64,000 nt of DNA, from positions 930,001 to 994,000 of the forward strand of contig CP021233.1 in the NCBI GenBank assembly GCA_003999685.1, given 5' to 3'. Numbering within the stretch: the first letter of the stretch is position 1; each line of letters begins with the position of its first letter. The notes under the pieces were generated by a model. That model did not search any database and was not told the origin of the DNA. It saw only the letters and a program-made list of their open reading frames with translations. The DNA is from Taiwanofungus camphoratus (lineage: Eukaryota > Basidiomycota > Agaricomycetes > Polyporales > Taiwanofungaceae). Below, one piece after another: positions 1-64,000 of this stretch. The position numbers were made by a program, and so were the translations under genes.

Positions 1-1480
1 ATTCCGTGTCAATTCTAGCCATACCCCTTCCACGTCCGGCACATGCACCTGTCCTCCTAACCGTCCCTTTGAACCGACTTCCAATGTAACCCGAGTAACC
101 TCTGCCGCTAATGTCCTGAGCCGAACCACCATGCTGTTGACCGTGTTTTTCAATTCCAATATCTCACCTCGCGCGTCTACCTCGATCTGCTTAGACAAAT
201 CACCGAGTGCGACAGCCTTTGTAACCTTTGCGATAGACCGGACCTGATTTGTGAGATTCGCTGCCAATTTGTTGACGACGCCCGTGAGTTCACGCCATGT
301 ACCCTCGACGTCGAGCACGAGCGCTTGTCCGCCGAGTTTGCTGTTGAGGACGTGCGTTAGCGAGATATGGGAAAGCATGTGTATGGTATGTGTCTTATGA
401 TGTAATGATACGCACCCTTCTGTTCCGACTTCCTGACTGACACGAGTGACTTCCTTTGCGAATTGTCCCAATTTGTCAACCTGTAGGCGTAAGCGAAAAC
501 AGCTCAATACACCAGCACAGTAGTGAAGGCAGGAGCAGGGGGCGTACCATAGCATTGATGACTTCCTTGAGCTGTACCATGACCACGCCCTGCACGGGCA
601 CCGTAATCTTCTGCGACAAGTCCCCCGTCGCCACCGCATTACAAACGCGTGCGACGTCTTGGACCTGTGCCTTTAACAATTTAAGCTCCTCAACGGCGCT
701 CATACCACTTTCAAATGCCGCAGCAGCCAGGGGACCGGGAGGGACAACCAGGGGCGAGCTTATTGGCTCGCCAGTGAACGCAGCGACTTTCGCCATCGTC
801 GCGCTGTCGGTGATCGTGCGACCGCAGCTGGGGCAGGCGACGTGATCTGCGTGCGAGGACGGCGGTGCGCTGGCGGGCCCCGTGCCATTCGCGCGGAATG
901 ACTTCGTGTGCTCTAGCGGGTTGACGACACCTTCGAGCGAAATTGTCATCGGCGAGGGAGTGCGGCCGTTACGATAATTTGTGAGGGCAGGAGCGGACGG
1001 GGTGGGCTCACCATCGGAGGCGGCGCTATCGTTATCGTCGCTGTTGTCGAGCATATCGACGTCCTTCGATGCTGAGTTGGGGATGCTCTCGACAGAGGAG
1101 ACGGGGGTGGCTGCAAAAAACGGGGAAGGTGTCGTTGCTGTCTGGGAGTAGAGCCCGCTCGTCTCGGCGGCATCGCTTCTCGAGCTGGAAGAGGATGAGC
1201 TGCTGACGGGCGGGGAGTCACCTACACTGCGGCGCTTCTTAGACTCTGGCCCACAACTGTCGGAGGCGCGGATAGAAGCAAGGGTGTCTTCTGCGGTATA
1301 CATGCGGCGGGCCATGGCACTCAGCGAGCGCAGGATGCTGTCTGTCTGCCAATCTGAGGGTCCATCATAGCGGGGGACGGGGGAGGAGAGGGGCCCGAGC
1401 TCGTATACGGAGAGTAATGCGACTAGGTGATTCATGAATGGGTGGGAGCTAGTGCCGCGATAGTCGATGATGGCAGCCAT
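1..1480 (-). CDS. Group III (Nik1/Os-1-type) histidine kinase, N-terminal part; runs off left edge
   Basis: Group III hybrid histidine kinases are cytosolic osmosensors that feed the HOG MAP kinase pathway through phosphotransfer. Only the N-terminus and the first HAMP repeats are inside the window. Exons on the minus strand are 548-1480, 416-480 and 340 to the edge; introns are 481-547 (67 nt) and 341-415 (75 nt), all GT-AG and in phase. Residues 1-280 are a Ser/Asp-rich head with a CPSCG motif. HAMP-type repeats follow, recognisable by [31 protein letters not shown] and [20 protein letters not shown]. This tandem poly-HAMP pattern is diagnostic for the family. The start at 1480 (MAAIIDYRG) was chosen because the two related copies nearby begin with the same residues. 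The kinase and receiver domains would lie left of the window and cannot be checked. Confidence 0.88.
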
Positions 1481-4400
1481 AGTGCCAAGCTCGTCGTCGT
1501 CGCAGTCGTCGTGGTTGTCGGCGTCGAAAATGCAGACAAAATGAGGAGGGACAATTGTCTGCAGACGGAGCGGTGCTCCAAAGTAATATCGGATGTGGAT
1601 GGAGGAGCAGACGCGAGCAGCCACAGGACGCAACTCAGCGCTCTCCACGCGCCGTTAGCTTACATGCACAAATTGAAAATTTACACCTCTCGCTACGTCT
1701 GCACCGCTTTCAGCTCGCAAACGTGTTTTGTTGTCCGCTGCATTTCACAAGACACCGATTGTCTTGCATCGTCTCAAGAACATCTCAAAATGTGCGATTC
1801 AGACAGCGTGGGTGCAGTGAATTTGACCTGCCGAGCACCCCATAATTATCTCAATAACCTCGAGGTTTCTACCCGATAAAGAAGGATATCTATTTCTTCT
1901 TCGCGACAAGTCCCCAATAAAGTATGCCGATGAACACATAATCTCCGGCGCTTAAAACAAGGACCCTGGGCACTCCAATCATCGGGGACCGACAAGACCG
2001 GCAACAACCTAATTTTATCAACAGGTATCAGGCTCACCGCACACTCGTCGCAACGACAAAAGCTAAAACTCCTATCCAGTGCTTCGGGAGAAGCTCCCGA
2101 GCCCGCCTTGTCGATGCCACCATGCCTACATAACTCCTGTATGATCCCGCCAGTCGGCATCCCTATCCATTGGTCGGGGAGGGGGCGCGTGTTTCGCGCT
2201 CGGACTTCCAGATCTAAGATGAAGCCAGTACAATACCTGGTGGGCGAAAATAGACCCTTAGCTCCGGCACGATGCCCCGCTCATAAACGGGTCCGAGGCG
2301 AATACACCCCACCCTCTGCAGTCGATAGCGAGGTTTGACAACTGTCTCTCGGCGTGGATAGACGTAGAACAGATTCAGCTTCTAGTCTCACTCTCGGCAG
2401 TTCAGTAGAATCGATTAGGGGGGAAATATTCACCGAGGTCCGAGATACTTCCAAGTTCCTTTCCTCCGAAGTCTTCCTGTAGTGTCGGTCACTGCAAAAT
2501 GCCGAGCAAGTAATTGCTCTTTATAGGGATGATGCGTTGCTTTGTGGTCAAAACTAGTCATTATATCATAGGGAGAGCGCAAGAGAACAGCGTGCAGTCG
2601 CAAATAACGCTTGCCAGCAGATGGTAGAAATTTCAAATGAAATGCCCCGTCAGCAAGCAAAACAGTCCAGCTCTTGCGCACGTTCTGCACTTTATGTGGT
2701 TTCTCTCACTGGTAGCAAACACAGTCGTCTTCGTAATGAATCCGATTAGATCACCACGAGCAGCATAAGAGAGAGACTCACGCCCACATGTTCTCAAAAC
2801 AGTTCCGTTGAGGCTTTCTCGAAGTGCATCACGATAGGACACTGGGTCCGCGTATTGAGAGCGTCAGACTCTTGCTCAAACGAACTTGGCGCAAAAATCG
2901 CGCGGAAAGCTCCGCCAACCCTCTCAGCAAGTCGACTGTCCACGAGACTGAGCTCGCGGTTGGAGATTTCAATTGATACGCTTCATGGTTCAGAGATTTT
3001 TCAGAAAGTCCGTCCTGGCATGGATCGAGTCGTGTTCAAAGCATAACATACAGCCAGCCGCGATGGTCCGCATTCACCTTCATATGTACCAACCGGTGCG
3101 ATCTTCCGAGGACGGAAGGTAAAATACCGACAGAATGGATCAGCAGTGTCGGGGGTACACCTCTGACAGTCCGGCGCGCCACAACCCCTACGGCAGCAAG
3201 TGAGATCCTTTGGAGATCCGATAACCTGCGATAACTCGACAGGCCAATTAGAGTGCAATCATGTGAGCAATGTTAGGCAAGTGTCAGCACCAGAAGGAAG
3301 ATGTGATCCGGAAACTCTATCTGCACTTGCGGACGGGGTGATCATTTTCAGCCTTCCTGGACGTAAAGTGGCCGGAATGGTGATCCACGAGATTGAGGAG
3401 CTAAGAAGACGGGGACGAGGATCGGTACATGAAACCAAAGACATCAAAGGGGGTGGAATTGGACATGAGTGCGGGTCTACTGTTGGCCGGCAGTGCTAGT
3501 AGTTTTGTGAGCCTGTTGTGTGTAGCTATGAGCCACCATCAGATTAGCAGCCCAACGGCGGAGCGCGCAGGCCGTCAATATTCAATGCCATTGACAATAT
3601 GGCATTCACCTGACGGTGTCTACTCGTCGCTGAGCGCACCATGACACAACCGCCGACCTCGATTGAATGTGAATCAATCACATTCGTAAGTACGCATTAT
3701 GCATGAACGTGCCTGTGCCCAGCTGCCATGACCGCCACTATCACGAGCGACCAGACGTGTCCGTCAGGCAATTCAATTCCTGCCAATGTCGCACCCGCTG
3801 GCAGCCGATCCACCCGCGTGCTGCAGGTCCTGTGACCCCATACGCAATTGAAGCCAGTCGAACGGGCAGAAGCAAGGACTTCTAGGGAAAGTAGATTGAC
3901 TGTTCAGGTTGCACACCAGAGATTCACTCCCAGGAGCGAAGCTTCGGGCAGCCAGTTGGAGCACGGCTTTGGGCGACGGCCATGCTTCGCGTTCGACGAA
4001 ATTCGATAGCGTTCTTCAATGTGCAACTCGTGTGAACGAGAAGAGCAGGAATCAGGGGAGGAGCTATACGCTGTTGATACGCAGCAGTCATGAGGACAAA
4101 TACACAACACCGATTTGTGCGCTCCGGGGTAGATAGGTAGATACTGAGAATCCAACACGTCGGCTGGGGAATTGACAGTATAACTCAGCGCTGCATGGAT
4201 TGGCCGAGGCGAAGTCGGCTAAGAAACAGGATCAGCCATAGTCACGAAATATATTAGCACACTCACAATGTGAGGTGACTGGTCCCACAGAATCTGTTCA
4301 GCTGCCGTCTCAGTCCCCGATAATGTCGCCTGAAAATTCAGACATGGCTAGATAAGGATGATCTGAAGGACAATCAGACTAATCACGAGGTTCTGACAAC

Positions 4401-4877
4401 CACACTCACAAAGGCCAACAGGCGCCGAAAGGAATCAAATGCCCAATTACGTAGAAAATATAATGGCTTCCCGAATCGCGGCATTAGGAGGCTGAAGTAG
4501 GACATCAGAAAGCACGAACAAGTAAGAGCCAAGTAAATGCAAGCCATCAGTAAAGGAGTGAAGTAATGCTACATGCACAAGATACTGTAAGTAATCGCAC
4601 AGATGGATACAGACAAATCTGACAAGCCTTACAACCGGCACAGATGACAAATGGTCAGACCTGCCTTGAAAAAGAACAGGGACACAAGTGTTCAAACATT
4701 GTCAAGGTTCACTGGATCCCAACAGGATAAGGGATAGATATTGTCGCTGCGAGCTATATCGTAAGATTCGTTGCCGATGCCAACGTTTTTACAATAATGA
4801 GAACCTTGACTAAATAACCTGTCCCGTGCGACAGGCAATACTAAATTAGAGACAAGAATGTGCAGTAGGGTTTGGCT
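1481..4877. other. Intergenic stretch, nothing recognised
   Basis: This 3.4-kb stretch holds only short open frames on both strands without recognisable motifs. A minus-strand frame of 104 codons (1846-2160) contains a CRCDEC cysteine motif, but I cannot tie it to a family or connect it to exons. Part of the stretch just right of 1480 must contain the promoter of the histidine kinase gene. Confidence 0.5.
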
Positions 4878-5710
4878 TCACCTTTCTCCACCCTCTAGAT
4901 CGAAGTGAGCGATCTCGTCTACGAAGTGCTGCAAGTTGGTGATCCATGCGTAGCAAGAACACCTCAGTGTCCAATTTTGCAGCAGTTGCCTGAATGCCAG
5001 TAGGGCAGGAAAATGCACCATACAGTGGATCGCAGCCTTGTGCTGTACCACAACAACATCACGAACAGGTATCACGCATAGAATAACAGATTCGTGAGCA
5101 GTCATGTGTCTGACACTTCAATCAATTTAAGCTCGTCTTCAGCACTCATGCCATCTCGAACAGCAGAAGCCGCAGGCCGGGGGACTACATTATGCGAGTT
5201 TCCGACCGTACTAGGAATAACCACGCATCCGCAAGTGGGACACATCGCGCTCTGAAACGTGCCAGTAACAATAATAAGGCCATCTAGCACTGGTGCGCCA
5301 GGCCCGTGCTATGCTACGCGCGCTCGAGGACGATGAGCTGTCGCTGGAGTGGGACTAGCCAGTACTGCAACGCTCCTGGCCCGACGTCTTCTGCAGCCTA
5401 GATGAAGGTAACAGTACCTTCGGCAGTGTGCATGCGGCGCACAACAGGATTCAGCGAGCGCGAGATGCTGTATGTGGACCTGTGGGGCCTCATAGCTAGG
5501 GACGGGAGTAGAGGAGGGCCCGTAGACAGAGAACAAGGCGGCAAGGTGGCTAATTGAAAGGCGAGAGCTGGCCCCAAATTGCCCGGTGACAGTACTCATC
5601 AGGGATTGAGTTGAAAGGACTCTCAAGGGGGTCTTTCGCTGCAAGCATTTGATTGCTTCAGTGAAACCTGATAATATGGGTACGGAATCTGGACACCGGC
5701 TGTATGCCAA
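4878..5710 (-). pseudogene. Decayed copy of the group III histidine kinase N-terminus
   Basis: Fragments in different frames of the minus strand match the head of the neighbouring histidine kinase in the right order. They are HLAALFSVYGPSSTPVPSY (compare [21 protein letters not shown]), SISRSLNPVVRRMHTAEGT (compare [18 protein letters not shown]), CPTCG followed by MSAEDELKL (compare CPSCG and MSAVEELKL), and VVVVQHKAAIHCM (compare [13 protein letters not shown]). At least one frameshift and several stops break it, and no downstream HAMP repeats follow. It is a relic of a local duplication of a host gene, lying head-to-head with the HAMP-only copy that starts at 5976. Confidence 0.8.
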
Positions 5711-5975
5711 TTCTACGCTAGCTCAATCAACCAGATGAATGGTAAGGCAACGTCGGGTTGAATGTCCGCGGTCGTCTGAGTACAGGGAGAATGGGTGATT
5801 ACTTGTAAGTACTGACGAGGGTGGAACAAGGACAGAGTCGGTGGGCATTGTCCTCATATGGCAGCAGATATTGCGGACGGGAATTCCCGGTGGTCACAGC
5901 CAAGCCAGCTGATTGCTGAGGCCCGCGACTACGCGACTCACCTCTTTCTCAAGTTCGTCGTTGTCGACAACGACG

Positions 5976-7097
5976 ATGGCAGCAATCGTCGAAAATCATG
6001 CGCCCATCGGACACCCCTTTATTCAACACCTCGTCGCTGTGATGTCTGCATACGAGTCCGGCTCAGTGTCCTCGCTGCTGCTCAGGTACGATGGCCCATC
6101 TGATACCGATACGGACACCGTCCTCCGCTCCCTGGGCAACATCACGCGCCGCATGTACACTGCTGAAGCCGCGCTCGCCAGCATAAGCGCATCGGAGAGC
6201 TCTGGCCCCGAGTCCAAGAAGCGCCGCAGCGGCGGCGACAGCATACCCATGGCCAGCTCGAGTGCGTCAAGTTCACGCTCTGATACCCCCATGCGCGACA
6301 TCACGGAAACCAACGCGGCGACACATGCCGCCCCTGAACCCCCCACGCACGCCGCCGACCGTCCCCTTCAAACCGGGCCTTCTAGTGTGAACGAGAGCGG
6401 ATTGGTGGCAGCGCCGCCCACGGCACCAGAGGATGTTTTGTGTCCGAGCTGCGGGAAATTGGTTACGGACAGTGATACGCTGGCCAAGGTTAGAACGTCC
6501 TTGGGCGAGCCGATGAGCTCGCAGCTGCATTTCCTCAGCCGGCCGGTCGGGTCGCTCCCCGACGGCAGCATGAGCCTGAAGGACGAGCTGGACATGACCA
6601 AGGCGATTATGCAGGACGTGATCCGCGTGTGCAACTCGATCGCGCGCGGAGACCTCTCCCAGCGCATGACAGTACACACGATGGGTGTCGTGTACTTCCA
6701 TCTCAAGGAATGCATCAACGATCTAGTCCGCCGCTCCATTCTACCTCCATGAGCCCTGCTGACTGGCTTGCCTGCGAAGGGCAGGTGGACAAACTAAGAC
6801 GGATAGCGAAGGAAGTTACGCGGGTGAGTTGGGAGGTCGGCGTGGATGGGTGCGTGTCTCCTGGTCGTCGTACCCATGGTATCACCTTCAGCTACATTCG
6901 CTAACGACGTGCACTCAATCCCCAACAGCAAATACGGCGGCCAAGCGCTCATCCTCGACGTCGACGGGAGCTGGCGCGACCTCACGGTCGGCGTGAACAA
7001 GCTCGCGTCAAAGCTTACTGATGCAGTTAAACGAGAAGGGCGTGAGCGGAGACCGGTTCCCCGGTCAAGCTATGTTGTACGTAAGCGGACCATATGA
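5976..7097 (+). CDS. Short HAMP-only paralogue of the group III histidine kinase
   Basis: A 327-residue protein is encoded by exons 5976-6725, 6785-6849 and 6929-7097. The 58- and 79-nt introns sit at exactly the same codons and phases as in the full kinase gene (both middle exons are 65 nt). The head keeps HPFIQHLVAVMSAYE, RRMYTAEAALASI and CPSCGKLVTD. It is followed by one HAMP-like unit (GDLSQRMTV, KEVTRVSWEVGVDG) and the start of the next (KYGGQALILDVDGSWRDL). The reading frame then diverges and stops; no kinase, ATPase or receiver domain follows in the next kilobase. Conserved introns argue for DNA-level duplication, not retroposition. It may be a HAMP-only modulator of the kinase, or a truncated pseudogene whose frame happens to be open; the open frame and good splice sites favour expression. 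Function is not known. Confidence 0.7.
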
Positions 7098-8048
7098 ACC
7101 CGAAAGTTGCCTGCTGAGGCACCTTCTCTTTGCACTGTAGCTTTCGTAATACCGTCACGCCACCACAGATACACGACAGGCTGTACAATATGGTATAGGG
7201 CTATCAACACCCCCCCACGAAGCTCAGCGCGCCTAGACACAGGCACCTGACACCCATCGGCCGTTGGCTCAGTGGAGGGTGCTAGGGCTGCAGGCAGCTA
7301 CGGGACAGGCGACGACGCAGTCTAGCTTACGCGTCGGCCGCTGTGCACCGCATCACGTCTAGGACTATCGTGTAGCGTAGAGCTTCGTCTCACACGCCGC
7401 ATTGATGAAATGACCTCCTGACTGCGGATGTGATAAGTCTCTGTACGCGCGCCTCCACAGATGGGAAAGTGCGGAGGGAGCGAGTTGGGCGGTCATATTG
7501 GCGAGACGGACCAGACTTTCTCGGATGTCTGTACCATCTGAGGCCTTGGGCGATGTCCGATGCAGCGGCATCCCATTGGCATGTCATGAAGGCATCAAGT
7601 GGATAGTGTCTTCTCACATTGAGCTTTTCAAGCCAGAATATACATACCGAGGAGAAGCCAGGCCTCAACTTAGAACATCTCAGGTCAATTGCTAGCTCAA
7701 CACAGGTCGGTCAATCAAATTATTTGAAACTATTTTGTATATACTAAAGCGACTTTGTTGTTGAAATAGCTTTTGGCAATAAGTAACTGTTTCCTCCATC
7801 AAACCCGAGGTCAGAGTAGCTTCATCTCGCGAAATAGTTCGCATTCTACCACAAGGGTCAATAGGCAACTGCCATTAGTATTGAGATTGCTACAATATAC
7901 ATACGCCAGACATGCGTATCATATGACCAATCACGGTAAAAAAAAATGGATGTTCCTCTGGCTGACAATCACAGACGGAAGAATATAGGCCTGCTCCAGC
8001 TGATCGCCTGGCTACGGCCCACTGAAACCTACTCACCCGTATTTGACG
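7098..8048. other. Intergenic stretch, nothing recognised
   Basis: Only short frames without motifs are seen between the HAMP-only gene and the 3' end of the carboxylesterase pseudogene. A C-rich run near 7210 follows the HAMP-only gene. Confidence 0.5.
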
Positions 8049-9640
8049 TCAAGGCATTTGTAAGGTGAGGTTAGTCAAAAGGTTTGTCGCATTTAAACGA
8101 TATGTATCAGTTGTGAAATTTACTGAAGGTGACGGATCCAGGAAGGTCAACAGCGGTGGCGATGAGGCAGAAGAGTTCCATTGCGCCCAGGTGATGTTGG
8201 AGAGGTAGCTGACATTGGGAGCAAGCCCTGAAGGTGCGTTAGGGTTGACAGTCGTCGCAAAATTAACTAGAAGCGGCCAAAAAATTGCATTCAGAGTCAA
8301 ATCTCAGAGAGGTTTGACAGACTCAATGCATCCATCCCGAAAAAATCTCCGTTGCTGAAGAACCCTTTGATATCGGCTGTGTGACAAGATGGGGTGTATC
8401 CTTGTTGCATAAGTATCCTGAACAAAATAAGAAAACAATCAATATACAAGGGGGTGTTGTCATCAGGCTCACGGAATACCTAGGTATCCTGTGTATGTGA
8501 AACGACTTGTAGAGAAAATCGGCGAGGCGCTTGGAACGAGAAGTCTCCTTGGAAAGCCGCGAGTCGTTTGTACCGAGGACCACGTACAAAGATACCAGAA
8601 CGATGAGCCCAAGAGTTATTTCACATAGAACCAAGACATTCGCGTTATGTTATATTTGTTCCCAGCTCCAAAGGAAGAACCCTGAGAGGACGTTATATCA
8701 AACGGTCAAAACGATGGTTTGAAGCACACACGTCGCTGGGATCTTCGGGATAGGCGGCTCCGATAGCTTCAATTTCCGATGTTGACGCACCAGGGAGATA
8801 ACTAATTGTTTAGACTCACTTTAGCATCAAGTCTCATCGCCAATTGACGCTGAGGATTTCGAACAAATATATCACCATCAAGTCGTGGATGCCATGCCGA
8901 ATTCAGACTGGTGTAGTTGGTGAAGCTGGGAGTCATGTCCACGGCAGCCATGAGCTGTTCGTAGGGTGCTTGGCGGGGGCAATCCAAAGTGTCAGACTGT
9001 CCGGTACAGTTGGTGTATTTCACAAGCGTATCATAGTAAGGCTGTCCAGCTGACTCGTGTAGTGCATCGGGAGAACCAGATTCCTAAGACAAGCAGATTA
9101 GAAGCAGGAACGGGCGACCCTCACAAACATTCACCATAAATGCACCTTGGAAAAGATCATGCGAAGTTCCATTGTTCATGAGCCAGTGTTAACCTACAGA
9201 CTGAGCCCCCGCACTCTCTCCCCATCTATCGTAATCGAAAATTGAGAAAGTCATTCAAGACGTCAATGGAAATCAACATACATGATGTGGGGATCACAAA
9301 AGTAGAGAGATATGTCGCCTGACCCATTCCAACACTGAAGCGGAACGCATGGGATATATATTTGGCGTGCGATAAGGTATTCAGAGTGGCATACGATCCC
9401 TCAAGCCCATATTGGTCAAGCCGGCCTTCTGCACTTCTTCACCTTCCAAGAATCCAAATGCTGTAAGTATGACGTTAGTACTGCGCCTCAGACCTGTCCA
9501 TGGACTCAAATTTACCGTTCGAACGATAATTGGCAGGGGCAAACACTACCGGCTGGCCCAGAATGAGAGACCGTTCTACTACAGGTTCACCCGCTGAGGT
9601 TATCTCCGGCCTCAAATGCTCCTAGACCAATATGTCAGCA
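8049..9640 (-). pseudogene. Type-B carboxylesterase/lipase pseudogene
   Basis: Intact enzymes of this alpha/beta-hydrolase family are usually secreted and hydrolyse carboxylic esters. Minus-strand pieces appear in family order. They are VVERSLILGQPVVFAPANYR then FGFLEGEEVQKAGLTNMGLRD across an intron, the nucleophile elbow GESAGAQS (about 9207-9224), NNGTSHDLFQGAFM then ESGSPDALHESAGQPYYDTL, and CTGQSDTLDCPRQAPYEQLM with WHPRLDGDIF. After these come YPEDPSD then GSSFGAGNKYN, and finally the C-terminal LVNFATTVNPNAPSGLAPN with LLTFLDP. In-frame stops interrupt the elbow region and later parts, and the N-terminal third with the signal peptide is not found. The intron remnants show it was once an ordinary spliced host gene. 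Confidence 0.8.
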
Positions 9641-10347
9641 GGTTACGACTCGGTCTCTGAGAAGACCAAGCCTGCATGCCTCCATAGATCCACTAATCTA
9701 GTTAACAATCCCATTTATTTTCTCGTTTCACTTATGACTTACGGAAAGCACGGGAGAGGACATCAAACTATTAAGGCGAGTGCATATATCAACGGGTACA
9801 TGAAGATGCACCATCGCAATACTAATTCTGATACTATCCGGCTTGTCTGTCTCTACGGGCGCGCGGCAACCACCTCTGCTTGCAAGCCACCATTTTGAAT
9901 GCACCTATATTGGACACACGCGAACTGCACAAAACCGCATCCCTTGCGGAAATAGGTTTCTTTCACTGCACGTTGGATAAGTGTTGTCATTGTCCGGTAG
10001 GCCCCAGTGAAGAGCAAACAATACGTAGGGTATATGGTTTTGGTTGTACAAGGACCAAAAAGGGAACGTTCATGTAGTCAAGGAGCGAGATGTGAGTCTA
10101 ATCTACTTGTGTCGTGAGCGCGGAAGAACCTCTATAGACGGGAGCAATGCAAGATATACAGCATCTAAATGCAAGAGACGATAGCTAGGCGCGTCCGTGG
10201 TGCGATGGGTACCGGAAATGCTATGCAGCCAGAAAATGTGATATATAAAAAAAAGGGGGGAGACCTTGTGGAATCATGCAGCGGGACACGGAGCACAGGA
10301 TATGGGAGCACAGGAAGCGGCGCGCAAGGCACGAGAACACGAGACTA
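9641..10347. other. Intergenic stretch
   Basis: Nothing supportable is seen here. The upstream third expected for the carboxylesterase relic is not recognisable, and the right part must contain the 3' untranslated region of the PRM10-like gene. Confidence 0.45.
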
Positions 10348-13300
10348 TTATAGACTGAACACCCCGCCCGCGCGCCGCCGGGACTGGATGGGGTGCACCA
10401 CGACAAGCGAGATGCCGAGCCCCACAGTGAGCCCGATCGACACCGAGATCAGCTGGAGGGCCGTCTGGAACCCGGACAGATACGACTCGGACGACGAGGA
10501 ACCGGACGTTTCGTCCGACACGAACGAAAAGAGGCCACCGTTCGCGAGGCCAGACGGCAGTTGGAACAGGATGCCAGTAATCTGCGCGAAGAGGGCGAGC
10601 CAGTCAGCATGCAAGCGCGCTGAACGAAGCTGGTTTGAGAGCGACGTGCCATGACCACGAAAGCGTTGCCGTTGAAAAAGCGACCATACACATTGGAGAT
10701 GAAGCCGACAGCCAAGGCGCCTACCGCTGCCGAAATATCACTCTGGTTGGGGAACTTTATGCCAGTGAAATGGTTGGTCACCCAGCCAATCGACGATATG
10801 ATGACAAGCATAGGCTGAACACATCACGTCAGCAGGCAAAGCAACATCCACTGGAACGCCGAACACGCACCAATTCCTTCCTCCAATAGGGTGCGTGGTT
10901 CCTGAGACTCAGGAATAGCGAGTACATAGGCACAGTCAGGAACGCTGTACCACGGAGCACCGTCAGCGCAATAGTAATACAACCCACGACTGGAGTTCCA
11001 CGTACCCCACCACAGCGATGGCGTGCGCTGATACCACGGCCCGTGCGGATTATGGGTATACGCGCACGTGAGATCGTCCGCCCGGAGCGTATGATGCGTG
11101 AGCTTCGAGTAGGCAGTCGCCCCGATGGCGAGGCCGAAGCCGAGGAAGAGCGAGTAGATGAGCGAGAAGCAGACGCGCACGGCGCCGGACACGATGTTGC
11201 GCGACGAGAGCTCGAGGCTGCCGCAGAGCACGATGAAGCCCTGATGATGTCAGCACAGTATTGAGTGTTCGTCAGCTCCTGGTCTGGGGACCGCAAGCGC
11301 GAGGACTTACGGGTAGGATGAGCACGACGGAGCTCGACGCGACGGCCGCGTAGCAGAAGTGTTTGGTGGCGGAGAGCGCCGCGGCGATGAAGCTGAAGAT
11401 GGTCGCGACGGTGATCCTGGTCGCGGGCCGCAGTGTCAGCACACGCACGCAGACCTGAGACGCGGCAAAGCACGCACTCGAAAATGTTGGAGTAGAGCTC
11501 GTTCCGCGCGGCGAACACCTGAATGACGATGAGGAGGCAGCCGAGGGGGAACGAGATCAGCGAGTCGACGAAGGAGCCGTTGAACGACACGCTGCATATC
11601 GACGCCGAGCACAGGCCGCCGAAGATGATCAGCTGCCAGAACTTGTACAGCTGCGGCTTGCGCATGAGCTTGTCCAGGTCGACGCTCGCGTCCTTGACGC
11701 TGATGTCGTCGTGGATGACCTTCCAGTACAGCTCGTGCGCGTCCTGCAGCTTGCCGATGTCGAGCGCGGAGCCCTGCCGGATGAGCTTGATGTTGCTCGT
11801 GCTCGTCGCGCTATCGTCGAACGAGATGAGCATCATGTCCGGGAGGTACATGCAGCTCAGGCTGATCTCGAGCACCTTGGCCGTGCTCTGGATCTGCGCC
11901 TGCAGGCGATGCGTCGGCCCGCCGAACATCATCATCGCGCGCGTGAGCTTGAGGATGAACTCCTGCCGCTGCACGATCTCCGCGACGTGCCGCGTGATCT
12001 GCGCCCGAGGCCGTCTCAGCACCGCGCAAAAAAGAAAAAAAGGAAAAGGGCAGCGAGCACCACTCACATATATCTCCGCCTTCTTCCGCTTCTGGCGCTT
12101 CTTCTCCTTCCTGCGCTCCTCCGTCCACGCGCGCTCCTTCTCCGCGAGCCACTCCTCGTCGCTCGTCGCGGGCGTGCCCGACGTGCTCGGCGTCCCCGCG
12201 CGGCTGCGCCACCCGCCCTTGTGCACGGGCAGGTCCTTCAGGAAGCCGCCGCCCCACCGCCCGCCCTTGAGCGCGCCCGTCGACTTGGCCGACGCGGGCG
12301 ACTCGTCCGTCTCCGCCGGCACGGACGGTGGCTCCACGCCCGGCCCGAGCGAGGACGCGCGCGCGTGCCCGGGCGCGGGCGGGGACGCGCTCTCGAAGTG
12401 CATGCTGCGCGGGCGCGCGAGCGACGGCCGCTCCCTCTTGCCCTCCTCGCGCTGCGGGAGGTTGCTCTCGAGCGAGTACCTGCGCGCGGGAACAAGGGAC
12501 AAAGTCAGCATCCACATCCGCATCTGCGGCAGACGAAGGGGAGGGGAGGGGAAGGGGAAGGGGGGGGCAGACGCACCGCGACAGATGGTACCCGGGGCGC
12601 TTGAGGCTCGGCGCGAGCGTCGCGGGCGTGGGCGCTGCGACGCCGGTGATGTTGCCGGTGCTCGCGATGAGCGGGCCGAACACGCCCGCGGCGTTGCGCG
12701 TGGGCGGCGGGCGGCTCTCGAAGCCGCGCGGCCACGCGATGCTCGGCGCCTTCAGGCTGATCACGCTCCCGTTCGCGCTGCCCGGCAGGCCGAGCCCGAG
12801 GCCCGTGCGCGCGCGGTGCGGCGCGGGCGGGGACGGGGGCGACGGCGGCGCGGGGAGCGACTGCGTGTGCGCGAGCGGGACGCCGCCCTGCCCGTGCCCA
12901 TGCGCGTTCGTGAGCGTGTTCGTCGCGCTCTCGTCCCACTCTCCGCCAGAGCCGGAGCCGGAGCCGCGCGCGAAGAAGCCCGACTGGCGCGACGGCGCGG
13001 GGTTGAGCGGCGCGAGGCTGCCCGTGTCGCCGTCGAGCGACGAGCGCGCGGACGTGGCGCTGCTCGCGCCCTGCGCCTCGGGGTCGTACAGCGAGAGCAG
13101 CGCGCCGAGCACGCCCGTGCCGGGGCGCAGGCCCGCCGCGACGCTGTGGTGGCGGCTCTCCGCGCGACGCTCGACGTCCGCGCGGTCCTCCGCGTCCTCC
13201 GCGCCGGACCCGAAGTGCAGCCCGGGCAGGCCCCAGCGGCGGCGCTTGCGCGCCTGCGCCTTGCTCTTCCGGCCCGCGCGCTGCAGCGGCATGTCCGCGG

Positions 13301-14419
13301 TCGGGCTGCCCTCCTCTGCGCTCATGCTCTCCGTGCGCGAGTGCGTGTGCCCGTTTCCGTTTCCGTTTCCATTTCCATTTCCCCTTCCATGTTCGTGTTC
13401 GCGTTCGTGTCCGTGTCCGTGCCCGTGCCCGTGCCCGTGCGTGCCCCAGCTGCCGAAGCTGCCGAGGCTGCCGCTGCCGAGCCCGAGCCACCCGCCGCGG
13501 CGGTGCGCGCCGACGACGCGGCGGGCCTGGCGGATGCTGTGGCGGTGCGTGCCGGAGCCGGGGAGGCCGGCGGTCTCCGCGGGGTCGATGAACGTCTCGC
13601 CGGGCACGGCGTGCGTGGGCGTGAGCTCGGGCGAGGTGCTGCCGGACGTGGACTGCGACGCGGGCGTCGAGAGCGCGAGCGGCGTCAGCGCGGGCGGCGG
13701 CGCACTGTGCGCGTTGTGCTGCGTGAGGCGCGCGGTGAGCGCGGAGAAGGCTTCCGGCTGTGGGCGGGATCGGCGTCAGCGTCAGCGTCGCGTTGCATTC
13801 TGGTGCACGAACGGGAGCGAGAAGAGGGAAGAGGGAGACGCACATCAAGCCCGTGCTCGTCCAGCGCGCGGGGGCTCGCGACGCGCTCGTCGCCCTTCTC
13901 CTGCGGGTCGGCGCCACGCTCGTCGACCATCCACTGCACCTTCCTGGGCGTCTTGGCGCCGCTGCGGCGCGTGCCGCCGGGCGGGCGGTCTCTATCGCCG
14001 TCCATGTGCGCGTTCGTGAGCGTCGAGGTGCGGCTGGGCGAGAGCAGGATCGACGTGCAGCTCGCGGCGGGGTTGGTCGTGTACGGGACCGGGTGCGGGT
14101 GCGGGTGCGGGTGCGGGTGCGGGAGGGTTGAGGGAGTTGGGGAGACTGTCGACGGGGTCGCGGGGACTGTCGCGGACGGGGTCTGGGAGAGGGCGGCGGT
14201 GAAGAGCGGCGAGAGCGGCGGCGCGGTTGCTGTGGGTGTGGGGGGCTGGGTAGAGGGCTGAGTGGGGGGATAGGAAGGCGGGAGCGAGGAGGGCTGTGTG
14301 GGTGGGTACGACGGTGGTTGGGAGGGGAGCGGCGCGTGGCTGGAGGCGGGGGAGAGCGTGTGGGGGGTGCATGGAGGGGAGAGGAGGACGGATTCGATGG
14401 ACGGCGGGGGGCGCGGCAT
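10348..14419 (-). CDS. PRM10: PRM10-like membrane protein (ThrE/DUF1212 and DUF3815 domains)
   Basis: Members are polytopic membrane proteins related to bacterial threonine/serine exporters; yeast Prm10 is pheromone-regulated and its transport role is inferred. Nine minus-strand exons give exactly 1168 codons. They are 13844-14419, 12577-13757, 12068-12479, 11478-11998, 11311-11416, 11006-11240, 10871-10944, 10650-10814 and 10348-10581. Residues 1-720 are a disordered Pro/Ser/Gly head with His-Pro, Gly-His and Gly-Asn repeats. The ThrE core starts near residue 724 (VQRQEFILKLTRAMMMFGGP, then YLPDMMLISFDDS). Hydrophobic helices follow through TVPMYSLFLSLRNHAPYWRK, SNVYGRFFNGNAF and ILFQLPSGLANGGL to the end. 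The start at 14419 was chosen for its AAAATG context at the head of the open frame. The last intron (10582-10649) appears to use a GC donor. Long plus-strand frames across this gene are GC-driven shadows. Confidence 0.92.
14091..14123 (+). repeat. GGGTGC hexamer microsatellite inside PRM10 exon 1
   Basis: About five tandem GGGTGC units lie in the first coding exon. On the minus strand they encode a His-Pro run in the disordered head of the PRM10-like protein. Related short repeats near 13,360-13,440 encode Gly-Asn and Gly-His runs. Confidence 0.9.
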
Positions 14420-14566
14420 TTTGGGCGGGTCGTTCGGGAGTGAGTGGGGTTGGGAGTGGTGACAGGTGAGGGATGCGTTGATGGGCGATGCGTTTGGGGT
14501 ATGCAGAGGGGTGGGTGGTGAGCAGATGGAGAGAGACGGCGGGGTCAGTACGTGTATGGATACAAT

Positions 14567-14625
14567 GACAAGGGAGAGAAAGAGCAGACAAAGGGAGAGA
14601 AAGAGCAGACAAAGGGAGAGAAAGG
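14567..14625 (+). repeat. Purine-rich 21-bp minisatellite
   Basis: Nearly three copies of a unit of about 21 bp (AAAGGGAGAGAAAGAGCAGAC) stand in tandem about 150 bp upstream of the PRM10-like start codon. On the gene's own strand this is a pyrimidine tract of the kind often seen in fungal promoters or leaders. Confidence 0.85.
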
Positions 14626-16787
14626 AGGAATGAAAGAAAGGGCGCAGAAAGAGAGGGCGAGAGATGGAAAGAGAACGGCGAACAGAAGGCAGAGCAGCAG
14701 GCGGAGAGACGACGAGCGCGGCGAAGCGAAAGGTAAGTAGAAAGAGAGAAAGAACAAGGAACAAGGAGCAAACAAGCACGATCTACGCAGGAGGCGGGAA
14801 CGAAAACATGGGCGGAAGAAAGACTCACGGGGAGTGGTGGGAGGACCGAAGTTATGTAGGGGGCCAGGGTGGCTTGAGCCAAAGAGGGCCAAAGGGGGAC
14901 GGGCGGGGGACGGACCAGGGAGACGGATCCGCAGGGGAGGAATGGAGGCCGGGGGCGAAGCCTAGACTGGCTTGCGAACAAGCTAAATTTTTCGCTGGTA
15001 GTGGTGATGTTTGGCGGTGGTCGCTGTCAGCTGGCCCCTGAGGGTGCGGCGTGCGGCGTGTAGCCTATGGCCTGCTAGCGGCTGGGTGAAAAAATGATAC
15101 CTGAAACGTGATTGGGTTGTGAGCAGCAAGCGTGATGATGGGAGGACGGAGCTCGGACGGGGGATGCGGACTGGGGGCGAGGTCTGGGCTGCAGGCGACG
15201 TACGTGGACTGGGGGTTCGCGATAGCACGCGAGGCTCGGGGTCAGGCTCGCAGGGCCGGGAGAGAGAGAGAGAGATAGAGAGCAGGGGGGTGTGTACTAC
15301 TGGGTGCGGGAGAAGGGATGCGATGGAGGTGTTCGTTGGAAGCGGGGGCTGTTGGTGGGTGCTGCGTGGCAGATACACGATCGGACTGGCTGCAGGCTGG
15401 AGCGGGTGCGGGTGCTGGTTCGAATCGGACTGGACTGGATCGTGATCGCAGGGAGTGGGCGCAGGTGCGGTGGTTGGGAACGAGAACGGAGCGCTTCTCA
15501 GTCGTGAATGGGGCAGCGATCGCGATCTGGAACGGCGATGACGGACAATGTCGCTCTTGTTGTTGTGCGCGATGTCGCTCTTGATGTATACAGCGGAGAG
15601 CAAGGACAGACGCGGCCTTTGAGCAGGCCACCTGGCACGCGTTCCTCGCCGGCGCCATTGTCCCGCTGACAGGCCCTATACGAATAACCCACCCACCAAT
15701 GGCCCCGCGATATTTTCGTCCTGTGGAGCGCGACGAGCATCCCAATCGGGCGCCAACCGCCCTTGACGTCAAACGCACCCCGGGTCTCGGCCCGCCCACA
15801 CCGCCAAACCTTTATCGACATGGCAGCAGCCTCGACCGCCGTGCCGGCCCAATCAGGCGCCGCGCCCTGCCCTCGCTGCTCCACCGATCGACCCCCGCTC
15901 CACACTCCTCCGGCAGCGGCCATCTCGCCTCCCGGCGCGTGCGTTGCAATGCGCACCTGCCACCGCTTCGCCACTCGTCGACGCGTCGCGCTTCCGCTTC
16001 CCCTTTGCGCTTCGGCACCACCGTCCGCCTTCCATGTTCCATCCGCAGCAGCCCAGTCACCCGGTCACCGCCAGCACACCTCCGTCATCATTCCATCGCC
16101 GCCTCGTTCCATTGCAATCGCCTTCGTCTCCCATTCCATTTCACTCACACATTCAGTCCGGGTCCACTCCCATTCAATCCAGCGCGTCACCATCGCCAGA
16201 TCGATCCAACGCATCCTCCGAATGAATTCAAGCAATATCAAATTCAGACGCTACCAGTATGTGCCCGGCCGGCCCCATGTCCGGGACCGCAGCTCGTAAT
16301 CGCGCCCTCGTCAAACCACACAGCACCGACCTACCTGCACCCTCCCGATCACACTGACTGGCAGAAACAGGGCGCAGACGGCACCTCGTACAATCAGAAA
16401 CGGCACCAGTGACGCAAATAGATCACCGCAGAACCAGCTGCAGGGCCCCGCACCCAGTTGCGCTATAGCCTGCGCACCGCTGGGAACGGCAGACACTGCA
16501 CTAGTCCCTGCAGCGTGCCGTCCTTCGCGCCTGCCCCAGGTCTGGTCTCGCCGTCCTCCCCACTGTCCTCCCTCCCCTCCCTCTTGCCTTCCTTCTCCCC
16601 TACACCCCCAGCATTCGCTCTTCCCTGAAGGACATACGCACGGTCCGCGCTGCAGGGTGCACGACGCATCCCGTGCGCAAGTCGTCTCTAACCGCCGTCG
16701 CTCGCGCTCCACGCACGCGTCTTGGTCTTGGTCTTGGTCTTGTCAGCCCCGCCAGACGCGCCCGTGCCCACAACCTGACGGGATACA

Positions 16788-16840
16788 CAAACCGCGAACC
16801 GCGAACCACAGATCGCGAATCGCGAATCGCGAATCGCGAG
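16788..16840 (+). repeat. CGCGAAT/CGCGAAC heptamer repeat
   Basis: A run of 7-bp units reads CGCGAAC, then CGCGAAT in four close copies. Each unit contains the CGCG palindrome. No function can be assigned. Confidence 0.85.
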
Positions 16841-17822
16841 CCTCAGCTAGGCGTTGGGGACGCGGCGCGCACGTGCGGCGCTGCCTGAGGGAGTTCGGCG
16901 GCTTTCCCCCCTCTCCTTCCCGCCCCCCTTCCCCCACCGTAAACCTACCGCGCGAGAACGGCCAGCCCGGGGCGAGGCGCGGGCGCATTCGGCGGCTGTG
17001 CGTCTCCCCGGGGGGTATATGGGCTCTCCCGTCCCTCGCCGCCGCCCCTCGTGCCTGTGCCCGTGCGTCCGTTTTCCGTTTTCCACTTCCCACCTCTTCC
17101 CACCTCTGCGCGTGTCGCTTCCACGCTCTGTGCGTCCTGGGCTGCCTACTGCTTACTGCTCACTTCTTACTTACTTCTTGCTTCTTACTTCTTTCCTTGC
17201 CGCCGCGTCAGTACGTCCGTCAGCGCACTCCGCGCTATCTATATCTATCCACACGTCCTTGCGTACACGTCTGTTTTTTTATTTATTTTTCGTGCCGCGA
17301 ACGTTACGGGCCCCTGCGCGACGCCCTGCATTTTGGCATCGGGACTCGGGCGCTGGTTTCGCGCGGTCTGGCGAGGACTGCGGTGCTCTGCGGCTGCGGT
17401 CTGCTCGCGTGGCGGATTGTGCGCGCGGGTAGGTCAGAGGGGACGTGTCGCGGCACCGCACCATACTTAAAATTTTTCCCTTTCCTTTTGTTTTTTACGT
17501 TGTATTTTTTATTATTTGTCTTTTGTGTTTCTCGTCCTTGTTTCTTGTTTCTTGTTCTCTTTTTTGTTTTATGTTTTCCGTTCCGGCCCCCTGGCTTGGA
17601 TCGGTCGCCCGTCACACACCATCCTCCGCAGCAGCGGTCTCGCTCGATCCAAGCCTGTACATAGACCGTCGGCGTTATCTCAAATTCAGGACAAGGCTCC
17701 ACAGCCCGGTCTCTGCACGCCGCGCAGCCTGCTAGCTCCCGTCAAACCCCATTATTCCAACCGCCCGCAAATTTTCGTTGGTGTGCGTCGTCGTCGTCGT
17801 CTCTACTCCCGACGCAGCCGTG

Positions 17823-17864
17823 CCCAACGCCCAACGCCCAACGCCCAACGCCCAACGCCCAACG
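17823..17864 (+). repeat. Six tandem CCCAACG heptamers
   Basis: Six exact head-to-tail copies of CCCAACG lie in the GC-rich intergenic region, followed by a variant CCCATGG. This is a simple tandem repeat. Confidence 0.95.
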
Positions 17865-18304
17865 CCCATGGCCCACAACGCGCGGCGGCAGTCTAACGAG
17901 TCTAGACCCCACCGCCTGTTACATAACTAGTGGGCTATATAGCCTATATGTAGCCGTGTGTATGAGCCCGATCGTGGGTAACCCGCCCGGTGATCTGCAG
18001 AGGGCTGCGGCCGCGGCGGGTGAAAATCGAATATTCAGTTTTTTTTTTGGCGCCGCGGTGTCTCGGTGGGTGCTAGGTTCGGACTCGGTTGGCGCCCAAG
18101 TCGCACTTCGACGCTAAGCTGGCAATGAGGTTGGGCGCCTAGCAGGCTTGCGCGCTTAAGCTGCAGCGAAGTTGTACGGGCCACGGCAGGCCTGGCGCGC
18201 GCCCGACCCGTCAGCTGACCACCGTTTCGCGAGGCGAAGTGCCAGTACGGTGTCCCGCGTTCCAAGCGACGACTGTCAGTGGCAGCGCCCCAGAGTGGAC
18301 CCTT

Positions 18305-18325
18305 TCTTCTTCTTCTTCTTCTTCT
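18305..18325 (+). repeat. TTC trinucleotide microsatellite
   Basis: Seven consecutive TTC/CTT units form a simple sequence repeat. The surrounding open frames show no conserved motif, so it is taken as non-coding. Confidence 0.9.
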
Positions 18326-18600
18326 GGCGGCGTCGGGTCCCATCGAGGAAGCCCGCCTGATGCATACGTGCGCCGTCCAGTGAGCCTGTTCCCCGGTGTT
18401 TCGTCGAGGGTGAGTGTCGCGGTCACGAGCCCACCCGATGCGTCTTGCAGCTGATTTGTGCTCGCGTCCGGCTGCGCGTGCACCATTCTGCCCACCATAA
18501 CGGCCCAAACTGATGCATTCTTTTGTCCGGACGGCGGACTGATATAGTCTCAGTTACGGTCGAAATCCCTGCAATCAGTACGTTAAACGGCTGGGTTGAA

Positions 18601-21600
18601 GGTACAAACGTTCAGCTGGCATAGGATGACGACTTTCGGCTGTTTTTCCTGGGCTCGGTGGTCAAGATTTGTCCGATCCATGCACCATTAGAATCGTTCA
18701 GAATTCGAGATTCGACCCTAATCAACCATGAATCATGCGGAAGGACCATTTCATACACTGAAAGGTCTAAATCCAGCCTCTGTGGTATGCACGGTGCGCA
18801 CTCCCGTGGCGCCTGGCCACTGCAGTCTCCCAGAGCCGCAATGCACCCCCAGTGGGTCCGTTCTCGCGGACACGCCGGTTCGATTCGGTTGGGCTGTCGT
18901 CCGCATACGCCCATGGCTCTGCTCCTTCACGATCGCGGGGTGAGGTGCACAGCACCTATCATCGACGACGTCCCGCCCCTGCCGTTCTTGCTGGGTGCTT
19001 TGGAATTCGAATGGTCGATCGACCCGTGTCCGCCAATCGAAGGACTTCCATGCGCGCAGCAAGACGCCCCACCACCCCGCTCTAAGCCCGCGGTCTGCTC
19101 TCCATCTCTTGCTATTGCATTCAATGGTGCACGTATATAGACGTTCTTGCTGGACGCGCGCGGGGCACGATCGCGCTTCTGATATGCAGCGAAGGGTGCT
19201 CCCCAGCTCCCAGCTCCCAGCACCGGGCGGGTGGTTCTCTGGCGTTCTGGCGACATGTGGGCCAGCTTCCGCGAAGAAGCCACGTCCCCAGAAGCCCCGT
19301 CTGAATTCAAAGAACCGTTTCACTGGTGGTGGTGGCGCAGCCTGAGCCTCCTCCCGATCCTTACGCTTACGCCCGGCGACGGCGACCTGCAAGAAGACCC
19401 ATCCCGTGACCGTGCGCGGCGAACCGCGATGTGCACCCGTCGTCTCACCCCCTGCATAGAGTCGGTGGCGCGGTGTGCTATTCATAGAGCGCCTTCCTTG
19501 CGCAATGGCTCCAACGGCCCTCTTCGACGCTGGCGGTCTGGGAAACGAGCCCCACCGATGGCGCGTGCTGGTCGCGCTGACGCACGCTGTGCTTCGAGAC
19601 GTCCCGAGCTGGTCAAGCTGCATTACGCCTCATGTGCGGTTCGTGCGGCGTCTGGCTTTCGGTCGGCGGCTTTCAGGGGCGTCAATTTTACATCAGATCG
19701 CCTGGCCAACGTGCAGAAAGTTTATCGTGGACCGTCGCTTTTGTTGTCTTGACAGCGCTTCCCTGCGGGCTGTTGGCGGGCTGTGATGTCTGGCGCGAGA
19801 TATCTATTTTTATCGCTGTCGATCGGCTCATGATCCCCAGGTGTTTTCTTCTCCTTATCTGGTGCATCCAAGAACTCGTTGCTGCTGCGGGTTGCGATCT
19901 GCAAGCTGATGGGTGCTGCATACAAACCCAAATGAATCAGAAGGGCTTCGATGCAATTTGCTGCGAAGCTGTCAGGAGTGAAAATTGCGCTGAGGGGCCG
20001 CGACGGTGCGTCTTCCAGATAAGATACGGGTTCGGTTCGACAATGTATGTGTTACTTACGTTTCATGCGCTCAGCACTATTGCAGCGCTCCAAAATCCTC
20101 CGCTGGTGCCGGTGATGGCCCATATGGACGCTCATTACTGTTGTTTCATATCTCATCAATTAGCCTCGTTCGTTCTCCGTGGTCTCAGAAGCCCCGTACT
20201 CAAGGTTCTCTTTCGCAGTCCGATGATAATCACAGGCACACAGCACCAGGCCAGCGAAAATCACGCAACATGGACAGTCCAGCGTCCGTACATCGGCGAG
20301 CGTGCTGCTCTCTGATGCTGTCGGCCTATCAACGTGCGATCGTTCGCGTCCATATCTTTTTTGTGTCTGGTCTAGACCCACGCTGCAATTATACCGTCCG
20401 GTTTGCCTCGCCTCGCGCTCCCTTGATTACCCCTGGCCATCCCGGTCTTGTGTATACCATTCCCATACGGGGATTGACTCCCGCCGCGCTCATTGGGATG
20501 GGAGAATGTTTTTCCGCGGATTCCAGGCCTCACTCCGATGCTGGCAGACAGGGCGCGACGAAGACACGATGCTTCTCTACACTAACAATGTCCACGAGTA
20601 TTCCCTCAAGTGGGAACAACAACACGTCCGTCTCGACAATAGGCCTATTGACCCTCCGTCTTTATCACCAATGTCATCGCTTTTTGCTGTCTCAGCAGCC
20701 TTAATCAATATGTATTTGTGTATCATTTTCTTTCTCCTCGGCTTGCTCCTATCTCGTAAATCTCGGCGGAGGCTTCCCTTTAACTCTATCTTATCGGATC
20801 TTGCACATCAGCGGCTGTGATATCTCGGTGTATTGGCAAGGTTGTCGACATATTGCGGAAGGTAACATCAGAAGGCGTCCTATCCTATATGAAGGTCACT
20901 GTTGTACTGCGGCCCGCATGCGGCCAAGCTCCAATGCAGCTGGTCGCTGCTGTCAGTAAGTGGGACAGCATGTCGTCCTGTGTAAAAATTTCTATCTAAT
21001 CTATGTGCCACGTGCCTTGACTTCATACAGGACTTCCCGCGGAGAAGTTAAATTTGAAGTCACTTTTGAATAGAGTAGCTGTAGATTCACACTGCCGTGG
21101 TCAACAGCCCAACGGCCGATGAATTGGAGAAGAATTGCTTCTTCAACTGCACCCGACGTCTTTGTGGCGCAAGAGACAGATCTTTTCCGAACGCTCACCC
21201 TCGAAATGCTCACCTTTCTGCATGACGAGGGACGCCGTGGCAGACATGACCGTTTCTGTCGCCATGTTTCTGTTTTCAAATGACTTCGATTGACCTCATC
21301 CAGCACGCTACCTTCGATATCGGTTCGATCGGCCCAGCTCGATTCGTTATCGATCGACTCCTGTCCGTCGCCGTTGTCGACAGCAGCAAGCAGCATGGAT
21401 CTCAGTGTTCGCCTCCTGGTGCCAAGGCTCCCGAACTGTGCGCGAAATGTTCACGTCAAACGAAATTGAGACACCCCTTGTCTGCGTGTTCAAACGTTGG
21501 ATCAGTGAGACTGTAACTTTAGCATTTCGGGTGCTGGCTATGTTGCCTGCCGGCCGGATTCCAATGTAGCGAAGGCACTTCTCTCGATGACGACATCAAT

Positions 21601-22229
21601 GACATGTAACGGTCGAAACGTTCATATATATCATTCAGAGTACAAGCATAGTTTCATGAGTTCACATATTCATACAGCGGGACCCTATTTCCCACCATGT
21701 TGTCCACCTGCGAGATGGTAAGTGAGAACGTGGTAATCGATGGTCTCACCTGCTAATTGGATGTGCGAAACAGCCATCTGCGATTCTAAACCTAATAGAA
21801 TTTTTTTGAGAAGCTAGTCTATCGGACGTCCGATCTGCGGGGCACTTTGTACACCCATGTTTTCAATTCGCCTTCGAAAAAAATTTCACCTGAGCATCTC
21901 CATGGTGCGCTGTTCCAGAACAGACTATGACTACCGCTCAAGAAAACCCATTCAGTCGACCCCGCTCTCATGATGAAGGATTGTTCCATCCTTCCTGCCT
22001 TGCAGTACCCTTCCTTGTGTGATTCTTTAATATCTCCTGCTTCGTCCTTGCCTCGTTTTCAACGCGCGTTTCATCCTCTCGTGACCAACGAAAACCCTGC
22101 CCAATCCCCCAACGCTGTCTTAAATGCAGCTCGTGTCAATCGGCCGAAAGTATTGCCCCCGACTTCGGAAAGAAACGTAGTCTGATTTATGCTTAGTGAT
22201 CCCATCCGAGTCGCGCAATTGACCCTCCG
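18601..22229. other. Intergenic stretch, nothing recognised
   Basis: Open frames up to 290 codons occur but overlap each other on both strands and carry no family motif, membrane pattern or convincing splice structure. CpG is still common up to 22,229, where it stops abruptly at the edge of the repeat block. Confidence 0.45.
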
Positions 22230-23529
22230 GCACAGCCCTTAGTCATCAGCAAAACTCAACTTTTTGACTTAATGATTTTGATTTAATTCAGACTCCTAAG
22301 CATATAAGAAGAGAGGAAAATTTTATGAAGTCTGTCTTAATCAAGAACAGGCTGTCTTACTCATGCAAAGTCTGCTCTGAATTCTACTTAAAGTTATCTT
22401 AATGACTGTCTTGAAGTTCTGAAAGTTCTGAAAGGGTTTTTAAGTCATGATATTAAGATGTTTCAGACTGTTAGAAAGTGATCTTCCACATTGTCTATCA
22501 ACCTTCACTTTGTTTGTTCATCAGTTGAACTCTCTAGTTAGAGTGTGACCTTGTCTTTGTGTCAAGGGTCAAGTGAAGGCTGTCCTGCATTTCAAAGAAT
22601 GACAAGCAACAAGATCAATTGTCTAGCTAGGCTAAACTGGGGTTACAAGTACATGATCAGGCCAGTATATATACAGTGAAAGGTCCTGATTAATGATCAG
22701 TCAGCTGGACACTGAGCAAAAGTATACATCAACAGAATACAGTAAGCAGTGATAGGTCTGGTACTCCTCTACATTTTAAAAGCACCAATTTTCAGTTTTC
22801 TATGCACTTCTAGACTACCCTATGGATAATCAGGACATGGACCCACTGTCTAAGCATTGTAACACCATCTGAGAATTTTAGTCAATGTGTCAACAATGTC
22901 ATTATTCTGGCTTCTAATATTGGAAGTTCTACAGCACATTTAAAAAGCTTCTACTGCACAAAGTGGTCCCTCATACTTTATGGCACACTCATTCAGCTCA
23001 TCCTAGCATCCCTCTTATGTTCTCAAGTCTCTATTATTGGCTGAGAGAAACTGGGCAAAATTGTGTCAGTTTTTGGTTCTCAGTTCTTGATCCTTGATTT
23101 TGGTTATTGGTCTTTTAATCTAGAGTCCTGGCCTCTTGTCTTTGACACACACATAGTTCTCTTGCATTGTCTAGACCTCCTACATACCAGCTTGATGGAC
23201 AGATGCTGCCAGATACCTTTTTCTCTCAAATGTTGCTAAGTAGGTCATCTGTTCTAGTGATGATCTCCAGATAAGCATCCTCTTTCTTATGCCACTCTCT
23301 AGTAACCTTTCTACTGCATTCAGAGTTTCTGTTTCACTTTTCTCTTCAGTTTAGTTTCCCATATGGTACACTGATCAATCTCTAGACTTTGCAATTTTTG
23401 ATCTATTTTTGGATTCTTTGGTTTTAGTTTGCACAAGATACTTTCACTGCAAGTCCCTTATATAGTCTTCTATATCTACCAGATGGCAAGTGTTACTGGG
23501 GTACACCCTATAGGGTCTCTTGTTCATGA

Positions 23530-24849
23530 CGTTCATATGATCTCTTCGCATTGTCTAGACCCCCTATGTATCAGCTTAACTTCAGTGCTCCCAGATCTCT
23601 GTCCCTCCCAAAGTCTGGTTAGATAGCCCATCTCCCATGTGATGATCTCTAGATAAGCATCCTCTTCTCTGTGCCATTTTCCAGTAACCTTTTTACCACA
23701 TTCAGAGTTCCTGTTTCATGTCCTTCTTCAGTTTAGTTCTCCATATGGTACACTGATCGGTTTCTAGACTTTACAATTTTCAGTTTGTTTTCGGTTTCTT
23801 CAGTTTTATTTTGCATAAGATACTTTGACATCATGAACCCTGTTGTCATATTGACAAGCTCACTTTGGCTTTTTATATATGGTATCGCTTTTCTTATTAA
23901 AGCAGAGTGGTGAAACAAAGCACAGAGTAAGGAATACATATATATATAGTGTAGCTACTTAGTTATTCCTCATCCGTTTGTCTTGAGCTCAATAGACAAA
24001 CTGAACCTCTTTTGTATATTTGCACCTGCATCCTTGCTTATCTACAACAGACCCTTTATGTAGTCTCCTGTATCTACCAGATGGCAGAGAAGATACATGC
24101 TCCCATCTTGTCTCAGAGAATCTACAGACTTGTCCTCTAAAGTTCAGATTTGGGTTTCACCTGCTCTAAGGCTTCCTAACAGTCTGACAAGGTTCCTCTC
24201 TATCATCTTTACACATATTATCAGCCAGCAGTCAATACTATGTCACATATCACAGCAGTTCTACATTCCCCTATGTCCTATATTCCCGAAGTTGGAGTAA
24301 CTTCAGTCTGAGTATCCAGTACCTCTCTTCTCTCTTATCTGACATGCCTTTGCTCTCATTATACCCCATAGGCACACGTTGCATCTAGTCCAGTTTATCA
24401 GTTATTGCCTATGCCAGCTCTACACTCCATCCCTACACCAGTATTCCTCAGCAGCATCTCTTCTCTCGATTATATCAGTTCTTGGTTGTTTTTCAGTTTT
24501 CAGTTTATCATCAGTTCACCCTCAGTTCCCTTCGACTCCCTTGCACCTGGCCGGTATTCTATCAGCTCATTGCCACTGGACTAGAAAACTACATTCTTAC
24601 CTTTCTGGGACTATCCACACTTCAGCACAAGATCCTGTCATACAGGACTCATTGGCCCTTTACTCCTCTGCACATATTAGACTTCTAGAACCCTGACTGT
24701 GGTCTAGGTGATTTCTCTGTCATGTCCATTTGCTTATCTTTTGCTCTGGTATCCCATAGGTACCACACCGCTCTAGCTCTTCTATCTTCAGATGTGTTGG
24801 ACCTACTCCTTAGGTTCATTCCTTCATCAGAACTCCCTAGGTTGTATCA
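23530..24849 (+). repeat. Dispersed repeat copy ending in CCCTAGGTTGTATCA
   Basis: This is the best-preserved of the direct copies, about 1.3 kb long. Its left part matches 23,140-23,500 and 25,580-25,910, its middle (ACCAGATGGCAGAGAAGATA) matches 25,935 and 59,815, and its end matches the other tails of the family. It is non-coding, and its transposition class is unknown. Confidence 0.8.
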
Positions 24850-25579
24850 GCAGCCCGGAACATGTAACTATCATGGTGTAAGCAGGAACAGTTGGCCCAT
24901 TGGTCAGTCTGGATGAGTAATACATAGAAGGGGAGCCACACATCCATGGTGTGATGAACAAAGGAAAAGAAAAAAACAATTAAGTCCATAGTTCTACTGG
25001 TTGATAACAATTATCTGAAGTCCTTCAAAGTTTAGCTAATTCTGGCTAGCATGTGAGGACTTAGAAAGCCTTTCAGCCCATTTCATTACCCTTTGTGCTC
25101 CATCTCACTTCCTAACACTCTATCCCTCACCTCCTATCTTATCTTTACGCTGATAGGTCCAGTACAACTCCATGCCCCAAATTTGCATATTTTCGGTCTC
25201 CTGCCCCTTTCTCGGAATGTACTGCCGAGTTTTGGAAGTTCGAATGTTGTAACCAGGACTGAGAGCTCTATTCCATCACTAGGGAGTGCCCTAACTCAGG
25301 AGGCAGGTGCGCTGCATGTGTCTACTCACGCCTTGGCAATCTGGCCGTTCTATCCAGAAAGAACAATAGGATTTCCAATAATAGAAGGTCTGCCTGACAC
25401 TTCGAAAGTCCTGTTGAAGAGAAGTGGTCCCTCACACTCTAGAATACACACCTGCAGCCTCCCCTAGCCTCCACCTGACCTCTGACAAGCCTGGGCCTTT
25501 GGTTGAGATCAATCAAGAAAAGCCACTTCAGTTTTCGGTCTTCGGTCCTCAGTTTTGGTTCTCGGTCCCTCAGTCTGGA

Positions 25580-26673
25580 GTCCCGGCCTCTTGTTTATGA
25601 TGTTCATATGATCCCTTGGTATTGCCTAGACCCCCTATGCATTGACTTGACAGTTCAGCACTTCTAGGTCCCTGTTCCTCTTAAGGTCTGATTAGATAAC
25701 CCATCTTCCATATGATGATCTCTAGATAAGCATCCCTCACCCTGTGTCATTCCTCAGTAACCTTTCTACCACATTCAGAGTTCCTGTTTCATGTCCTACT
25801 TTAGTTTAGTTCCCTATATGGTATGCTGATCAGATCCTAGATTTTATGATTTTCGATTCGTTTTCAGTTTCTTCAGTTTTATTTTGCGTAAGATACTTTG
25901 ACACCACGGACCCCTTATGTAGTCTCCTGTACCTACCAGACGGCAGAGAAGATATGCGCTCCCATCTTGTCTCACAGAATCTACAGACTTGTCCCCCAGA
26001 GTTCAGATTTGGGCTTCTCCTGCTCTAAGGCTTCCCAACAGTCTGACAAGGTTCCCCTCCATCGTATCTACGCAGTCCTACGTTCTCTATGTCCTACGTA
26101 CTCAAAGTTGGAGTAACTTCGGTCTGAGTAACCAGCCCCCCTCCTCCTCCTCATCCAGCATGCCTCCGCCCTTGTTATATCCCATAGGCATGTGTTGTGT
26201 ACAGTCCAGTCTATCAGTTATCGCCTATGCCAGCTCTATGTCCCATTCCTATGCCAGCAGCTCTCAGCAGTATCCCCTATCCTGATTACATTGATTTTTG
26301 GTTTATCCTTCGGTCCTCGGTTTACCATCGGTTTGTCTCCAGTTTCTTTCAACTCTTTTGCACCTGGCCGGCATCCTACCAGCCCACTGCCATCAGATTA
26401 GAAGACCACGCTTCTACCTTCCTGGGGCTGTCCACACCTTGGTACAAGATCCTGTCATGCAGGATTCATTGGCCCCTTACTCCTTTGCACACACTAGACT
26501 TTTAGACCCCTGACAGTGGTCTAGGTAGCTTCTCTGTCGTGTCCACTCACTCACCTTTTTCTTTGGTATCTCCTCTAAATACCGCACCATTTTAGCTCTC
26601 TCTACTCAGTGGGACGCATCGAACCTACTCTCTAGGTTCATCCCCACCATTCAGGATACCCTAGATCACATCA
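25580..26673 (+). repeat. Second direct copy of the dispersed repeat
   Basis: Parallel to the 23.53-24.85 kb copy over its whole length, with scattered transitions and small indels, it ends in CCCTAGATCACATCA. Another family tail, ACCTAGGTCATATCA, follows at 26,950-26,964. Confidence 0.8.
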
Positions 26674-27479
26674 ACGCTTCTATTCTCCTACCAAATCCTT
26701 CTACAGACTTCGGACCACTTTACAAGACTTTGTAGATCTTCAAAGGACTTCATACCCTTTAGAGACCCTTAGCACACAGAAGTTAGTTTCTGAAGAGCAA
26801 GATCCTTGACCTCTTATCACCTCAAATGACTATAACAAGATATACAGGCTACTCAGTATCACACAGGCAGTGCTCCCTTCTCCTGCAGCTATTCACCACA
26901 TCCCACTCACTGATCAGCCATTTCAGAGCACTCTCTAGGTATCAGGGTTACCTAGGTCATATCACTGTGTGCATAGCTGGTACTTGTATATATATGCATG
27001 TATTTCTATAGGTTGAACCCTAAGTTCAATCTACTTACTATCATATTCACATCTTGTATCTTCCCTCACACCTGGGTGATATAAGGCTTGATGAGCATCT
27101 AGCTCAGACTTCATAACATTCAAACAAGCATTGTCCATAAGTCCTCACTCCTCTTTGACAGAGTTAGGCCCTCATGTGTGAGGCAATAGAATATATATGT
27201 AGGATACCAATTTGTATCACTAAGGTCATAGTACAAGGGTTACAAATGAAGAGGATAAAACTTAGAAACTCCCCTTAGTGAGAGGATCCTATATATATAC
27301 TGCGGACCCAAGATATTGTCATGTCATTCCACTGGAACAGTGTAAGGTGAGGGGAGTCAGTGGTCTGAGTGAGTAACTGTAAGCAGGGATGGTTGATCCA
27401 TCAGACAGGCAGAGTGTCAGTAATCAGAAAGTGGAGCTGTATGTCCATAGTGTAATGAAAAAGAAAATGAATAAGTCTG

Positions 27480-28450
27480 AGACTGGTGATGAGTCCTGTG
27501 ATCTCCTGGGCTTCAAATTGCAACTTTAGAAGCCTTCTAATCCCCTCACAAGACAGTCTATGACTCCTCTAGGGTCTACAATATTTAGAGTACTTTTCTA
27601 AGGCTCTCCTAACACCTCTTTTGCATTCTAAATGCTTCTAATGCTCTATGAAGTCCTATGAAGTCATGCCAAATACCATAAAGCTTCTAAATCTAGCTAT
27701 GGAGTCCCTAACTTCCACCAAATCCACTATTGGACACTTTTAGCCCTCCTATACTGTCCTATTTGGCCCAGGTCTTGCCTTCTATATCATCCATTGCAGG
27801 CCTAACTTAGGAATCTTAGTTAAGTCCCTCCAATCTCTATTGTGGCTGTACACATCTCTGATAGTCTCCAAAATGGTCTGAAATTCTGAAGCCTGAACTT
27901 AGAAAGCCTTGTACACCCTCTGGGTCTTGATCCTGCATCACAAGGTCCTTCTATAACATACTCATATGATTCTCTACCCCTTTAGGACACCTCCTACCCC
28001 AAATTGGCAAAGTCTCACTGATAGAAACTTTGTATGCCTCTAGCTCACTGTGATAGCTGATCACTATGCATGTCTACCTTCTGATAATCATCTCACCCTT
28101 ATGCCTGGTCTTGGGAACATCTCTACCATATGCAGTTTTCCTGGTTCATCTTCTAATTAGTTCCTATTCTCTCATGATTGTTTTGAAGTTTGTGCATCCT
28201 TAGTACACATTTTGGACTTTTAGATACCACTTCACGTAAGATAGTTGATCTCACCTTCTTCTATTTAGCCAGATGTACTTTACTATGTACAAGAGAGACC
28301 CCTTGGTACATGCTACTCCCCTCTTGAGAATACTAGTTCTTCTACAGCTATGATCTCATAGCACACTAAGAATAGGGCCTTAAAAACCCTTCTAAGCCTC
28401 TAAGTCTTCCATCTAAGCTTTATCTCAGTTTTTCTAACTATGTCTACACC
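27480..28450 (+). repeat. Direct repeat B, left copy (CpG-poor)
   Basis: About 970 bp are collinear with 36,280-37,230. Both start TGATGAGTCCTGT and share CCTATGAAGTC, TAGTACACATTT and TTTACTATGTAC. The left copy has lost nearly all CpG seen in the right copy, mostly as TG or CA. It is non-coding. Confidence 0.85.
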
Positions 28451-29048
28451 TGCAAATACATCTATGACTATGTTGATGCAATCTAGAGAGTCCTGGTAAG
28501 AGATGAATCTAGGGAGTAGATCTGATGTGTCTGAAGATAAAAGCAGTAGTGAAACATAGTGCCTAAGGGGGATACCAAAGGGAATGGTGAGCAAATGAAC
28601 ATAATAGAGAAACCACCTAGACCACGATCAAGGTCCTAGAAGTCTTGTGTGTGTACAAGGGAGTAAGAGGCCAATAAGTCCTGCACAACAGGATCTTGTG
28701 CTGAAGTGCAGATAGTTCCAGAGAGGTAAGAGCATAGTCTTCTAGTTCTAAGACAGTGGGCTGGTCAAATACCAACCAAGTGCAAAGGAGTCAAAGAGAA
28801 CTGGGGGCAAACCAATAATAAACTGAAAACTGATATACTCAGAGAATGGGCTGTGAGTAGAGGATGCTGACAGAGAGATGGAGCAAGAATTTGGCATATG
28901 TGATGACTAAATAAATAAACTAAGCGCTGATACAACCTAGGGAGTCCTGAATGGAGGGATGAACCTAGGAAGTAGGTCCGATGCGTTGATACGACCTAGG
29001 GAGTCCTGTACTGTGGGGATGAACCTAGGGAGTAGGTCCGCCGCGTCC

Positions 29049-29059
29049 CAATGAGTAGA
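29049..29059 (+). repeat. LINE target-site duplication, left copy
   Basis: CAATGAGTAGA here recurs exactly at 36,098-36,108. Together the two copies bracket the LINE insertion. Confidence 0.9.
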
Positions 29060-29582
29060 TGGATGGATGGATGGGCTCAATTTACGTGCTTCAGGCGCTT
29101 AGGCACCTATGGTGCACGAACTACAGTTATACCTATGTATAGTATACTACTACCACCTCGACTGTATATGTACTAAAAAATTTGAGTTATGTAATGCTAA
29201 AATTTAATGTGTGCTCATATGTTTGTCATATTTCCGGCGATTGAACGCAAGAGAGCCCAATTCTAAACCTGCCGTCCTTTAACAGTACAATGGTACTGAG
29301 GATCTCGTCTTCTTGCAGCGGCAGGAAGCCGGTCAGTAGTCCCCTACTTCCCGTCAAAACTCCTCGGGTCTCTAAAATAGGCAAGCATATGAGTACACAC
29401 TGCGGGTTTGGCATGGTGTGGGAAGATAGAAGTATGGAATGTGTCGAGGGGGTGTTACTCTAGGGTGATCGAGAAAGACTGGATAGCAAGCCCGAGGATG
29501 CGAGCGGCTACGGCGCTGGTGCGTCGTATGGTAAAGAGTTCCTGTGAATATACCGTTAGCATTGTTCGGTATGCTAGGGATG

Positions 29583-32500
29583 TTACCTGTTCTTTGAATT
29601 GTAATGTTCAAAGCATCCTGTAGTCTGTATGAATCTCGTTGTTGCTTTGAAGTGTCTTGGGTTCCCTAAAACAGCTTTAATCGAGTTTGCACTTCTACCG
29701 ATGGCTATTTGAAGTGCTCGTCTTTGTTCGTGGAATCGTCGACATAGTAGGAGGAAGTGGTTGACGGTTTCTGGTGTGCGGCAGACTTTGCATAGGGCTG
29801 TTTAATGTTGCTTGATTTTCTTCAGAAAGCAATTTAGCACAACTGCTCTGGTGCGAAGTTGAATTAGGAGGCTTGATCCTTGTCTGCTGAGTGAAGATAG
29901 GGCTTTGAATGTACGCCGGTTTGGTAGATCTGGGTCAATTTTACTTAGCTTCGCAAATCTCGGTGATTGTTTCCATAACTGGATCCAATTGTCTTGGCTG
30001 GTAGCTTTGTGAGCAGCTTTCATCGCAGTTATACTCTTAGGTAATTTGATATGTAGGAGTACCGGGATGTTGTCACGGTGTGAGCTATAACCGTCTGCCG
30101 CTTTCTTCACCTCCTGGTCTACATATTCATTTCCTGGTACGCCGTGATGGCCTGGTGTCCATGCAATGTGTATGTAAAGGCCGTTGTATGTTTGCCGTAG
30201 ACGTCGGATCTCGTCATGTACTGCATTGAGGAGGTATTGGGCTGACTGCTTCCGGTTTTGCTCTAGCGCTGATATGGCGGGCGTATTGTCTAGTGCTATC
30301 AGTATTGATCTAATCCGATGTTTTAGCGTTCTTAAGATAGATCGTGCTAGACGCACCGCCAGTAGTACTCCCACGTTTTCCCCTTCGAATACCGTATGTT
30401 CTTTTTCAGAGCTCAGGTGATAGTGGAGTGTCGGTTTGTTGGGCATATTGAAGGCCGTCGCTGCTGCCCCTATCTTACCATTTAAGCCTGAGCCATCAGA
30501 GAATATTTGTAGGTCATCCATGTGGGTACGTATGTACTGGGCAGCTTCATCCTTCAATTTGGCTTTGAAGGTTGTGAATTCGGGCATCCAGTTTGGTGGT
30601 TTCCTGGTGGGGGTTATTGTTTCGATATTCTGAGGCTTTAAACGGAATGCTTTGAGGAGTTCATGAATGGCAGATCTGTGGAAACGAGGGTAGAGTCTTG
30701 AGCACCATAGGACGATAGGGTGAAGGGGGTGTGTCTGTGGTAGAGAGCAAAGGCGTAGACATTCCTTGTAGCAGGTGTGGTTAAGTCGTATTACTATGGG
30801 TGGAATGTCAGCGTGTAACTCTAGAAGGTCAGTAGCTGTGCATTTGAATGCACCTGTAATGAGACAACATGCGAGTCTCTGTAACTTCCCTATCCGTTTT
30901 GCAGTATCAGCAGAGCCTTTGGGAGATTTTCTATCAGTAACTGTGTGCACTGGTTCGTACCATACTGGGAGGGCATATTCCACTTTCGGTATGACAACCG
31001 AACAGTAAATGTGTTTGACATAGCGTGAGGGTAGACCAAATGATGGTCGTGTGAGTCGTTTCGCTGTCATGAGTAGTTTAGTACCTTTCACTATTGCATA
31101 CTCAATGTGTTTGTGCCATCACAATTCCTGGTCTATTTGTACACCTAGGAGTTTTGCTGAGTTAACGCATTTAATGGTCATACCGTTCCGGGTGTAGTCT
31201 TTCCTAGTTAGTGACTTCTTTCTCGTTAGTCTTAAGTATGCAAATTTTGAACACTCAGCTGGTGAGTTGTGCGATCTCAACCACTCTTCTTGACCCATTA
31301 GCATCTTATCAATGATTTTGTCACATTCATCGAAGTTGTCCGCTATTGCCATGTAGAAGGTGTCATCAACGAAACTGCCACCATCCTCGTCTTTGCCTTG
31401 GGGTACGTTGATGAGTGGGTAGTTGTAAATTGCATATAGGATCATCGAGTCGGTGTCGCCTTGACCTATACCGTTGTTGATTTTGATGAGATTGGACATG
31501 TAGTGGTCAAATGATAGCGTTGTGGTGCAGTTTGTAAGCTTGGCCTTGATGAAGTCAACTATCTCTGTGGGTAGTCCGAAATGGCGCATATTCTTGAGTA
31601 ATCTGTCTGTAACTGCATTCGAAAAAGCGTTAGCAACATCTAGGAACATTATTGTAACAACTTTTCTCTGTCTCCATGTATCCTTGATTCTCTGCGTGAG
31701 GTATAATAGCGAGTCTGTGGTCGATTTTCCCGGGAGTCCACCAAATTGATATGGTGGAAGTAGTTGGTGTTTCTGGATCAGATAGGCCATTTGATCAGAG
31801 ATAACTGCTGAGAGGGCTTTACCCATAGTGTTGTATAGTGCTATTGGACGAAAGGATTTTGGGATAGAGTAGTCTGCACGTCCTGGTTTCTTCAAGACTA
31901 TGGTTGCCCACGTTCGCCATGCTGCTGGGAAGTAACCTAGTTTAAGGGAAGCGATCAGTATATCGAGTAGACATTGACCAATTAGATGAAAAACTCGTTG
32001 TAAGACGATGTTTGAAATTCTGTCTGGTCCTGATGCCTTGTATGGCCCGGTCTGTTTGATCTGCCGCTCGAGTTGCTGGAGTGTTGGTTCTTGGAATGGC
32101 AGTGGGATAGGATACGGTTTTGCATCCATGGAATGGTCAGGGAGAGTCTGTGGGTGTTTCGGGAAAAAGACTTCAGATAGGAGTTGGCTTTTGAGTTCAT
32201 TACTTCGCGCTTCAGCTATAATGTTGCCCTGTTCGTCTTTTGTTACTAGTGTTGGGATTCTAGAAGTGCTGCCATCAGTTATCGGTTGTGAGATGTATTT
32301 GCTTGCCGTCCAAATATCTCTCTCTGTGATCTCCTCGAGCCAGTTGCGCCAATGGTCATTTTTGGTTCTATGTAGCGTTTGGTTGTATCTGTTATGAGCA
32401 ATGTTTTTACCTCTCTTTGCTTCCGACCGCTCTGGTGTATCGCGTGTTTGGAATTCACATCTACTGGATCTTGCATATTCTGCTCGTAGGTCAGATAACT

Positions 32501-33467
32501 CCCTCGTCCACCAACGTTTGGTGTACGGTGACTTCTTTGCCCATGGTACATGACGCTCTATAGCAGATTGCAAGATGTTAGTAAGTTGCGTTACTGCCAG
32601 ATCTAATTCTTCGCTGTTACGAATTTGAGATTGGGCATGATCTTGTAACACTTCTTCTACTGCTTTAATGAAGTCCGGCCAGTGCACCTCTCTGAAGTTC
32701 CGTTTAGGGATGAGATCTACTGCTTCTGCTGACAGATTGAGTAGTGTATGAATTGGGAGATGATCTGCTCCAGGTAGTCAATCATTTAGTACAGCATCGC
32801 AAAAATCTATAAAGTCAGATAGTTCAGGTGAGGAGAAAACTAGGTCGAGAGTAGACCAAGTGTGCCACGCATCCGATTGATATGTCAGTGTTCCTGGAGG
32901 TAGTCTCAAACTCATGTCATAGGTTGCTAGGAGTTGGATGAGTTCTTCAGTATCGTTGTGTTGATGTGCATTTGAGCTGGTGAAGCCATATCAAAGGGTG
33001 TCGTGTTTGTTGAAGTCACCAGCCCAGATCATGTGTTCCATTGGTTGCTGCCTAGTAAGCCAGCGTCTCAGTTCATCGATGGCAAGGTTCAATTTCGGCG
33101 GGTTGTACACATTGAAGATTAGTATTGACATGTGTTGTACATTTATACGTACAGCCACAATGTGGTTTGATAGAATCGAAATCTGCTGATATGAGTCTGG
33201 TTTCAACCTATTACTTACGAGTATGATTGCTTTCGGTGATGTTGTGTCGCCGGGCACTGGGGTAGGGTAGATCGTCACCCAGTTTCTTGTAGCTACTGTG
33301 AGGTTAGTGCTTGGGTATATATATGGTTCCTGTAGAAGGATGAGATCCCATGTGTTTGGGTTTATGGTATTAATTAGCATATGTGCGATACTGAGGCAGT
33401 GTTTACAGTTCTGTTGAAGAATACGCAGGTTCAATTGTGGCTGTGTTGTCGTTGTGCGGGTCGTCAT
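29583..33467 (-). pseudogene. LINE ORF2: endonuclease, reverse transcriptase, RNase H, CCHC
   Basis: One frame of 1294 sense-or-stop codons covers the whole ORF2. The EEP endonuclease comes first (RILQQNCKHC, LLQEPYIYP, AGDFNKHD; about codons 1-260). The reverse transcriptase follows (about 260-790), with ALYNTMGKALSAVISDQM, QFGGLPGKSTTDSL, NGIGQGDTDSM and the catalytic FVDD. RNase H (about 950-1090) shows IFSDGSGLNG, ALDNTPAIS and HIAWTPGHHGVPGNEYVD. The C-terminal knuckle is CKVCRTPETVNHFLLLC. Stops interrupt it after HDTL, ND, QEL and KQH; at least the second and third read as former CGA arginine codons. Homologues would copy element RNA into nicked chromosomal DNA. Confidence 0.92.
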
Positions 33468-34662
33468 TGATTGATCACTGTCCTGGGTTGATTAGCTGCA
33501 TCATTAACGTTACCTGTGGGTTGAGTTCGTGATGAGTTTTGCCTTTGACTTGTATGTCTGCGGTTGCGTTCTATGGTGGGACAAATGTCTTCAAATGTTG
33601 CCGGTGTGAAGTCTAGAAACCATCCTGAGGAGAATTCTGGTTTGTGCAATTGCTCACAGAAAGATTGTATGGCTTTAGTGCAACGACGAGACCAGCTAGG
33701 ATGAGGACCGTTACAATTCACGCACTGAGGATTGTCTTTGATGCACCGTTCGTTGTCAGTATGTTGTGGTGTGTGCTTGCATTTGTGATCCTTGGTTTCG
33801 TGTTTCTGTGTGCACTTACCACATCGTGCATCCTCGGCCTTGCAATCCGTCGCCCGGTGTCCCCAGTCCTGACACCGGTAACATTGCGGAGGTCATGGTA
33901 CATAGAGGCTGGTGTTGCAGCTAACTCCGTTGATAGCCAAATTGTAGTCAAGTGCTAGATTTGCTGTGTCTTTGTTTTGGAAGCTAATCATTAGTGGACC
34001 AGAGCCCTTGCCACGTCGATTAGCGTCACTATCTAGCCAGCAGATGTTAGCTATTCCCAGCGCAGAACCTATGTCCTTGTCGTTTTCATTTTCAATCCTT
34101 TCGATCGCTGTTCTTACATTTGTTTCTCCGTCCCATATGGATGTGGGAACATTGTGGGCTACTATAGCGTATGTGCGCTTGAGGATTGTAGCTCCTGGTG
34201 CTAGCACGATGACCCATTCATCATATGTTCGGAGCCTATCTGTTAGTTCATCAGATGTGGTTTGCAGAATCAGGTTACCGTTGGGCAATCTATTAACAGA
34301 TTTAATAAACAGTTTGCTGATTCCCGTGTCCGAACCATGTAGCGTTTCCTGGAGCTTGTTTTCTACGATCTTGGCTAGCTCCGTTGGATGTGCTGTAAGT
34401 AGATGGTGAATATGATCTACGTTCTTCATTGAAATAAAAAGATCCCTCCTTTGCGCCGTGGCTTGTTTCTTTCGAAGTGCTTCGTTGGTGGTTGTATTAG
34501 ATCTGACGGCGTCAGCGTATGAATTAGATTGACCGTTATGATTAGAGTTGACATTGTAGGGTCTATAGTTGTTTGATAGGGATGATATGAGGTTATCTTT
34601 GAGGTCGGCAAGGGCTCTTTCTAGGGTAGCTTTGGTGAGGTGCGTGTCGTCTTCGACCGGTG
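33464..34662 (-). pseudogene. LINE ORF1, 3' part, with three zinc knuckles
   Basis: This is the nucleic-acid-binding ORF1 of the LINE. After a coiled region (LERALADLKDNLISSLSNN) and an RNA-binding-like domain (IVLAPGATILKRTYAIVAHN), three CCHC-like knuckles stand in a row: CYRCQDWGHRATDC, CGKCTQKHETKDHKC and CVNCNGPHPSWSRRC. One TGA stop lies just before the first knuckle, at 33,893-33,895. The frame ends in the ATGA overlap with ORF2. The N-terminal part lies at 35,642-35,947 across the foreign insertion. Confidence 0.85.
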
Positions 34663-35641
34663 ATGCACACTATAACACTCCAACTCCAACTGGGTACAAC
34701 CTAGAGAAGCTGGAAGGCTATAGAACTAGTTAGTGTGGAGGGGAGAGTCAGCAGCAAAGGGTTCCCAATCTCAAATGGGTCGAGAGATGTCTACAAAGGT
34801 CTTCGACGACCTTCTACGTGTGTCGCGACTGCTCAACGTAGCTTCGATGCGCTACTATGCTGTACTATACTAAGGAGAGGCTTAAATGTGAGAACTTAGC
34901 TGATACGCAGCCCTTCGAAATACTGTAGAAGGCAGACTTGGGTTAGAGAGAGATGCTAGCACAACCCTTCGATGTGGCTCGAAGGCGGACGTAAGACTGA
35001 ACGCAACTCTTTGACGGATGTCGAAGACAGATGAGATGCAACCCTTCAAGATACTGTAGAAGGCGGATAGTAGACGCAACTCTTTGAACATAATTGAAGA
35101 CGGAAGGACGCAGTAGAACGCAGTAGGTGACTGAATCGAAGGTGCTCTTCTTGAGCTCTGCAGGATGGGGGAAAACTTCTCTGTTGTTCCAAGACACCAT
35201 ACATCGCGTTTATACTACTGTACTATAATGTAAGGCGCATCGGGAGTGGCATAGTACGAGTGGCATCCTAACTACTTGCGTACTACGAACTATGGAGTGG
35301 CATGAAATATGGAGTGGCATGAAATATACTAAGACAAGACCTGGGGCCGTAGCGTTATCGAGTACATCAAGTGGCGCGTCGTAGCAGATTGATATTGGAG
35401 TGGCGCGTCCAGTCACGTGCAAGGACATTGAGTGGCAACTGCATGTGGCGTATTGTGCATAGAGGGAACGGTACACTGGAACATCGGACCGGAACTGGCA
35501 GAGTGGCGGTGACGTGATTTGAAGCCATCGGAGAGTCCCACGGTGGCTTTTCGGGCTGTATCGGACGCGTCAAGTGGCGTCAAAGGTATGACTACGGTCC
35601 TAGGGTCGAGTGAGGGCACTTTGTGGGGCCTAGAAGGGCCT
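34663..35641. repeat. 0.98-kb insertion inside LINE ORF1 with hairpin and AGTGGC repeats
   Basis: The segment interrupts ORF1 between codons that join naturally on either side. Both junctions carry GGTG (34,659-34,662 and 35,642-35,645), possibly a short target duplication. The left half has five regularly spaced imperfect hairpins of CCTTCGA/TCGAAGG type (34,911; 34,965; 35,006; 35,042; 35,079). The right half has nine scattered AGTGGC motifs (35,234-35,577). It has no coding capacity and no clear terminal repeats. Its class is unknown; a solo LTR was considered but typical ends are not seen. Confidence 0.65.
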
Positions 35642-35947
35642 GGTGCCTATCACCAGTGCATGTTGCCTAGCGATCTCTTGCATTAGTATACCTATAGCTC
35701 TAATTTGATTAATCTCTTCTTTCTTAATGTATGTGAAGGTGTTCGGTGCGCGTTTGAAGTCGCCGTATGATAGTAGAACGTCGGCAAGCTTAGCTAGATC
35801 AAATTTGTTTTCTTCAGTAATACCTTTGGACTCAAGTATTTTGACTGGATTTTCTGGGTCTACGATACCTGAGACTGTTCTACTTTGTCTATTGCTCTGA
35901 TTAGACGTGGACAGCATGTGTTGTTGTTGCTGCTGAGACCCGTCCAT
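35630..35947 (-). pseudogene. LINE ORF1, N-terminal part
   Basis: The open frame starts MDGSQQQQQHML and contains FDLAKLADVLLSYGDFKRAP and IRAIGILMQEIARQHALV before running into the foreign insertion. Position, strand, and the 150-bp leader between it and the LINE target duplication make it the start of ORF1. Its last few codons before the stop are insertion sequence. Confidence 0.75.
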
Positions 35948-36097
35948 GTCTCGCTAGCGTTGGTTTGTGCAATTCTATTGGCTGATGACCGTGGGAAGGT
36001 TGCCTAGATGGTGGTACTCAGGGAAGAAGAGGTTCCCAGATGATGTGAAGCAAGAATGCCAGGAGATTGACACTACTAATGGTGGCCGGTAGTCTCT

Positions 36098-36108
36098 CAA
36101 TGAGTAGA
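36098..36108 (+). repeat. LINE target-site duplication, right copy
   Basis: CAATGAGTAGA here is identical to 29,049-29,059. The sequence to its right (GAGAGCTAAAG) continues the interrupted repeat, as shown by the uninterrupted relative near 26,550-26,610. Confidence 0.9.
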
Positions 36109-38040
36109 GAGAGCTAAAGCGGTGTGATATCTGTGAAGGATACCAGAGGAAAAGGTAAGTGAGAGAACACGACAGAGAAACTACCTAGACCACTGTCAGG
36201 GGCCTAAAAGTCTAGTGTGTGCAGAGGAGTAAGGGGCCAATGAATCCTGCACAACAGAATCTTATGCTGAGGTGCAGTGATGAGTCCTGTAGCCTCCTGG
36301 GCCCCGAATTGCGATTTTAGGAGCTGTCTAATCCCCCAACCGACCATCCTAAGACTCTTCTACAGCCTACGACAGGTGGGATAGGTTCCTATAATATTCC
36401 TAACACCTCCTTTCCTTCCTAAACCCTTCTAACACCCTATGAAGTCCTGTGAAGTCACACGAGGTGCTACGAGGTTTTGAACGCTAGCCACAAAGTCCCT
36501 AACTCCTGCTAAGTCCACTATCGGACGCTGCCGGCCCTCCCATACTGTTCTATTGGATCTAGGTCCCAGCTACTATGTCACTCATCCCGGGCTTAGCTAA
36601 GAAGTCTTAGCTAAGTCTCTCCTAGCTCTTGTGATTGCAGCTACCTCCGATAGGCTCCGAAACGGTCTGAAGTTCTGGAAGTTGAACTTAGGAAGCCTTG
36701 TGCACCCCATGGGTCTCGATCCTATGCCATAAGGTCATCCTAGGGTGTATCCATATGGCCCTCCACCCAGTTAGGACACCTCCTACCCCGATTAGGCCAA
36801 GTTCCGCTGCTAAGAACTTCGTGCGCTCTTAGCCCACTAAGATAGGTGATCACAGCGCATGGCTGCTCTCGGATAGTCATCCCACCCTTGTGAATGAAGT
36901 TGGTCACCTTTCTACCGTACATAGTTCCCCTGTTTCAGTTCCTATTTAGTTCCTATCCTCCTCGTGTTCACTTCAGAGCCCATGCGCTTTAGTACACATT
37001 TCGGACTCGTAAGGATCACTTCGTGCAAGAATAGTTCACCTCACGCTCCCCTACTTAGTCAGAGGTAGTTTACTATGTACGACAGAGACCCCTCAGTGCA
37101 CGCTTCTCTCTTTGGAATACAAGTTCCCCTGTAGCTCCAATCTCAGGAAAGCGTCATGAGTACAACCTTAGGAACGGTCCTAAGGCCCCTAAGTCTCCAC
37201 CCCAGCTCCGTTTCAGTACCTTTGAACTACGTCTACGCTCGCAATATATCTACAAACCACGTCTACGCTTCCTGAACTACGCACTACGATCTACGAAGTC
37301 GCTGTGACTTCGCGCCCTTCAGCACCTCTTATAGCACCTATCCGGTAGGCCTCCGCCTTAGTTATACCTTTAGGCTCACGTTGCGTCATTCCTACGTCCT
37401 ACGAATAACCCTACAACTCTCCCATAGCCTTCATCTCGGGCTATAGCACCTCTCTCTATGCCCTCGAACTCTCCGACCCACACCTCAAAGTCATCAGACA
37501 CTTCAGAGCTTCCAGCAACCTCGTTCTCCAATTTCTATTTCAAGTATTAGCTCTCCGAACCATTTGACCTCTCCTACAGGTCTCCTACGCTAGCCTAACC
37601 TCGCCCACCTCGTTCTAACAAACCTCTAAGCCTTATGCCCTTTAGCTAACTCTAGTTAAGACTTTGCAGCAGTCTCGTACCCTCTGCCGCTTAGTTGAAA
37701 CTATAGTCTATTGGCTTATTGCTTCCTAAACCCCATACAGCCTACGAAGTCAGCTTGCGTGCTTTAGCTAAAACTTCAAAGGACTTCGCAGAACCTTGAA
37801 GGACTTCATGCACTTTGGAGGGCCTCGCAAGGCCTTAGGGATCGTATAGCACTTAGGAACAAGATCCTGTTGTGCAGGACCCTTGACCCCTTACTCCCCC
37901 ACTTATAAAAACAAGACATACAGGTTTCTCGGTATCATACAGGTTGTAGCTCCTCCCCTCACACCCTCACAGTTCACACATTACCTCTTAGCCACGTTAC
38001 GGAGCACTCCCTAGGTACCAGGGTCCCCTAGGTCGTATCA
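36109..38040. repeat. Remainder of the LINE-interrupted repeat plus direct repeat B, right copy
   Basis: 36,109-36,290 finishes the inverted repeat tail begun at 28,987. From 36,280 to 37,230 the sequence is the collinear, CpG-richer partner of 27,480-28,450. The stretch continues to a forward family end, CCCTAGGTCGTATCA, at 38,026-38,040. With the LINE removed, 28,987-38,040 would be a unit of about 2 kb flanked by inverted TGATACGACCTAGGG ends. No coding motif was seen. Confidence 0.7.
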
Positions 38041-40805
38041 GCGGTGCAAAGCGAAAAAAACCACTTACTTACCTGATAAAGCTCAAGAACCCTATCAATC
38101 ATCATAAATGTGGAAGACCAATGAGTGTCAACATCTCAAAGAAGCTGAACTTCTCAAAGTGGCTCCTGCCTGAACATGTTGCTTGCATTACTTTGAACAA
38201 TAGTGTCATCAAAGTCCTCGCAACACTGCTGTGATGCCCAATATGCAGTGACAAGACTGCATGTTTTTGCCACAGGATCTGCCTGCAGAGCTTCACAATA
38301 TTTGAGATCTACTTGTAGGGCAATGTTATTTGCCTGCATACTTTCTCATGTGTCAGCTTCATCTTTCTTGTCTGACTCCATATTGGTATCACAGTAGATA
38401 ATTGGGTTAACCTGAGTGAGATGTTTGAGGCCTGTTTGAACAGAGACATTGACAATATGAGGAAAACATCTGTTGTGGTAATGTTTGTTCAATTATGCTC
38501 CTGTCCCTTCACAAAAATATACTTACCTAATTTGGCTTTCTTCCCTGTCAAATGGAATCCCTTTTGCTTGCAAGAGAAACTCCAACTCCTCCATCATTGT
38601 TGCACAATTGGATGTGTTATCGAGGGTGATCATGCCTATCTGTCAAGCAGATATTGTAATAAGTACTTGAGAACAAAAAATCTGAGTATAATGCATAGAA
38701 ATACCTTTTCAAGGAGTCCCATTTGTTCCACAATCTTTAAGAAATGAGAGGCCAAGTTTGTGCCAGTATAACTTCCACGGACATAACAAAATGCACTCAA
38801 ACGTGTGCGAATCCATAGCTGACAATGGTTATTCTTGGTGCAGAAATGCAATGTGACCACCATAAAGCCATGCAGCTGTCTGTCTGTCCAGAGATCACTT
38901 GTGAATGAGATGCACTCAAGGGCATTCTGATCACATAATCATAAGTCCAATATATCAACTTGTAGTGAATTGTAGCCTTACTTGAGCTTCTCTAGTTATT
39001 GCCTCATGCTCTTGTACAAAGCACTCTGAGAGAATCTTCGAGATAAGAGTTCTATATGGTATGTCAATGTCCTCCAGATTGGTATCACCAACATATAACA
39101 GAAGTTCTCGAAACTCCTCACAGTCGACTACATTTATGGACTGTCAAATGAATAGATCAAATTGTCAGTAGCTAAACTTGAAAGAATCCAAATTAATGAC
39201 TTAATCACATACCTGGTCATCAATGACTAACCATGCTATGAGTCGCTTGATAAATCCTTCCTTTATGAAAGGCTCAGAATGTCAATGTAGTTTCTGATCT
39301 TTTAAACCTGCAAGCTTTTCCCAGCCCTTAAGGTTCTTGACAATGACTTCTTCACATCATTCCTTCCAATGTTCCTTTCTGAGGTGAGTTCGTATTGCAT
39401 TGGTTTGACCTGTGCTACACTTCCAAGTTTGCCACTGAGGAAGCATGCTAGTCAATGATGTTAATAATCATACAATGATGACATAAGCTCAAATTCCTCA
39501 CCAGAGTCAACATCCAATAAACTGCATGTTTCACAGCCTTTCAAATAAACATATTTTATCTGCTGGTGCCATATCTGGCCTTTTGTCTGTTGTGAGTTTG
39601 TGTGTAAAATACCACACATCACTTGCAGCACTGGCATTATGAGACACCTTCAATTTAGCCAGCAGTGAACTGTGGGAGGGAATAGCAGGCTCTGCCGGTA
39701 TAGTGATGGATGGCCCAACACTGGGGACAGAGATCTGTGGTACCATGATTGACCTTTGTTCAGCATTCTCGATGTGATTCCTATCTGTGTGTTGATGCTT
39801 TCAGCTTAGTAGAGCAGCATTGGAGTTCTCAGTGTGCCTATGTCATGTACTTGTTGTTTGAGATGTGTTGTTAGATGTTTGCACTGCCCCAGTGTTGACT
39901 ACAGAAGATGTTGCCTCAGCGAGTGATGTCTGCAGCAACTGAGAAGGGCTATGCCCTTCTGTGCCAGTGGAAGATGAACCATACAAGCCAGAAGCTAGAA
40001 ATGGTGGTGGTAGAGCATTATACAGATTAGAAAATTGTGGATAGCCCTGTTGGTACAAAAACCACTGAGGAGCTGAGCCATGATAAGAATTATAAGGCAA
40101 GTTATAGGGATGAGAGGTGGGATAGGACTGAGCTTCTGTTTCTGAGGTAAAGCTGATATTTGGTGAGACAGACAGCAATTTGTTATGGCCAAAAGACTCT
40201 GGTGGCTGTGCAGAACTGGTGAGCAATGAAGAGTGGTTGGCACTTGACCAGTGGAGCTGGCCTGAGGGCCCTGGAATCATGTCGCCATGTTCTGAAGTTC
40301 ATTCAGGGACAAACAGCATGAGTTTTTGAGGTGCACCAGCTATTTTATTGTGGAGAGGTCCATGCAAGCTGCCATCTGCTCTCAGAGCTGTGTTGTAAGG
40401 GAGCTAAGGACTGGATATTGTGTTGCGGCTTTTGTGAGCAACCATTGCTTGAGTAGCAGGTCTTAACTTTTAAGCATTCATGTGAGATCAAATCATGAGA
40501 TAATATTACTGTTGACTTGACACTGATACAGATCTACAGGATTATAAGGGCTGAAGCTGATCAGAGAAGATGAGTGAAGTTGCTACAGAGATGGCAAGTC
40601 ATACACACTTTTGTGACATGTCTCAGTCAATTGCGAGTGTCTCAGCTAGTTGTGAGTCACAATGCATCAGCATGCTCCCAGCATGACAGATGACCATGGG
40701 CCCAGAGTTGTTGTTACCTCAAGGTACCTTGAGGTGACCGGCATTGATGCTGGACTACCTCAACCCAACTCGAGGCTCAAGGTATCTCACCTCATGGCAG
40801 CACTA
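38041..40805 (-). mobile_element. Broken hAT transposon
   Basis: Minus-strand pieces read in hAT order. A Pro/Ser-rich head (39,843-40,280) comes first. A BED zinc finger follows near 39,360-39,450 (WKCSTGQTNAIRTHLRKEHW), then EPFIKEGFIKRLIAWLVIDDQ with EEFRELLLYVG. Next are FMVVTLHFCTKN and GSYTGTNLASHFLKIVEQMG, then IGMITLDNTSN, CFPHIVNVSVQTGLKHLTQV and finally HWSSTFMMIDRVLELY near 38,060-38,130. Introns and several stops lie between. The C-terminal dimerisation region is missing because the element is cut off at the repeat end at 38,040. The outer end at 40,805 (TAGTGCTGCC on the minus strand) resembles a hAT terminus. Confidence 0.85.
40726..40745. repeat. Perfect 20-bp palindrome in the hAT end region
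   Basis: ACCTCAAGGTACCTTGAGGT equals its own reverse complement. A related half-site CTCAAGGTA recurs about 30 bp further out, so these may be subterminal transposase-binding motifs of the hAT element. Confidence 0.85.
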
Positions 40806-40809
40806 GTTA

Positions 40810-41605
40810 CAGCAATGTGCATAATTATGTGAAAACGCAACTTTTTTTTTTGAGTAGCCGAAGTAGGACCCTGATATGAGTTTCCATTCTGAGTATGAAA
40901 TCTGTTGCGCAGCCAAATGTGTGTACGACTGTGCCTTTGACTTCAAGTCACAATATCCCTTGAACGGCTCAGCGTTTTCATGTTATATTAACAGATTTGG
41001 ATTCTACTTGTTGACACGGAGGGTTTGATACCCACAATACTATCTAGCTGCTAGGTCATAACTGGCTTTCTGTGTGTGCTCCTGACCTTCAAATCGGATT
41101 TGCACTCTATAGAAGGCTTGGATGGTCTTGTGAAGTTGCAGAGAGGTGTGCGATAGGGCACCATACAGGTTTTGGAAGGGAGACAAGGCTGGAAGCTTGC
41201 GGTATAATGTGTATATCTCAGACAAGAGTTCCCTTCAAGTTTTACCATTTCCTTCTTACATTTTGTGTACATTCATTGTATTTCATCATAGCATACTTAG
41301 TGTCTTACTGTTTTCAGAACATACACAATACAAAAATAAATTGAGTTGGATGTTGAACTATGAGTGATGATGTACATTGATTACTGTGGACTAAAAACTT
41401 GTCTGGGCATCATGCTCAGAATTGGGACAACTTGAAACTGATTCATGACCCTTTGAGATACTCTTAGAGTGTTCTAAAGTGTCTGAGTTGTGCAAACAAC
41501 AATCAGAGTTCTCCAGAGGATGTACTATACCACAAGTTGATTACATGTGGTACTTCGGCTACCCAAAAAAAAAGTTGCGTTTCCGCATAATTATGCACAT
41601 CGCTG
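40810..41605. mobile_element. TA-flanked 0.8-kb inverted-repeat element (MITE-like)
   Basis: The ends are inverted repeats of about 56 bp starting CAGCRATGTGCATAATTATG, containing the palindrome GCATAATTATGC on the right side and a T/A homopolymer run near the inner edge. They are flanked by TA on both sides (40,808-40,809 and 41,606-41,607). No transposase frame lies inside. Size, TA target and CAG ends suggest a non-autonomous Tc1/mariner- or pogo-class element. It lies directly beside the hAT end and about 360 bp upstream of GPI8. Confidence 0.8.
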
Positions 41606-41968
41606 TAAGACCGCTCTCAAATAGGCAAATTCTACCTGCTAGAACAATAAGAATCCAGAGTTTACGCTCCAGAATTTGTGACTTATATTGGTCACAACAT
41701 GCAACCACATTTGCTGGTCAAAGATCAGTCTCCAGTGTATACATATGCAGACCGGCGATGTGCGACGATTTTCTCGAGCTTCTCGAGACGACGCAGGAGC
41801 GCAACACTGTAGAGTACATGAAGGCATGTCCTGAGACCTATGCTCGATAAGCGAGAACTCTTAGAGAGTGCGTACATAAGTTAGCACCTGCACCGGCGCT
41901 AGACTCTACATAAGAAGCCACAGGCTGCGACATCCTATTCAAGTTGTTACTGTTGCCTACATCCTCAG

Positions 41969-43547
41969 ATGCATGCTAGGCTATCGATCTGTATCTTTTC
42001 ACTACTATGTCTATTGTCCTTGCCCGGGGCTATCGCTCGTCAAACCAGACCCAGAGGTAGTGGGTCTGTTCACAGTAATAACTGGGCTGTCTTAATCTGT
42101 TCGTCAAGATACTGGTTCAACTACCGCGTATGTCATTCCAGACCATAATGTACGGAAGTGATGATGTGGATCTTAAGCTAGCACATGGCCAATGCACTCG
42201 GGATGTGAGAGGTTTCTGTTTGACTGCGGGACACTAGCTGACGCAAGTTGCTGTTCTCTGCACTGGCAGGTACCGCACGGTCAAACGACTTGGAGTACCT
42301 GATTCGAACATCATTCTTATGCTGGCCGACGATGCAGCCTGTAACCCGAGGAATAAGTTTCCCGGTTGCGTGTATGCAAATCAGGGCCGTTATCTTGATT
42401 TGTACGGAGACAATATCGAGGTGGACTACCGCGGTTATGAAGTTACCGTTGAGAATTTCCTGAGGGTACTTACAGGTGCATGACATTTTCATATTCCTGT
42501 TGCCCCTGATTGACGGCACAATGGTTGAACTTCTGTAGGACGCATGGATTCTTCTGTGCCGCGCTCTAAGCGCCTTTTGTCCGATGATCGGTCGAACATC
42601 TTCGTGTACATGACCGGGCATGGGGGCAACGAGTTTCTTAAGTTCCAAGATAATGAGGAAATTAGCGCATTCGACATTGCTGATGCATTTGAGCAAATGT
42701 GGCAGAAGAAGCGGTTCGTTGTTCCTATACGGATTTGCAGGTCGTAAGTCAGGCATAGCTGACTGTATATTGCCCCAATGAAGCTACAATGAAATATTCT
42801 TCATGATCGATACCTGCCAAGCAAATACAATGTATTCAAAATTCTACTCTCCGAACATCCTCGCCACGGGCTCTTCTCAAATTCACGAGAATTCATACTC
42901 TGTTTGTTTGACTCTGTTTGTTCTATATTCAACCTTATGATGTTTTGTGTGTCCCGACAGTACGAAAACGACAATGATATTGGCGTCGCAGTCATCGACA
43001 GTTTCACTCATTATGTCCTCCAATTCATGGAAGGCATCAACAAGACCAGCCAGACTTCTATGGAGGATCTCGTGGGCTTCTTCTCTCCTCTTGCTTAATG
43101 CTAAGGTAACCATACTTGACCCCGCAGTTCGACAGCTATGACTTTCAGAAAATACACTCACATCCAGGCGTCCGTACTGACCTGTTCAAGAGGACACTCC
43201 GAGAGACGCTCGTGACCGACTTTTTCGGTGGTGTAGTACAGGCAGAGATCATGCCGCCCTTGCTTGATGACTCTTCTGCATACTCTCAGCCTATGCCTGT
43301 GGGAGATATAGCGAACTCTCCTGAGCATGTCATCGTAATCGAACAAGGCCAAGCGTATCTGGATTCGGCAGCACAAGAGGAATACACGTCGGACTTCGAG
43401 TCTGCGCATGTTAATGCTGCTGACTTCGCTGCTGCTTTTGTGGCTCACACGGATCAGACAGAGGGAATGTCGAGGAAGATGAGGGCATGGGCGTCGAGTC
43501 TGCTGGTGATTGCGCTTGTAGGATGGGTAGGAACACAACGGAAATGA
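41969..43547 (+). CDS. GPI8: GPI-anchor transamidase catalytic subunit GPI8 (PIG-K)
   Basis: GPI8 is the C13-family cysteine protease of the ER GPI transamidase; it cleaves C-terminal signals and transfers the GPI anchor. Seven exons give 403 residues, the usual family length: 41969-42127, 42182-42204, 42270-42475, 42539-42713, 42784-42901, 42961-43071 and 43128-43547. All introns are GT-AG, 54-70 nt long and in phase; exon 2 is only 23 nt. The N-terminus is a signal peptide ([20 protein letters not shown]). The caspase-like core shows [33 protein letters not shown], the catalytic His in [14 protein letters not shown] and the catalytic Cys in [18 protein letters not shown]-terminal membrane helix ([14 protein letters not shown]) ends in a short basic tail. 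The start was set by the signal peptide. The gene looks intact and single-copy. Confidence 0.96.
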
Positions 43548-45488
43548 CAACGCAGAACGGATTTACTCTGACAGTTGTGACAGAAGCAGCAAAGGTTTTA
43601 ACCCTTCTCTCTGTTGATTTAGAGCGAGGCCAGGAGCTGCGCACAAAGCCATGTATGTTACCTGAACTAGCTTCAAAATTGGATGATTCTAACGATAAAG
43701 CTTGTCATTCATCTGGCGAAAGAGGGAGTGCTACACTCGAGCGCATCATCAAGCAGCAGACGCTATTTACGTCTGGCGTAGGTGCACAGAGGTGCGCTCA
43801 GCCACGAGCAGCGTGTGGGCGTTCATTTTGTCTGCTTCTGCCTCGAGTGCACAGACGTCTGTCTAGTAACTCTTATCTTCAGGGTTCCTTCGTCATCCCA
43901 GCACTAAATGTGTTTCTCCGAGACTTGTTGCACCACTTTCCTCTAGGAATATCCTTCCTCAAATACAGTCCTGATATTGTCTCTATGGACAGCTCGACAT
44001 TTGCTTCCATCAGCAGTATGTCTTGCCAGTAATTGCTCCCGCGAAAGCATAACACGGATCCACAGAGTGATCGCCAAAATGCAAGGGGCTTGATTTGATT
44101 ATTATGGCATTCAAGGCACCTCAGCATCTGCGATCGAAGGGGGAAAGAACCTAGAGTGGCCAACAAGGAGCTTACAGGCAACAAAAGACCGCGCTGACAC
44201 AAACTGTCAAATAGGCATCACGATGCCATCGTCAGTTGCACAAACAACCTCAAGGTTGAATTCGTGGTGCCGAGTGATGTCCCTTGGACTTTGGCCAGCT
44301 AGGGTAATCGATTTTTCGGTCTCATCCTTCAGTACCATCTGCGGTCCAAGACTAGTCATTCAGTCTAAAGGGTGCTTAAGTTTGTCGATGTCAGTCACCT
44401 ATCGGCGACTCTTTACAAGACGAACGCAATGATACTGATCTTCGTCACGGCTGACACGAACTCTCGAAATCCCCTCATGTATACAGTTTACCGTTCCGAA
44501 TCGACCAATTACTGGGTTGCCAAGTTGCTGTGTTTAGGTCTGTTCAAGACTAGAAGTCCATTCAGGGATCAGAAACCCACTGATATCTGTACTGAACAAG
44601 CAATGTCCAAGATATCAACGTATAGATCCGTTTTTTGCTCAGTCGATTTGTCCACCAAGCTGTTTACAGAAAGCTGCATGTGGCTGCGCCACAACGCTGG
44701 CGTTCGATCAACCTAGATGCTTTTGAACAACGGCAAGACTTCAGTCCCAATTCTGACAGCAGGAGAAATTTCTGATCGTGCGGCAGAAGCGCGTAACGAT
44801 TGTCTTGCGTTATCACGTTGCGAATTAGTGCTCGTAAGGGCCTTTAGCCTGCAACGATTCGCTAACTGGCTCACGTTTTTGAGTCATAGCGAAGCATTAG
44901 AAGATACCCTCAATCAGCTGACCGTCGCTCCTCCTCAAAGCCCTCGAGAGGCCTGCCGATTCAAGCCGCCAAGGTAATATATTGTCTGGACAGCCTCTGA
45001 AGACAACCCCTGATGTATCGCCTGCGTTATCTAGCCGTGAAGGAAGCGGGCCTCGTTCAACAGATTTCGTTACGGACACGGACTCCGTCGACTTCAATGT
45101 GGGAACCTCCTCACTAGTCCACGACTTCTAGTCAACCTCATGCTCTAAGTGCCTAGGTTTTTCTAGATTTGTCAGAATATGTTTGCAAATCGGAGGAAGC
45201 TTTGTAGCACGATGATAACGCCAACTGTGTATTGCTGCAATCGTATTCCTGAGCGCAGCAATGCATTCCTATGCCTTCTTCAGTCGGACTTCAAGCGCCA
45301 AGGAACTCGGTGAACTGGAAATTGAATTTGCCTCTTGCAGGACAAATAAGGCTAATCATGCGATCGATAGCAATATCTCTGTTAAACAAACACTCTAAGG
45401 AAGCCTATCTAGTACATTAGGTTCAGCAAGATAAAGGTACATGGTTGAAATACACTCAGTTCAATGTCCACGTTGTCCACAAAGTGAA
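43548..45488. other. Intergenic stretch between GPI8 and the P450 gene, nothing recognised
   Basis: The two flanking genes converge here (GPI8 plus strand, P450 minus strand), so both 3' ends lie in this 1.9 kb. Short frames near 43,490-44,030 and 44,370-44,980 carry no recognisable motif. CpG content is normal. Confidence 0.45.
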
Positions 45489-47879
45489 TTAGAAACGTCG
45501 ATGGGGCGTTATGAATAAAGGCATCTGGCTGCCTTTGTCCAATTCCGTGCGTACAACAGGGCGCTGGACAATGGCAGACTTCTGGATAATGTCTTCGGTA
45601 GGTACTGCTAGCTCGAACTCGAAGGCTCGTATCAAGGTAAATATCAGTGTCTTCACCCTAAGATCAGGTGGTCAATCAGATTACGGAAGAAATGTAAGCA
45701 GGGGCGTGAAGGCTCACTCAACAAGAGAGAAACGATAACCAATACATGCGTGCGGCCCACCTAAAAAGGTGAGCAGGTTTCCCCATACGCCTGGAATGCT
45801 CTGAACAGCTTCTGGGACGGCATCCCAGCGCTCTGGCCTAATCATGTGCGTGTCAGCGAAGTAGAAAGTACCGAAAGGCGGCACCATATTCTTCACGTAC
45901 TTGAACTCAGATGCATCTTCGCCCCACAATGCTTTCGACCTGTTGATATCTGCGATGGGAATCATCACAGAGTCGCCCTTACTAATTCTGATATCGTTGT
46001 GTGCGCGTTAGACCTCAGAACTACGATACACTCAGATTGCTTCCTACTCACCTGATATTATCATGCACTTGTCCATAAGTATCAGCGAAAGGTGTGTCTA
46101 GAGGTATGACGTCGTCCCTCATGGCTACTCTGATTGTTGCAGGAATGGGAGGGTACACGCGCAGAGTTTCTCGAATAACGGAATCAAGGTATGGAAGTGC
46201 CATCAGCTCATCCATGGTAGGATTTTCTGTGGGCACGCTCCAAAGCTCCTCACGCAGTTTCCGCTGTGCCTCCGGTGCCTTGGCGAGCGCGTAGAGACAC
46301 CAAGTCGTGGCATTGCTTCCAGTTTCGTGTCCTGCCATCAGGAATCTGGTACAAAATAGACAGTCAAACGAGTTTTACGTCATGAATTACGTGCAAAGGC
46401 GCACGTCGGAATCTCTGAATTTCCGGTGAGCGTGGATCATGATATACTAGAAGCATGTAACGTACGAGCTAGCACGTCCTCGTCCGAAAGCCTTTGGTCC
46501 TCCTGGAGGTCAGTCGCCATATTTGCTTTGATAAGTAATGTAAGGAGGTCACGACCTTGAAGGGCCTTCCCGTCGCCTTTCTCATTATCCTGAGAAGCCT
46601 GCCTAATAGCTGTTTTCTTTTCGGCTACTAATTGCATCCCAATATGCCGCATCGCATTCTGAGCATCTACCATGCTCTGCGTTCGTAGGTCAGGCTACAA
46701 GTGTATCAGGTGGAAGTGAATCAGTCGAATATCTGCGGTCTAAGACGTACGAGTTTGCGTAACACAGGAAAGATTCCTTGCAAGACCGAAACTACCGAAA
46801 ACTCGCCCAGCGACTGGAACATGACCTCGATTGCATGGTGGAGGATGTTAGTAGTCCCCTTCTCATCCAAAGCGTTGAACCTGTAATTAAAACCTAGGAA
46901 TATCCCCGCAGGAACACCAGCAGTATTGTTAAATCTAAAACACGCGCTAACCGCATAGTCTTACCAGCTAATCCGATGACGTCGAGCGTCATCTTGCTTA
47001 GCTCGTCGAGAACGTCAAGCCGAACTCGCCCGCCCTTCTGGATCATCTCGGCATTCCATACATCACGAAGCTAATGTATGTCAATACACGATCCAAGTCA
47101 CGAGCCAGTATAGAAGTACATACTTGGATGGCCTTTTCCACGAAGACTTCGGTCAGCTCTCGGACCTGAGCCGGACCAAATGCTGGGTTCTGTTACAAGT
47201 ATTCCCAGTCGACCGATGACATTAAACCGACGGAATAAGAATAGTCACCATGATCCTTCTCTAAAGTAACATGAGGATCGTCGTCTTATCAGTTATGCAA
47301 TAAGGGTCTGATTTCGGTTGGACGTACTTGCTGACGATGCCGTTCAGCTAAATTTCTGGTGGATGAGTCCATCAAGCAGGAAGATGAAAAACACATGATT
47401 CACCTTCGACCACAAGCAATCCTGTAATGATCGCGTCAATGACCTGTGATTGCAGTGGAAGTGAACTTTGTACCTTTGCCAAAAATACGTGTTAGATTGT
47501 ACCTGATCATGTCGGGCTTCTGATAAACAAAGGAGTTAACAAGTACATGGGACAATGCCCTCGTGTCCAAAGTGTACAAGCGGTCAAGCTGTTCGGCGTG
47601 TCAGCATCTCTGAGACAGACTGAATTGAAGGAAGATGCCGACGCTAAGGAACCCTTTGTATTTGATAGCTGGACCATACTTCTGAATCCACGCTTCATGC
47701 AGGCTCCAATTCTCGTCAACCTCCTTGAGGTTGCCATACAGCCAACTCGGATTAGGAGGCCCTGGAAGGGAGCGCAGAGATGATATGTAGGGCTGAACGA
47801 GGATCGGTACTAACGTCCACAAAACACAAGCCACCATGGCCCCGGCGAGAGACAGACATAGGTGCACGACAGTGATCAT
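45489..47879 (-). CDS. Cytochrome P450 monooxygenase, microsomal
   Basis: This is a haem-thiolate oxygenase anchored in the ER; substrate unknown. Thirteen minus-strand exons give 539 residues: 47643-47879, 47474-47588, 47404-47421, 47328-47347, 47249-47260, 47124-47189, 46965-47070, 46751-46893, 46462-46694, 46052-46345, 45901-45987, 45718-45837 and 45489-45657. All phases close and all introns have GT and AG ends. The N-terminal anchor is [18 protein letters not shown], followed by the hinge LPGPPNP. Further motifs are [16 protein letters not shown], the I-helix [11 protein letters not shown], the K-helix [12 protein letters not shown], and the haem loop [13 protein letters not shown] with its Cys ligand. 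Exons 3, 4 and 5 are only 18, 20 and 12 nt. The donor of the ninth intron (gttaca) is weak. The family cannot be named from sequence alone. The Ty3 element starts about 490 bp upstream. Confidence 0.92.
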
Positions 47880-48365
47880 GGCGTCAGTGATTGCGCTGTC
47901 ACAGTTGCTCAACGGTCCCACGGCAGACCTTGTGGCGGGGAGCCGGTACAGGTGAAGGTGAATATTCATCACAAAGTCAGTGTATATATACTGATTTCTA
48001 TCGACACGCCTCAAGCAATTCTCACACACCTACATTCCGAAGAAGGATTGGCGTTACCGGATTAGTATCGTATGTTACGGGAGATACGAAGGCAAGTGAG
48101 TTCGTCTGAGCGTTCAGCCCGAGCGTCGCAAGGTATTCTGATCATCTGCCACACGATCATGTCCGGCCTCTATGGACCGTGATCGGATCTCTCAACAACT
48201 CGCTCTGACTTATGCGCTCACAGAACCAGCAGAGGAAGCGGACGTACCATTCCAAAGCTGAAGCTTCGTTCGCCACGACGTTCAAGGTCCGCCGCTGAGC
48301 AAGGAGTTTTTCTGCAACACATGCCTCAATCAGAAACGCATAGCAGATGATCAGAAATGCGTATG
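47880..48365. promoter_or_regulatory. P450 upstream region, cut short by the Ty3 element
   Basis: Only 486 bp separate the P450 start codon from the left target duplication of the Ty3 element. A TATATATA run at about 47,983 (TGTATATATACTG) is a possible TATA box for the minus-strand gene, about 105 bp upstream of the ATG. This is an inference from position and sequence only. Confidence 0.4.
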
Positions 48366-48370
48366 ATTAT
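48366..48370 (+). repeat. Target-site duplication ATTAT, left
   Basis: ATTAT directly precedes the left LTR and is repeated directly after the right LTR at 57,115-57,119. This is the 5-bp duplication expected for Ty3/gypsy integration. Confidence 0.93.
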
Positions 48371-48585
48371 TGTGACGGTTCGGCCGACACTTCCCTTTCT
48401 TTTCGCCAACCTTCGGTAGTGTTCTAGCGCTCTAAAATTTACACTAGTTACTGTACTTAAGTCACCCGTCTGTACGGACTTCGGTAGCGTACATACGAGC
48501 TGAAATGGTCTTAAAACCAGTCACTTCGTGTGCAACGTTCTTCACCGTGTGCCAACACCGACTACCTTTGGTCGCGATCGTCACA
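48371..48585 (+). repeat. Left LTR of the Ty3/gypsy element
   Basis: The 215-bp long terminal repeat starts TGTGACGGTTCGG and ends CGATCGTCACA; the outer TGTGA/TCACA form a short inverted repeat. It is short for a Ty3-type LTR, and no obvious TATA box was recognised. Confidence 0.95.
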
Positions 48586-48756
48586 TATTTTTGACTGTCG
48601 AAGACTCGTTTGAACAACTAGCTTGTTTCTTTATCTCTCGTCGACGTCTGGCTACTCTTGGGTCTGATCAACTCAAGCCTCCGACTCGACGACATCACCC
48701 ACTTCAAAAACACCTTTAACCTATTCATTCACCGAGCTAAAAGAAAACTGCTCTAG

Positions 48757-51700
48757 ATGGCTTCTCGACGGTATAACCTGCAGTCTCAGCTGAGATCGCA
48801 CTCTGCACCGTCTAGTCCAATCATGCCAGGTGAGTTTTTACCTGCTGATGGCCGAAATACTGAGGATACACTGGGCAGAGAGGCTCCGCGGGCATTGTCA
48901 GACACGGAGAGCATCCGTTCGTCCCCCGGAGTGAAGCCTGGGCTACTGTATAGCCAGGTAGTAACTTCGCAGACTCCTGTTATCGAGCCTCGAGCTCAGG
49001 AGTCGGTATCCCTCGTGGCTGGTACCCACTTTGAAAACACTACCTTATCTCCTTTGACGTCATTAGACTCGGAGGGTAGGAACTTATCCGTTGATAACAC
49101 ACATCGTGTAGAGATTAGTCTTAACAGTGATGATAGGGTCATCTCAGATGAGAGACCCTGGATAGAAGTACGACGGACACATCGCAGTAAGAGTAGAGAC
49201 TTGGATAGCTCTACGGCAACCCCTCTATCTCAAAACCGAGTGATGGGGAGCCCTCTGACTCAGGAACAAAGGGAGCTAGTCAAAACCGCTGAAGACTCAC
49301 TGAGTCGAGCAGAGCGGGATTGCATCCAGAAGCGATATCAGATGATTCGGGAAGTGAGGGCCTTTGAGCATCTCGAACCCCGAGGGGAAGGTACTTCCTC
49401 TTTTAAAGGTAAGGGAGTTGACCTGCAAAAACAGAGTGATGCCGATATCTCTGAAGGTGAGCTTAACGTAGAAGCTCAGAGAGAAGAATCCGAGATGCTA
49501 GCCAACAGCCTACCCCACCATGAGAGCATTCTTGGGGAAAGGCTCAGTCTTGATGAGCAGCGAGAAGCTCTAGATTACTGGAGGGCTAAAAAAGCCGCCG
49601 AAAGGGCCGTTGTCGCTGAGGGTGTTCAATCTACAAACGACCATAGGCCAACGGCGAGGGAGAAAAATTTTCCATGGTCTGCAGAAGCTCACGTTACCCC
49701 CTTGGGGGTACCTAGTTCCTATCGAGAAACTATGGAACGTGAGCTGGAAATGGTAAGGGCGAGAATAGCTGCCCTTGAGATTCCGCTCTCAAGCAAAGGG
49801 GAGCAAGCTATGCCCTCTGAGCCAAATGGACCTGCGGAAGTGAGAATTAGTGGGGATAAGCTGCAGAGGGTCACCAGCTCTCGCACCGCACCTAAGAGCG
49901 ACGGCTCTGCTCTGCGGCCTGTCGCTCAGATCGAGCCAGGCAGCTATCTGGGAGCCGCTTTCAAACTATTGGACCGGCAATCCCAGGAACCGCATAACAG
50001 AGACTCGTCGTCCTCATCATCGGACTCCTCTGCTGAATCTGATAGTTCAGATGATGGAAAGCGTCGTTCTAAAGCTCATAGACGGAAAACACAAACCTCG
50101 AGAAGAAAAGTCCCTCTTCTGAAACCTAGAGAGCCCACTCCGTATGACGGATCAGTAGATGTACAGGTCTTCCATAAGTTTATGCGGGAGATGGCTGAAT
50201 ACCTTGATGGGTATCGAGTGAAGGCCTCACGGCAGGCTACTACAGTCTCACATTTTCTCACAGGAACGGCATATGAATTTTTTGTCACTTCGGTGTCTGC
50301 GGAACCGGCAGCATGGGATCTACAAAAACTCTTTATTGAGCTATTCAATTACTGCTTCCCTGTGGATTTTCATATGAAAATGCGAGAGCGGCTACGGCGC
50401 TGCTACCAACGTGAAAAAACTGTTCGTGAATACATTCACGAGCTTGAAAATCTCTTCTTGATGGCCGGAGTATGGTCTGATCAAGAGCGTGTAGACAGGC
50501 TATGGTCAGGTCTCAATATTTACATTCAGAAAGGACTGTGGAAGGAAAAACTTACCCCGACGCATTCCTCGTGGGCGGAAGTTCGTGAAATGGCTGAGAT
50601 TCTTGAAATTGCTGAGAATGTTGGAGAACCTTCTCGAAAAAGAGAGTCCAAGTCTGATGGGAACAACAATGAGAGTCGTAGTTCCCGCTCTAAACAGGCC
50701 TTTATAAAGAAGGATGGTAATAAGTTGGTATCTGAAAATCGCACTCATAAGTCTACCGCATCCGTTAAGAGTAGTATGGGAAACGTACACCACGACAAGC
50801 GTCCGGCAGGGAGCTCAGACACTAGACCACAACGGCCTAAGCTCTCTGATAAAGAGAAAGCTCAACTGTCTGCAGAGGGCAAATGCTTTATCTGCAAACA
50901 ACCGGGCCATTTTGGCCGCAATTGCCCTTCCAACCGGAGTGTTAAGTCCGACCGCAAGGGTAAACCACCAGGAGTGTCTACGTACAGCCTCGAATTTGAT
51001 CTGCAGGATGCAGAAGCTTCGCGCAACCTTGCTGAGGCCACTGCTCGGATAGACCAATTAGAACTGTTCAGCATCGATCTAGAACAGGTAATGGCAGATC
51101 AGCGTGACAAAAATAGACCGCCTGGTGCAGGACCAGAGTTTGAGTGCACACCTGCTAGCAAAGCCCCCAGATCATCTGACCATATGGTATGGACAGCCTT
51201 TGATCCCAGTCAAGATTTTATGACATATATGGAGTTACCTAGCACTCGACGGGAGGGGCGACCGCAGACATGGTTACACGATTTGTATGGGAAACGAGCG
51301 GAGCAGCTATTGAGACAATTTGCGCTGTATTTCTGCCCATCTCGTTATACCTTCCATGAAGATGAGTGGCTGACCTGTTTCGGCGTGTATCGGGTCTGCA
51401 TGCCAGAAAGGCATGCCATCCTCCAGTATTACATCAAAGAGGATCCTCTTCTTAACTCTAATTGGCTTAAGGATCGCAATTTCGACCTATCAAACTGGTT
51501 TTGCCAACAGACGGCACTACACAACAGGGAGGGAGACTGTTATCATATAGACAACAGTGAACCAATGGGGGATGCCTTAGCCTTGGGGTGCGAGGACATG
51601 TTAAACAAGCATGTTCCCTTTCCGGAGGGATTTATGGATTCATCAGATAATGTGCCGCGGTTTCACTGCTTGCAACTTGAGTACGGGGTAGAGGTCCAGG

Positions 51701-51819
51701 ATACATACCTGGAAGTGTGCACTATAATACCAAACTCCCAGCTGGAGAATATCTGGTTTGACTTACCAAATGCATATGCTTGTGCCGTGCGACACTCGCT
51801 GGGTAGGCAGCCCTTTTAA
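48757..51819 (+). mobile_element. Ty3/gypsy gag part, with unusual C-terminal extension
   Basis: The open frame of 1020 codons is long for a Ty3 Gag. Residues 1-450 are a charged, Ser/Glu-rich head ending in an SSSSSDSS tract and a basic patch. Residues 460-620 look like the retrotransposon gag capsid domain (FHKFMREMAEYLDGYR, FVDFHM-type core, REYIHELENLFLMAGVW). The CCHC knuckle CFICKQPGHFGRNC sits near residue 710. After a predicted coiled segment, about 220 further residues (800-1020; LLRQFALYFCPSRY, HIDNSEPMGDALALGCEDML) form an extra domain I do not recognise. In the family, Gag assembles virus-like particles around element RNA. Confidence 0.88.
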
Positions 51820-51828
51820 ATTGACGAT

Positions 51829-54800
51829 TTGGAGGGCGAGTTAAATTCGTTGTTTGAAACACTGGTCCCGGAGGGCGGAACTGATGCGTATACTTGCATT
51901 GAACTTAGTGCGGCACAGCTGTCAGCGGTGCAGCGCAATGCCACTACTCCTAGAGATTTTGAACGCTTGATCCCTGAACCTATCGTAGTTGTTGTTGATG
52001 TCAATGGGCACCCAGCACGGGCTCTCCTGGATTCGGGATCACTGGCTGACTTTATGTCCACTCAATTAGCACACCAATTGGGAGTGAAATCGTTTGAGCT
52101 AAAAAAACCGCTGCCTGTGCATCTTGCTGTCCAGGGATCACGGGCAAAAATCAACTTGGGCTGTCAGGCAAAGGTTGAGTATCAGTCTATTCACGAGCAT
52201 AGATATTTTGATGTCATCAACCTACTGAACTACGATCTGATCCTGGGAACCCCCTTCTTGTTTCAGCATCAGGTCACTCTTGGATTCAACCCGACTACAG
52301 TTGAGGTCGGGAGCAAACTCGCGCTGCCGCTGCAAGGCAAATTTGTAAGGGTCCTGGAGTCCCGTGCTGCTGAAATCTATGAAGACAAGATTGAACGCAC
52401 TCGTCAGTACCTTCGTGACTATGCGGCCCCTATATGCAGGGAAGCAGGGGACTCACCCTTACCTCCGTTGCGGGCCATTAACCACATTATTCCATTGAAG
52501 GATCCGACCAAGGTTTATACTTGGCGTCCATCTAAGTGCCCTGATGCTCTGAGAAAGATTTGGGACGAAAAGCGTGAGGCATACCTGAAATCTGGACGCT
52601 GGCAAATGACAAACGCACGAAATACTAGCCCTATGCTGTTGCTTCGGAAGCCAGGGACCGGTGTGAATGGGATACCGCCAGCGCTGCGAACAGTGTGCGA
52701 TACTCGGGAGCAAAATGCGAATACGGTGAAACTCACCTCGCCATTACCAGATATGGATGGGATATTGCGCCGGCTGGCGCGAAAACGGTGGCGCTCCGCT
52801 GTGGATGGGAAAGATGCATATGAACAGATCCGCATTGAGCCTGAGCATGTTGAGCGAACCGCTATGGCCACACCTGATGGAAACATGGTCAGTTATGTGA
52901 TGCAGCAGGGAGACTGTAATGCCGTAGCGACATACCAGACCCTGATGAACCATATCTTTGGGCCCCACATAGGGGTGTTCATGGACGTCTATTTGGATGA
53001 CATTGTTATCTATTCTGACTCCCTTGAGGACCATGTAGATCATTGCAAGAAGGTAATTGACATACTCAAATGAGAGGAACTTTACCTCAGTGAGCAGAAG
53101 CTAAAGTTCCTGTGTAAGGAGATGAAGATTCTTGGAAGGATTGTTAATGATTCGGGAATCCAAATGGACCCTGACAAGGTGGATAGTGTGTTAAACTGGA
53201 AGGTACCCACTAACAAGGAACTTTTGCGTGGATTCTTGGGCTCGGTGGGGTACTTGGCCGATGATATTGCGATGGTGCGTATACCTATGGGGGTCCTAAC
53301 CACCTTAACGGGGTCAGAGTCAAGTTTCAAGTGGGATTTCACTCACCAACGTGCGTTCGATGAAATCAAGCACCTCGTTCATGCACACCGGGAACACCAT
53401 CGCGTGCCGCTGTGTTATGCCCCAGATGCACCTAACATCTGGTTGGTGACTGATGGCTCGATGGGTGGTATAGCAGGAGTCATCTCACAAGGAGATGACT
53501 TCAAAACGGCCCATGTAGCAGCCTTTTTCTCCGCCAAATTGACATCAGCCCAGTCCAATTATCCTGTACATGAGATAGAGATGTTAGCAGGAGTAGAAGC
53601 CATGAAACGACATCGGGACATCCTCCTGGGATGTCATTTCACATGGTTAACAGACCATAAGGGTCTGATTCATCTGCTTAACCAGAAAAACCTATCGGGG
53701 CGGCAGGCACGTTGGTTGGAACATATTTCCAAGTTTGATTTTGATATCAAGTATGTACCTGGTGTGGAAAACGTACTGGCTGATGCCCTATCCCGTATCT
53801 ATGTGAATGACAGCCCAGGGACGGTGCGTGTGGCGTTCGAATATACTATGTACGATGATAACGAGACTGTTATGACATGGCTCGATTCCGCTTCCATCTC
53901 CATACCTGTATTCACAGGGCTGGAGGCATTTGCCGTTCAAACCCGCTCACACACTACAGCTGAGAGGGGGACATTCAAAGCTGGAGAGAATGTGAAACAG
54001 ACACATGATGAAGTGAGACAGCTCACCATTCCTGAGTCTGCAGGGATGATAGAGGAGACCGGAAATGACCACTCCCACCGCAGGGGGCGACAATGCGTAC
54101 TCATGCCAGCTGAATCGGGGCGCCCTGAGACGGCGCAGGAGTTTGCGAAACGAATTTGGCGTGTCGTCTTGCATGCACCGAGCGCACAACGACAGGAGGG
54201 CGGGAACCTAGACATGATGTTAGAAAACAAGAACGAGACAAACGAGGACGTACCCGCTTCTCCTGAGGACCAGAACGGCCATAAGGAAACATCGTCAATG
54301 GACGACAACGACAACGTAGCAGCGAGCGCAAGGCCAGACGCCACTTCAGGCAGTCTCCCACGTGCTAGCGCTGGCCATCAAAACGAATATTTTGACAATT
54401 CATCCAATAAGGATGGTAGACCCACTGTGGAAGTCAGTAATAAATTCTTCGAGCATCTGTCGGGCAGCTCAGAAGGAATAGACTTGCCTGGAGCACTGAA
54501 AGGCCGATATTCAGAGGACAACTTCTATAGAAAGATCCTCGAGAACCCTAAGCACTTCAAAAACTTTAAGGTGGAGAAGGGGTTAGTATATCTTAAGGAA
54601 AAGCACCGGGAACTACTGTGCATACCTGATATTCGACTGAAACACTCTAAGAGAAGTGCCCGAGAGGTGGTAATCTCTCATGCGCACTCATTACTCGCAC
54701 ACCTCGGCCCCTTCAAGACATCGGGGCTGCTTAGGGACCATGTATGGTGGAAGACCTTGATGGTTGATGTACAGAAATACTGTATCACTTGTATGATCTG

Positions 54801-55930
54801 CAAGAGAAGTAAACCATCAAATCAGAAGCCTTACGGGTTACTGAACCCTCTTGAAGTGCCGGGAACTCCATGGGAAGCCATAGGCATTGATTTTGTGGGA
54901 CCTCTCCCAGAATCTAGGGACCGTGATGCTAGTTATGACTCAATTACCACCATAATTGATCTGCTTACCGGTATGGTTCACTTAGTTCCAAGCCGTACCA
55001 ACTATAATGCACGCAACGTGGCGGAATTGGTGTTTGCAGAAGTTTACAAACATCATGGCATGCCTAAGGCCATAGTTAGTGATCGCGATGTTCTTTTTAC
55101 GAGTCAGTTCTGGACTCACCTTCACCAATTAATGGGTGTTGAACTTAGAATGTCGAGTGCTTATCATCCTGAATCTGATGGTTCCACGGAACGGGCAAAT
55201 CGTACCATTACCCAAATGCTCAGACAGAGCATACAGCCCACTCAAAAGGACTGGGTGGCCCGTCTGCCCGCAATTGAATTTGCCATAAACTTGGCTCATT
55301 CTGATAGTACGGGATATGCCCCCTTCTTCCTCAACACGGGGCGTATGCCAAGGTCAATGATCTGGGACAACCCGGGCGTCAACGAGTATCCAGGAGTACG
55401 TGCTTATGCACAAAAGGTAAAATATACCATCATGTCAGCCCATGACAGCATAATCGCTGCCCACGTCAAACAGACACGGGACGCCAATCGTCGTCGCCGA
55501 GCCACTCCATTTGCTAATGGCGATTTGGTGTACGTTTCAACCAAGAATATGACCCTACCTAAGGGATTAGCCCGAAAATTGATTCCTAAGTATATAGGTC
55601 CTTACCTGTCCACTCAGGACTACGGAAACAATTCATTTCGCATAGACCTACCATCTAGTCTTAGGAGACGAGGGATACACAATGTTTTCCATGCATCCCT
55701 CCTCCGTGTTCATGAACCGAATGATGATAGGCTTTTTCCAGGACGACTGGATAGCCAGGTAGCAGAATTAGAGGACCAGGATGGGGAATGGGCTATTGAC
55801 CGGATAATCTCTCACCGGGGATCAGGCACTGATGCAATTTTCAAGTCAGTTTGAAAATCGGGGGACAAGACTTGGGTGCCTTACTTGTCAATTCGGCATC
55901 TTGATGCCCTCCGATCCTATCTTGAAGTAT
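51829..55930 (+). mobile_element. Ty3/gypsy pol part: protease, RT, RNase H, integrase, chromodomain-like tail
   Basis: Recognisable parts in order begin with the aspartic protease (ARALLDSGSLADF) and the reverse transcriptase with its YLDD box (FMDVYLDDIVIYSD). RNase H follows (WLVTDGSMGGIAGV, FTWLTDHKGLIHLL). A linker of about 200 residues rich in acidic and polar residues separates it from the integrase zinc domain (HAHSLLAHLG with CITCMICKRSK). The integrase core comes next (GIDFVGPLP, VSDRDVLFTSQFW, SAYHPESDGSTERANR), then a GPY/F-type module (GLARKLIPKYIGPY) and a chromodomain-like end (EWAIDRIISHRG). The order RT-RNase H-integrase defines Ty3/gypsy; the tail suggests the chromovirus branch. 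The part carries about two breaks and is treated as a fossil. Confidence 0.9.
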
Positions 55931-56133
55931 TAGGCGTGAAGGAAATTTTGCAGCTTACAGAGGGTAATGGCGACGTGCCTGATGATCCCCAAATATTTTT
56001 GGGAGGCCTCGAAATTCGAGGCTCGGATCTGTCTATTAAAACTCAACCTTATCAGCACTACACTACTACGACGACACACCTCTACCATTGTCTTCCTTCT
56101 ACCTCAAGTGAAATCTCATACCATTCCCATCGC

Positions 56134-56871
56134 ATGGCTCCTCACACATATCTTCGTTGTCTCCCTAATCTGGATGTAATCCTGCATGACCCCGTCTACG
56201 ACACCAGCCATCTGTTCACCGTGGCCCAACTCCGTCTCTATTCCAAGTTTGACCGAAATCTCCGAGACCATCTTTTTGATAAAACATCCACCCCCATCCC
56301 AGGGGGATACGAGAAATTTCAGGAGGTGTGGGCCCGTGACGGAGCTTGTACCTATCAGTTCTCAGAGTACAATGCGGTTACTGGAGAAATCATCACTCAC
56401 GGGCAACCTATCACTATCGACTCCCTTGCTCCCCATCCCGATAAGGAGGAGGAGAGTCCTGAGTATTCGGAAAACCAGAAGGAGCTTATCCAAGTTTTGC
56501 TGTGGGGTGCAGCACAACGGATGAGGAAGCAGGAGGATGGGATCGCAAAGCGACAGGCCGAGCGCAAGGAAAAGCGTAAGGGGAAGCGCGCGACCATGCA
56601 AATCTTCGGGTTAGGAGATGAAGGGGGACTCACTGCAGCTGATGGGGAGGACCAGAGAGGACCAGAGCCGCCTGCGAAACGAAAGAAGATGGCCGTACAC
56701 ACTGAAGCTGGGCCCTCTAAGGCTCGTCACACTTCCCGCGCGGCTGAAAAATGGGCAGCTGCGTCTGGAATGGCCGCTACCGCAGAAACGACCAATGCTG
56801 CCATTCGTAGGGACACGACTGCCGAGAAAAGCGCTGACGTCGAAGGAAACCTCATGCAGACTGAGGAGTGA
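56134..56871 (+). mobile_element. Extra ORF downstream of pol in the Ty3/gypsy element
   Basis: A 245-codon open frame (MAPHTYLRCLPNLDVILHD) lies between pol and the right LTR. The first half is a compact region (FTVAQLRLYSKFDRNLRDHL, IPGGYEKFQEVW). The second half is highly basic and Lys/Arg/Glu-rich with a likely nuclear signal (PPAKRKKM). No family is recognised. Chromoviruses normally have no such ORF, so it may be an acquired gene. It ends directly in a hairpin before the right LTR. Confidence 0.6.
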
Positions 56872-56889
56872 CCATCGTTGACGATGGTC
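56870..56889. repeat. Perfect 9-bp hairpin just before the right LTR
   Basis: GACCATCGT and its exact complement ACGATGGTC are separated by two bases, starting in the stop codon of the extra ORF. Ten bases later the right LTR begins. The short purine-rich GGAGGG between them is the best candidate for the polypurine tract. Confidence 0.8.
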
Positions 56890-56899
56890 GGAGGGCGTA

Positions 56900-57114
56900 T
56901 GTGACGGTTCGGCCGACACTTCCCTTTCTTTTCGCCAACCTTCGGTAGTGTTCTAGCGCTCTAAAATTTACACTAGTTACTGTACTTAAATCACCCGTCT
57001 GTACGGACTTCGGTAGCGTACATACGAGCTGAAACGGTCTTAAAACCAGTCACTTCGTGTGCAACGTTCTTCACCGTGTGCCGACACCGACTACCTTTGG
57101 TCGCGATCATCACA
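56900..57114 (+). repeat. Right LTR of the Ty3/gypsy element
   Basis: It has the same 215-bp length as the left LTR, with four single-base differences and no indel. It is followed immediately by the ATTAT duplication. Confidence 0.95.
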
Positions 57115-57119
57115 ATTAT
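57115..57119 (+). repeat. Target-site duplication ATTAT, right
   Basis: It matches ATTAT at 48,366-48,370. Confidence 0.93.
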
Positions 57120-58184
57120 CGATGCGGGTGTAAGTCGGTTCTGAGTCCTGTAGAGGCCCAAGGCGCATCAGGTGCTACATAGAGCTCAAGCTAGCTGCTC
57201 AGAGTTGCTCGGGAAACCCTGCAGTCTGTATCTAATCTGCAACTTTGGATAAGTAGATGATCCTAGACAAGTCGACAAGAGCTGAAACAGAGCACCTCAA
57301 AGACAAGCTTGAGACGATGCTGCCATCAGCGATAAGCAGCAATCAGGAAGTCGTATATTAGTATGAAGATTCTGGCGCCGTTCCAGCTTGGGCATTTATG
57401 AACAAGAAAGTCTTAAAACGGGAGCCTTGCCTGCAGCTTGCCCTTGCACATTTCCAGGCGGTTGATCTGAGATTCAGACCTCAGACTTTCACCACCACTT
57501 GATTGCTCTCATGAACAGAGACCTATCAAACAGCCCCAGATAGATGAAGAGCAAACATCTCACATTTTAACTCCAGACTATTGTTTATGGGGTACATTAA
57601 GATGGATATATATTCTTTTCATAATTCACTGAGACTTTGCATATATACTTGTCTTGTATAGTGATGTGCCAGGCCCAGCTTGGCCCAATAGCTGGGGCTT
57701 GGGCCTGGCCTGACACAGCTCAGGCTTGCTAGACATTCAGGTTGAGCCCTTGACCATGGCTCAAGCTCAGCTTAGGCTTGGCTTGGCTCAGGTTGGGGCA
57801 TACTGTATCATATATAGAAGAATGTAACTCATTTTTCCACTTACTTGCAGTTTAATATAGCATGATTGAATTGTCTAGCAGTAGGCAGACACTTGATTTG
57901 AGCACCTAAACAGGCAAGTAAGGCTTAGTAAGCCACTGCCTTCAGGTGTGCAACAGCCAGCCAGCCCTCTCTTTAGCTGCAGCAGTATGGCTTATCTGTT
58001 TATTTAGGTTCTGTATTTAGAAGCCCATCTAAACCTGTAAAATTTGAGCACACTACAACAATCTGCAAATAAGTGTACTGATGAGGCTGGAAAACTATAC
58101 ATATATTTAATGGATATCAGTGATATGTCTCTGGCCCTATCTTAATGGCTCAGCTCAGGCTTTTAGAGAGTATAAGCTGAGCTA
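57120..58184. repeat. CpG-free repeat remains with a hAT-like end
   Basis: CpG ends at 57,460. From about 57,659 (TAGTGATGTGCCAGGCCC) a GC-rich but CpG-free stretch repeats GGCTTGGGCCTGG- and GGCTCAGG-like words to about 57,800. This is the style of subterminal repeats at hAT ends. No transposase is nearby, so this is only a suggestion. The rest is unrecognised AT-rich sequence. Confidence 0.45.
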
Positions 58185-59797
58185 CAGTGACTCAAAACTG
58201 TTGCAATGTTTGTCACTTTCTGACTGTTTGGCCTATATCTCAGCAACCCAATATGTGATAGCTTCAAATATTGGACCATTAGAAAGCCCTGCATCATGGC
58301 TTTCTAATGTGGTATCTATTATGAAAATGAACAAGTATATGTGAAGATATGTATCATTCTTTCAGAGAGTCCATTGCAATGATTTTGTTGCTGGCATAAT
58401 ATGAGATAGAAAATACAAATTATTAGTACTTAGTATATCCTCCTTTTGCCTTTATCACAGCCTCTACCTTTCTAAACATACTTTCTATCAAATTTTGACA
58501 CACAAAAGTATCAATTGCATCTCATTCCTTCTCTACATGCTTTCAAAGCTTTAAAATCCCACTTAAAGGCTTTTCATACTATGCAAGCCTTGTTTTCAAG
58601 TGTTGTCAAAGGTGCTTAATAGGATTGAGGTCAGGACTGAGCTGGCCATACCATGACATTAAAATCATGGTCCTGAAACCACCTTGTAGCCTTTTTGCTA
58701 GTGTGCTTGGGGTCATTATCTTGCTGGAAGATGACATCTTGAGGGGTTAGACCATAGTAATCAACTGATCCTTGAAGTTCATCCTCCAAGATGCTGATAT
58801 AAAGGTCTGCATCCATCCTCCCATCAATTGTGCATGCCAATCCAACTCCTTCTCAAGTCATACAGCTCCATACCATAACACTCCCTCCACCAAACTTGAC
58901 TGTTCTCTCCATCAGCCTGGCACTAAGACCCTTTCCTGGCTTTTTCCATGCCCATTTCCTTTCATCTGACCCCAGGCAATTGATTTTGATCTCATCAGAC
59001 CATATAACCTTCTTCCAATCATCCACAGTCCAGTGTTGGTGACTCACAGCAAAGTCCAATCTCTTTTTCTGATGATGCTTTGATAGTAGTGGTCATTTCT
59101 TCTTCATCACAGCCTTCATACCTGTTTTTCTCAGAAAACGATGAATGGTCTGTGGGGATATGGGTGTGTTCTTAATATTCTGAAGTGTTTTAGACACTTG
59201 AACAGCACTTTCAGCCTTTCCAGTGCTAATTAAGTGAATAGCATGACAAATATCAGTGGAGAAAAGCTTGGCTGGGCAGCCACCAGAGGACTTGAGAAGG
59301 ATAGGACAAAGTCTAGAGTATATCCTGATGATAGTACTATAATGTACACCAGTAGAGCTGGATATTTGGTGAACAGATTGACCTAAATCAAACAGAGAAA
59401 GAATTTGATTAGAAATGTCTGTAGAAAGGGATTTCATAATGATGAAAGTGTGGTTCAATTTGACATTATTGCCTGTTTGTGCTATGTTGAACTTCCCTTA
59501 AGGTCTCATGATTTGCACAAAAAGATTCAAGCCCAGCAAGCATGATGTCCTGCCACTGTCTGCCAATATTTGATTTGCAAAATGTCAGCAACCAAACTGT
59601 TGCAATGAACTCTCTGAAAGAATGATAGATAACTTCACATATACTTGTCCCTTTTTTATGATAGATACCACATTGAAAAGCCACAATGCAGGGCTTTCTA
59701 ATGGTCCAATATTTGAAGCTGTCACATATCTGGTTGCCAAGATATAGGCCAAACAGTCAGAAAGTGACAAACATTGCAATAGTTTTATGAGTCACTG
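58185..59797 (-). mobile_element. Broken Tc1-type DNA transposon with long inverted repeats
   Basis: The 1613-bp element is flanked by TA duplications (58,183-58,184 and 59,798-59,799). Its terminal inverted repeats are about 213-216 bp, start CAGTGACTCA, and are roughly 90% alike. The minus-strand transposase starts near 59,437. It shows the paired helix-turn-helix head (ISNQILSLFDLGQSVHQISS, TPISPQTIHRFLRKTGMKA), then the first catalytic Asp in VIWSDEIKI and the second in FQQDNDPKHTSKKA. In the third position the expected PDLNPIEHLW reads with Lys for the catalytic Glu and a stop for Trp. Stops after MKKK and after CMT and a frameshift after AQS also break it. It is a DD34E-type relic, almost CpG-free. 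Confidence 0.93.
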
Positions 59798-59799
59798 TA

Positions 59800-60282
59800 T
59801 GTAGTCTTCTGTACCTACCAGATGGCAAGAAAGATACATGCTCTCATCTTGCCTCTCAGAATCTATAGACTTGTCCCCCAAAGTTCAGATTTAAGGTTTC
59901 CCTGCTCTAAGGCCTTCCAACAGTCTGACAAGATTCTCCTCTATCATCTCTACACATATTCTCAGCCAGCAGCCAGTACTACACCTTTATTCCACCAGTC
60001 CACTGCCTTAGAATTAGAAAACTACATTCTTACCTCTCTGGGACTGTCTGCACTTTGACACAAGATCCTGTCATGCAGGATTCATTGGCCCCTTACTCTC
60101 TTGCACACACAAGACTTCTAGGCCCCTGATTGTGGTCTAAATGATTTCTCTGTCATGTCCTTTCACTCACTCTTTCCTTTGATATTCCCCCTTAGGCACT
60201 CCATCTCACTACTTCTCCTATCTTCAAACACATCAGATCTACTCTCTAGATTCACCCTTCCAGGACTCTCTAGGTTGTATCA
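59800..60282 (+). repeat. Dispersed repeat copy hit by the Tc1 element
   Basis: From ATGTAGTCTTCTGTACCTAC onward the sequence matches 24,057-24,849 and 25,916-26,673 with internal shortening, and ends in the family tail CTCTAGGTTGTATCA. The Tc1 element abuts its left side, so it inserted into or next to this copy. Confidence 0.8.
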
Positions 60283-61099
60283 CTGGCATTGATCACAATA
60301 TACAATTGCATTTGCTGATCATATTTCATAGTGAAAGATAATGTGCCATCTCCAGTGATGCTCTGTAAAAAAGAATAGTCAACCTAGTCACAAATCTAGT
60401 CCCTAAATTGTGCCAATAGACTAGCTAGTCATTTTTCTCAACCACATCTGTCCAAATTTGGAGGAAATAGTCATGCATTAGTCAAGGAGTAGTCAATTCA
60501 AGTGATTAATAAGTGACCATGCTCCCTGATCATGGCAGACATGGCCCAATTGGTGAGGATAAAAGGGCCATAAAATATTGATTGAAATATGGTCAGTATG
60601 TCAAAGAATTTGTGAGGGTTGCCAAATTTGCCTTACATATTCCAATCTCATGCTCTGATTGGTCTAGAAGCCAACTTTTGAATGGATTTGTGAGCCTTCC
60701 AAACTGATCTACACATTGACTATATTTAAATAAGTATGTTAAGACTATCTGACCCTCGTCAATTGCCCCATGTCTGCCGTGGATTTAATCACAATAATAA
60801 TCACCTGGCATGATTTGGGGACTATGGTTGACTATCCTTTTTTACGGAGAGGCCCGAAGAGTCGACAACTCGAATAATAAGACTGATGCGCTGAGTTTGA
60901 AGTACGGCCGTCACTTGTTAGCCGTCGTTAGCCAAGTCCACTGCCCCCCCTTTTCTCGTCGTCCGAGCTCACCGTTGCCCATCCTGCCTCGTCTTGTTTT
61001 TCCGTATTCTCTCCTTTCATTCCTCTCTCTAAGTCACACACTCGTTTTTGACTTTCTCGGTGCAACGAAGACATAAAGCTGTTGACAACCAGCTCGATC
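60283..61099. promoter_or_regulatory. Repeat-to-gene boundary and upstream region of the membrane glycoprotein gene
   Basis: CpG is absent up to 60,756 and common right after, marking the edge of the decayed block. Between about 60,955 and 61,060 the plus strand is pyrimidine-rich (CCTTTCATTCCTCTCTCTAA), a usual feature close to transcription starts in fungal genes. The gene start at 61,100 follows. Confidence 0.5.
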
Positions 61100-62879
61100 A
61101 TGCCCAACGGTCTCACCAAGATTCGTTATGGACATGCTGTAGCACCCTCTCATGGTTATCGCAAGCGGGGCAGTGAGTTACTTGTATTTTCTTGACTTTT
61201 TGGAAGGCACAAGTGTTGTGGTCGTCGAAATCGGAGAGCGGTAGTCTGCCAGATAACGAACCGAGTGATCGCTGACATGGCCGTAGGTTGCTCCACAGGC
61301 GGATTCTACAAGTCCCCAAATCCCGGAGAGTCCATTGCGTACACTTCCCCTCTCGACATCGCTTGGGATACATCATGCATGAACACGACGGCCATTGATA
61401 TCTATCTCTACGCTCCGGGCGCTTCTCAGCCCCGCATCCACGAATGGGCGAATGTGGATTTCGCGTACGGCAGCTACAACACAACTCTGGAACCGAAATG
61501 GTGGAATGCCACTTCATCGGTCAGTCTTCAGTTGGCCATCGTCCCTTCCGGGACGCCACCTTTCCTTGCGACGCTGCCCGCGGGTCCAGTCTTCACGGCA
61601 ACTTATGACGCGTCCACGTCGGGCGCGATCCCTGATGCCGCTGACACATCGACCACGGGTGCTTCCGTACAAGAAGTAAATAACCTACCTACGAAACACA
61701 GCTCATCGAAGGGCAAAATCGCGGCTGCGGTGCTAATACCGTTGCTTGTGGTTATCGGCCTGATCGTATGGATATATATCAAGCGGAGCCGTGAGAAGGG
61801 CAGGGAGGAACGAAAGCGGTTCAGCGTGGCGGTTGACAAGCGGATGTCGACGATATCGACGGACTGGAGACCGATCTCTACGGCAGGTGCGACTGCGGCG
61901 ATCCGTAATAGCATGGTCGTAGGCTCCAATGGTGGTAACCGCACCTCGTCATTTTCGTTTGGCGGGATCCGTCCAGCGAGCACGGTTGTTCTCGAGGGCG
62001 GTCAGGCTGGGATCGGCGCCAAGGGGCTGTATATGCAGGAGAATGGCAGCCTTGGCCAGGTGGATCTGCCTCCTATGGCACAGCTTCGGCCTGGAGCTCG
62101 TACGTCTGCGTTTAGCGAGCGCACCTCCCGTGTATCTTTTGCACCTGACACCCGTCCATCTTCCGAGTATCGTCGCACCCGTGCATTCCACACAGGCCAC
62201 GTTCCGCCTCTCCCTGAGAAAGATCCCGCCGAACTCTCGCCTACGCAGGCCGAGGGCCCCCTCAGTCTCACTGCAGAAGATATATATACACGTATGTCTG
62301 TCCATGAGGCAGCCGTTCGCCCAAGTATGGATGAGGTCCTTCCTGCCCTTTCAAGTAGGTTCTATCGCTGCTGGTTAAATCGCCCCTCTGACATGTTTTG
62401 GTCTTTCTCCAGTGATGCGTACTGGCGGTGACGACAGCGTCTGTACCAATGACATGCTTCTCCCAGCTCCTGCCCCTGCAACGTCATCCGCTGTCCCTGC
62501 TACCATGCCTGCGCCCCCGGCACCTGCTCATCAGATTACCAAGTCCCCCATCATGGGTGTGATGCCCATGCAACCTATGCCTGCCAACGTGATGTCTCCT
62601 GATGAGATGTTACGCGCGTATGCCGAGCGCCGCGCTCTCCGCTCTCCGCCTATTCCTGGTGGGCTCGCTGTCCCTGCCCCAGTTGCGAACTACAACGTCA
62701 CCGGCATGCGCACGCTCTACTCGCCCACCACCACGGACTCGTCGGCTACCGTGGTGCCGCTAACACCTGAGTCGTTGTACCCTTCCACGCCGCAGGTTGC
62801 AGGGTACCGACAGAGCATGGCGCCCACTGAAGATAGCCGATACGACGAGGAAAACGTGCAGCATGGCACTGCCGAGTAA
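61100..62879 (+). CDS. Single-pass membrane glycoprotein, function unknown
   Basis: Exons 61100-61172, 61287-62354 and 62413-62879 give 535 residues, with GT-AG introns of 114 and 58 nt and closing phases. The N-terminal 180 residues form a probable extracellular domain with N-glycosylation sites (NTT, NAT) and motifs YTSPLDIAWDTSC, IDIYLYAP and LEPKWWNATSSVSLQLAI. One membrane helix follows (IAAAVLIPLLVVIGLIVWIYI), then a basic stop-transfer stretch (KRSREKGREERKR). The cytosolic tail of about 330 residues is Ser/Pro-rich, with FAPDTRPSS and PPLPEKDP. This layout resembles fungal surface sensors or Mid2-like proteins, but no family is certain. The start is weak: the first 24 residues are not a clear signal peptide and end in KR (Kex2-like), so a further upstream exon is possible. 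Confidence 0.8.
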
Positions 62880-64000
62880 GCGCGATATGCGCAACTATAC
62901 ATAGATGCCACTCAGCGATATCTTCCCTCCTTCCTTAGTTGCGGTTGTAGGATTTGTGATGTGGTGGGCCGTTCGTCTCCATAGTCGGTCGTAGGCAATC
63001 GCACGGAGACGAGCCGGCACTGATTGTTTCATTATGCGTATCGATATTCGATATTTGCCCATATTCTACTCATCTATCTTTACCCGGCCCTTGATTTCCT
63101 CCTGTTCTTGTCTCTCGCCCTGTTTCCGTCTGTTTTTTTGACGATCTTTACTGTGTGCTACCGGTATGATTTCCAATTCATACCCTCCGTTCTTCTTCCA
63201 AAACCTTCCCGCGCCAAAACGCCTTGGCCTACGACAGCGTCGTCTTCTATACCCGTTGGTACATTATTTATTTTTCACCCCTATTCGTACAATTCGTGAC
63301 TACTGTCCACGACGAATGCGCTGGTCTCTACTTCACGCCTGCGCCCACACTTATGGCACCCACGTACACTTGCTTTGTTTGACTGCTTGTTTTACTTTTG
63401 ACATCGGTGCCATGTAATTTGATCGCTGAATATTGTCATCTTGACATTTGTACATCCAGCCTTGGTGCGCCCTTGATCAGTATCGCCGCTGCAGAACATG
63501 ATTGGGGAGCATGCATGTCATTCTGCACCAATGTGTACACCGACGAACATTAAGTGAATGGATGGCAGAATGTCCTGCATGAGCAGATGAGTCGCGTATG
63601 GTCGCCGCTTCTTGAACCAGTACCACCATCTCGATTTAGCGCCCGTGCCCAGCATGTCTAAATCCCATCGTTCCCTTCCTTTTTCCCCCCATACTGGTGC
63701 CCCTATAGCCGCTGTTGGTCTTAGGACTGATGGTGCACCCACCTCGTCGAGTGCGATGTCGGTGCATGGCGGCTGCCCTGCTCATTGCACTCAAGTCGAC
63801 TCGGACCACCCGAGCTCTTGTCCTTTGGACACACCTTTGATCTCACCCTATCATGGGGAGAGATCCATTTCGAGTTCCTCCCTCTCGGGAGGTCCTCTCT
63901 CAGAATCAACGGCCACTGTGCTAGACGATTCGCAAAGGATTCACAGTAGGCCCTCTCCCTCTAGGGGAGGGGGCAACGAATACAATGGTATTGAAGACAG
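62880..64000. other. Downstream region, nothing recognised
   Basis: T-rich sequence with short frames follows the membrane glycoprotein gene and must hold its 3' end. No motif is visible up to the right edge. Confidence 0.45.

Follow-up and report, generated by a model that had tools for sequence, protein, structure and literature searches.

A 3.3-kb tract of repeat remains with a single CpG in Taiwanofungus camphoratus, and sequence evidence pointing to gradual decay of methylated cytosines

In Neurospora, the process called RIP changes C to T in repeats with a preference for CpA and requires RID. It is touched on in passages of PMC12543289 and PMC4352252. CpG-biased decay of transposable elements is already described in basidiomycetes. 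The passages cited here report CpG-biased C-to-T decay of transposons in two Agaricomycetes, Ganoderma sinense (PMC4457147), where nearly all affected elements are methylated, and Tricholoma matsutake (PMC6980582), given there as without rid or dim2 and with two masc2 copies. In such accounts, insofar as excerpted, transposon decay has so far been termed RIP from counts of repeat mutations (e.g., PMC4457147). In Microbotryum and other Pucciniomycotina, a RIP-like hypermutation at TpCpG is described in the portion cited of PMC5381629, and in Rhizoctonia solani AG8 the cited part of PMC4014442 reports a CpG hypermutation in which C-to-T changes at CpG and CpC are frequent, in genes and repeats alike. 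According to the cited section of a review, the reported Basidiomycota methylomes favour CG, the chief enzymes being DNMT1 and DNMT5 (PMC7862722).

CpG decay is thus a known fungal phenomenon; the case described here, in a 64-kb stretch of the Taiwanofungus camphoratus genome (the window), is unusually complete and well datable. The segment from 57,461 to 60,756 contained one CpG, at 59,139–59,140, between the CpGs at 57,459 and 60,757, exactly as the earlier note had counted, whereas 131.5 were expected from the base composition (observed/expected ratio, O/E, of 0.0076). The resulting CpG-to-CpG runs of 1680 and 1618 bp were the longest CpG-free runs of the window, the next longest being 1302 bp (22,228–23,530). 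The O/E of the whole window was 0.86, with values below 0.2 in 16 of the 128 non-overlapping 500-bp bins, situated at 22.5–28.5 kb, at 38–40.5 kb and in the present tract. A uniform depletion of the dinucleotides containing C was not seen, as GpC (1.12), CC (1.07), TC (1.05) and CT (1.19) were spared; ApC and GpT were mildly low (0.81 and 0.82, against 0.92 and 0.94 in the whole window). TpG and CpA were raised to 1.43 and 1.37, and their excesses of 79.5 and 76.3 accounted for the CpG deficit of 130.5. The disappearance of CpG with a matching gain of TpG and CpA, the other C dinucleotides being spared, is the pattern that deamination of 5-methylcytosine would leave. The normal GpC, CC and TC values and the raised TpG and CpA also ruled out an AT-rich, low-GC origin of the depletion.

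Within the tract, repeats are stacked one after another: first a dispersed repeat of 540 bp, followed by a Tc1-like element, a further dispersed repeat and two short ones. The features of the region are as follows (window positions, strand where assigned):
48371–57114, plus strand: young Ty3/gypsy LTR retrotransposon that retains most of its CpGs; its LTRs, 215 bp long, are 98.1% identical, and the target duplication is ATTAT
57115–57460: CpG-bearing stretch in the gap between retrotransposon and tract (13 CpG, 20.5 expected)
57461–57640: CpG-free left edge of the depleted domain, no other genome copy found (0 CpG, 6.4 expected)
57641–58182: dispersed repeat, type not established, read earlier as hAT-like (0 CpG, 26.1 expected)
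58183–59799, minus strand: Tc1/mariner-like element (58185–59797) with inverted ends of about 215 bp and flanking TA at 58183–58184 and 59798–59799
59799–60290: dispersed repeat with relatives in the window at 24–29 kb and 36 kb (0 CpG, 20.4 expected)
60355–60530: MITE-A, short dispersed repeat of 176 bp, putative MITE (0 CpG)
60531–60783: MITE-B, short dispersed repeat, putative MITE judging from its inverted ends, containing the domain boundary
60784–63000, plus strand: CpG-normal side and right limit of the depleted domain, with a likely gene (candidate ORF 61196–62431, possible start codon 61100)

The right boundary fell within MITE-B, whose window copy has no CpG in its left end and body and retains CpGs at 60757 and 60778 in its right end. 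Beyond it, CpG was at the expected level, with 19 (17.0 expected) from 60784 to 61098 and 158 (153.3 expected) from 61,099 to 63,000. On the left, the edge of the retrotransposon was rejected as the cause of the boundary, the 3′ LTR stopping at 57,114 and being followed by 346 bp with 13 CpG. The dispersed repeat at 57641–58182 had 14 non-self matches with 73–88% identity, on C3, C4, C5, C6, C8, C9, C11 and C13. In the genome comparison, none of the 14 non-self matches of the left part of the tract covered the approximately 180 bp from 57461 to 57640. The earlier note had held depletion of single-copy DNA against methylation, and this was encountered in part: the CpG-free segment 57,461–57,640 has no match, and 38,060–40,790 has only diverged matches. 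The latter contains two ORFs with no Pfam match and gives the impression, unconfirmed, of carrying a hAT-like motif. Depletion at these places fits spreading and old relics and does not refute methylation.

The Tc1 relic proposed previously was supported by its inverted ends (88.5%) and flanking TA, the transposase matches being weak and below the Pfam cut-off (HTH_Tnp_Tc3_2, E 0.0012). The transposase relic lies on the minus strand at 59093–59497, and the element holds the one CpG of the tract, at 59139. At least 124 matching pieces were present in the genome, 40 of 73 candidates having been scored; the counts for the other repeats are likewise lower bounds, with 40 candidates scored per query. 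Thirty loci (26 full length and four partial) were analysed as the best matches to the CpG-free query, a choice by which CpG-intact copies could be missed. Across these copies, 29 mixed TG/CA sites comprised 388 TG and 327 CA cells, CG being kept in 95 of 847. Neighbouring CpGs had decayed on random strands (same-strand frequency 0.490 vs. 0.504, z −0.9), and per-copy strand bias was absent in 25 copies (chi-square 22.1, 24 df). One of 11 distance bins, 250–299 bp, was negatively correlated (−0.13 ± 0.04).

The relatives of the young retrotransposon constitute a dated series. Identity to the window copy was 98.7% for the copy on C8, 96.4% for C7 and 86.3% for C10, the last value resting on 4292 of 8744 aligned positions, about half the length. 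The CpG sites left were 241/259 in C8, 242/266 in the window copy, 247/386 in C7 and 9/192 in C10. The transitions per C were, in the same order, 3.6%, 4.8%, 18.1% and 49% at CpG, and 0.09%, 0.26%, 0.52% and 8.1% at CpT, where the rates of the two youngest copies rest on 1 and 3 events. CpG loss was roughly in step with the other substitutions across the four copies, in a ratio that was only roughly constant, and C7 was intermediate, with about one-third of its CpGs decayed. In vertebrates, the elevation of the CpG rate is roughly tenfold. The CpG:CpT rate ratio observed here, about 18 to 41, is above this value, an observation that speaks against slow decay.

Clustering of the losses in C7 was not significant (169 runs vs. 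179.1 expected, z −1.1); its last 0.7 kb had lost 4 of 39 CpGs compared to 33–55% in the other bins, which counts against slow decay. The strand at neighbouring CpGs was again random, being the same in 65/137 cases in C7 (z −0.7) and 74/162 in C10 (z −1.2). In both families, strands and sites behaved independently, as expected of deamination hitting each CpG on its own, and the tests on Tc1, C7 and C10 ruled out a RIP with strand-wise hits. A TCG target was rejected as well. Sorted by preceding base, the C7 losses were 33/219 at TCG, 41/186 at ACG, 35/198 at CCG and 31/166 at GCG, and TCG was also the lowest context in C10 (47/120); in the two young copies it was second of the four contexts, on 6 and 7 events, too few to weigh.

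The short repeats indicate the part played by the neighbourhood. MITE-A has no CpG in the tract and 3, 6 and 3 in the three copies read elsewhere, and copies of both MITE-A and MITE-B outside the tract keep CpGs that read TG or CA inside it. For MITE-B (13 of 15 listed non-self places read), CpG was kept in 32/49 cells in eight copies lying in CpG-normal DNA versus 7/35 in six copies beside CpG-free DNA (P 5e-5). There were exceptions, L043 having three CpGs beside CpG-free DNA and L055 two in CpG-normal DNA. This 230-bp repeat keeps most of its CpG in CpG-normal DNA and loses it beside CpG-free DNA, so neighbourhood matters. A 145-bp repeat had 3–5 CpG in 15 of the 16 copies examined (30 places listed), not sorted by neighbourhood. 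The CpG retained by MITE-B and the 145-bp repeat excluded copy number alone as the cause of depletion.

A search for methyltransferases, recommended in the earlier note, gave five matches in four genes, which were interpreted as one DNMT5 gene, one DNMT2 gene and a pair of DNMT1-like genes. The DNMT5 gene matched PDB chain 7r76_A with an E of 7e-90. Putative CpG methyltransferases, DNMT5 and the two DNMT1-like proteins, are present in the genome. No RID was identified among the five matches, the distinction of the DNMT1-like genes from RID being tentative.

The balanced gain of TpG and CpA, the age-scaled loss, the random strand and position of the hits, the dependence of loss on neighbourhood and the methyltransferase genes support the proposal of cytosine methylation followed by deamination. 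The cause is very probably a gradual deamination of methylated CpG in an old silenced repeat domain and not RIP. The 3.3-kb tract would most simply consist of old transposon remains, adjoining a likely gene, with CpGs that were methylated and then slowly turned into TG or CA. In this model, the two strands of the repeat domain would both have carried CpG methylation, with the DNMT1-type enzymes and DNMT5 of the genome as its presumed source. The 5-methylcytosines would deaminate singly to thymine over a long time, converting CpG to TpG or CpA until nearly none is left. The domain would end inside MITE-B, about 340 bp before the possible start codon of the likely gene; because it stops there, genic CpG would be spared.

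Non-CpG C-to-T changes were also raised, chiefly at CpC, which speaks against slow decay in that plain CpG methylation does not predict it. In three pooled Ty3 copies, the rates were 10.0% at CpG, 1.75% at CpC (51/2912), 0.65% at CpA (22/3377) and 0.30% at CpT (10/3379), the CpC rate being about equal for every base after CC. In 25 Tc1 copies sorted by trinucleotide, they were 11–17% at CpC, 3–10% at CpA and 3–6% at CpT. The eight MITE-B copies in CpG-normal DNA showed no CpC excess (8/176 vs. 11/161 at CpT), and their CpC:CpT event counts differed from those of the Ty3 copies (P 0.0006). On these data, two processes could be supposed, the decay of CpG methylation and a weaker cytosine-directed process favouring CpC in transposons, which we regard as unlikely. 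The 145-bp repeat, not sorted by neighbourhood, shows 17/425 at CpC against 6/354 at CpT, and MITE-B beside CpG-free DNA only 13/146 against 8/125. Moreover, in Table 2 of the Rhizoctonia solani AG8 study, in the part cited, CpC changes are spaced more closely than those at the other three dinucleotides, both in genes and in repeats (PMC4014442). Taken with the two short repeats, this suggests that the CpC excess may be a general mutation bias. It is quite improbable that a second, CpC-directed modification or deamination, with the order CpG > CpC > CpA > CpT, acts on transposon DNA besides CpG methylation; that order differs from RIP, where CpA comes first, and from plain CG methylation.

The CpG-directed RIP-like process suggested in the earlier note would mutate repeats actively in the sexual cycle and erase CpG in a few generations. 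C-to-T changes are indeed greatly raised in repeats, the fact that two short ones (MITE-B in CpG-normal DNA, the 145-bp repeat) largely escape would suit a RIP length threshold, and comparable Ganoderma sinense data are termed RIP in the passage cited (PMC4457147). Long near-identical duplicates, however, should not survive it unmutated, and Ty3 pieces of 1.2–8.7 kb that are 96–99% identical coexist at a CpG O/E of 0.56–0.91. Decay roughly proportional to age, the intermediate copy, the want of strand runs or significant clustering and of a TCG preference, the place of CpA as neither the main target nor the preferred non-CpG context, and the tentative reading of the five methylase matches also stand against it. 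With most tests contrary to it, such a process is unneeded and very doubtful; a low-efficiency repeat-directed process keeps a small probability. That the repeats were CpG-poor from the start, with nothing lost, is extremely improbable, and is already refuted for MITE-A, MITE-B and the 29 Tc1 sites: the Tc1 progenitor may have been CpG-poor (29 clear CpG-derived sites in 30 copies vs. about 61 CpG expected from the composition of the window copy), but its copies differ at these sites, the MITE copies elsewhere have CpG where the tract has TG or CA, and the TpG and CpA excess is of the right size.

With Ty3 relatives about 1%, 4% and 14% diverged from the window copy, and a short repeat that occurs both within depleted domains and beyond them, the choice between RIP and slow methylation decay becomes partly answerable from sequence. 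The evidence points to slow decay over RIP. If so, CpG-free tracts could serve to trace old methylated domains and the edges of these near genes.

Compared with Ganoderma sinense and Tricholoma matsutake, as presented in the passages cited, CpG is likewise the main target and repeats are affected; the decay is described there as RIP, whereas copies of different ages here indicate a gradual course. The second context is CpC here and CpA in Ganoderma sinense (PMC4457147, cited part). The genome has the enzyme types of Basidiomycota CG methylation named in the review section (PMC7862722), the evidence here being mutational only. The Pucciniomycotina, in the portion cited, share a CpG-containing target in basidiomycete transposons, but the consistent T before CpG is absent here (PMC5381629). 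C-to-T change in repeats is common to Neurospora RIP and to the present genome, where CpG and then CpC are hit and RID was not identified. In Rhizoctonia solani AG8, insofar as cited, CpG and CpC changes are frequent, as here, whereas in the present genome the CpG-normal side of the domain retains its CpG.

The source genome (33.19 Mb, 15 contigs) contained the window at C14:930001-994000. A base-by-base count of 57,461-60,756 confirmed the lone CpG reported in an earlier note: it lies at 59,139, between CpGs at 57,459 and 60,757. Base composition predicts 131.5 CpGs, where a hundred or more had been anticipated. The dinucleotide comparison suggested in the same note gave TpG and CpA at 1.43 and 1.37 times their expected levels, and the surpluses (79.5 and 76.3, respectively) made up the CpG shortfall. 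An equal loss of all C-containing dinucleotides, which would have spoken against the note's reading, was not seen, GpC, CC and TC all being at or over the expected level; ApC (0.81) and GpT (0.82) were mildly low compared with 0.92 and 0.94 window-wide. Given this CpG-specific count and the matching TpG and CpA surplus, the depletion is therefore real and CpG-specific, and chance is far too weak an explanation. Further depleted tracts were visible at 22.2-29 kb and 38-41.5 kb, and the CpG observed/expected ratio (O/E) was below 0.2 in 16 of the window's 128 bins of 500 bp. The segment 12,001-14,000 showed about 2 kb at 72-76% G+C, against a window mean of 50%. The tract and its flanks are organized as follows.

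48,371-57,114: Ty3 retrotransposon left of the tract, LTRs 98.1% identical, ATTAT duplication
Ty3 element to tract: CpG-bearing gap of 346 bp, 13 CpGs
57,461-57,640: unmatched stretch at the tract's left edge, 0 CpG against 6.4 expected
57,641-58,182: dispersed repeat, matches on eight contigs
58,185-59,797: Tc1-like element, inverted ends of about 215 bp 88.5% alike, TA on both sides
59,799-60,290: dispersed repeat, with kin elsewhere in the window (24-29 kb; 36 kb)
60,355-60,530: MITE-A, short repeat
60,531-60,783: MITE-B, short repeat
61,196-62,431: ORF of a likely gene right of the tract, possible ATG at 61,100, CpG normal

The Tc1 relic proposed earlier is supported by the inverted ends and flanking TA, and less so by its minus-strand ORF, whose match to a Tc3-type transposase domain is weak (E 0.0012, under the Pfam cut-off). 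The depletion stops near the next likely gene, as had been noticed: the boundary falls inside MITE-B, the left end of which has no CpGs while the right end retains those at 60,757 and 60,778.

The window Ty3 element is young, with most CpGs still intact, and its relatives, found at three places and each in separate pieces, allow CpG decay to be followed through copies of different age. Identity to the window copy was 98.7% over 8744 positions on C8, 96.4% over 8673 on C7 and 86.3% over 4292 on C10. Each was aligned to the window copy and read off site by site, the base common to two copies being taken as the older state. In the order C8, window, C7 and C10, the CpG sites kept were 241/259, 242/266, 247/386 and 9/192, and transitions affected 3.6%, 4.8%, 18.1% and 49% of CpG cytosines, the last value being near saturation because a single hit already destroys a CpG. 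For CpT cytosines the corresponding values were 0.09%, 0.26%, 0.52% and 8.1% (1, 3, 6 and 48 events). The CpG:CpT rate ratio (about 41 for C8, 18 for the window and 35 for C7; corrected for saturation, C10 gives about 19) is only roughly constant, since the two youngest copies give few counts. The C7 pieces, with a CpG O/E of 0.56-0.68, stand midway. CpG loss is graded across the copies; near-identical copies therefore survive and shed CpG stepwise. The CpG-directed process akin to repeat-induced point mutation (RIP) that the earlier note had offered as one cause of the tract is not supported by such persistence and is improbable. Its other proposal, cytosine methylation with deamination, is supported by the dated copies, which favour a slow decay of methylated CpG.

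The choice between TG and CA at neighbouring CpGs was random, being alike in 65 of 137 cases on C7 (69.2 expected) and 74 of 162 on C10 (81.5 expected). Lost and kept CpGs showed no significant clustering on C7 (169 runs, 179.1 expected), although only 4 of 39 were lost in the final 0.7 kb. Among 30 Tc1 copies (the 30 best rows from a search that scored 40 of its 73 candidates), both TG and CA occurred at 29 sites and CG was left in 95 of 847 cells. Neighbour agreement was 0.490 against 0.504 when shuffled (z -0.9); one bin of 11, at 250-299 bp, was negative (-0.13 ± 0.04). Strand counts showed no overdispersion in the 25 copies remaining once five near-duplicates were dropped (chi-square 22.1, 24 df). 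The Tc1 pairs L024/L025 (C8) and L031/L033 (C10) were probably duplicated once CpGs had already been lost, because their CpG-loss pattern is largely common and they are less than 1% apart at non-CpG sites.

MITE-B was followed in 14 copies, the window's and 13 of the 15 listed elsewhere, at seven sites each CG in at least two copies (gap and TA cells excluded). CpG was kept in 32 of 49 cells in the eight copies lying in CpG-normal DNA, compared with 7 of 35 in the six adjoining CpG-free DNA (Fisher P 5e-5, uncorrected for the copies' relatedness); copies L043 and L055 ran contrary to this trend. Around Tc1 elements the CpG O/E was 0.24 immediately alongside and climbed to 0.56 at a distance of 1-1.5 kb, a gradient that is not proof of spreading because the flanks may hold other, unscreened repeats. 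Flanks of the eight isolated MITE-B copies stayed at 0.89-1.15 throughout. Depletion of single-copy intergenic DNA, which the note held to argue against its explanation, is partly observed: the depleted stretch 57,461-57,640 had no other copy in the genome search, and the likewise depleted 2.7 kb at 38,060-40,790 has diverged relatives only (best 67% over 1.4 kb, on C9). Close present-day copies are therefore unnecessary for depletion.

Pooling C-to-T changes in three Ty3 copies gave 182/1815 for CpG, 51/2912 for CpC, 22/3377 for CpA and 10/3379 for CpT. In the window Ty3 and the Tc1 copies L006-L035, CpC ranks next after CpG in mutability, at several times CpT; it leads the non-CpG contexts in Tc1 and the C10 Ty3 copy, and in Ty3 the base after CC hardly matters. 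MITE-B copies in CpG-normal DNA showed no CpC excess (8/176 against 11/161 for CpT); in the copies adjoining CpG-free DNA the excess was slight (13/146 against 8/125). An excess (17/425 against 6/354) was also seen in the 145-bp repeat at 37,901-38,045. At least 30 copies of this repeat were listed, mostly 89-95% identical, and 15 of the 16 fetched kept 3-5 CpGs; a longer query containing it gave 542 first-look candidates. In the spacings given for Rhizoctonia solani AG8, CpC changes are the most closely spaced of four dinucleotides in genes and repeats, in bp that may not be normalised for CpC abundance (PMC4014442). The CpC excess may be either transposon-specific or a general bias.

The methyltransferase search proposed earlier gave five matches to the C5-methylase family, read as four genes: one DNMT5, one DNMT2 and two DNMT1-like. 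The gene on contig C5, assigned to DNMT5, had as its sole PDB match chain 7r76_A (E 7e-90), a DNMT5 chain labelled Rad8. The gene on C1 is assigned to DNMT2. Both genes on C3 have DNMT1 matches and BAH domains, one of the BAH hits being under the cut-off. No RID was identified among the five matches, assigned by match and not by tree. The second DNMT1-like gene (L069, C3:1504500-1509500) may itself sit in a decaying domain, because the inner 3.1-kb locus L005 has a CpG O/E of 0.50 and 44% G+C. The note places the source genome in a basidiomycete. A review writes the family name DNMT5/Rad8 and states that Basidiomycota usually carry DNMT1 together with DNMT5, with CG methylation (PMC7862722).

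Reported accounts tie CpG-only signatures in three basidiomycetes to Masc2-type enzymes (PMC4352252) and describe repeat enrichment of RIP-like signatures as unique to ascomycetes (PMC12543289). CpG-biased C-to-T change in transposons is described as RIP in Ganoderma sinense (PMC4457147) and termed RIP in Tricholoma matsutake, where the authors' statements leave the cause undecided (PMC6980582). The tract represents the same known phenomenon, CpG-biased transposon decay, and is ordinary in kind and extreme in degree; unlike the label used for these two species, the dated copies here favour slow methylation decay.
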